This document shows positions 1 to 20,269 of a stretch of 20,269 bases of DNA, one piece after another. The stretch is from a virus: the IMG/VR virus record IMGVR_UViG_3300021964_000729, positions 1 through 20,269 of that record. One strand, written 5' to 3'. A program made the translations under genes and the position numbers. Within the stretch, counting starts at the first letter, position 1. Every line of letters starts with the position of its first letter. The notes below the pieces were generated by a model. The model was given only the letters and a program-made list of their open reading frames with translations. It was not told the origin of the DNA and made no database searches.

Positions 1-71
1 AGTCCCATAGCTATTAGAGCACCACCGTGTAAAGATGATACTTCTTTTACTCTAGCTTTTAACCATTCCAT
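1..71 (-). CDS. Partial CDS (N-terminus), small putative membrane protein
   Basis: Only the first 23 codons are inside the window; the gene runs off the left edge. The start is chosen because an excellent Shine-Dalgarno (AAAGGAG) sits 7 nt before the ATG, in the gap after the stop of the DUF1353 gene. The visible peptide begins MEWLKARVKEVSSLHGGALI: a short amphipathic, basic start followed by a turn of hydrophobic and glycine residues. From memory, marine phages often have short one-helix membrane proteins with this type of start, sometimes labelled holin-like, but too little is visible to assign a role. It is the last member seen of the late unit that begins at the promoter near 4050. Confidence 0.7.
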   Translation of the reverse strand, partial: MEWLKARVKEVSSLHGGALIAMG

Positions 72-87
72 ATTAGTTACTCCTTTG

Positions 88-669
88 TTACTTTATTTTA
101 GCGTTTCTTTTTCTATGACCATTCCACGCAACAAAGCCACCTATTCTTAATGACCAGTATGCTAAATAATTCATAGTATAAAATCCATTAACTACTATGT
201 TTATATCTCTAAAGATTTGATCTGCTCTTTTTTGATCTACAACAAGTAGTGCTCCTTTCGCACTCACTGGTTTACAGTATGTGTACTTGTACATATAATC
301 GTGTACAAGTCCACCAATAAGTAATACACCTACTGGTGAGAAAAAAGTTCTTAAAAATTTAGGTATACTTGCACCGTCAAATGTAAAACCTTTTGGTATT
401 ACATATTCAGTACCATCTATATTGTATTTCCAATCTTGTGTTAGTTCCCAATTTCTAGTTGACAATAACCACATTACGATTGCTTTCCAAAAACCTTTAC
501 CCTTTGTTTTGATTGGTAATGGTTTTATGTGAGGCATACCTTTATAATTAAATTTAAGTTTTGGTTTTGCTCTCTTATCTGTGAAGTTGATGATCGCTCC
601 AATGATTACAACAGCTATTAATATACTCCACTGCCAAAATTTCATTGCTAAAGCTACTATTATTTCCAT
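88..669 (-). CDS. DUF1353 family protein with N-terminal membrane anchor
   Basis: 193 aa. A hydrophobic segment at about residues 14-29 follows a very short N-terminus and looks like one membrane anchor or an uncleaved signal. The DUF1353 signature follows: a loop with IPKGFTFDGASIPKFLR (91-107), a hydrophobic strand, then LVHDYMYKY (121-129) with the family His-Asp pair H123/D124, and a later R148-A-D150 helix. DUF1353 proteins are common in tailed phages; their biochemical role is not established, although the conserved His/Asp/Arg set suggests an enzyme. A GAGTAAGGA ribosome-binding site precedes the ATG. The gene lies 2 nt after the preceding gene, so it is probably co-transcribed in the late unit. 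An envelope-directed function is inference from the anchor only. Confidence 0.85.
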   Translation of the reverse strand: MEIIVALAMKFWQWSILIAVVIIGAIINFTDKRAKPKLKFNYKGMPHIKPLPIKTKGKGFWKAIVMWLLSTRNWELTQDWKYNIDGTEYVIPKGFTFDGASIPKFLRTFFSPVGVLLIGGLVHDYMYKYTYCKPVSAKGALLVVDQKRADQIFRDINIVVNGFYTMNYLAYWSLRIGGFVAWNGHRKRNAKIK

Positions 670-671
670 TT

Positions 672-1145
672 TTAATCCTTACTCTTTTTGTTTGTATCTA
701 TGTATCTCTGATAAACTCTGTGAGCTTGACCTAAGTCTTTTTTCTTTTGTGAATCTTTCGCTCTTTGACTAGCAACTTTTGCTCTTTGTGACATTGCTAT
801 AGCCGCCTGCATCTTATGTGCGTGTGTCTTACCAGAACCTTTAATCTTATTTACAGATTGTCTAGCTTTCGCAGCATCTGTAAAACCTAAACCATGTATT
901 GTACCTTTAGGATTTTCATCAGTATATAAATCACTATGTTTATCACTACCAGCCTTTTGACCAGGCTTTCTAGGTACTCTTTTTGTGTCAGCGTTTAAGT
1001 TTACACCAGCACTTGTTCTACCAAACTTATGACTTTTTGGTGGAGTATCGCCTAGACTAGCAATTGGTTTGATCGCACTATGAGCATACGATAATCCAAA
1101 ACCACCTACATAGTTAATGTATTCTTTAAATGTTTTTTTAGGCAT
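672..1145 (-). CDS. Conserved small basic phage protein (SDLYTDENPKGT module)
   Basis: 157 aa from the chosen ATG. The frame is open to 1184, but the 1145 start gives MPKKTFKEY, matching the MxKTFKxF/Y leader of other genes here, and overlaps the upstream stop by only 8 nt (ATGCCTAA), the spacing used elsewhere in the window. The protein is Lys-rich. It has a region at about 43-66 (GRTSAGVNLNADTKRVPRKP) and a module at about 69-123 with SDLYTDENPKGTIHGLGF and THAHKMQAAIAM. I recognise this last module as recurring in many phage small proteins and structural polyproteins, with no known function. No glutamate-type protease site follows the leader. A capsid-associated role is inferred from leader and context. 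Confidence 0.75.
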   Translation of the reverse strand: MPKKTFKEYINYVGGFGLSYAHSAIKPIASLGDTPPKSHKFGRTSAGVNLNADTKRVPRKPGQKAGSDKHSDLYTDENPKGTIHGLGFTDAAKARQSVNKIKGSGKTHAHKMQAAIAMSQRAKVASQRAKDSQKKKDLGQAHRVYQRYIDTNKKSKD

Positions 1146-1488
1146 TATACTTGTCTCGGAAAGTTTTGTATTCTTTCTCAACAACCTCTACGTCTTGTTT
1201 AAGACCAAGTTTTTCGTCTGACTTATCTTCTACTTTAGATAGACTTTCATTAACTTGTTTTAAGATAACATTGTTATTATCTTCGTTTGCTTTAACCATC
1301 TTACTAATTTTTTTAGTAATATCATCTTGTTCATCACCTTGTTCTTTTTTTCTTTTCATCATCTTTGGTGACATTCTAGCGCCAGTAGGATTTAAATCTA
1401 CACCTCCACTAGCAACAGAATTTGTTGGAGCGTCTTCGTCCATCTTGTTAATCAATTCGTCCATCATTTCTTTATAATGTTTTGGCAT
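1138..1488 (-). CDS. Small phage protein with DAPTNSV-type motif and coiled coil
   Basis: 116 aa, very rich in charged residues. The start has a good Shine-Dalgarno (GGAG, 8 nt upstream) and lies 17 nt inside the previous gene. An N-terminal helix (1-17) is followed by MDEDAPTNSVASGG (16-29), a motif I associate with internal or structural proteins of marine T4-like phages, then a Pro/Gly linker and a likely coiled-coil region at about 58-112. It may bind the capsid interior or act as a scaffold-like factor; that is inference from composition and neighbours. It ends within the start of the next gene, indicating translational coupling. Confidence 0.7.
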   Translation of the reverse strand: MPKHYKEMMDELINKMDEDAPTNSVASGGVDLNPTGARMSPKMMKRKKEQGDEQDDITKKISKMVKANEDNNNVILKQVNESLSKVEDKSDEKLGLKQDVEVVEKEYKTFRDKYNA

Positions 1489-1957
1489 ATTCGTTCTCCG
1501 ATATTAATTTATTATCTACTTCATAAACATCAATACCAAAACAATTGTATGCAACTTCTTGTTCTGGTTCAAATGTCAATACTTCACCTTCTTCATTTAA
1601 CAAATTATCATATTGATTAGTTTCTTTTAAATAAGATATGACAGCACTTTCTATTAAAGATTTGTGTTCAACATAGTTCTTATCTTCTCTTAATAATGTA
1701 GCAAGAGCGACAGCAAAGGTACCTAGTCTTCCACCAAGTCCTACTTTTTGTAATATTCTTTTTAGATTAAATACAAACCTATGTAATATAGTGTATGATT
1801 TTTTTTCAGCTGTAGTTTTAAGTGTTCTATACTTTCTTAAAACTTTACCGTCTTTATCTATAATACCGTACTTAAACGCCTCTTGTTTGTTAAAAGGTGT
1901 AACAAGTAGTTTTACTACTCTATAAGTTATAACTAAATCTACTGCTCTGTTTGCCAT
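1472..1957 (-). CDS. Conserved marine T4-like phage protein, function unknown
   Basis: 161 aa. It starts MANRAVDLVITYRVVKLLVTPF and contains a central basic/hydrophobic segment (about 57-85: ILHRFVFNLKRILQKVGLGG...). From memory this family is widespread in marine T4-like phages and lies beside the next upstream gene, usually annotated hypothetical. The C-terminal third is acidic (LLNEEGEVLTFEPEQE). The start codon overlaps the preceding stop as TAATG, with GAGAGAAC as ribosome-binding site, so it is coupled to the gene before it. The pairing implies a shared late virion-assembly function, but nothing in the sequence names it. Confidence 0.75.
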   Translation of the reverse strand: MANRAVDLVITYRVVKLLVTPFNKQEAFKYGIIDKDGKVLRKYRTLKTTAEKKSYTILHRFVFNLKRILQKVGLGGRLGTFAVALATLLREDKNYVEHKSLIESAVISYLKETNQYDNLLNEEGEVLTFEPEQEVAYNCFGIDVYEVDNKLISENEYAKTL

Positions 1958-2319
1958 TATAGTTCTCTCAATAGTTCATCTATGTTTTTATCCACCTTGA
2001 CACTATCAAGTTCATGTGGATAGAGATAACCAAGATAATCTAATATTGTTTTTAATGCACTCCAATATGACCTATCTACTTTATATAATAATAAAGTGAT
2101 AGCGGCTTCTACACCAAAAACATTTTGTAATACAATTATATGATTGACTGCCAATCTTACTTTTATATTACCAGTTATCTTGTATTTACGAAAGAGTCTT
2201 TTGAGATATTTAAATCTTTTAAGATCATCATAAAATTCCTGTTCACTATTCAATATTGGTTTATCGTAATGATGTTGCGCAAACAATAACCAATTGTCTT
2301 TCGTAATCTCTTTGAACAT
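1957..2319 (-). CDS. Conserved phage protein (possibly DUF7207-like)
   Basis: 120 aa, alpha-helical. Motifs visible: NWLLFAQHHYDKP (8-20), EQEFYDDLKRFKYLKRLFRKY (26-46), VRLAVNHIIVLQNVFG (54-69) and WSALKTILDYLGYL (86-99). This pattern of an acidic helix leading to DLKRFKYxKRL and then LxxNHIIVLxNVFG is a small conserved family in T4-like and other marine phages; I believe it has been given a DUF number (7207), unverified. No enzymatic motif is evident. It begins 3 nt after the preceding stop and ends in a TAATG overlap, so it is in the middle of the late unit. Confidence 0.75.
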   Translation of the reverse strand: MFKEITKDNWLLFAQHHYDKPILNSEQEFYDDLKRFKYLKRLFRKYKITGNIKVRLAVNHIIVLQNVFGVEAAITLLLYKVDRSYWSALKTILDYLGYLYPHELDSVKVDKNIDELLREL

Positions 2320-2322
2320 TTA

Positions 2323-2748
2323 CTACACTAATTTAGCGTAGACCTTTGATGTTCCGTTTTTAAGAGTTTCATAAGATAATTCCATCTTTAATCCACCCTC
2401 TTTTTTATGAGATATGCCATCATCATTTATATCAGAACCATCGGTGTCTTTACCAAATCTTCCACCAAATTGTTTCACTTCGGCTGTCACTTTTCCATTG
2501 TCTCCTTCTAATGCTGCATCAGATACAGTTAAACCAATTCTTTCAAGTTTTTCTTTTAACTTGTCAAAAGCGAATTGAGGTTTTATGTATTCACAATCTG
2601 CAACAGAACCAACAAAAGCATTTACTCTTTTAAGTACATCAGGGTCATGTATGTTATGAACACCAATTACGCTATCTTCAACGCCATTAGCAGTCTCAAC
2701 TCCAACTCCATCAATACCTTCTTTTATGTGTTGTTTAAAAGTTTTCAT
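2323..2748 (-). CDS. Putative internal head protein with T4-like capsid-targeting leader
   Basis: 141 aa. The first residues, MKTFKQHIKE-G, match the T4 internal-protein capsid-targeting sequence MKTYQEFIAE-A nearly position by position: hydrophobic I8, x, E10, then a small residue at 11. In T4 the prohead protease gp21 cuts after that Glu. The rest contains VIGVHNIHDPDVLKRVNAFV (28-47), a motif I associate with small proteins of pelagiphages and T7-like marine phages, then a region with KQFGGRFG (92-99) and an acidic loop (DTDGSDINDDG). The start overlaps the stop of the small ORF upstream as ATGA. Likely packaged in the capsid (inference); mature function unknown. Confidence 0.75.
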   Translation of the reverse strand: MKTFKQHIKEGIDGVGVETANGVEDSVIGVHNIHDPDVLKRVNAFVGSVADCEYIKPQFAFDKLKEKLERIGLTVSDAALEGDNGKVTAEVKQFGGRFGKDTDGSDINDDGISHKKEGGLKMELSYETLKNGTSKVYAKLV

Positions 2749-2864
2749 TCTTTTTCCTCTGTTTTATTTTCTTCTTTTTCATCATCTTTAGGTTTAACTG
2801 CGACCAAATCTTCTTCAAAATCTTTGACATCTTCGTCTTTGTTAAACTGTTTAAATGTTTTCAT
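2745..2864 (-). CDS. 39-aa acidic peptide with MKTFKQF leader
   Basis: A short ORF filling the gap between two larger genes. It encodes 39 residues, starting MKTFKQFNKDED and ending in a run of Lys/Glu/Asp. The first seven residues are the same leader as in the next gene and as in the proteins starting at 8011 and 11561. Its TGA stop overlaps the next ATG (ATGA), and it begins 4 nt after the previous stop, so it fits the operon exactly. It could be a minimal capsid-directed peptide or a degenerate copy of a leader-bearing internal protein. The shared leader and tight spacing support it as real; no Glu-Ala/Gly cut site is present. Confidence 0.65.
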   Translation of the reverse strand: MKTFKQFNKDEDVKDFEEDLVAVKPKDDEKEENKTEEKE

Positions 2865-2868
2865 AAAT

Positions 2869-3108
2869 TTAACTAGTTGCTATATTAAGAGCCTTTTCTT
2901 TTTCTGCCGGCATAGGTTTCTTTTCATCTTTGCCTTTAGATAAAGCTAATAATTTATCTACTTGTTGTATAGCACCATAGACAGCATTTAGATTACTTTT
3001 CATATTACCTAAATCTTTTTCTACTTGTACTATTCTTTCTTTTGTAGTATTAAAGTCTTTTTCTAATACTGATCTTTCTTCTAATAATGTTTTTTCATCA
3101 ATATTCAT
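2869..3108 (-). CDS. 79-aa coiled-coil protein
   Basis: 79 aa, mostly one predicted coiled coil: residues about 4-58 show regular heptads of Leu/Val/Ile (LLEERSVLEKDF, IVQVEKDLGNMKSNL, VYGAIQQVDKLLAL), followed by a Lys/Glu-rich tail. AGGTAG precedes the ATG. No family recognised beyond general similarity to small coiled-coil phage proteins. It lies between a virion-type protein and leader-bearing small proteins, so a structural or scaffolding role is plausible but unproven. Confidence 0.65.
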   Translation of the reverse strand: MNIDEKTLLEERSVLEKDFNTTKERIVQVEKDLGNMKSNLNAVYGAIQQVDKLLALSKGKDEKKPMPAEKEKALNIATS

Positions 3109-3123
3109 AAACTACCTAATCTA

Positions 3124-3585
3124 TTATGCTAATACGTAACCATTACCAGCAATAACATTCCAATTACTATTTTTAAATAAACAAGTCACTGTCTCACCTG
3201 GTGCATTTAATGTGATAGTTGAATAACCTCTTAAATTAGCTGGTGTTATTGTTATCGCATTAGTACCACCTGTTGATACATTAATGATTGTTTTTATTTG
3301 TCCATCTGCACCGTCAGCCATAGCACATGAGTGTGTCGCTGAAGTTGCATTAATTTCTGTTATCGCAGTCGTCACATTTACTGCAGTAGTTGAAGAACCA
3401 TCTGCTGTAATTGCTTGTGAAGCTTGTTTTAAACCTAACCAAGATGGTATGTTATTAAATACATCTTCTGCTGCTATTTTTTTATTGATTGGTGTATTTG
3501 AAGGATCATCTACAACGTGAAATAAATCCACTGCTGCTAAAGAGTCACCTAAATCGGTCAAAGCCGTTACTTTTTTATCTGCCAT
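3124..3585 (-). CDS. Virion structural protein, marine phage type
   Basis: 153 aa. The N-terminal half (MADKKVTALTDLGDSLAAVD, then VDDPSNTPINKKIAAEDVFNNI) is a module I recognise from many marine phage virion proteins, often annotated structural or fibre-associated. The second half is rich in Thr, Ser, Ala and Asn with alternating beta-strand pattern (STGGTNAITITPANLRGYST, then CLFKNSNWNVIAGNGY), typical of a small beta-sandwich in a surface or fibre protein. The start has a strong Shine-Dalgarno (CAGGAG, 7 nt spacing). The region upstream holds a hairpin and a possible late promoter, so it may form its own transcription unit. Confidence 0.75.
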   Translation of the reverse strand: MADKKVTALTDLGDSLAAVDLFHVVDDPSNTPINKKIAAEDVFNNIPSWLGLKQASQAITADGSSTTAVNVTTAITEINATSATHSCAMADGADGQIKTIINVSTGGTNAITITPANLRGYSTITLNAPGETVTCLFKNSNWNVIAGNGYVLA

Positions 3586-3657
3586 TTTTTTCTCCTGTTA
3601 ACCCTTTCGGGAATGCTACTCTAGGTATATTCCTAGATCAATTTATTCATATAGTAT

Positions 3658-3686
3658 ATATAAGGGCAGTTTACCCGCCCTTATAT
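3658..3686 (-). terminator. Hairpin, likely transcription terminator
   Basis: A perfect 10-bp inverted repeat: ATATAAGGGC at 3658-3667 and GCCCTTATAT at 3677-3686, with a 9-nt loop. It sits 9 nt after the stop of the 97-aa virion gene and before the next gene. The stem has four G-C pairs flanked by A-T pairs, and downstream on the minus strand the sequence is AU-rich without a clean U run, so termination may be partial. Confidence 0.6.
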
Positions 3687-3695
3687 TAATTAATA

Positions 3696-3989
3696 TTAGG
3701 TATTACTTGTCATACAAACAAGTGTTTCACCTACAACTCTACTTGCTCTACCACCAGTACCAGTTGTTTTTAAAACCCAACCTTGGTGTGAACCTGCAAC
3801 AATCTCACCAGCTGCATAATTGAATAAACCAATTGTCACACCTGTAATAAGATTACTTTCAGTAGCGTTGTTAAATAATTTACCAGAACCTGCAGCTCCC
3901 ATATTTGAAGCCACTGGCGCTTTTTGTACTCTTGCGAGTGCCCATAAAGGTGCACTTCCAAAAGCATCTGTTTTTGCCCAACTTGACAT
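3696..3989 (-). CDS. Small virion structural protein
   Basis: 97 aa, no membrane segment or catalytic motif. It is rich in Gly, Ala, Thr and Ser, with a C-terminal part WVLKTTGTGGRASRVVGETLV (71-91) that matches the ending I know from small structural proteins of marine T4-like phages. GGGAGAG precedes the ATG by about 8 nt. A T4-type late promoter box lies 56 nt upstream of the start, and a hairpin follows the stop, so it may be a short late transcript of its own with read-through to the genes beyond. Its position in the particle is not known. Confidence 0.7.
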   Translation of the reverse strand: MSSWAKTDAFGSAPLWALARVQKAPVASNMGAAGSGKLFNNATESNLITGVTIGLFNYAAGEIVAGSHQGWVLKTTGTGGRASRVVGETLVCMTSNT

Positions 3990-4044
3990 AGTATTCTCTC
4001 CCTTGTTAAATTGTTAAGGTACTCAATTTAGTTATGTATGTGTA

Positions 4045-4052
4045 TATTTATA
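4045..4052 (-). promoter_or_regulatory. T4-type late promoter (TATAAATA)
   Basis: Minus strand reads CTTATAAATATAC, containing an exact TATAAATA box. T4-like phages use this box with the gp55 sigma factor for late genes. It is 56 nt before the ATG of the 97-aa virion protein and just past the stop of the nucleotidase gene, the expected place for a late promoter. The other clear copy, at 14226-14233, shares the extended form CTTATAAATATA. Confidence 0.75.
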
Positions 4053-4055
4053 AGA

Positions 4056-4553
4056 TTAGAAGCCTAGTTTTTTAAGTTCTGAAATGGCTCTTGTCGCTGA
4101 TGTGAAAGTGATACCTATACCACCTTTTGCTTTGAATTGTGTTGTATTTTTGTCGTAATCATCAATAAGAATAGTAGGTTGACCAGCGTTCATCGCATAG
4201 TTTTGTTTGTCTCGTCTTCTTACTAGATTAATTCTACCACCTGTAATACCTAAATTCTTTCTACACCACGCTGACTTACCTGGTATACAATTAGGATCAA
4301 ATGTTTTTTCTAAATACGCTGATAAAATATGTGGATTATACTTCTTAACAAAGTTATAAAGAGTTCTACCTGGTGTATTCCATGGCATATTCGCCCAAAA
4401 ATTAGGAGTGTCTAATACAGTATCCCATTTTCTATTACTAGGTATCTTAACCCAGGCTTCTTTTGACTTTCCTGTGGCCTTTCTTATAGCCGCACCAAAG
4501 TCACAAAGTACACCGTCCATATCTAGGTATATTCTTGGTAAATCTTTTCTCAT
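4056..4553 (-). CDS. 5'(3')-deoxyribonucleotidase-like HAD hydrolase
   Basis: 165 aa, HAD superfamily, NT5C-like. Motif I is IYLDMDGVLCDF (8-19) with nucleophile D11 and acid/base D13; motif II is ILSAY with S78; K116 in RRRDKQNYA fits motif III; motif IV is LIDDYDKN with D131/D132. Length is typical of the small bacterial and phage members. The family removes phosphate from deoxynucleoside monophosphates, so it could recycle or remove dNMPs during infection; substrate cannot be read from sequence. WANMPWNTPG (53-62) is typical of phage members. It has its own promoter at 4564-4592 and no Shine-Dalgarno, and the predicted transcript starts about 4 nt before the ATG. The start cannot be moved downstream to the next Met (12) without losing nucleophile D11. 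Confidence 0.85.
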   Translation of the reverse strand: MRKDLPRIYLDMDGVLCDFGAAIRKATGKSKEAWVKIPSNRKWDTVLDTPNFWANMPWNTPGRTLYNFVKKYNPHILSAYLEKTFDPNCIPGKSAWCRKNLGITGGRINLVRRRDKQNYAMNAGQPTILIDDYDKNTTQFKAKGGIGITFTSATRAISELKKLGF

Positions 4554-4563
4554 AGTGTACTTA

Positions 4564-4592
4564 AATATACCACATTATTGACCTTTTGTCAA
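4564..4592 (-). promoter_or_regulatory. Sigma70-type promoter of the nucleotidase gene
   Basis: TTGACA (4587-4592), 17-nt spacer, TATATT (4564-4569) on the minus strand; only one mismatch to the bacterial consensus. The expected start of transcription is about 4557, leaving a leader of about 4 nt before the ATG at 4553. A 15-nt dyad, TTGAC-N5-GTCAA (4578-4592), covers the -35 box and could be an operator. The host RNA polymerase probably uses this promoter early in infection, unlike the late units on both sides. Confidence 0.8.
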
Positions 4593-4623
4593 CAGGTATT
4601 TTGGTAAATGTTCTTGGTTTGTT

Positions 4624-5133
4624 CTAGTTTTTGTAGTCAACTTTAGGTTCTGTTTCAACTTTTGTCAACTTTGAACCCGAATCAGCGATTTTCTTTGTCT
4701 CTTTCTCGCCTTTAGTCATTGAAGCTTTAGTTTTCTTATCGTTGATCTCATCACCATGCTGATCTGCTTCATTCTTCATAGCCTTTTCTAAATCTTCTTT
4801 CTTACCTTTTTCTTTGTAACCACTAGCGAATGCTGCTTTTCTTTGAGCATCTGAAGCGAAACCTTCTTTTTGATCTTCTTTATCTTTGATCGCTTTTTGT
4901 AAAGCTGGTGGCAACTTCTTTTGTGCCGCAGTGATCTCGTTTTTCGCTTTATATTTACTATCTATCTTGTTAAAGAAATCTTTTTTTTCTTTTGGTGACA
5001 TAGAGCCGATACCTTTACCAGCTTTATCTAGTTCTTTTTTGAACATATCTTGGTAAGCATTATCGTTTAATTTTTTGGCTTGATTTGCCATCATTTCTTC
5101 AATGCTACCTGGTTTGTGTTTTAAATAACTCAT
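4624..5133 (-). CDS. Lys-rich phage protein, probable virion/capsid-associated
   Basis: 169 aa, highly charged and low in aromatic residues. It contains two motifs I recognise as recurring in marine phage structural proteins: GSMSPKEKKDFFNKIDSKYK (43-62) and, at about 73-110, KLPPALQKAI followed by EGFASDAQRKAAFASGYK. The tail is acidic and basic by turns and looks disordered. AGAGGGA, lying within the end of the previous gene, is the ribosome-binding site. It closes the long late operon that begins near 14233. Role not known; co-occurrence of its motifs with head-associated proteins suggests the capsid. Confidence 0.7.
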   Translation of the reverse strand: MSYLKHKPGSIEEMMANQAKKLNDNAYQDMFKKELDKAGKGIGSMSPKEKKDFFNKIDSKYKAKNEITAAQKKLPPALQKAIKDKEDQKEGFASDAQRKAAFASGYKEKGKKEDLEKAMKNEADQHGDEINDKKTKASMTKGEKETKKIADSGSKLTKVETEPKVDYKN

Positions 5134-5135
5134 TT

Positions 5136-7694
5136 TTATTTCCCTCTTACTTGTTTCGCTAAATCTTTGTCAGCGCCACCCCAGGTACCTGAGGATTTTG
5201 TAACGAAAGAGTTTACTCTAGCGAAAGCCCATTGTTGTTGACTTGCGCCAGGTCTATGTCCACTTTTCCAAGCAGCCATACCTCTATCGTAAACTTTTTT
5301 TAATATTGAATAAGGCATACCAGATTTCTCAGCCTTCTTCTTTAAACCTGCGATTGTTTCTACATACAATCTTCTATCTTCATTTATATTATCTTCATTA
5401 AATTTTTGTTTTGCTTTTTTTATTGCATCTCTAGTACCCATACCAGTTCTTAATAATTCATTAACATATGATTGTGCTTGATTAGATAATTTTTTAAATG
5501 CTCTATCTAAATCTTTAGAAGTGACACCTAATGTTTTATTATGTACAGTAGGATTGAAAGCACTTGTATTTTCTTTCATACCTAGTTTTTTCTTAACCAT
5601 ATTAGTCGCAGTACCAAATCTTACAGCGTCACCTTTTTCTTTACCATATCTATCTTTAAAGTCTTTCTTTGGTAGATCATCTGCTACTTTGTGTACTTGT
5701 TTAATTTGACTTTTAGTTAAATCAGCTTCTTTCATATCGCCTTTGAAATCAAAGTCAATCATATCACCTTTTACTTTTTTTCTAGCTGCGTCTTCTATTG
5801 CTGCCATATCTACTTTAAAGTTTTTTACAGGTACAGTTACATTTACAGTTTTCATACCTGATGATGTTTTCATTTTAACTTTAAACTCTGTAGGTTTAGT
5901 TGACTCTTCAATGTCATTTTTTAACATCTTCTTTGCTAAATCTTTATTCTTACCTTTTAGAGCGGCTTTCTTTTGAGCATCATAATACTTAATCATATCT
6001 TTAGCTCTTTGTATTCTTTTCTCTTTATCGCTCATAGCCTTTTCAGGAACATAATCCATATTTAAATGTTTCTTTAATTGTTGAAACGATCCAGGTTTGT
6101 CATCAAAACCAAAGTGTTCTTTTGCATAAGCAACTAGGTCTTTTTCTGCGCCTGTAAATGTGACTTCATACTCAGCACCATTAGGGCCACCTGGTGTTAC
6201 TCTCGCAACTTTAATATTAAATTTTGCTGTTTCTCTTTTTAATGCTGGAATAGATATACCTGATATATCAGATACTACCGTTGCTTCGTTTACTTCTTTT
6301 TTCACTTCTTCTTTTTCTTTTTTATCTTTGAAGTGTTTGTAAGCGACACCAACTGTCAAAGGTACTTCCCCTGTGTCAGGATTAGGTTCTGGTTTCACAG
6401 CTTTGTTTTTTTCATTCTCTAATTTAGTTTTTAACATTTGTATTTGATCTTTTAAAGATGCAATCGTATTATCTTTGTTTTCTGATTCTTTCTTTTCGGT
6501 ATCTTTAACTTCTTCTTTTGGTTTGTCATGTGTGTAACCCATCTTAGCATATTTCTCGTGGTCTTCTGGAGTTTTTGCTTCTACTTCTTTACCACTTTTA
6601 GGGTCATACATTTTATGTGGATATTCAACTTCTTCTTTTACTTCAAAGTTTCTTTTCATACCCATTTTAGCTAGGTTAATCATGTTCTTACCTTGAGAGG
6701 CAACGTATTTCATAAACTTATCCATACCAGCTTGAGTTTTAAAACCTGATATATCAATACCTTGTGAAGTCATTTTTGCTGTCACACCAAACTCTTTTGC
6801 TTTATTCATTATCTCACTTGATGATTGTTCTTCTATTTCTTCAAACTTACCTGTCTTTTTATAAACTTTGTTTCTAGCAAGTGTAGTAACAAATGGTATT
6901 TTTGCTTTAGTTAATTGTTTTAATGAAGCCAAATCAAGTCTATCTAAATGTTTTGAAAGAGCTTTAGCTTGTTCTGGTGAAATTGTTTTTGGCATTGTAC
7001 TATATGATTTTTGTAATCTCTTAATCATATCTGAAGTAAATTCAGCAATGTCCTGATATACTTCTTCGCCTAAAATACTTTTAACTGTTTTTAAAGGTAG
7101 TTTCATAAGTTTAGCTATTTCTTCAGCACTCTTACCTTCTTGGTCTGCTGTAAAAATATCTTTCATTCTACCTTCTTCAATTTCATCACCAGCAAATAGT
7201 GGTGATTTAATTGTTGACATAGTTTTTTTAAATACTTTATCTTTGTATTGTTTAATTTTTTTCTTTAATACAGCTAGTTTAAGTTTATCAGATACTTCGT
7301 TTACTTCTTCATTTACACTTGGATCGTTTTCCATATAGTGAGCAACACTGTTCATATAATCTTCAGCAGAAGTTATTTTAGATTGTACCCAAGCTTCTAT
7401 ATCGTAATCGTTACCTTTTGATTGTAGAATGGTCTGCATTTTTTCAGCGTATTGTGAAATTGTTTTTAATTGACCAATTGCCATAGAAACCTCATGGTCT
7501 CCCTCTTCTTTTAATTTGTCAAAGTTCTTTTTAAAATAATCGTATGCTAATGTTTTATCTCTAGTTGAATAAGCAACTTTACCATCTTTGTCTAATACAT
7601 TGTATTGACCACCTATTGACATTGAAACATATGGTTTAATTGTTGCCTCTTGTACTTCTCTAATAGCATCTGACATTGATTTTCTGTATGTCAT
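5136..7694 (-). CDS. 852-aa modular virion protein with predicted internal protease sites
   Basis: 852 aa from the ATG that overlaps the upstream stop as TAATG; the frame is open to 7709 only through a TTG. The protein is a string of short phage modules joined by acidic linkers: DHEVSMAIGQLKTIS with WVQSKITSAEDYM (66-114), GRMKDIFTADQEGKSAEEIAK (175-195), YPHKMYDPKSGKEVEAKTPE (358-377) with MGYTHDKP, a VVSDISGISIPALKRETAKF region (473-492), a QIKQVHKVADDLPKKDFKDR region (663-682), and a C-terminal domain at about 774-850 (LKKVYDRGMAAWKSGHRPG), which I think is DUF5824. Sites of the T4 prohead-protease type fall between modules: VQE|A (16), IEE|G (174), VNE|A (470), MKE|A (656). It may be processed into about four pieces in the prohead. 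No catalytic domain recognised. Confidence 0.8.
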   Translation of the reverse strand: MTYRKSMSDAIREVQEATIKPYVSMSIGGQYNVLDKDGKVAYSTRDKTLAYDYFKKNFDKLKEEGDHEVSMAIGQLKTISQYAEKMQTILQSKGNDYDIEAWVQSKITSAEDYMNSVAHYMENDPSVNEEVNEVSDKLKLAVLKKKIKQYKDKVFKKTMSTIKSPLFAGDEIEEGRMKDIFTADQEGKSAEEIAKLMKLPLKTVKSILGEEVYQDIAEFTSDMIKRLQKSYSTMPKTISPEQAKALSKHLDRLDLASLKQLTKAKIPFVTTLARNKVYKKTGKFEEIEEQSSSEIMNKAKEFGVTAKMTSQGIDISGFKTQAGMDKFMKYVASQGKNMINLAKMGMKRNFEVKEEVEYPHKMYDPKSGKEVEAKTPEDHEKYAKMGYTHDKPKEEVKDTEKKESENKDNTIASLKDQIQMLKTKLENEKNKAVKPEPNPDTGEVPLTVGVAYKHFKDKKEKEEVKKEVNEATVVSDISGISIPALKRETAKFNIKVARVTPGGPNGAEYEVTFTGAEKDLVAYAKEHFGFDDKPGSFQQLKKHLNMDYVPEKAMSDKEKRIQRAKDMIKYYDAQKKAALKGKNKDLAKKMLKNDIEESTKPTEFKVKMKTSSGMKTVNVTVPVKNFKVDMAAIEDAARKKVKGDMIDFDFKGDMKEADLTKSQIKQVHKVADDLPKKDFKDRYGKEKGDAVRFGTATNMVKKKLGMKENTSAFNPTVHNKTLGVTSKDLDRAFKKLSNQAQSYVNELLRTGMGTRDAIKKAKQKFNEDNINEDRRLYVETIAGLKKKAEKSGMPYSILKKVYDRGMAAWKSGHRPGASQQQWAFARVNSFVTKSSGTWGGADKDLAKQVRGK

Positions 7695-8011
7695 TATAGT
7701 GTACTCCAAACATTATCCCAATTAATTACTTTTCTTTTTAATTGGTTTTTTAAAGTTAATTCTAATCTTTGTCTAATTGTTATTGCATCATTACCTATTA
7801 CACTAGCAAAATCGTTATGTATTTTTTCTAGTGATGAATAAGCATCAGCTAATTTCTTGTCGTTTAATATCTTATCAGCGATGTATCTTCTTGCTTCAAA
7901 GTGATCGTTTCTCGCTGTTTTAGCTCGTAGATACTGCAGATGAGTTTCACTCGCCTTGGCTTCTAATAAACCATAATCGCCTTTTTTAAATTGTTTAAAT
8001 GACTTACTCAT
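7694..8011 (-). CDS. Small protein with FKQF leader and LLE|A processing site
   Basis: 105 aa from the ATG at 8011, which has a strong ribosome-binding site (GGAGAGGAA); the open frame to 8026 uses only a TTG. It starts MSKSFKQFKKGDYGLLE-A: the FKQF leader shared with the proteins at 2748, 2864 and 11561, and then L15-L16-E17|A18, a match to the T4 prohead-protease rule (L/I)-x-E|A. The rest is helical and charged (EARRYIADKILNDKKLADAY). After cleavage an 88-residue protein would remain. It is coupled by TAATG to the 852-aa gene. Predicted internal head protein; mature function unknown. Confidence 0.75.
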   Translation of the reverse strand: MSKSFKQFKKGDYGLLEAKASETHLQYLRAKTARNDHFEARRYIADKILNDKKLADAYSSLEKIHNDFASVIGNDAITIRQRLELTLKNQLKRKVINWDNVWSTL

Positions 8012-8078
8012 CTTCTTCCTCTCCAAATTGATCTTCGTGTGGCGTGTTTTCTGATAACTCTTTGATAAACTTATCCAT
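8004..8078 (-). CDS. 24-aa acidic micro-ORF (possible)
   Basis: An ATG just after the stop of the large fusion gene opens a 24-codon frame (MDKFIKELSENTPHEDQFGE and four more acidic residues) whose TAA overlaps the start of the next gene. It fills the gap exactly, as other genes here do, but its ribosome-binding site is weak and the region also has to carry the strong Shine-Dalgarno of the next gene. It may be a real peptide or only a coupling spacer. Confidence 0.3.
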   Translation of the reverse strand: MDKFIKELSENTPHEDQFGEEEDE

Positions 8079-8080
8079 TT

Positions 8081-10534
8081 CTATATCTTGTCCATCATTC
8101 GTTTTACCACTTCGTCTAGTTTTTCTCGCCATATTTCTTTGTATCTTTCCTTATATTTATCTATTGTAGCATCCGACATTGCCCATTCTTTTACATCTTT
8201 TTCTTCTACGCTACTTTCTTTATCTAGTCTAAATTTACTAAATGAATTGATAACTCTTTTTAAATTGTCTTTAGGATTACTTGGTTTATACTCACCACCT
8301 TGATGTTTAGGGTCATAAGTAGGTTCTCCTGGAGTAATTTTCGCAGTGTAATTAGCGTAATCATGTCCTATATCGTATGCTTCTTTTTGTTCGCCCTGCG
8401 CTCTCTTTAGTTGAGCAGTCGTAGGTGCACCTTTTTCACCTTTTTTTCTCATTCGTTCACCTCTTTTTCTTTTCATGTGTATATTGTGCCACAGTCCTTT
8501 ACCTTTTTCGTCTAACTTATCAACTACTTCACCATACATTTGTTTAAACTTTTTAGTATGAATTGATGGTTTAGTCTTGGCATCTTTATCACCTGGTGCA
8601 GGTTTATAGTCGGTATCACCTTTTTTGTACTTATCTTTTTTAAAGTGATCTGCTCTTTTATCTTTGACATCTTTTGATAAACCTGAGTAATATTTTTTGG
8701 GTTGTGATCCTTTTTTCTTTTTGACATCTTTGTCTTGTGGAGTTGCATCTAAATCCTCTTGTATTGAATCTACAGCTGTGAAACCATAGTCAACATTTGT
8801 ATCATATTCTCTCACTTCTACCTCTCTATCAGCGGCTACAGGTAAACAATCCCATATCCACGCTTTGTGTAAATTGTTATTATTGTCTTCTATTACGATA
8901 TAGTTTGTACCTCGTCTTTTGACTGTACCTGATATATCTTCTTTTACATAATCTACTTTATCGTTAATGTTAAAGATCATTTCTCTAACATATAAATCTC
9001 TTACTTGGTTTTGTTCAAATCCTTCTAAACTAGCGACTGGTCTGTAAGTTCCTAAACCTGGTCCACCCATCATTGAATAACTAGCGGCAAGTTTCATACC
9101 TCGTCTTACTTGTTTCATAAGACCATCAGCATCTCTAAATGTATTTGGTAATCCTTTTTTAAATGAAATTATGTCACCTTTCTCAGCAGCAGCTCTCATC
9201 TTACTAGCACTCATACCAGTTGCGCCTTCAGCATCAGGATCACGCTCACCAGCAGATACTACTTTTATATTATCAAACTTATAGTAACCATGCCTTGACT
9301 TGACATCATTATATCTTTTTAGCAAAGTATCAAACTCTCTAATTCTATCACTACCAGCGACCATTACAATATTATTAAACTTACCATTTAATCTGACTAG
9401 TATATCTAATACATTGTTTGATGGATTGATCTCTATGTTTCTAGCATGTTGTGGAAAAATCTTTTTCATAAAAGATAATTTTTCTCTAGGTGATAGTGGA
9501 TTCTTTTTAGGGTCTTCACTTCTACTTAAATAAATTTTGTAATTATTACTTTGTGATTTAACTTTGTCCATTAGTTTTAAATGACCAATAGTTGGTGGAT
9601 TAAATCTACCAAAAGCAAATGCGATAGTATTAACTGCTTCAGTTTTTAAACTATCAATCTCATCATCTGTGACTTTACCATCTTCTAAAACTTCTTTACA
9701 TTTCTTATAGAATTTTAAGTAGTGATATTTTTCTAGGTACTTGTAAATAATATTTTTAGGTAGTTTATGTTTCTTACCAAATTGTCTTATCTCATCTGGC
9801 GTCATATCGTCATTATAAGCACTTTGTCTTTGTTTGACTACATCATCACCTATATCTACTAATACCTCTATACTGTCTTCTATCTCGTCTAATTTAGTAT
9901 TAATTTTGTCTTGTAAGTTTAATACATCATCTGTACTTAAATCTTTTAGTTCTTCGTAATCTATAATATCTCTTGCTAGTTCACCTTTGACTACATCTAT
10001 TTCTTGTACTTTTTTTTGGAAGTCTGCCTCATACTTTTCAGGATCAAAAGTATCTTCTGTAGGTTTTCTTATAAACTCATTCTCATCAATATCAAATACA
10101 CCATCTGCCATAGCGTCATTTTTTTTCTTTAACTCTGGGTCTGTGATTACATAATAGTTTACAGGGTGTTTTGTACCTGGTACGAGTTTACCATTTATAT
10201 CTCTTAAACTAGACGCTAGTTCTTTTCTAGCTGTCTCTCTATCTTCTTCTGGTACATCAAATAAAACATTGATGTCTAAATCAGCATCGTCTCTATATTT
10301 TTTTGTAAGTATAGAGCCAATCAAAGAATATTTTTTAACAGGATATTTTTCTTGGAAACTATCTATCTGATCTAATATCATATCCACAACTACTTTTTTT
10401 AGTTTTGGATTATCTGTATCAGCATCATCAAATACACCAGGCGCATATCTTTGTCTAGGTATATCAATGATACTATCTTTTAATACACTTGGTTTATCTT
10501 TTAGATATTTAAATAAGTAATCTTTAAAACTCAT
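8081..10534 (-). CDS. Pol-beta-type nucleotidyltransferase / NMNAT-like adenylyltransferase fusion with phage structural tail
   Basis: 817 aa, multidomain. Residues about 45-130 look like a pol-beta superfamily nucleotidyltransferase: LIGS (71-74) then DLDINV (85-90), the hG[GS]...Dh[D/E] pattern. Residues about 300-480 are a HIGH-type cytidylyl/adenylyltransferase: AFGRFNPPTIGH (307-318) and TGMSASKMR (439-447), equivalent to the (H/T)xGH and ISSxxxR motifs of NMNAT-like enzymes. The C-terminal third carries motifs recurrent in phage virion proteins: KKYYSGLSKDVKDKR (613-627), TDYKPAPGDKDAKTKPSIHT (641-660) and GLWHNIHMKRKRGE (680-693). Candidate protease sites lie in linkers (IQE593, LDE676; TE299-A300 just before the second enzyme domain). 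The substrate could be a nicotinamide nucleotide; this is not settled. It overlaps the kinase gene by 4 nt. The enzyme-plus-virion-module layout suggests packaging in the particle. Confidence 0.85.
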   Translation of the reverse strand: MSFKDYLFKYLKDKPSVLKDSIIDIPRQRYAPGVFDDADTDNPKLKKVVVDMILDQIDSFQEKYPVKKYSLIGSILTKKYRDDADLDINVLFDVPEEDRETARKELASSLRDINGKLVPGTKHPVNYYVITDPELKKKNDAMADGVFDIDENEFIRKPTEDTFDPEKYEADFQKKVQEIDVVKGELARDIIDYEELKDLSTDDVLNLQDKINTKLDEIEDSIEVLVDIGDDVVKQRQSAYNDDMTPDEIRQFGKKHKLPKNIIYKYLEKYHYLKFYKKCKEVLEDGKVTDDEIDSLKTEAVNTIAFAFGRFNPPTIGHLKLMDKVKSQSNNYKIYLSRSEDPKKNPLSPREKLSFMKKIFPQHARNIEINPSNNVLDILVRLNGKFNNIVMVAGSDRIREFDTLLKRYNDVKSRHGYYKFDNIKVVSAGERDPDAEGATGMSASKMRAAAEKGDIISFKKGLPNTFRDADGLMKQVRRGMKLAASYSMMGGPGLGTYRPVASLEGFEQNQVRDLYVREMIFNINDKVDYVKEDISGTVKRRGTNYIVIEDNNNNLHKAWIWDCLPVAADREVEVREYDTNVDYGFTAVDSIQEDLDATPQDKDVKKKKGSQPKKYYSGLSKDVKDKRADHFKKDKYKKGDTDYKPAPGDKDAKTKPSIHTKKFKQMYGEVVDKLDEKGKGLWHNIHMKRKRGERMRKKGEKGAPTTAQLKRAQGEQKEAYDIGHDYANYTAKITPGEPTYDPKHQGGEYKPSNPKDNLKRVINSFSKFRLDKESSVEEKDVKEWAMSDATIDKYKERYKEIWREKLDEVVKRMMDKI

Positions 10535-11214
10535 ATTCTTTTTTTAGCTTGTAATTCGTTGGCTATCCATTGTTTTGCTGTTAAATTTTGAGGTGTTGCT
10601 CTTAATTGACCTCTAATAAACTTCGCAGCTGTATTAAGTGTTTGTGTTACTAGTTCTTTTTCACTTCTATTATTATCAATAATTAACATTCTATTTGGAC
10701 TAAAAATTCTTTGAAACTGTCCTATGTTTCTTTGTACACCATTCCAACTATTAGTTACAATATATTCTGGTATTGATCTAGGTCTATTTTGATTTCTTTC
10801 TAGCGCCACTTCTAAACTTGTATTAACAAAGATCATATAACTATCATAACCTATTTGATCTAACATTCTTTTTTGTGTGTTAATTACATTTAAATCTCTA
10901 CCAGTTGCGTCTATGACTAAACCTAATCTACCTTGAACATATGTGTCTAATGCAGTCGCTGTTGTCATCTTTGCTTTTGCTCTTACTATGTTTCTAAAGT
11001 ATTCTTCTTCATCTGGCATCTTTAAAGATAGACCAGCTTTTTTTAAACCTCTTTCAAATGCTGCGTCAGAGTTTACTAACTTTAAACCAGTGCCACCAAA
11101 GGCTGATCTAGTTACAAATGTTTTACCACTACCAGGTCCACCAGCCAAGAAAAAGGCTTTGAATATACCTGGGTCGTAAACACCCTCTCGCAATATTTGA
11201 TTTAGTTTTTTCAT
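10531..11214 (-). CDS. Zeta-toxin-like P-loop kinase with capsid-targeting-like leader
   Basis: 227 aa. Walker A is GGPGSGKT (25-32) after a hydrophobic strand; an acidic region VNSDAAFERGLKKAG (47-61), the strand LVIDATGR (98-105) as Walker B-like, and an Arg-containing lid (ALERNQNRPRSIPE) complete a zeta-toxin/polynucleotide-kinase-like fold. The substrate is not evident: sugar nucleotides, nucleic-acid ends or a small molecule are possible. The N-terminus MKKLNQILRE-G has L8-x-E10|G11, the same geometry as the T4 internal-protein leader, so it may be packaged, cut after residue 10 and injected. It is coupled to both neighbours by 1-nt and 4-nt overlaps. Confidence 0.85.
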   Translation of the reverse strand: MKKLNQILREGVYDPGIFKAFFLAGGPGSGKTFVTRSAFGGTGLKLVNSDAAFERGLKKAGLSLKMPDEEEYFRNIVRAKAKMTTATALDTYVQGRLGLVIDATGRDLNVINTQKRMLDQIGYDSYMIFVNTSLEVALERNQNRPRSIPEYIVTNSWNGVQRNIGQFQRIFSPNRMLIIDNNRSEKELVTQTLNTAAKFIRGQLRATPQNLTAKQWIANELQAKKRI

Positions 11215-11561
11215 TAGTTATTTACTTTTGCTCCAGCTCTCCATTGATAACAAGACCAATATCTAGCTTTTGTTTTTGGTCCTGGATTATCACAATTATG
11301 TCTAGCTCTAAATGACTTTCTTCTTGCTGGGTCGTCTCTCTTAATTGACAATCCAGTCGTATCACCAAATGATACTTTCTTTACTTTGTCGCCATCTTTT
11401 ACATATACATAAAACTTTTTAGAGCCACCTCTAATTGGATCGTTTAATTTTACTTTTTTCCCTTGGTATTCTGCTTCTTGTAAAGGCTCATTTTCGTGTT
11501 CAAATATTACTTCGTCACAAGCCTTATCGTATTCTTCAAATTGTTTAAATGTTTTTGGCAT
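11214..11561 (-). CDS. Small phage protein with FKQF leader, LQE|A site and RxxFRARHxC motif
   Basis: 115 aa. It starts MPKTFKQFEE; a second acidic stretch ends in L27-Q28-E29|A30, an exact (L/I)-x-E|A prohead-protease site, so about 29 residues could be removed. The remainder is a compact conserved module: GGSKKFYVYVKDGDKVKKVS (45-64), then RRKSFRARHNCDNPGPKTKA (80-99) and YWSCYQW (101-107). C90, C104 and H88 could bind metal or form a structural site. I have seen this module in many marine phage proteins, often at the end of larger structural proteins, with no established function. GGAGTAAC is the ribosome-binding site, located inside the micro-ORF before it. Confidence 0.8.
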   Translation of the reverse strand: MPKTFKQFEEYDKACDEVIFEHENEPLQEAEYQGKKVKLNDPIRGGSKKFYVYVKDGDKVKKVSFGDTTGLSIKRDDPARRKSFRARHNCDNPGPKTKARYWSCYQWRAGAKVNN

Positions 11562-11602
11562 TAGTTACTCCATCCTTTTCTTTTTCTTTTCTTAATATTC
11601 AT
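11561..11602 (-). CDS. 13-aa basic micro-ORF (possible)
   Basis: Between two genes lies an exact 14-codon frame, MNIKKRKRKGWSN and a stop. Its ATG overlaps the upstream stop as TAATG and its own TAA overlaps the next ATG as TAATG. The 42-nt interval is therefore fully used by one frame. The same bases carry the Shine-Dalgarno of the next gene. It may encode a very basic peptide or simply keep ribosomes moving across the gap. Confidence 0.35.
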   Translation of the reverse strand: MNIKKRKRKGWSN

Positions 11603-12951
11603 TAACTATGCTCCTGCCAGTTCAACGCACCCACGGCGTCATCATTGTTTGTTGTTGCTCGTATCGCAATTGTAAATATATCACCTGTTGATTGACCTAA
11701 ACTTCTAGTTAATTGTAATTGATGATTTAAATGTGTTAAATCTATGTGTGATGCTCCGCCTTTATTATCACCCACAAATACACCTTCCATAATTTTTTTA
11801 CCACCTGTTAATGCTGTTGCTGATAAATCATATTCAACATTACTATCTGAACCTGCTGATACAAAACTAGCGCTTGTTAAACTTGTTACATTTGTAAATA
11901 TTTTATATTGAAAAGCCGCTTGTTGTAATCCGTATAAATCTGCCATAACAGGAACAACAACACCATCTGTTCTACCACTTCTTAATCTAATACTAATTAA
12001 TGGTGTGTCTGCTGTATCTGAAATATTTTTACCTGTAATCGCTGTTGATATAGAACGTGAAATAGATGTATTATTATAACCACCTTCACTCATTACACTT
12101 GAACAAATTTGCTTTAATGTTGATGATGAACCTGTATCATCTGTATTTGTAATTTCATATCTACAAGGTAAAGTTGCTGTAGTCATATATGTAGATGTAA
12201 TTTCATTTGCGTGATGAAATATATGTACTGGAATAAACTGTCCATTAATTACAAAACCAACTCTTACTGAACCAACACCTAACCACTCAAAATCTGACCA
12301 AAGTATTTGTGCTTTTGTTAAGTCTAAAGTATAACCTGAAACACCATCACCATCTAAAGCGTCAACGTTCCAGTTGGCTTGTAAAACTCTTGTGTTAACA
12401 ACTGAACCAGATACTTTACTTCTTTTTACAATATAGATACTATTGTTTTCTTGTTCTAAATAGACACCATTTTCAGCACCAAAATAACCTACTCTTTGTC
12501 TTAAATAAGTTTTTGGACTATTCATAACAAACGTATTTAAAACTAATAATGATTTACCTGGTTGATAACTGAATACTCTTTTTGTTTCTCTTATAATACT
12601 ATCACCCGAAGATTCACCAACAGTTATATCCATAAGACCTTGATTAGCGTTGTGAGCTGAACCAGAGTTACCTGAATTATCTGTTTCACTTTCTGACCAC
12701 TTATCTGTGTTATCACCATATCTTAATGATGAATCAAATAATGTATGTGGTTGTGAAGTTCTTAATCTTCCAAATGCGTCATTAGAAGTTGAACGATTTG
12801 AATAACCAATCGCTTGTGTAATTGTAACTGGAAAAGGATTTTCTGTTGTGACTACTTCACCATTTTTATTGGCAATCATTGGCACTTCAAAGACTGTTCT
12901 ATCGTGTCCTCTTGGTCCAAATACTTGTGTATCTTTTCTAAAATTTGCCAT
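11602..12951 (-). CDS. 449-aa virion structural protein, marine phage type
   Basis: 449 aa from the ATG overlapping the upstream stop as TAATG; the extra open codons to 12960 need a TTG and are not preferred. The N-terminal half contains AFGRLRTSQPHTLFDSSLRY (63-82 or close), a signature I know from widespread structural proteins of marine T4-like phages. The rest is beta-rich with many Thr, Ser, Asn and Gly and few charged residues, as in head decoration, tail or fibre proteins. No signal peptide and no protease site at the start. It is the one clear large structural protein in the operon behind the 14226 late promoter. Its exact place in the particle is not determinable here. Confidence 0.8.
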   Translation of the reverse strand: MANFRKDTQVFGPRGHDRTVFEVPMIANKNGEVVTTENPFPVTITQAIGYSNRSTSNDAFGRLRTSQPHTLFDSSLRYGDNTDKWSESETDNSGNSGSAHNANQGLMDITVGESSGDSIIRETKRVFSYQPGKSLLVLNTFVMNSPKTYLRQRVGYFGAENGVYLEQENNSIYIVKRSKVSGSVVNTRVLQANWNVDALDGDGVSGYTLDLTKAQILWSDFEWLGVGSVRVGFVINGQFIPVHIFHHANEITSTYMTTATLPCRYEITNTDDTGSSSTLKQICSSVMSEGGYNNTSISRSISTAITGKNISDTADTPLISIRLRSGRTDGVVVPVMADLYGLQQAAFQYKIFTNVTSLTSASFVSAGSDSNVEYDLSATALTGGKKIMEGVFVGDNKGGASHIDLTHLNHQLQLTRSLGQSTGDIFTIAIRATTNNDDAVGALNWQEHS

Positions 12952-14165
12952 TAGTTCCAACCTTTCGGCATAGTAAAGTTCGCTCTACTAAATTCCATTC
13001 TATCTACTAACTTCACAGCGCCAGCAACTCTATCAACAGCAACAAATCCTTCTGGACTTGTTACTCTATAACCAGTAGAAGTTCTTAAAAAATGTCCCAC
13101 ACTTTGTATCTCACTCATTTTATTAATGAGAAAGTTCTTGGCATTCTGTAATGTAACATGAGATGCGATAGCCATTACCAATGCGTTCTTGTTTCTATCT
13201 ATAAATTTTGTATTAGTTGCTAATATATCTTTATATTTTTGTTTTCCCTTTTCAGTTTTTTTAGCATCTATTTCTGCTTGTACAATATTAATATAATACT
13301 CTCTAAACATATCAACTAAATTTCTAACTTTGGCCATGTGACCTTGCGTGTTTCTTATGTAGTGATTAAAGAAAGTTTTTAATCTAAACCCTACACCTAG
13401 ACCATCAGCAGATGTCTCGCTCATTTTATCTAATAAAGGTGCTGCCTTTGATAGAGAACCTTCAGCCATTCTTAACTTGGCATTAAATTGTGCAAGTTCA
13501 CTTCTAGTTAGTTTCGCAGAACCAGATACGTCTCTATAACCAGCACTCGCTAGAAATACATTAGTTGCTCTACCTCTTACTGTACCAAAACCAGCAGTCA
13601 TACTGTCTAAAGTTTTACCTGAATATTTTGTGTGAAAGACAATACCCATTCTAGCTCTACTAATCTGTCTACCAATAGATGAGTTTACAGGAACAGCATA
13701 TGTGATTGTGTTTGGTGTAAATGAAATCATATCGTCACCATCTAAATTTATTTTTTTTAAATCTGATTGTGAAAATAAAAAGTCACCTTGTAATACGCCT
13801 TTGATACCTAGACGTGATAATTCTTTTAATGCGATAGATAGTTTAGACGCTAGTTCGCCAGAGTGATTTTTTCTTATATCTGCGTTAGTATAATTTACTT
13901 TAGCGTTCTTATTAAATACTGATTTTGTTCCGACAAAGAATTTGCCATTTTCTGGATTAATACCACAGATGATAGCTGGAGCGCCATCCCACTTAACTGT
14001 CATATTAACTTTTTTACTAGAAGAACCAGCGAGCATATTTCTCACCGATCGTAAAAAGTTTAACGCATTCTCACCACCCTTTGATCCACGATTTATTATA
14101 TCGTCCTCTAGGTGTTCTAAATGTGTGTTCCTATCTGTTGTTGTAAATCCTTTAAAACTAAACAT
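12951..14165 (-). CDS. DUF6267-like protein with ligase-type KWDG motif
   Basis: 404 aa. The N-terminal part THLEHLEDDIINRGSKGG (14-31) and NFLRSVRNMLAG (36-47) is typical of a phage family that I recall as DUF6267. Then K58-W-D-G61 in VKWDGAPAIICG matches motif I (KxDG) of covalent nucleotidyltransferases such as DNA/RNA ligases and capping enzymes; FFVGTKS (76-82), GVLQGDFLF (123-131) and GIVFHTK (174-180) could be the following strand motifs. In ligases the motif IV acid is usually Glu (here D128). Activity is therefore uncertain, and the match may be structural ancestry only. The C-terminal half is helical. GAGAG lies before the ATG; a TATAAATA late promoter is 61 nt upstream. Confidence 0.8.
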   Translation of the reverse strand: MFSFKGFTTTDRNTHLEHLEDDIINRGSKGGENALNFLRSVRNMLAGSSSKKVNMTVKWDGAPAIICGINPENGKFFVGTKSVFNKNAKVNYTNADIRKNHSGELASKLSIALKELSRLGIKGVLQGDFLFSQSDLKKINLDGDDMISFTPNTITYAVPVNSSIGRQISRARMGIVFHTKYSGKTLDSMTAGFGTVRGRATNVFLASAGYRDVSGSAKLTRSELAQFNAKLRMAEGSLSKAAPLLDKMSETSADGLGVGFRLKTFFNHYIRNTQGHMAKVRNLVDMFREYYINIVQAEIDAKKTEKGKQKYKDILATNTKFIDRNKNALVMAIASHVTLQNAKNFLINKMSEIQSVGHFLRTSTGYRVTSPEGFVAVDRVAGAVKLVDRMEFSRANFTMPKGWN

Positions 14166-14225
14166 CTTTCTCTCATATATTCCATTACTATAACCACTTG
14201 TTCCATATAAATCAATTGTTTATTA

Positions 14226-14233
14226 TATTTATA
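14226..14233 (-). promoter_or_regulatory. T4-type late promoter (TATAAATA)
   Basis: The minus strand reads CTTATAAATATAA with an exact TATAAATA box, 61 nt before the ATG of the KWDG protein and just after the stop of the small basic protein. It shares 12 bases with the other late box at 4045-4052. It should drive the long late operon to about 4624. A weaker sigma70-like pair (TTGATT, 17 nt, TATAGT) lies between this box and the ATG and might add early expression. Confidence 0.75.
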
Positions 14234-14236
14234 AGA

Positions 14237-14494
14237 CTAAACTCTTGTCCATAAGAATTTAGGTATGCCGCCATTGGGTTGCCATACTTTATGTTTGTTT
14301 TGAAACTTAACTAATTTATGTGCGTCTTCTTCAAAAAAACATTCACTTATTACATTTTTGTTTGGCTTCTCTATGACTTGCCATATAATATCTTTACCTC
14401 TCTTTACCATTTTCTTTGTATATGATAAATCTGGTTGTTCATTATTTGGCCTTCTATCGCCTTTGTGAAATCTAACTTTTTGTTTTTTAGCCAT
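14237..14494 (-). CDS. Small basic protein downstream of the helicase
   Basis: 85 aa, rich in Lys, Arg and Trp (MAKKQKVRFHKGDRRPN at the start; WQVIEKPNKN, FLWTRV near the end). Its ATG overlaps the stop of the helicase gene as TAATG, so it is coupled to it. It may be a nucleic-acid-binding accessory to replication, but no family is recognised. The transcript of the uvsX unit probably ends soon after it, because a late promoter starts within 4 nt of its stop. Confidence 0.65.
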   Translation of the reverse strand: MAKKQKVRFHKGDRRPNNEQPDLSYTKKMVKRGKDIIWQVIEKPNKNVISECFFEEDAHKLVKFQNKHKVWQPNGGIPKFLWTRV

Positions 14495-15873
14495 TATAAT
14501 TTAAAGTCGGAAAACTTCTCATATGTTTGTTCGGGTGTAGGATAGTTTTCATCTTGTTTTAATTCTTTACCACCTACTATATTTTGTGCTGAGTTTTCTG
14601 TATCATATAATCTCATCTTCGCTCTATCAACACCTACAATAAATGATCTATTAATACCAGGGTCGTTGTATCTATTCTTTAATTGTTTTATTTTCATTTG
14701 ACCTAGACCCTCTAGCTCTTCATTTGACATCAAGGCAAACATAAAGTCAGCAGTCGCTGGTAGACCAAATGACTCTGAAGTATCTTCTAAACCAATATCT
14801 GTACTTACAAAACCTGTTCTAGTTGTTTGTGTGGCACTAAAGATTGGAACATCAAACTCTACAGCAAGACCTCTTAATTCTTCTGCGATTGCTTTGATAT
14901 AGAAATAAGACGATATATTACCACCTTTAAACCGACTAGACGCACATATATTAAGATAATCTATAAAGATAACTTGTGGTTTAAAACTTTTCTTCAATGC
15001 TAGTTCATTCATTAATGCTTTAAAATGACCACTATGAGCTGACGCTGTAGGATATTCTTTAATTACTAAACGACCATTTGTTTTGTCTTCTAATTTTTTA
15101 ACTTTGTTATCGTATAATTCTTTTGGCATACTTCTAATATCGTCCATAGATATATCAAACAAGTTCGCATCTATTCTTTCAGCGATACGTTCTTCAGCCA
15201 TTTCTAGTGTGATGTATAATACATTTAAACCTTGAGTTAAAAATGCTGATGCAGCATGACACATAAACAAAGACTTACCAACACCAGTGCCAGCCAGTGC
15301 GATATTTAAAGTCTTACTTGGTATACCACCTTTTGTAATTCTATTGAAGTATGATAGATCAAATGGGTATCTTTTTTCTTTTGTATGGTACCAATCAAAT
15401 CTAGCCTGAGCATCTTCTATGTAATCATGCCCAACGTGTTTATCAAAACTTACACCTAACGCATCGCCTAATAAACTAGGTAACGCCTCTGGTGTTCTAG
15501 TTTTATCTTTGCCATCTAATATTTTGATACCTTCTAATACAGCATTGTGTACTGCTCTATCTTTACAAAACTTTTCTGTTGTATCTAACAGCCATTGTAA
15601 ATCTGTATCTTCATTTGATATACTAGCAACTAAATCTTTTACGTTTTTGTATTCTTCTTCGTTTAAATCTTTTCTATTGTTAAGTTCAATTAGTATAGAT
15701 TCTTTAGTAGGTAGATTGTTGTATTTGTGTAAAAACTTTTCTACCTCAATAAATAAAATCTTCTCGTCTCTTTTAGAAAAGTAATGTTCTTTAATAAAAG
15801 GAATAGCTTTTCTTGTAAAGTCTTCATTAAAGAAAAGATTATTTAATATTGTAGTTTCTAATCTATCATTCAT
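14494..15873 (-). CDS. 41: Replicative DNA helicase, T4 gp41 type (DnaB family)
   Basis: 459 aa, about the size of T4 gp41. The N-terminal helical domain (1-150) leads to the RecA-like helicase core: Walker A GTGVGKS (195-201), the conserved YITLEMAEERIAERI (220-234) with catalytic Glu, Walker B VIFIDYLN (301-308), ATQTTRTGF (347-355) as the sensor loop, and RYNDPG with an arginine finger region (about 401-416). It unwinds DNA 5'-3' ahead of the fork as a hexamer and loads primase. The start overlaps the stop of the ORF before it by 8 nt. The gene order uvsX - small ORF - 41 is the same as in T4, which supports the assignment. Confidence 0.95.
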   Translation of the reverse strand: MNDRLETTILNNLFFNEDFTRKAIPFIKEHYFSKRDEKILFIEVEKFLHKYNNLPTKESILIELNNRKDLNEEEYKNVKDLVASISNEDTDLQWLLDTTEKFCKDRAVHNAVLEGIKILDGKDKTRTPEALPSLLGDALGVSFDKHVGHDYIEDAQARFDWYHTKEKRYPFDLSYFNRITKGGIPSKTLNIALAGTGVGKSLFMCHAASAFLTQGLNVLYITLEMAEERIAERIDANLFDISMDDIRSMPKELYDNKVKKLEDKTNGRLVIKEYPTASAHSGHFKALMNELALKKSFKPQVIFIDYLNICASSRFKGGNISSYFYIKAIAEELRGLAVEFDVPIFSATQTTRTGFVSTDIGLEDTSESFGLPATADFMFALMSNEELEGLGQMKIKQLKNRYNDPGINRSFIVGVDRAKMRLYDTENSAQNIVGGKELKQDENYPTPEQTYEKFSDFKL

Positions 15874-16198
15874 CTATAAACAACTTTCCATTTTTTAATT
15901 GTTCTTCAACACATTCAACTAATATATCACCAATATAATTTCTAAAATCATCTGACTTTATATCTTCTTCATTAGGATTAGCCATTATATCATAAGTAAA
16001 TTTTAACGGTATTTCACCACTATCATTTTCTGTTTGAGAAAACTTGACATTATTGTACTTATAGATAATACCTTCGTACTGGCCATCCATAATTTTGATA
16101 CAACTAAAGTCATCGCCTTGTCTTTGAGCAAAGGCGTATCTTTTAATTGGCGTCTTCTTCGTCTGATCCGTATTGGAATTTTCGTTTTGCTTGTTCAT
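15866..16198 (-). CDS. Small protein in the position of T4 gene 40
   Basis: 110 aa from the first ATG, which lies 56 nt inside uvsX in another frame. There is no clear Shine-Dalgarno for this ATG, so translation may rely on coupling or start further in; residues about 17-110 ([20 protein letters not shown] onward) look like the conserved part, with a beta-strand-rich fold and an acidic C-terminal helix ([14 protein letters not shown]). In T4 the gene between uvsX and 41 is 40, of similar length, linked to prohead initiation. I see no decisive similarity to gp40, so the link is by position only. It ends in an 8-nt overlap with gene 41. Confidence 0.65.
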
Positions 16199-17177
16199 CT
16201 ATTTTGTCTAACACTTCCTTTGTAAAATATTTTTCTGGATTATCGTTGATGTTCTTACCAAAGACTTTAGACCCATCTGGCATTTCATATCTTGTAGATA
16301 CTTTCTTAAAGATACCAGCTTCTTCACCGAGTTCTATAAGACCATAATATTTGTCTAAACCTTTTTTGTAAGTAAGTTTTACATCTATTTGTGCGTTTTC
16401 TTTTGTTAACCTAGATTTAAAATTTTTACAATGTATAATGTTTCCAACAACCTCGGTACCTTCTTTGTCTTTTCTTTTACCAAGATAGATGATTGATGAG
16501 GCTGCGTATTTTAAACCACTACCACCGCCCATTTCTTTTTGAGGGAACATTGAACCTATGACATCATATGTGTGGTTAGTCATAATCATTGGTATATTTG
16601 CTTTACCAAGTTTCAATGTTAATACTCTAAATGTTGACTTGACTATTTGTGATCTAGTCATATCTCTTGTTTCTTTACCTGCGGCAGTATCTTCCATTTC
16701 TTTTGTTGTAGATAACATACCTAAACTGTCTAGTACAAACATCAAAGGTTTTCTACTCTTTTCTGCTTGTTCAATATACTTGTCTAATATTTTAATTGAT
16801 TGACTTCTAAATTCTTGTACTGTGGCAACTGGTACAATAACCATTCTTTTAGAATCAATACCTCTACTCTCAATCATATCTTTTGAGATAGCACTTTCTG
16901 ATTCAAAGTAGATAATACCTGCCTCAGGATCCTTATCTAAAAATGCTTTACATATACCTAGTGCGAAAAATGTTTTACCTGTTGCGGCTTCACCAGCGAT
17001 TGCAGTAATCTTGTTTCCTGGCATACCACCATAGATACTACCAGATAATAATGCATTAAATGAGTATGAGCCTGTGTCTATAAAACTTGTAACATCAGCG
17101 CTGTCAATACCATCACTTACTAAACCAGCATATTCATTACCAGTTTCTTTAATTATATCTTTTAAAAAATCACTCAC
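16143..17177 (-). CDS. uvsX: UvsX, RecA-like recombinase
   Basis: 344 aa. The start is GTG with an ideal GGAGGA ribosome-binding site. RecA-family motifs: Walker A GEAATGKT (62-69), catalytic Glu in YFESESA (E92/E94), Walker [12 protein letters not shown] (145-155), and the loop region [20 protein letters not shown] (199-218) carrying L2-type sequence, with [11 protein letters not shown] for filament contacts. The acidic C-terminal tail (GSDEEDAN) resembles the regulatory tail of T4 UvsX. It forms filaments on ssDNA and drives strand exchange for recombination-dependent replication. A perfect-consensus host promoter 29 nt upstream (17206-17234) implies early, strong expression. Confidence 0.95.
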
Positions 17178-17205
17178 TTCAATTCCTCCATAAATTATTG
17201 TTCTT

Positions 17206-17234
17206 ATTATATATCATTCTACTTAAAATGTCAA
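17206..17234 (-). promoter_or_regulatory. Perfect-consensus sigma70-type promoter for uvsX unit
   Basis: TTGACA (17229-17234), 17-nt spacer, TATAAT (17206-17211) on the minus strand, with predicted start near 17199 and about 22 nt of leader including GGAGGA before the GTG of uvsX. All 12 hexamer bases match the host housekeeping consensus. It should give early transcription of uvsX, the small ORF, gene 41 and the small basic gene. The 74-nt gap between genes contains nothing else apparent. Confidence 0.9.
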
Positions 17235-17251
17235 GTGTCATTCCTTTTCAA

Positions 17252-17938
17252 TCATTTTTTTTTACTCAACTTATATCCACCAGACCATTTAGTTTGTATT
17301 ATCATTCTGACTTTGCTTTCCCATTTAGATGTTTCTAAATTTTTTTCTTTTATTATATGTGACCATTTTGTTCTCTTAAAAGGAATTAACATACATAATG
17401 GTAATCCTCTAGGTAATCTAAATTTACCTGTCTTTTTAAAACTTATCTGTGGGTGTAAGTGATGATAATAGTCTGTGTTAATCGTACCAGGCATAACATC
17501 AAACACATCACTAAATTCATAGTATAAAGGCAATTGTAACATACTATAACCTTTTTTTGTTTTACAACACCATGGTGACGTGGGTTTTAAAATAAATTTA
17601 TATTGATCTGTAGGTAGATGATCCAAATACTGATCTCTAAGATGATACTCTACGTTAAAATTACTAGGATCAGGAACCTTTATTATTGGTTCTAAATTTT
17701 TATCTTCTGGTATCTCAACATCTATATCTGTCCACAAATAATGTATGTATCCTAAATTAAAATAATCAATTACACCAGGACACTTTTTAATTGTGCCTTC
17801 TAATTTTAGATTTTTAAACCATGGTGGTATTCTTTGAATACTTTTAGTTATAGGATTTAAATCTTCTAATCCATCTTTTTCACACCAAAAAATTACATCT
17901 GGTTTATTATTAAATAATTTATTCCAAATCTTCATCAT
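17252..17938 (-). CDS. Conserved marine phage protein, function unknown
   Basis: 228 aa from the ATG at 17938 (a second ATG follows at 17935); the frame is open to 17983 through a TTG with no ribosome-binding site, so I prefer the ATG, which gives a 20-nt overlap with the upstream gene. Motifs include IPPWFKNLKLEGTIKKCPG (37-55), IDYFNLGYIHYLWTDIDVEI (57-76) and PWCCKTKKGYSMLQLPLYY (122-140). The PWFKN...KKCPGxxDYFxxGYI.xLWxDIxxxI pattern is a family common in T4-like cyanophages and pelagiphages, to my memory without known function. It has many aromatic residues and Cys but no clear enzyme motif. It sits just before the uvsX promoter. Confidence 0.7.
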   Translation of the reverse strand: MMKIWNKLFNNKPDVIFWCEKDGLEDLNPITKSIQRIPPWFKNLKLEGTIKKCPGVIDYFNLGYIHYLWTDIDVEIPEDKNLEPIIKVPDPSNFNVEYHLRDQYLDHLPTDQYKFILKPTSPWCCKTKKGYSMLQLPLYYEFSDVFDVMPGTINTDYYHHLHPQISFKKTGKFRLPRGLPLCMLIPFKRTKWSHIIKEKNLETSKWESKVRMIIQTKWSGGYKLSKKK

Positions 17939-18221
17939 ACGGTAATAAGTAAGTTGGTAAGTTTGCCTCACCTTCCCACTCAAATCTTAATTTTGGATCT
18001 GCTGGTACATATCCTGGTTTAGGGTTTTCATAGTGACTAGGGTCAACCCTTGTCCACAATAATTTTTTCATTTCATCTATATGTACCATACCAAAATCAT
18101 TGTACACTCTACCCTTAAACTTCTCGGCCATAAAGTGTACCATTTCTTTATTGTACTCTATCTTTCTTTGATAATCCCAATACTCTTTTAATTCTTTGTA
18201 TGATTGTTTAGAAATAGCCAT
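17919..18221 (-). CDS. 100-aa unassigned phage protein
   Basis: 100 aa, mixed charge with many aromatics: an N-terminal helix (KQSYKELKEYWDYQRKIEYN), a central VYNDFGMVHIDEMKKLLW (39-56), then a Pro-rich part (PSHYENPKPGYVPADP). I recognise no family. The ATG lies 8 nt after the stop of the CmoA-like gene but without a clear Shine-Dalgarno, so its translation may depend on the preceding gene. It overlaps the next gene by 20 nt. Being in the same transcript as the modification genes does not by itself show a shared function. Confidence 0.6.
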   Translation of the reverse strand: MAISKQSYKELKEYWDYQRKIEYNKEMVHFMAEKFKGRVYNDFGMVHIDEMKKLLWTRVDPSHYENPKPGYVPADPKLRFEWEGEANLPTYLLPYDEDLE

Positions 18222-18229
18222 ATGACTAT

Positions 18230-18907
18230 TTATTTTTTTAAAGCAATCACACCAACGAAATTAAAATTTTGCCAAAAAGTATGTATCTCAAAACCAGCAT
18301 CCTGTACCATTTTATACAACTCTGTTTTTGTATTAGGCTTCATCATATGTCGCAGCTGTACTTCTTTGTCAAGTATTTCTTTATCAGAAAAATGTTGTCT
18401 TTTATAATCGTAAAACATAAAGGTCATCATATCTTGTACCCTTGGATTACAACTAAAAGTTTTTTCTGAAAAGATAAACGCACCACCAGTATTAAGGCCA
18501 TTGTAAATTTTATTAATTACTTCTTGTCTATCTTTTGGTGACATAAATTGTAAAGTAAATATAGAAGTGACCAAAGAACAGTTTTGAAAATCAAACTCTC
18601 TTACATCACCTCTAAAGTAATTTAATTGATGATATTTTTCCTCGTCATGCGGGTAATCGCCAAAAAAATCTTCTTCTATTTCTATGCCAGTATATTGTGC
18701 GTGAGGTATATTCTTTTGATTTTGTTCTATCATACCTTTTAATAGTTTACCTGAAGAACAACCCATATCAACAACTTGCGTATAATCTTCTACGAAATAT
18801 TTTGATAGAGAAAGTATATCACCCCATAACTGACTATAACCACGAACAGATTTGTCTATGTGATTATCAAAGCCTTCTTTACTTGTAGCAAAAGTAAATT
18901 TAGTCAT
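18230..18907 (-). CDS. CmoA-like SAM enzyme, candidate carboxy-SAM synthase
   Basis: 225 aa, class I SAM fold, near E. coli CmoA (247 aa) in length. Shared segments: RGYSQLW (22-28; CmoA PGYS with Tyr39), VVDMGCSSGKLL (45-56) as SAM motif I, FTLQFMSPKDRQEVINKIYNGL and GGAFIFSEK (117-149), and YDYKR (166-170). CmoA turns SAM and prephenate into carboxy-SAM, normally for tRNA cmo5U with CmoB; no CmoB is seen here. Instead the gene overlaps a C5 DNA methyltransferase by 8 nt, behind an excellent AAGGAG, so the product may feed that enzyme. Oddities: by eye, CmoA Arg199 aligns with E182 (an Arg, R186, is one helical turn on) and CmoA Asn132 with I116. Carboxy-SAM, another acidic analogue, or ordinary SAM chemistry are all open. 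Homology to CmoA is strong; activity is inference. Confidence 0.85.
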   Translation of the reverse strand: MTKFTFATSKEGFDNHIDKSVRGYSQLWGDILSLSKYFVEDYTQVVDMGCSSGKLLKGMIEQNQKNIPHAQYTGIEIEEDFFGDYPHDEEKYHQLNYFRGDVREFDFQNCSLVTSIFTLQFMSPKDRQEVINKIYNGLNTGGAFIFSEKTFSCNPRVQDMMTFMFYDYKRQHFSDKEILDKEVQLRHMMKPNTKTELYKMVQDAGFEIHTFWQNFNFVGVIALKK

Positions 18908-20063
18908 TATTTAACTCCTTGTATGGTTTTAATACTTTGTTGTAAACACTTTCAGCAAGTGCTTTCATCATCAACGGTGGTACCATACGACCTATTCGTT
19001 CTGATTGTTGTTTATGTTTACCTGTTAATTTAAAGTCTTCAGGTAATGACATAATTCTTTTTAATTCTTTTATAGTAAACTTTCTATCTTCTATTGGATG
19101 GCAAGTACCAGCAACACCAGCAAGATTACCCATCGCAGTAATTGTTGGACAAGGTTTTCTTAAACTTGATCTTTTTAAATTAAAGTGATGACCTTTATCA
19201 TGGTAATCCATACCAGTCAATACTTTGTCAGGATCCTTTGGCATCTTCATTAAAGTTTTACCTACAGCTTTTTCTGGACTAATCTTATCAAACAAATAAT
19301 CTAGTTCTTCTTTATCTTCATTTATAATATCACTAATCGCTTCACCAAGTGTAGTTTGTACATCATTTTTTTCAGGATATAATTGATACATTGTCATAAA
19401 ATTTAAACCTATCGCATCTGCCACATCTTCTCTTACACCTATAAAGAAACATCTTTTACGAGATTGTGGTACACCAAAATAACTTGCGTTTAATACGTCA
19501 GCGACAACTAGATAACCTATTTCTTCAAATGTATTTTGTATCTTATGAAAATACTCTTTGGCTTCACCCATAGTCAAACCTTCAACATTTTCACCAATGA
19601 TTACTTTTGGTTTTATATCTTTTGCCACTCTTAAAAATTCAAAAAATAAATCTTCTACATTACTCACACCTTTAATATCACTATACTGTTTTGTTTTATT
19701 AAACGCATCTGCGTGTGTATTACCACCACCATGCGATATAGAACCAGCCATACTAAATGCTGAACAAGGTGGACTACCATCTAATATATCTAACTCACTC
19801 ACTTTTACACCAGCTTGTTCCATAAGATATGTGCCTGTCAATTTTTTTATATCACCTGGCACTATTGTAGTGTTAGGATAATTTTCTCTGTAAGTATTTT
19901 GTGCTTCTTCAACAAACTCATTGATCGCTAGTATCTTACCACCAGCCAATCTATAACCTGTTGATGAGCCACCACCACCAGCGAAAGTTGATAGTACATT
20001 AAATAGTGCTTTTTTTTCACTATCTAAAGTATCTTGTAATGTATATCTTTTATAATTGTTCAT
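18900..20063 (-). CDS. Cytosine-C5 DNA methyltransferase with motif X Asn-to-Arg change
   Basis: 387 aa. Motif I VLSTFAGGGGSSTGYRLAGG (23-42), motif IV DGSPPCSAFS (95-104) with catalytic C100, motif VI GENVEGL (157-163) with E158, motif VIII SYFGVPQSRKRCFFIGVR (194-211), a short target-recognition region (about 215-300), then RKPCPTIT (302-309) and motif X SERIGRMVPPLMMKALAES (354-372). All catalytic residues are intact, so it should be active. The near-invariant Asn of IGNxVPP, which lies near the methyl donor, is Arg359; in engineered M.MpeI the same change gives use of carboxy-SAM and 5-carboxymethylcytosine. The next gene is CmoA-like. A strong sigma70-type promoter (20105-20133) precedes it. 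The target site cannot be read from sequence; no restriction partner is visible. Confidence 0.95.
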   Translation of the reverse strand: MNNYKRYTLQDTLDSEKKALFNVLSTFAGGGGSSTGYRLAGGKILAINEFVEEAQNTYRENYPNTTIVPGDIKKLTGTYLMEQAGVKVSELDILDGSPPCSAFSMAGSISHGGGNTHADAFNKTKQYSDIKGVSNVEDLFFEFLRVAKDIKPKVIIGENVEGLTMGEAKEYFHKIQNTFEEIGYLVVADVLNASYFGVPQSRKRCFFIGVREDVADAIGLNFMTMYQLYPEKNDVQTTLGEAISDIINEDKEELDYLFDKISPEKAVGKTLMKMPKDPDKVLTGMDYHDKGHHFNLKRSSLRKPCPTITAMGNLAGVAGTCHPIEDRKFTIKELKRIMSLPEDFKLTGKHKQQSERIGRMVPPLMMKALAESVYNKVLKPYKELNND

Positions 20064-20145
20064 TGTTCCATTTAATTAATAACCATACGACAAAACCGAA
20101 TATCATTATAACATAAAACAGCGATAGAGTCAAGTCTATAATCAT
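20050..20145 (-). CDS. 31-aa single-helix membrane peptide (probable)
   Basis: The ORF starts in an ATGA overlap with the stop of the MT-A70 gene and ends 14 nt inside the C5 methyltransferase gene. The 31 residues begin MIIDLTLSLFYVIMIFGFVV and end LLIKWNNEQL: one hydrophobic segment of about 20 residues and a short basic/polar tail. It looks like a small inner-membrane peptide, but a promoter for the following gene lies within it, so part of its sequence is constrained for another reason. Overlap at both ends supports translation; no homology is known to me. Confidence 0.45.
   Translation of the reverse strand: MIIDLTLSLFYVIMIFGFVVWLLIKWNNEQL
20105..20133 (-). promoter_or_regulatory. Sigma70-type promoter of the C5-methyltransferase/CmoA-like unit
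   Basis: TTGACT (20128-20133), 17-nt spacer, TATAAT (20105-20110) on the minus strand: 11 of 12 consensus bases. The predicted start is near 20098, giving about 35 nt of leader before the ATG at 20063. A dyad ATAGA-N6-TCTAT covers the -35 box and could bind a regulator. It lies inside the small membrane-peptide ORF and would allow expression of the modification pair independent of the MT-A70 gene upstream. Confidence 0.8.
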
Positions 20146-20269
20146 ACTTCGTTTCCCCAACTTTGCCACCCATCTCGTTTTCTACGAGCAAAGAGTTCTA
20201 TATAAGGTCCACTTAACATTTTTTCTATATGTTCATAAACAATATCTGGTTTTCTACTATGTTCTTGTC
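20142..20269 (-). CDS. Partial CDS (C-terminus), MT-A70 family N6-adenine methyltransferase
   Basis: The last 41 codons of a gene that begins beyond the right edge. The visible end contains HSRKPDIVYEHIEKM, then GPYIELFARRKRDGWQSWGN and EV-stop. This HSxKP...xELFARRxxxGWxxWGNEV ending is characteristic of MT-A70 type methyltransferases (METTL3-related; phage and bacterial members methylate adenine in DNA). The catalytic DPPW-type motif would lie upstream, outside the window, so activity cannot be judged. Together with the following C5 methyltransferase it marks a DNA-modification cluster. Confidence 0.85.
   Translation of the reverse strand, partial: QEHSRKPDIVYEHIEKMLSGPYIELFARRKRDGWQSWGNEV

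Follow-up and report, generated by a model that had tools for sequence, protein, structure and literature searches.

The window (the whole stretch of DNA analysed here) is the entire 20,269-base viral record IMGVR_UViG_3300021964_000729, a fragment without gp21, and all 28 genes considered lie on its minus strand. Judged by gene content, gene order and best protein matches, the phage is T4-like, of the Kyanoviridae type; the genes used to place it are, in order, UvsX, gp41, a virion structural protein (phrog_1645), DUF6267, a kinase and a nucleotidyltransferase. Among named phages, Pelagibacter phage HTVC008M is nearest (49.6% identity in DUF6267 and 57% in the kinase). A run of genes whose products carry related N-terminal leaders adjoins gp41, and a counterpart island sits between gp41 and gp61 in HTVC008M, Melnitz-3, S-SM1, S-PM2, Syn9 and S-SCSM1. 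Within the run lies the gene for the virion structural protein (11602..12951; phrog_1645, E 1.2e-126), which is leaderless.

Reading of the window genes recovered all the leaders quoted in an earlier note on this DNA, with the residue numbering given there. Hydrophobic residues near positions 4 and 7 and an (L/I)xE ending, as in T4-type leaders, were found in the genes at 2323-2748, 10531-11214, 7694-8011 and 11214-11561. The first two have the short T4 layout, with (I/L)-x-E/G at residues 8-11 (slashes mark predicted cuts): MKTFKQHIKE/G in a 141-aa protein (leader at 2719..2748) and MKKLNQILRE/G in a zeta/PNK-like P-loop kinase (11185..11214), each predicted to be cut before G11. The other two have the long layout, in which an FKQF leader precedes the site: MSKSFKQFKKGDYGLLE/A (7961..8011), with a predicted mature start at residue 18, and MPKTFKQF...LQE/A (in full MPKTFKQFEEYDKACDEVIFEHENEPLQE/A; 11475..11561), ipI-like and with a predicted cut before A30. 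The predictions for all four genes draw on ortholog leaders and, for gene 2323, also on an alignment.

Other members of the run depart from this form. The 39-aa ORF at 2745-2864 (MKTFKQF, 2844..2864), whose relatives start MKRFKQF, MKRFKEF, MKTFKTF or MKTFKTY, and the gene at 672-1145 (MPKKTFKEY, 1119..1145), whose product matches phrog_727, carry the leader without a site, as the note had stated. We extended its list by three genes. The 817-aa nucleotidyltransferase (8081-10534) begins with MSFKDYLFKYLKDKPSVLKD (10475..10534) and has LKD/S at the site, where its relatives have E/S; P1 is therefore not E. The DUF6267 protein (12951-14165) begins with MFSFKGFTTTD (14133..14165), which in the window lineage is without an (L/I)xE site. 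The gene at 1138-1488 has a candidate leader, MPKHYKEMMDELINKMDE/D (1435..1488), that is swapped in relatives, MKSFKELAQDIVNNMDE/D or MKSFKEIAQDIVSRMEE preceding the same DAP body. As for the VQE/A leader assigned by the note to an 852-aa protein (5136-7694), the motif is present in that protein (candidate leader MTYRKSMSDAIREVQE/A, 7647..7694, with a mature start at residue 17 if cut) and is weak, having V instead of L or I at P3 and being poorly conserved among relatives; this gene is the weakest member of the set originally proposed. In predicted structures, pLDDT falls below 50 at residues 1-15 of DUF6267 and at residues 1-4 and 9-27 of the gene-2323 product (a poor model as a whole, pLDDT 60), as expected of a detachable tail.

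Orthologs were taken from HTVC008M and from 146 IMG/VR loci, drawn from the 80 best kinase-encoding stretches out of 196 and the 80 best DUF6267-encoding stretches out of 596. In each ORF akin to a window protein, the leader was separated from the body where conserved body residues first appear (anchoring), and start codons were picked by rule close to the body; the relatives counted are not independent, near kin being over-represented. For the kinase, 126 of 133 ORFs were anchored, yielding 55 distinct leaders of 7 to 22 aa, all 55 of which end in [LI]xE. Entropy in these leaders is 0 at P1 and 0.72 bit at P3, whereas P2 and P4-P12 have 2.3-3.1 bits. Only P3 and P1 thus resist drift, which is the pattern that a protease site would give.

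The site is also kept in other families. All 51 orthologs of gene 7694 were anchored, and their 28 distinct leader stretches invariably hold [LI]xE[AVQ]. Gene 11214 has [LIV]xE in 33/33 distinct leaders from 62 anchored ORFs out of 93; many of the 31 unanchored homologs have other N-termini. Gene 2323 has [ILV]xE at residues 8-10 in 21 of 22 distinct leaders, and in its alignment E10 is invariant in 20 rows and a gap-rich variable linker follows directly after the site. Among gene-8081 orthologs (117/132 anchored, 55 distinct leaders), P1 is E in 53 leaders and D in two, those of the window and of one other locus (L085); [LIVM]xE occurs in 39 of the 55. In the DUF6267 leader, F2, F4, K5 and G6 are invariant in 40 rows and F7 is conserved in at least 90%. 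The Melnitz homolog of DUF6267 begins MINFSKYITE/D, and no leader was found in those of S-PM2, S-PRM1 and S-SM1. A tally by locus counted 38 loci with at least four of five families, and in 14 of these loci at least four families have sites; it is crude, failing on divergent gene-11214 homologs and wherever the open frame extends upstream by more than 110 codons, and was not used.

The same comparisons bear on the possibility that the leaders reflect paralogy, or a shared N-terminal domain with another function (protein interaction or a degradation signal), the LxE motif being incidental. FKQF is near-identical in several neighbouring genes of the window, where the leader was likely duplicated recently. 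However, the bodies behind it belong to unrelated families, a single body can have unlike leaders in different phages (that of gene 7694 follows either MSKSFKQFKKGDYGLLE/A or MTKTLKEMRMDLQE/A) with only P3 and P1 kept, and the layouts fit the two leader types of T4. We consider this explanation highly unlikely.

Alternatively, amphipathic N-termini in which K, E, F and L abound might yield the motif by chance, without selection. Three leader patterns were fixed and scored against internal windows and N-terminal shuffles. The strict short-leader pattern matched 3 of 28 window genes against 0.06-0.07 expected, a count reached in none of 300 shuffles, the pattern having been shaped on the window itself and one of the three matches being UvsX (16143-17177), which is hardly cargo and likely a false positive of the kind that chance would produce. 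In Melnitz-3, an independent genome, 5 of 221 genes matched versus 0.58 (internal windows) and 0.74 (shuffles) expected, and 0/300 shuffles reached 5. HTVC008M speaks for chance in that the strict pattern shows no excess there (1/198 against 0.60 and 0.71 expected); neither does the leader alone, the relaxed pattern being the only one in excess (12/198 versus 5-6 expected). Support from whole-genome counts is moderate. The ortholog test is the stronger evidence: given that [LI]xE persists in 55 of 55 kinase leaders among freely varying positions, and with the Melnitz excess and the virion data described below, chance is a very unlikely, hardly credible explanation. The interval from gp41 to gp61 was also compared with the rest of the genome, and aromatic leaders were over-represented there in Melnitz (7/23 vs 11/198, p 0.0008) and HTVC008M (5/22 vs 10/176, p 0.015), as were leaders with a site (6/23 vs 21/198, p 0.044, and 6/22 vs 16/176, p 0.021, respectively). 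We do not rely on this enrichment because the loose regular expressions match many ordinary proteins.

A search of related genomes for leaders and for the prohead protease, suggested in the note, showed that leaders recur in relatives and that gp21 is present in the long or complete ones. The protease (PF03420) was found in 5 of 12 records searched, namely HTVC008M, S-SM1 and three of ten IMG/VR relatives, all of which are contigs below 87 kb (the seven misses span 37-65 kb), and in 5/5 further phages (Atu_ph07, Melnitz-3, S-PM2, Syn9 and S-PRM1). The N-terminal region of the major capsid protein ends in LxE in HTVC008M (FLGE/I), S-SM1 (ILTE/T), Melnitz-3 (FLSE/A) and S-CREM2 (LLTE/A), which makes the same cut specificity plausible in this clade.

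The statement that all these genes lie behind late promoters found no statistical support. Exact TATAAATA boxes, which resemble the T4 late promoter, occur twice in the window versus 4.3 times expected by chance. Both are well placed, one upstream of the DUF6267 gene (14226..14233, minus strand) and one upstream of the gene at 3696-3989 (4045..4052, minus strand); with boxes fewer than chance would give, the late-promoter argument was dropped as evidence. Scans of the window for sigma-70 promoters (57 promoter-like sites versus 51.8 expected) and for terminators (5 terminator-like versus 4.2) likewise did not exceed shuffles.

The strongest support for a cargo role comes from published virion mass spectrometry, in which detection means presence in virion preparations, as distinct from removal of the leader. 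In S-CREM2, 52 virion proteins were detected (PMC10665884, Table 3). The strict pattern, which predates the fetching of the S-CREM2 sequence, was applied unchanged to all 219 CDS of this phage. With some of the N-termini already inspected before counting, it matched 4 of 52 detected and 1 of 167 undetected proteins (Fisher p=0.012) and, with structural and endolysin rows set aside, 4 of the 26 remaining detected proteins (p=0.0012), a modest association. The detected matches are a SAM hydrolase (MKDFDSFLEE), the unknown gp13 (MKDLHSFLTE), an APH-like kinase (MKRFDAFLTE) and a cytidylyltransferase (MKNFSSFLTE); the fifth match, undetected, is a 55-aa ORF. With the relaxed pattern the figures are 8/52 and 9/167 (p=0.025); UvsX of S-CREM2 fits this pattern and was undetected in the virion. 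Two further detected proteins fall outside the strict pattern, gp136 (MQTFSMFFSE/D) and the Cas9 gp12 (RFASFMAE/A, the residues before the slash being 18-25). In addition, virion-detected gp160 of S-CREM2 and the window protein encoded at 672-1145 both match phrog_727.

Relatives of the 817-aa nucleotidyltransferase are found in virions as well. Among proteins newly detected in the S-SM1 virion, the available portion of PMC3037559 names T4-GC190, a "putative citidylyltransferase"; this protein, SSM1_190, starts MKKFSAFLNE/A and shares a PF01467 match with the window protein. Likewise, the NMNAT of S-SCSM1 is a virion protein according to the accessible part of PMC9602691. It is gp91, starts MKSFLQFLKE/A and matches phrog_395, as the window protein does. 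The S-SCSM1 island contains other annotated virion proteins (gp89, gp90, gp92, gp93, gp95 and gp97); gp89 starts MDSKTFNSLSE/A and no clear leader was seen in the rest. The parts available of the cyanophage virion papers report presence in virions, and no mention of a leader was found in them (PMC3037559, PMC9602691, PMC10665884).

These data also bear on the view that the products of the leader genes belong to the prohead core or serve in assembly, as T4 gp67 and gp68 do, and are cut up and expelled at maturation. Some leader ORFs are indeed small and charged (the 39-aa ORF at 2745-2864 and the gene at 1138-1488), and in Melnitz a small gene with a leader-like start (MSKTLSQFKQELPE) lies between those for the portal and gp21. 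Yet the members include conserved enzymes (the kinase, the nucleotidyltransferases and, in Melnitz, RimK), and leader-bearing enzymes are found by mass spectrometry in mature virions. A core-protein role for the set is unlikely.

The enzymes of the window were characterized from protein matches. The kinase (10531-11214) matches Zeta_toxin (E 2.8e-10), AAA_33 (E 1.7e-9) and the polynucleotide kinase family phrog_505 (E 6e-6) and, among PDB sequences, zeta toxin (E 0.0011). The 817-aa protein combines a Pol-beta-type nucleotidyltransferase with a cytidylyl/NMN-adenylyl-type domain (phrog_395) and had no match among PDB sequences. DUF6267 has K58-W-D60-G61, E372-G373-x-V375 and K385 invariant in 40 rows, which would correspond to ligase motif I (KxDG), an EGxV-like motif IV and a KxV-like motif V. 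No ligase model was among its Pfam matches. In a fold comparison (VIA-align), RNA and DNA ligases recur with Z 4.5-5.5, below the trusted level; Foldseek returned nothing with E below 0.2 (best E 0.21, an unrelated protein), and a profile search of PDB sequences gave three unconvincing matches. The fold comparison gives a weak hint that DUF6267 may be ligase-like, resembling RNA ligases. The name DUF6267 was not found in the literature searched.

Altogether, the results favour the note's proposal that these proteins form a cargo family directed into the prohead: [LI]xE is kept while the leaders drift, relatives have gp21, and leader-bearing homologs are present in virions of S-SM1, S-SCSM1 and S-CREM2. 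We give a probability of roughly 0.8 to the reading that internal head proteins, loaded by their leaders and trimmed by gp21, are the products of the gene run between about 14165 and 672. The short leader at the head of each cargo protein, hydrophobic near positions 4 and 7, would dock on the scaffold core during prohead assembly so that the cargo is enclosed; gp21 would then cut after (L/I)xE, leaving the mature protein free in the head, and on infection this protein would exit with the DNA. The putative cargo comprises the zeta/PNK-like kinase, the fusion of Pol-beta-type and cytidylyl/NMN-adenylyl-type nucleotidyltransferases, DUF6267 and small unknown proteins. By analogy, packaging in the window phage is very probable, trimming of the site-bearing members is probable, and delivery into the host is somewhat favoured. 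The members lacking a good site, 8081-10534 (LKD) and DUF6267 (siteless), are predicted to be packaged uncut, since in T4 a D at position 10 blocks processing and not targeting (PMC9026906, available passages).

More tentatively, and with the odds against it, we suggest that abundant marine T4-like phages carry a head-packed enzyme kit (an end-healing kinase, nucleotidyltransferases and the ligase-like DUF6267) by means of CTS (capsid targeting sequence) leaders, that this kit acts in the first minutes, before phage genes are read, and that the leader works as a general address tag that can be swapped. With a kinase, two nucleotidyltransferases and a ligase-like protein, such a kit would be suited to repairing RNA or NAD as the phage enters; if the idea holds, it could, for example, rebuild RNA ends or NAD that host defences have destroyed. 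Newly acquired genes would become virion cargo by taking a leader, as may have happened to RimK in Melnitz and to the SAM hydrolase, the kinase and perhaps Cas9 in S-CREM2. 

The leader gives a sequence rule for candidate virion cargo in marine T4-like phages, most of whose genes are without assigned function, and makes testable which proteins these phages inject with their DNA. It would also account for a puzzle in published cyanophage virion proteomes, the presence there of non-structural proteins such as NMNAT-like enzymes, kinases and a SAM hydrolase (PMC9602691, PMC10665884).

The likeness to the T4 internal-protein leader pointed out in the note is borne out by the T4 record, which gives MKTYQEFIAE/A for ipII and ipIII and MKTFKEFTSTTTPVSTITE/A for ipI. 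The slashes mark the cut positions in these three leaders. In T4 as in the window, leaders of common layout (IPIII MKTYQEFIAE/A; IPI MKTFKEF...ITE/A) with an (L/I)xE site stand before unrelated bodies. The T4 class consists mainly of small basic proteins, whereas the window has conserved enzymes (kinase, nucleotidyltransferases and DUF6267), clustered between gp41 and gp61. Giant phages have longer propeptides and cargo different from that of the window. Their propeptides and polyvalent ejected proteins share with the proposed window leaders a cut after glutamate by a gp21 homolog; in phiKZ and SPN3US, head proteins are so cut and some are ejected into the cell (available parts of PMC9026906 and PMC5512222). 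In T4, ten leader residues suffice, residues 4 and 7 serving targeting and 8 and 10 processing, and the leader is sufficient to encapsidate a foreign protein (PMC9026906, available passages). The NMNAT/cytidylyltransferase virion proteins of S-SM1, S-SCSM1 and S-CREM2 are a close parallel to the window, being homologous to the central domain of the 8081-10534 protein and bearing a T4-like leader; in S-SM1 and S-SCSM1 their genes also have the same neighbourhood. The cyanophage leaders have the full LxE, whereas the window copy has LKD. Titles retrieved for "capsid targeting sequence" included nothing on marine phages, and the literature searched, most subscription journals (with the S-PM2 and Syn9 proteome papers) lying outside it, yielded no report of such leaders in marine T4-like phages or linked to virion enzymes. 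In conclusion, the targeting principle is known from T4, and its use for large enzymatic cargo in marine phages appears to be new within the literature searched.

The gene directly preceding the DUF6267 gene opens with a capsid-targeting leader in two relatives of the window: MQGFKTFLSE/A in Melnitz-3 (locus L157, 12203-13288) and MLSFTGYSNLSE/A in HTVC008M (locus L147, 3767-4825), the slash marking the predicted cut. A Pfam search returned no family for this gene. In the window, the corresponding place is occupied by a different gene (14237-14494). Melnitz-3 also carries a leader, MTQKFSQFITE/E, on a RimK-like ATP-grasp protein encoded outside the gp41-gp61 island (L157, 82-1131), making this protein a candidate for a protein-modifying enzyme borne in the virion. 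At a separate Melnitz-3 locus (L159, 25258-25506; record 125258-125506), a small gene flanked by the portal gene on one side and the prohead protease gene (gp21) on the other begins with MSKTLSQFKQELPE/K and may encode a core protein that bears a leader of this kind.

In the Cas9-like gp12 of S-CREM2 (L167, 7704-10313), which is among the virion proteins detected by mass spectrometry (PMC10665884), a leader-like stretch, RFASFMAE/A, lies at residues 18-25, preceded by a 17-residue extension. The N-terminus of the window's UvsX (16143-17177) mimics the strict leader pattern used for the genome counts and serves as a false-positive control for it.

At L044, L049 and similar loci of relatives, the reading frame of the zeta/PNK-like kinase (window gene 10531-11214) stays open far 5' of the kinase match. 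Since it runs into sequence resembling the end of an adenylate kinase, the protein may be a fusion at these loci, with the leader lying inside it.

Eight genes in a row in Agrobacterium phage Atu_ph07 (MF403008; L161, 4484-12976) share the N-terminus M(K/R)W(E/N/H/Q/D)(Q/D)L(T/N)E, and in most of them YRGM or YRGI comes next; in one of the eight, this start is joined to a kinase of that same family. When five of the proteins were scanned against Pfam, four gave no match. The series looks as if the tagging principle had been adopted independently here, W taking the place of F.

Follow-up and report, generated by a model that had tools for sequence, protein, structure and literature searches.

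A putative phage carboxy-SAM synthase with a probably displaced carboxylate-binding arginine, paired with a CmoX-type DNA cytosine carboxymethyltransferase homologue in a fragment of a seemingly T4-like virus

The analyzed window is the entire virus record IMGVR_UViG_3300021964_000729 (20,269 bases), a genome fragment of ~20 kb. The virus is marine and, judging by the encoded proteins, looks T4-like; UvsX-like and DnaB-like helicase proteins are encoded near the cmoA gene, and the UvsX of the window shows 70% identity to the UvsX of phage Melnitz and of cyanophages. The locus contains the following features:

18900..20063, minus strand: cmoX, encoding a homologue of DNA cytosine-C5 carboxymethyltransferase (387 aa) with an SPPC motif, the nucleophile C100, and R359 corresponding to R350 of SpCmoX, the CmoX of Synechococcus phage S-B43
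18915..18920, minus strand: Shine-Dalgarno sequence AAGGAG of cmoA, located within the 3' end of cmoX, 7 nt before the ATG
18900..18907, minus strand: 8-nt overlap between the stop end of cmoX and the start of cmoA
18230..18907, minus strand: cmoA, encoding a homologue of phage carboxy-SAM synthase (225 aa, ATG at 18907), in which E182 and R186 correspond to positions 199 and 203 of E. coli CmoA
17919..18221, minus strand: 100-aa ORF with no assigned function, directly after cmoA

The 8-nt overlap with the C5 methyltransferase gene and the strong ribosome-binding site, both pointed out in the initial annotation, are real. The 100-aa ORF is retained in most close relatives and is a candidate only for membership in the pathway. 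Between this ORF and uvsX lies a 243-aa ORF (17252-17983, PHROG 7084), for which a counterpart was found in only one of the related loci compared, L071 (25% identity). In L071 (4692-6578), CmoA is present, cmoX is absent from the stretch examined, and the distant homologue of the 243-aa ORF is close by. Elsewhere in the window, an 817-aa protein (8081-10534) is nucleotidyltransferase-like at its N-terminus and also contains a cytidylyltransferase-like domain, and the gene immediately upstream of it (10531-11214) encodes a 227-aa P-loop kinase of the zeta-toxin/AAA_33-like type. An ORF cut by the window edge (20142-20269) represents, by eye, the C-terminal part of an MT-A70-type adenine methyltransferase; a complete gene of this type is located directly upstream of cmoX in the related locus L022 (8230-8766).

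Analysis of the 225-aa protein bore out the CmoA homology proposed initially. The TIGR00740 model matches it with E=6e-34, and its score of 117.8 bits lies below the NCBIfam equivalog cut-off of 193 bits, which is that of the bacterial equivalog model. Phmmer comparison with CmoA structures gave E-values of 8e-30 (4iwn), 7e-29 (4gek), and 1e-23 (1im8). An AlphaFold model constructed from 39 sequences (window and IMG/VR) had a mean pLDDT of 92.6, and the nearest solved folds were the CmoA proteins of E. coli and H. influenzae (4gek, 4iwn, 1im8; Z 28), with an rmsd of 2.3-2.4 A across 219-220 residues. Thus, the best PDB match is CmoA both by sequence and by fold. In the scan of bacterial genomes, only two distant CmoA-like genes were found (33% and 30% identity). 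A search of seven related records, two of them complete genomes, revealed no match to the CmoB family, in agreement with the absence of CmoB noted earlier for the window, itself a fragment.

The protein also draws generic methyltransferase Pfam matches, and its PHROG is annotated as tRNA methyltransferase, as would be the case if it were a plain SAM-dependent methyltransferase acting, for example, on tRNA or DNA. This explanation appears extremely improbable, since the closest family, the fold, and the phylogeny all point to CmoA and the gene is linked almost constantly to a CmoX of the Arg350 type.

The residues expected to bind the ligand differ from those of the bacterial enzyme. In E. coli CmoA, Arg199 forms a 2.7 A salt bridge to the carboxylate of carboxy-SAM (Cx-SAM) and has been proposed as a CmoA marker, while Asn132 binds the methionine part (PMC3663124). 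In the window protein, the marker arginine is absent: an ungapped alignment block places E182 at the position of R199 and R186 at that of E203 (K-R-x-x-L-E in E. coli, K-E-x-x-L-R in the window), so that the by-eye reading of the initial annotation, including the replacement of N132 by Ile and the nearby R186, was correct. Two further changes are D89 to Glu and N90 to Ile. One helical turn from the 199 position, R186 may serve as the new carboxylate ligand, although its placement in the AlphaFold model, just beyond the end of a predicted helix (174-185), counts against this.

Importantly, a biochemically characterized system with the same changes has been published. Synechococcus phage S-B43 encodes CmoA, CmoX, and CmoY, by which 5-carboxymethylcytosine (5cxmC) is formed and subsequently converted to the glycine amide (Yang et al. 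2025, PMC12783734). The product of S-B43 CmoA (SpCmoA) is Cx-SAM (m/z 443), and its kcat of 2.33/s is 10-fold higher than that of E. coli CmoA, 0.23/s (PMC12783734). Residue 199 goes unmentioned in the main text of that paper (PMC12783734); according to our alignment, SpCmoA contains E199, R203, and Leu132, as well as E89 as in the window, and its identity to the window protein is 53-56%. Since this proven and fast Cx-SAM synthase carries the same E199/R203 pair, the altered pocket is compatible with Cx-SAM synthesis, and Arg199 as a marker does not define the function. The earlier suggestion that R186 replaces the lost arginine fits this pair.

The initial annotation had left three options, of which the rearranged pocket stands, the product most likely still being Cx-SAM. 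The other two, a different SAM analogue and a plain methyltransferase, were rejected by the comparison with SpCmoA. The synthesis of another analogue, with another acid or decarboxylation partner, was suggested by the replacement of R199 and N132, together with the Glu at D89 and the Ile at N90; it is nevertheless very unlikely, because SpCmoA yields Cx-SAM in spite of sharing E199/R203 and E89 and because the CmoX of the window retains every Cx-SAM contact tested. In all likelihood, the window protein is a phage CmoA that would convert SAM and prephenate to Cx-SAM, and the comparison suggests that in its clade the carboxylate-binding Arg has moved from 199 to 203, with Glu in the vacated place.

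SpCmoX carboxymethylates DNA cytosine with GC specificity, using only Cx-SAM as a donor, and DNA modified by it resists HhaI, which supports a role in protection from restriction (PMC12783734). The CmoX of the window shows 58% identity to SpCmoX (8YF3) over 96% of its length (E=9e-141), and all six ligand-binding and catalytic residues compared (F25, E47, F48, D69, C98, and R350 of SpCmoX) are kept as F27, E49, F50, D71, C100, and R359. It thereby carries both features used in the published CmoX search, namely, the SPPC motif (S97-C100) and Arg350 (R359). R359, singled out in the initial annotation as a sign of an acidic product, indeed aligns with the carboxylate-binding R350; Arg occupies this position in every CmoX linked to a CmoA with E199/R203 (107/107) or with R199/E203 (14/14), which supports that reading. 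The coupling of CmoA to a DNA methyltransferase was likewise confirmed, but it had been presented as unexplained, whereas the system is already published (PMC12783734). The window shows no depletion of the GC dinucleotide (observed/expected 1.07) and hence no footprint of the putative target site.

A CmoX-like methyltransferase with 42% identity to that of the window is encoded by the Methylophilales Melnitz phages (L004, 4010-5227); Leu stands where Arg350 would be, and these phages have no CmoA. The Melnitz enzyme is probably not a carboxymethyltransferase, or is one with another donor.

The two residues were tabulated across 205 distinct homologues of CmoA, almost all of which came from IMG/VR and from phage genomes. 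Glu199/Arg203 was found in 113 of them and Arg199/Glu203 in 78, the rest being mixed (SR, QR, KE, QK, and others); neither RR nor EE occurred in the set. Because Arg199 can be lost while Cx-SAM is still made, an annotation rule that requires Arg199 would overlook more than half of the distinct phage CmoAs in this set. In a tree of 73 representatives, constructed with columns 199 and 203 left out, the two groups are each set apart by one branch (SH-aLRT 99), and the Glu199/Arg203 group holds the CmoAs of the window, S-B43, and Synechococcus phage S-CRM01. The swap is thus essentially one evolutionary event, a covariation without independent replication, and for this reason covariation alone is weak proof of the carboxylate contact. 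Whatever this weakness, the function can be carried over directly from SpCmoA.

Staphylococcus phage CmoAs, with Ser or Gln at 199 and Arg at 203, branch just outside the Glu199/Arg203 group and are plausible intermediates of the swap; a protein search seeded with one of them found nothing further. In two of these phages (L085, 4950-7468; L086, 4947-6646), CmoA lies beside a C5 methyltransferase with an SPC motif and with Gly instead of Arg at the motif-X position, implying another mode of Cx-SAM recognition or another partner. Staphylococcus phage PhiSepi-HH3 contains no PF00733 ligase.

Locus layout was compared in 74 contigs of close relatives, whose CmoA is at least 73% identical to that of the window. 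In 71 of them cmoX directly overlaps cmoA, by the same 8 nt in 62 and by either 1 or 4 nt in another nine; of the remaining three, one has a gap between the genes, and two lack cmoX in the stretch examined. A tblastn search found no CmoY-like gene in any of the 74 contigs within the stretches examined. PF00733 (Asn_synthase) was absent from the window and from eight contigs of its lineage (20-41 kb), and no ligase of the Asn-synthetase type was found anywhere in the complete S-CRM01 genome. In contrast, all six of the next contigs (CmoA 69-71% identical) have a ligase between cmoX and cmoA, the place that CmoY occupies in sister lineages. The occurrence of loci without a ligase is in itself no novelty, as the published survey counted fewer ligases (2,251) than CmoX proteins (5,615) (PMC12783734). 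In locus L084 (8311-10004), two tandem Asn-synthetase-like ligase ORFs lie between cmoX and cmoA, and the record of L139 also has two PF00733 matches. CmoY links the carboxymethyl group to glycine (PMC12783734); since the added glycine is itself a carboxylate, a second tandem ligase could act sequentially.

Conceivably, but on balance doubtfully, the 5cxmC made by CmoA and CmoX is tailored by an unlinked ligase elsewhere in the genome, for example a RimK-like one, which would extend the main reading rather than exclude it. The window is only a fragment, sister lineages have CmoY between cmoX and cmoA, and most relatives with enough upstream flank contain a RimK-like ATP-grasp ORF 5-7 kb upstream of cmoX and upstream of gp43. 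However, such genes are also present in T4-like phages without a CmoA match (Melnitz, Mosig, S-RIM8, and S-CAM8), which weakens the RimK-like protein as a dedicated tailoring ligase and leaves it unconvincing as a tailoring enzyme; moreover, the complete S-CRM01 genome has CmoA and CmoX and neither an Asn-synthetase-type ligase nor this RimK-like gene.

Taken together, CmoA of the window would form Cx-SAM, and CmoX, by analogy with its homologue, would transfer the carboxymethyl group to DNA cytosine, presumably at GC sites. The absence of a linked ligase suggests, with moderate confidence, that 5cxmC without the glycine amide may be the final mark in the window lineage; by analogy with SpCmoX, its purpose would be protection from restriction. 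That marine T4-like phages contain a widespread branch of CmoX systems lacking a ligase, with naked, negatively charged 5cxmC as the final base and the CmoA clamp swapped by one turn (R199/E203 to E199/R203), is proposed tentatively, at slightly less than an even chance. An apparent contradiction is settled: a CmoA without the textbook Arg199 marker can still synthesize Cx-SAM. In addition, the results point to a common lineage whose DNA may carry 5cxmC as its final base; such a lineage would test whether protection needs nothing beyond the carboxymethyl group or there is a further tailoring enzyme.

Compared with bacterial CmoA of the tRNA cmo5U pathway (E. coli; H. influenzae YecO), the window protein shares the fold and most SAM-binding residues but has the Glu/Arg pair in place of R199/E203 and Ile in place of N132, and its partner is a DNA carboxymethyltransferase homologue instead of CmoB. 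The engineered carboxymethyltransferase M.MpeI N374K (as cited in PMC12783734) likewise has a basic residue for the motif-X Asn of C5 methyltransferases; it acts at CG sites, whereas the Arg of the window CmoX is natural and, by homology alone, its sites are likely GC. S-CRM01 (NC_015569) resembles the window in its overlapping CmoA and CmoX genes, the lack of a ligase, and the same Glu/Arg pair, and differs in the order cmoA-cmoX and in being a complete genome. The S-B43 system corresponds in the E199/R203 pair of CmoA, in the CmoX features (SPPC motif, Arg350, and every Cx-SAM contact named), and in that the genes adjoin, point the same way, and belong to a marine phage of the T4-like type; the window differs from it in the order cmoX-cmoA with the 8-nt overlap, in having no CmoY between or near these genes, and in a protein identity of ~55-58%. 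The pair in the window is thus a further member of the CmoA-CmoX system published in 2025, distinguished by the one-turn Arg swap and by its ligase-free lineage.

Follow-up and report, generated by a model that had tools for sequence, protein, structure and literature searches.

Ordinary C5-cytosine methyltransferases carry an asparagine in motif X. This residue is absent from the enzyme encoded at the end of the window (the whole stretch of 20,269 nucleotides of the viral record IMGVR_UViG_3300021964_000729 that was analysed here), which has an arginine, Arg359, instead. The locus raises the question which group this enzyme transfers to cytosine and from which donor it takes it.

A natural system with an arginine at this position is known from Synechococcus phage S-B43 (Yang et al., Nat Commun, 7 Dec 2025; PMC12783734). 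Its CmoX carboxymethylates cytosine at GC using Cx-SAM from the phage CmoA, and CmoY, an asparagine-synthetase-like ligase, then attaches glycine to the carboxymethylated base. In the crystal structure 8YF3 of this enzyme (SpCmoX), Arg350, which stands in place of Asn304 of HhaI, contacts the carboxymethyl group; the wild type uses Cx-SAM only and the R350N variant neither donor (PMC12783734). 5cxmC itself was undetected in the virion DNA of S-B43 (PMC12783734). In addition, PMC12783734 cites the engineered variant M.MpeI N374K as accepting Cx-SAM. Like this variant, the window enzyme has a positively charged residue where motif X normally has Asn, but it is a natural enzyme, whereas M.MpeI N374K is an engineered bacterial methyltransferase with a CG target. 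The N374R variant of M.MpeI reportedly permits the use of carboxy-SAM as well.

Identity of the CmoX and CmoA genes

The methyltransferase is encoded by a complete open reading frame within a minus-strand operon (Table 1). As the first-pass annotation had claimed, the motif X arginine comes from a CGT codon: the window reads ACG on the plus strand and CGT on the minus strand, which places Arg359 within SERIGRMVPP. The same annotation held the remaining catalytic motifs to be intact, and this was confirmed for motif I (FAGGGG, residues 27-32) as well as for motifs IV, VI and VIII.

Table 1. Positions of the annotated features in the window.
Feature	Position	Strand	Basis
CmoX, putative DNA cytosine C5-carboxymethyltransferase, 387 aa	18900..20063	-	PF00145 1.5e-56; 8YF3
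Arg359 codon, motif X; counterpart of Cx-SAM-binding Arg350 of SpCmoX	18987..18989	-	alignment, PMC12783734
Motif IV SPPC, residues 97-100; catalytic Cys100 = Cys98 of SpCmoX	19764..19775	-	alignment
Motif VI ENV, residues 158-160; active-site Glu158	19584..19592	-	alignment
Motif VIII QSRKR, residues 200-204; active-site Arg	19452..19466	-	alignment
Part of target recognition region, residues 270-310; SpCmoX (GC) type	19134..19256	-	26/41 identical to SpCmoX
CmoA, carboxy-SAM synthase homologue, 225 aa	18230..18907	-	TIGR00740; 4IWN/4GEK; SpCmoA
CmoA E182...R186; E. coli Arg199 column = Glu, Arg four residues later	18350..18364	-	alignment
C-terminal end of MT-A70 family adenine methyltransferase, cut by window edge	20142..20267	-	reading frame; homologous family PF05063 1.1e-28
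Conserved 100-aa protein after CmoA, no family	17919..18221	-	present without CmoA in 36 loci

Among solved structures, the top sequence match of the enzyme was 8YF3 (E 9.4e-141), and 218 of the 372 residues aligned with SpCmoX were identical (59%). The predicted fold (mean pLDDT 88) again matched 8YF3 best (E 2e-40, TM 0.80/0.93). In the alignment, the column of Arg359 coincides with Arg350 of SpCmoX and Asn304 of HhaI. Phe25, Glu47 and Asp69 of the SpCmoX Cx-SAM pocket are kept as Phe27, Glu49 and Asp71, and the active-site Glu and Arg as Glu158 and Arg202/Arg204. In its target recognition region the enzyme follows the type found in S-B43 and differs from a second type, seen in L112-L118. 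An arginine in motif X is present in all 117 related viral loci whose alignment covers this column.

CmoA follows CmoX directly, with an overlap of 8 bp. That a CmoA-like gene lies beside the methyltransferase had been proposed from the sequence, and the database matches agree: the protein hit TIGR00740 with an E-value of 6e-34, albeit with 117.8 bits below the equivalog cut-off of 193.3 bits, and it matched the E. coli CmoA structures 4IWN (E 8e-30) and 4GEK. Homology to E. coli CmoA extends over nearly the whole length. Most of the SAM-binding residues of the E. coli enzyme are kept, and Tyr39, Asp62, Gly64, Ser66, Asp117, Phe137 and Glu164 were all found in the window protein. In contrast, E. 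coli Arg199, which binds the carboxylate (PMC3663124), has no arginine at its column, where the window protein has Glu182 and an arginine only at position 186. This Glu...Arg swap occurs in 67 of the 68 aligned phage CmoA sequences, including SpCmoA. With the same swap and 53-56% identity to the active SpCmoA (125 identical residues), the window protein belongs to the phage type of CmoA.

Compared with the CmoA-CmoX-CmoY system of S-B43, the window shares the C5-methyltransferase fold with its SPPC motif, the Arg350 equivalent, the cofactor residues, the type of target region and a CmoA within the same operon. It differs in gene order (X-A instead of A-Y-X), in having no detected CmoY and in the MT-A70 gene upstream of CmoX. 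Two adjacent genes for CmoX and CmoA are also present in Synechococcus phage S-CRM01, known here from its genes, although in the order A-X and with other neighbours.

Association of the motif X arginine with CmoA

If an arginine in motif X were common in enzymes without a CmoA-like neighbour, the proposed switch of donor would lose its footing. Viral contigs were therefore searched for the Arg and Asn forms of motif X, blind to CmoA, and C5-methyltransferases flanked by at least 2 kb on either side were counted. Of the 46 Arg enzymes, 42 had CmoA nearby, against none of the 23 Asn enzymes (Fisher 1.5e-14; the loci are related, so that the counts overstate independence), and every CmoA found beside an Arg enzyme was on its strand. 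Lys at motif X could hardly be compared, as the pattern scan gave almost no C5-methyltransferases with it. Contigs of bacterial genomes, collected by similarity to the methyltransferase alone, gave the same picture for a CmoA within about 6 kb (Arg 34/37, Asn 0/25, Met 0/13; here, too, relatedness of the loci overstates independence), and for two of the three Arg exceptions CmoA was matched at another place in the genome. A quick tree put the Asn enzymes on one side of a branch; with the Met group nested, the Arg label needed two changes. Since Arg tracks CmoA in an independent pattern scan and Asn does not, Arg359 is not a chance substitution, and the original proposal came through this check.

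Natural fusions tie the functions of CmoX, CmoA and CmoY together. CmoY is fused to CmoX in L593:4996-7134 and L595:5068-7140 (SAR116, Bradyrhizobium jicamae), and CmoA to CmoX in L645:5116-7407 (Reichenbachiella).

Two phages have other residues at motif X, and the first of them, which lacks both the Arg and CmoA, speaks for the association. The homologue of Methylophilales phage Melnitz-2 (L121) has Leu at motif X and is nested among Arg enzymes; no CmoA match was found in the complete Melnitz genome, and a Tet/JBP (Tet_JBP) oxygenase adjoins the methyltransferase (L121:4010-6194). This arrangement would be consistent with a reversion to methyl transfer and subsequent oxidation. Staphylococcus phage vB-SscS-F1 (L124:8643-10465) encodes CmoA and CmoY together with a C5-methyltransferase whose aligned motif X residue is Gly, and either Arg is not the sole route or the F1 alignment is off.

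Some of the bacterial loci probably belong to prophages. One Verrucomicrobia MAG contains five CmoX-CmoA pairs (L629, L632, L634, L650, L655), and a chromosomal, non-phage system was considered for such loci. We dismissed it, as L632, the locus tested, adjoins a gene for a phage terminase, which was also seen in L650 and L655. Other loci vary in their set of enzymes. L077:7380-9708 and also L074, L075 and L076 contain CmoX paralogues in tandem whose target recognition regions are of two kinds, with CmoY upstream of them in L076 and L077. In L118:8311-9201, a second PF00733 ligase lies beside CmoY in the same operon and possibly uses a different amine substrate.

Transferred group and final base

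Taken together, sequence, predicted fold, conserved residues and gene pairing in the window indicate that CmoX and CmoA very probably place a carboxymethyl group on cytosines of the phage DNA. The first-pass annotation had suggested a natural DNA cytosine carboxymethyltransferase that uses carboxy-SAM from a phage CmoA, and the homology to SpCmoX, the equivalence of Arg359 and Arg350 and the association with CmoA all support it. This type of enzyme was already published in December 2025 (PMC12783734), and the window holds a further member of the family. While the reactions, the structure, the GC target and the HhaI resistance were established for the homologue SpCmoX (PMC12783734), the window enzyme would be expected to behave in the same way, and perhaps no ligase acts after it. 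CmoA would make carboxy-SAM, with SAM of the host and prephenate as substrates. A cytosine in the phage DNA would then be flipped out by CmoX, Cys100 would attack C6, and the carboxymethyl group would be moved to C5 with Arg359 holding the carboxylate of the donor. The resulting 5-carboxymethylcytosine probably blocks host restriction nucleases. As the first-pass annotation had proposed, the acidic mark may thus be protective; in S-B43 the base goes on to be ligated to glycine by CmoY. With a target recognition region of the SpCmoX type, the window enzyme likely acts on GC; a depletion of GC as a trace of this target was not seen in the window (observed/expected 1.03).

Two observations run counter to the carboxymethyl reading. 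The window CmoA stays under the equivalog cut-off and has Glu at the Arg199 column, although the active SpCmoA has the same swap, and phage F1 combines CmoA and CmoY with an enzyme lacking the motif X Arg at the aligned position. Both genes could instead have conventional roles, with an ordinary 5-methylcytosine methyltransferase that has undergone a neutral Asn-to-Arg change and a CmoA for tRNA modification. The enzyme indeed shares its fold and the family PF00145 with ordinary methyltransferases, and bacterial CmoA acts in tRNA wobble modification (PMC3663124). We regard this explanation as very improbable, as the close homologue SpCmoX takes Cx-SAM only (PMC12783734), CmoA co-occurs with the motif X Arg and not with Asn or Met, and natural fusions join CmoA or CmoY to CmoX.

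A different question is whether 5cxmC, once formed, remains the final base. A ligase encoded elsewhere in the genome, either of the CmoY type or RimK-like, could convert it to an amide, which would make free 5cxmC an intermediate; this extends the carboxymethyl reading, and both can hold. CmoY accompanies CmoX in S-B43 and many contigs, and relatives carry a gene for a RimK-like ATP-grasp ligase a few genes upstream. We give such a conversion slightly less than an even chance. However, no CmoY amide ligase (PF00733) was found beside CmoX-CmoA or in the contigs of the clade, which are fragments of up to 41 kb. The complete genome of S-CRM01 (178 kb), in which CmoX-CmoA is present, showed neither a PF00733 gene nor a RimK-like gene. 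The RimK-like ligase was also considered as a dedicated substitute for CmoY and rejected, since besides being missing from S-CRM01 it was found in phages for which CmoA gave no match (Mosig, Melnitz, S-RIM8/12). With no ligase in the clade contigs, fragments as they are, or in S-CRM01, bare 5cxmC may be the end product; that the product of CmoX-CmoA stays unligated is a tentative reading, with a chance somewhat below even.

A two-gene cassette in marine T4-like phages

By gp41 and UvsX, the nearest phages are pelagiphage HTVC008M and Methylophilales phage Melnitz, and the source of the window is a marine T4-like phage related to them. The usual order in the clade is gp43, MT-A70, CmoX, CmoA, 100-aa gene, uvsX and gp41. 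MT-A70 and the 100-aa gene were considered as parts of the system and discarded, as homologues of both also occur in sister phages without CmoA in the stretch covered (36 loci). The 100-aa protein had no match in the family search, and its predicted model had no fold match. In 25 of these 36 loci a DruA-family gene (PF14236) is present, and in the loci read (L739:1889-2998, L718:1808-2998, L700:1892-2998) it sits between MT-A70 and the 100-aa gene. The occurrence of the neighbours without CmoA, together with DruA in the slot, marks CmoX-CmoA as a two-gene cassette whose locus is variable. It is conceivable, if rather less than an even bet, that no amide ligase takes part in the clade or in S-CRM01, leaving free, negatively charged 5cxmC as the final base in virion DNA, and that the cassette is swapped with the DruA-like gene.

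Further genes were noted around the locus. The 100-aa gene is followed in the window by a gene for a 243-aa protein (17252-17983, minus strand), which matches phrog_7084 (unknown function) and occurs in few of the related phages. Some CmoX phages have a Mom-family gene upstream of gp43 (L105:3199-3981; PF25680, 2.7e-52), and adenine hypermodification may coexist with CmoX in these phages.

For the family, a single residue becomes a usable predictor of the donor, as the motif X Arg goes with CmoA and Asn and Met do not, and many 'DNA methyltransferases' could be re-annotated as carboxymethyltransferases. Particular to the window is the CmoX-CmoA cassette between MT-A70 and the 100-aa gene. It extends the 5cxmC system beyond cyanophages to marine T4-like phages, in a form without a detected ligase, and points to phages in which bare 5cxmC might be found.
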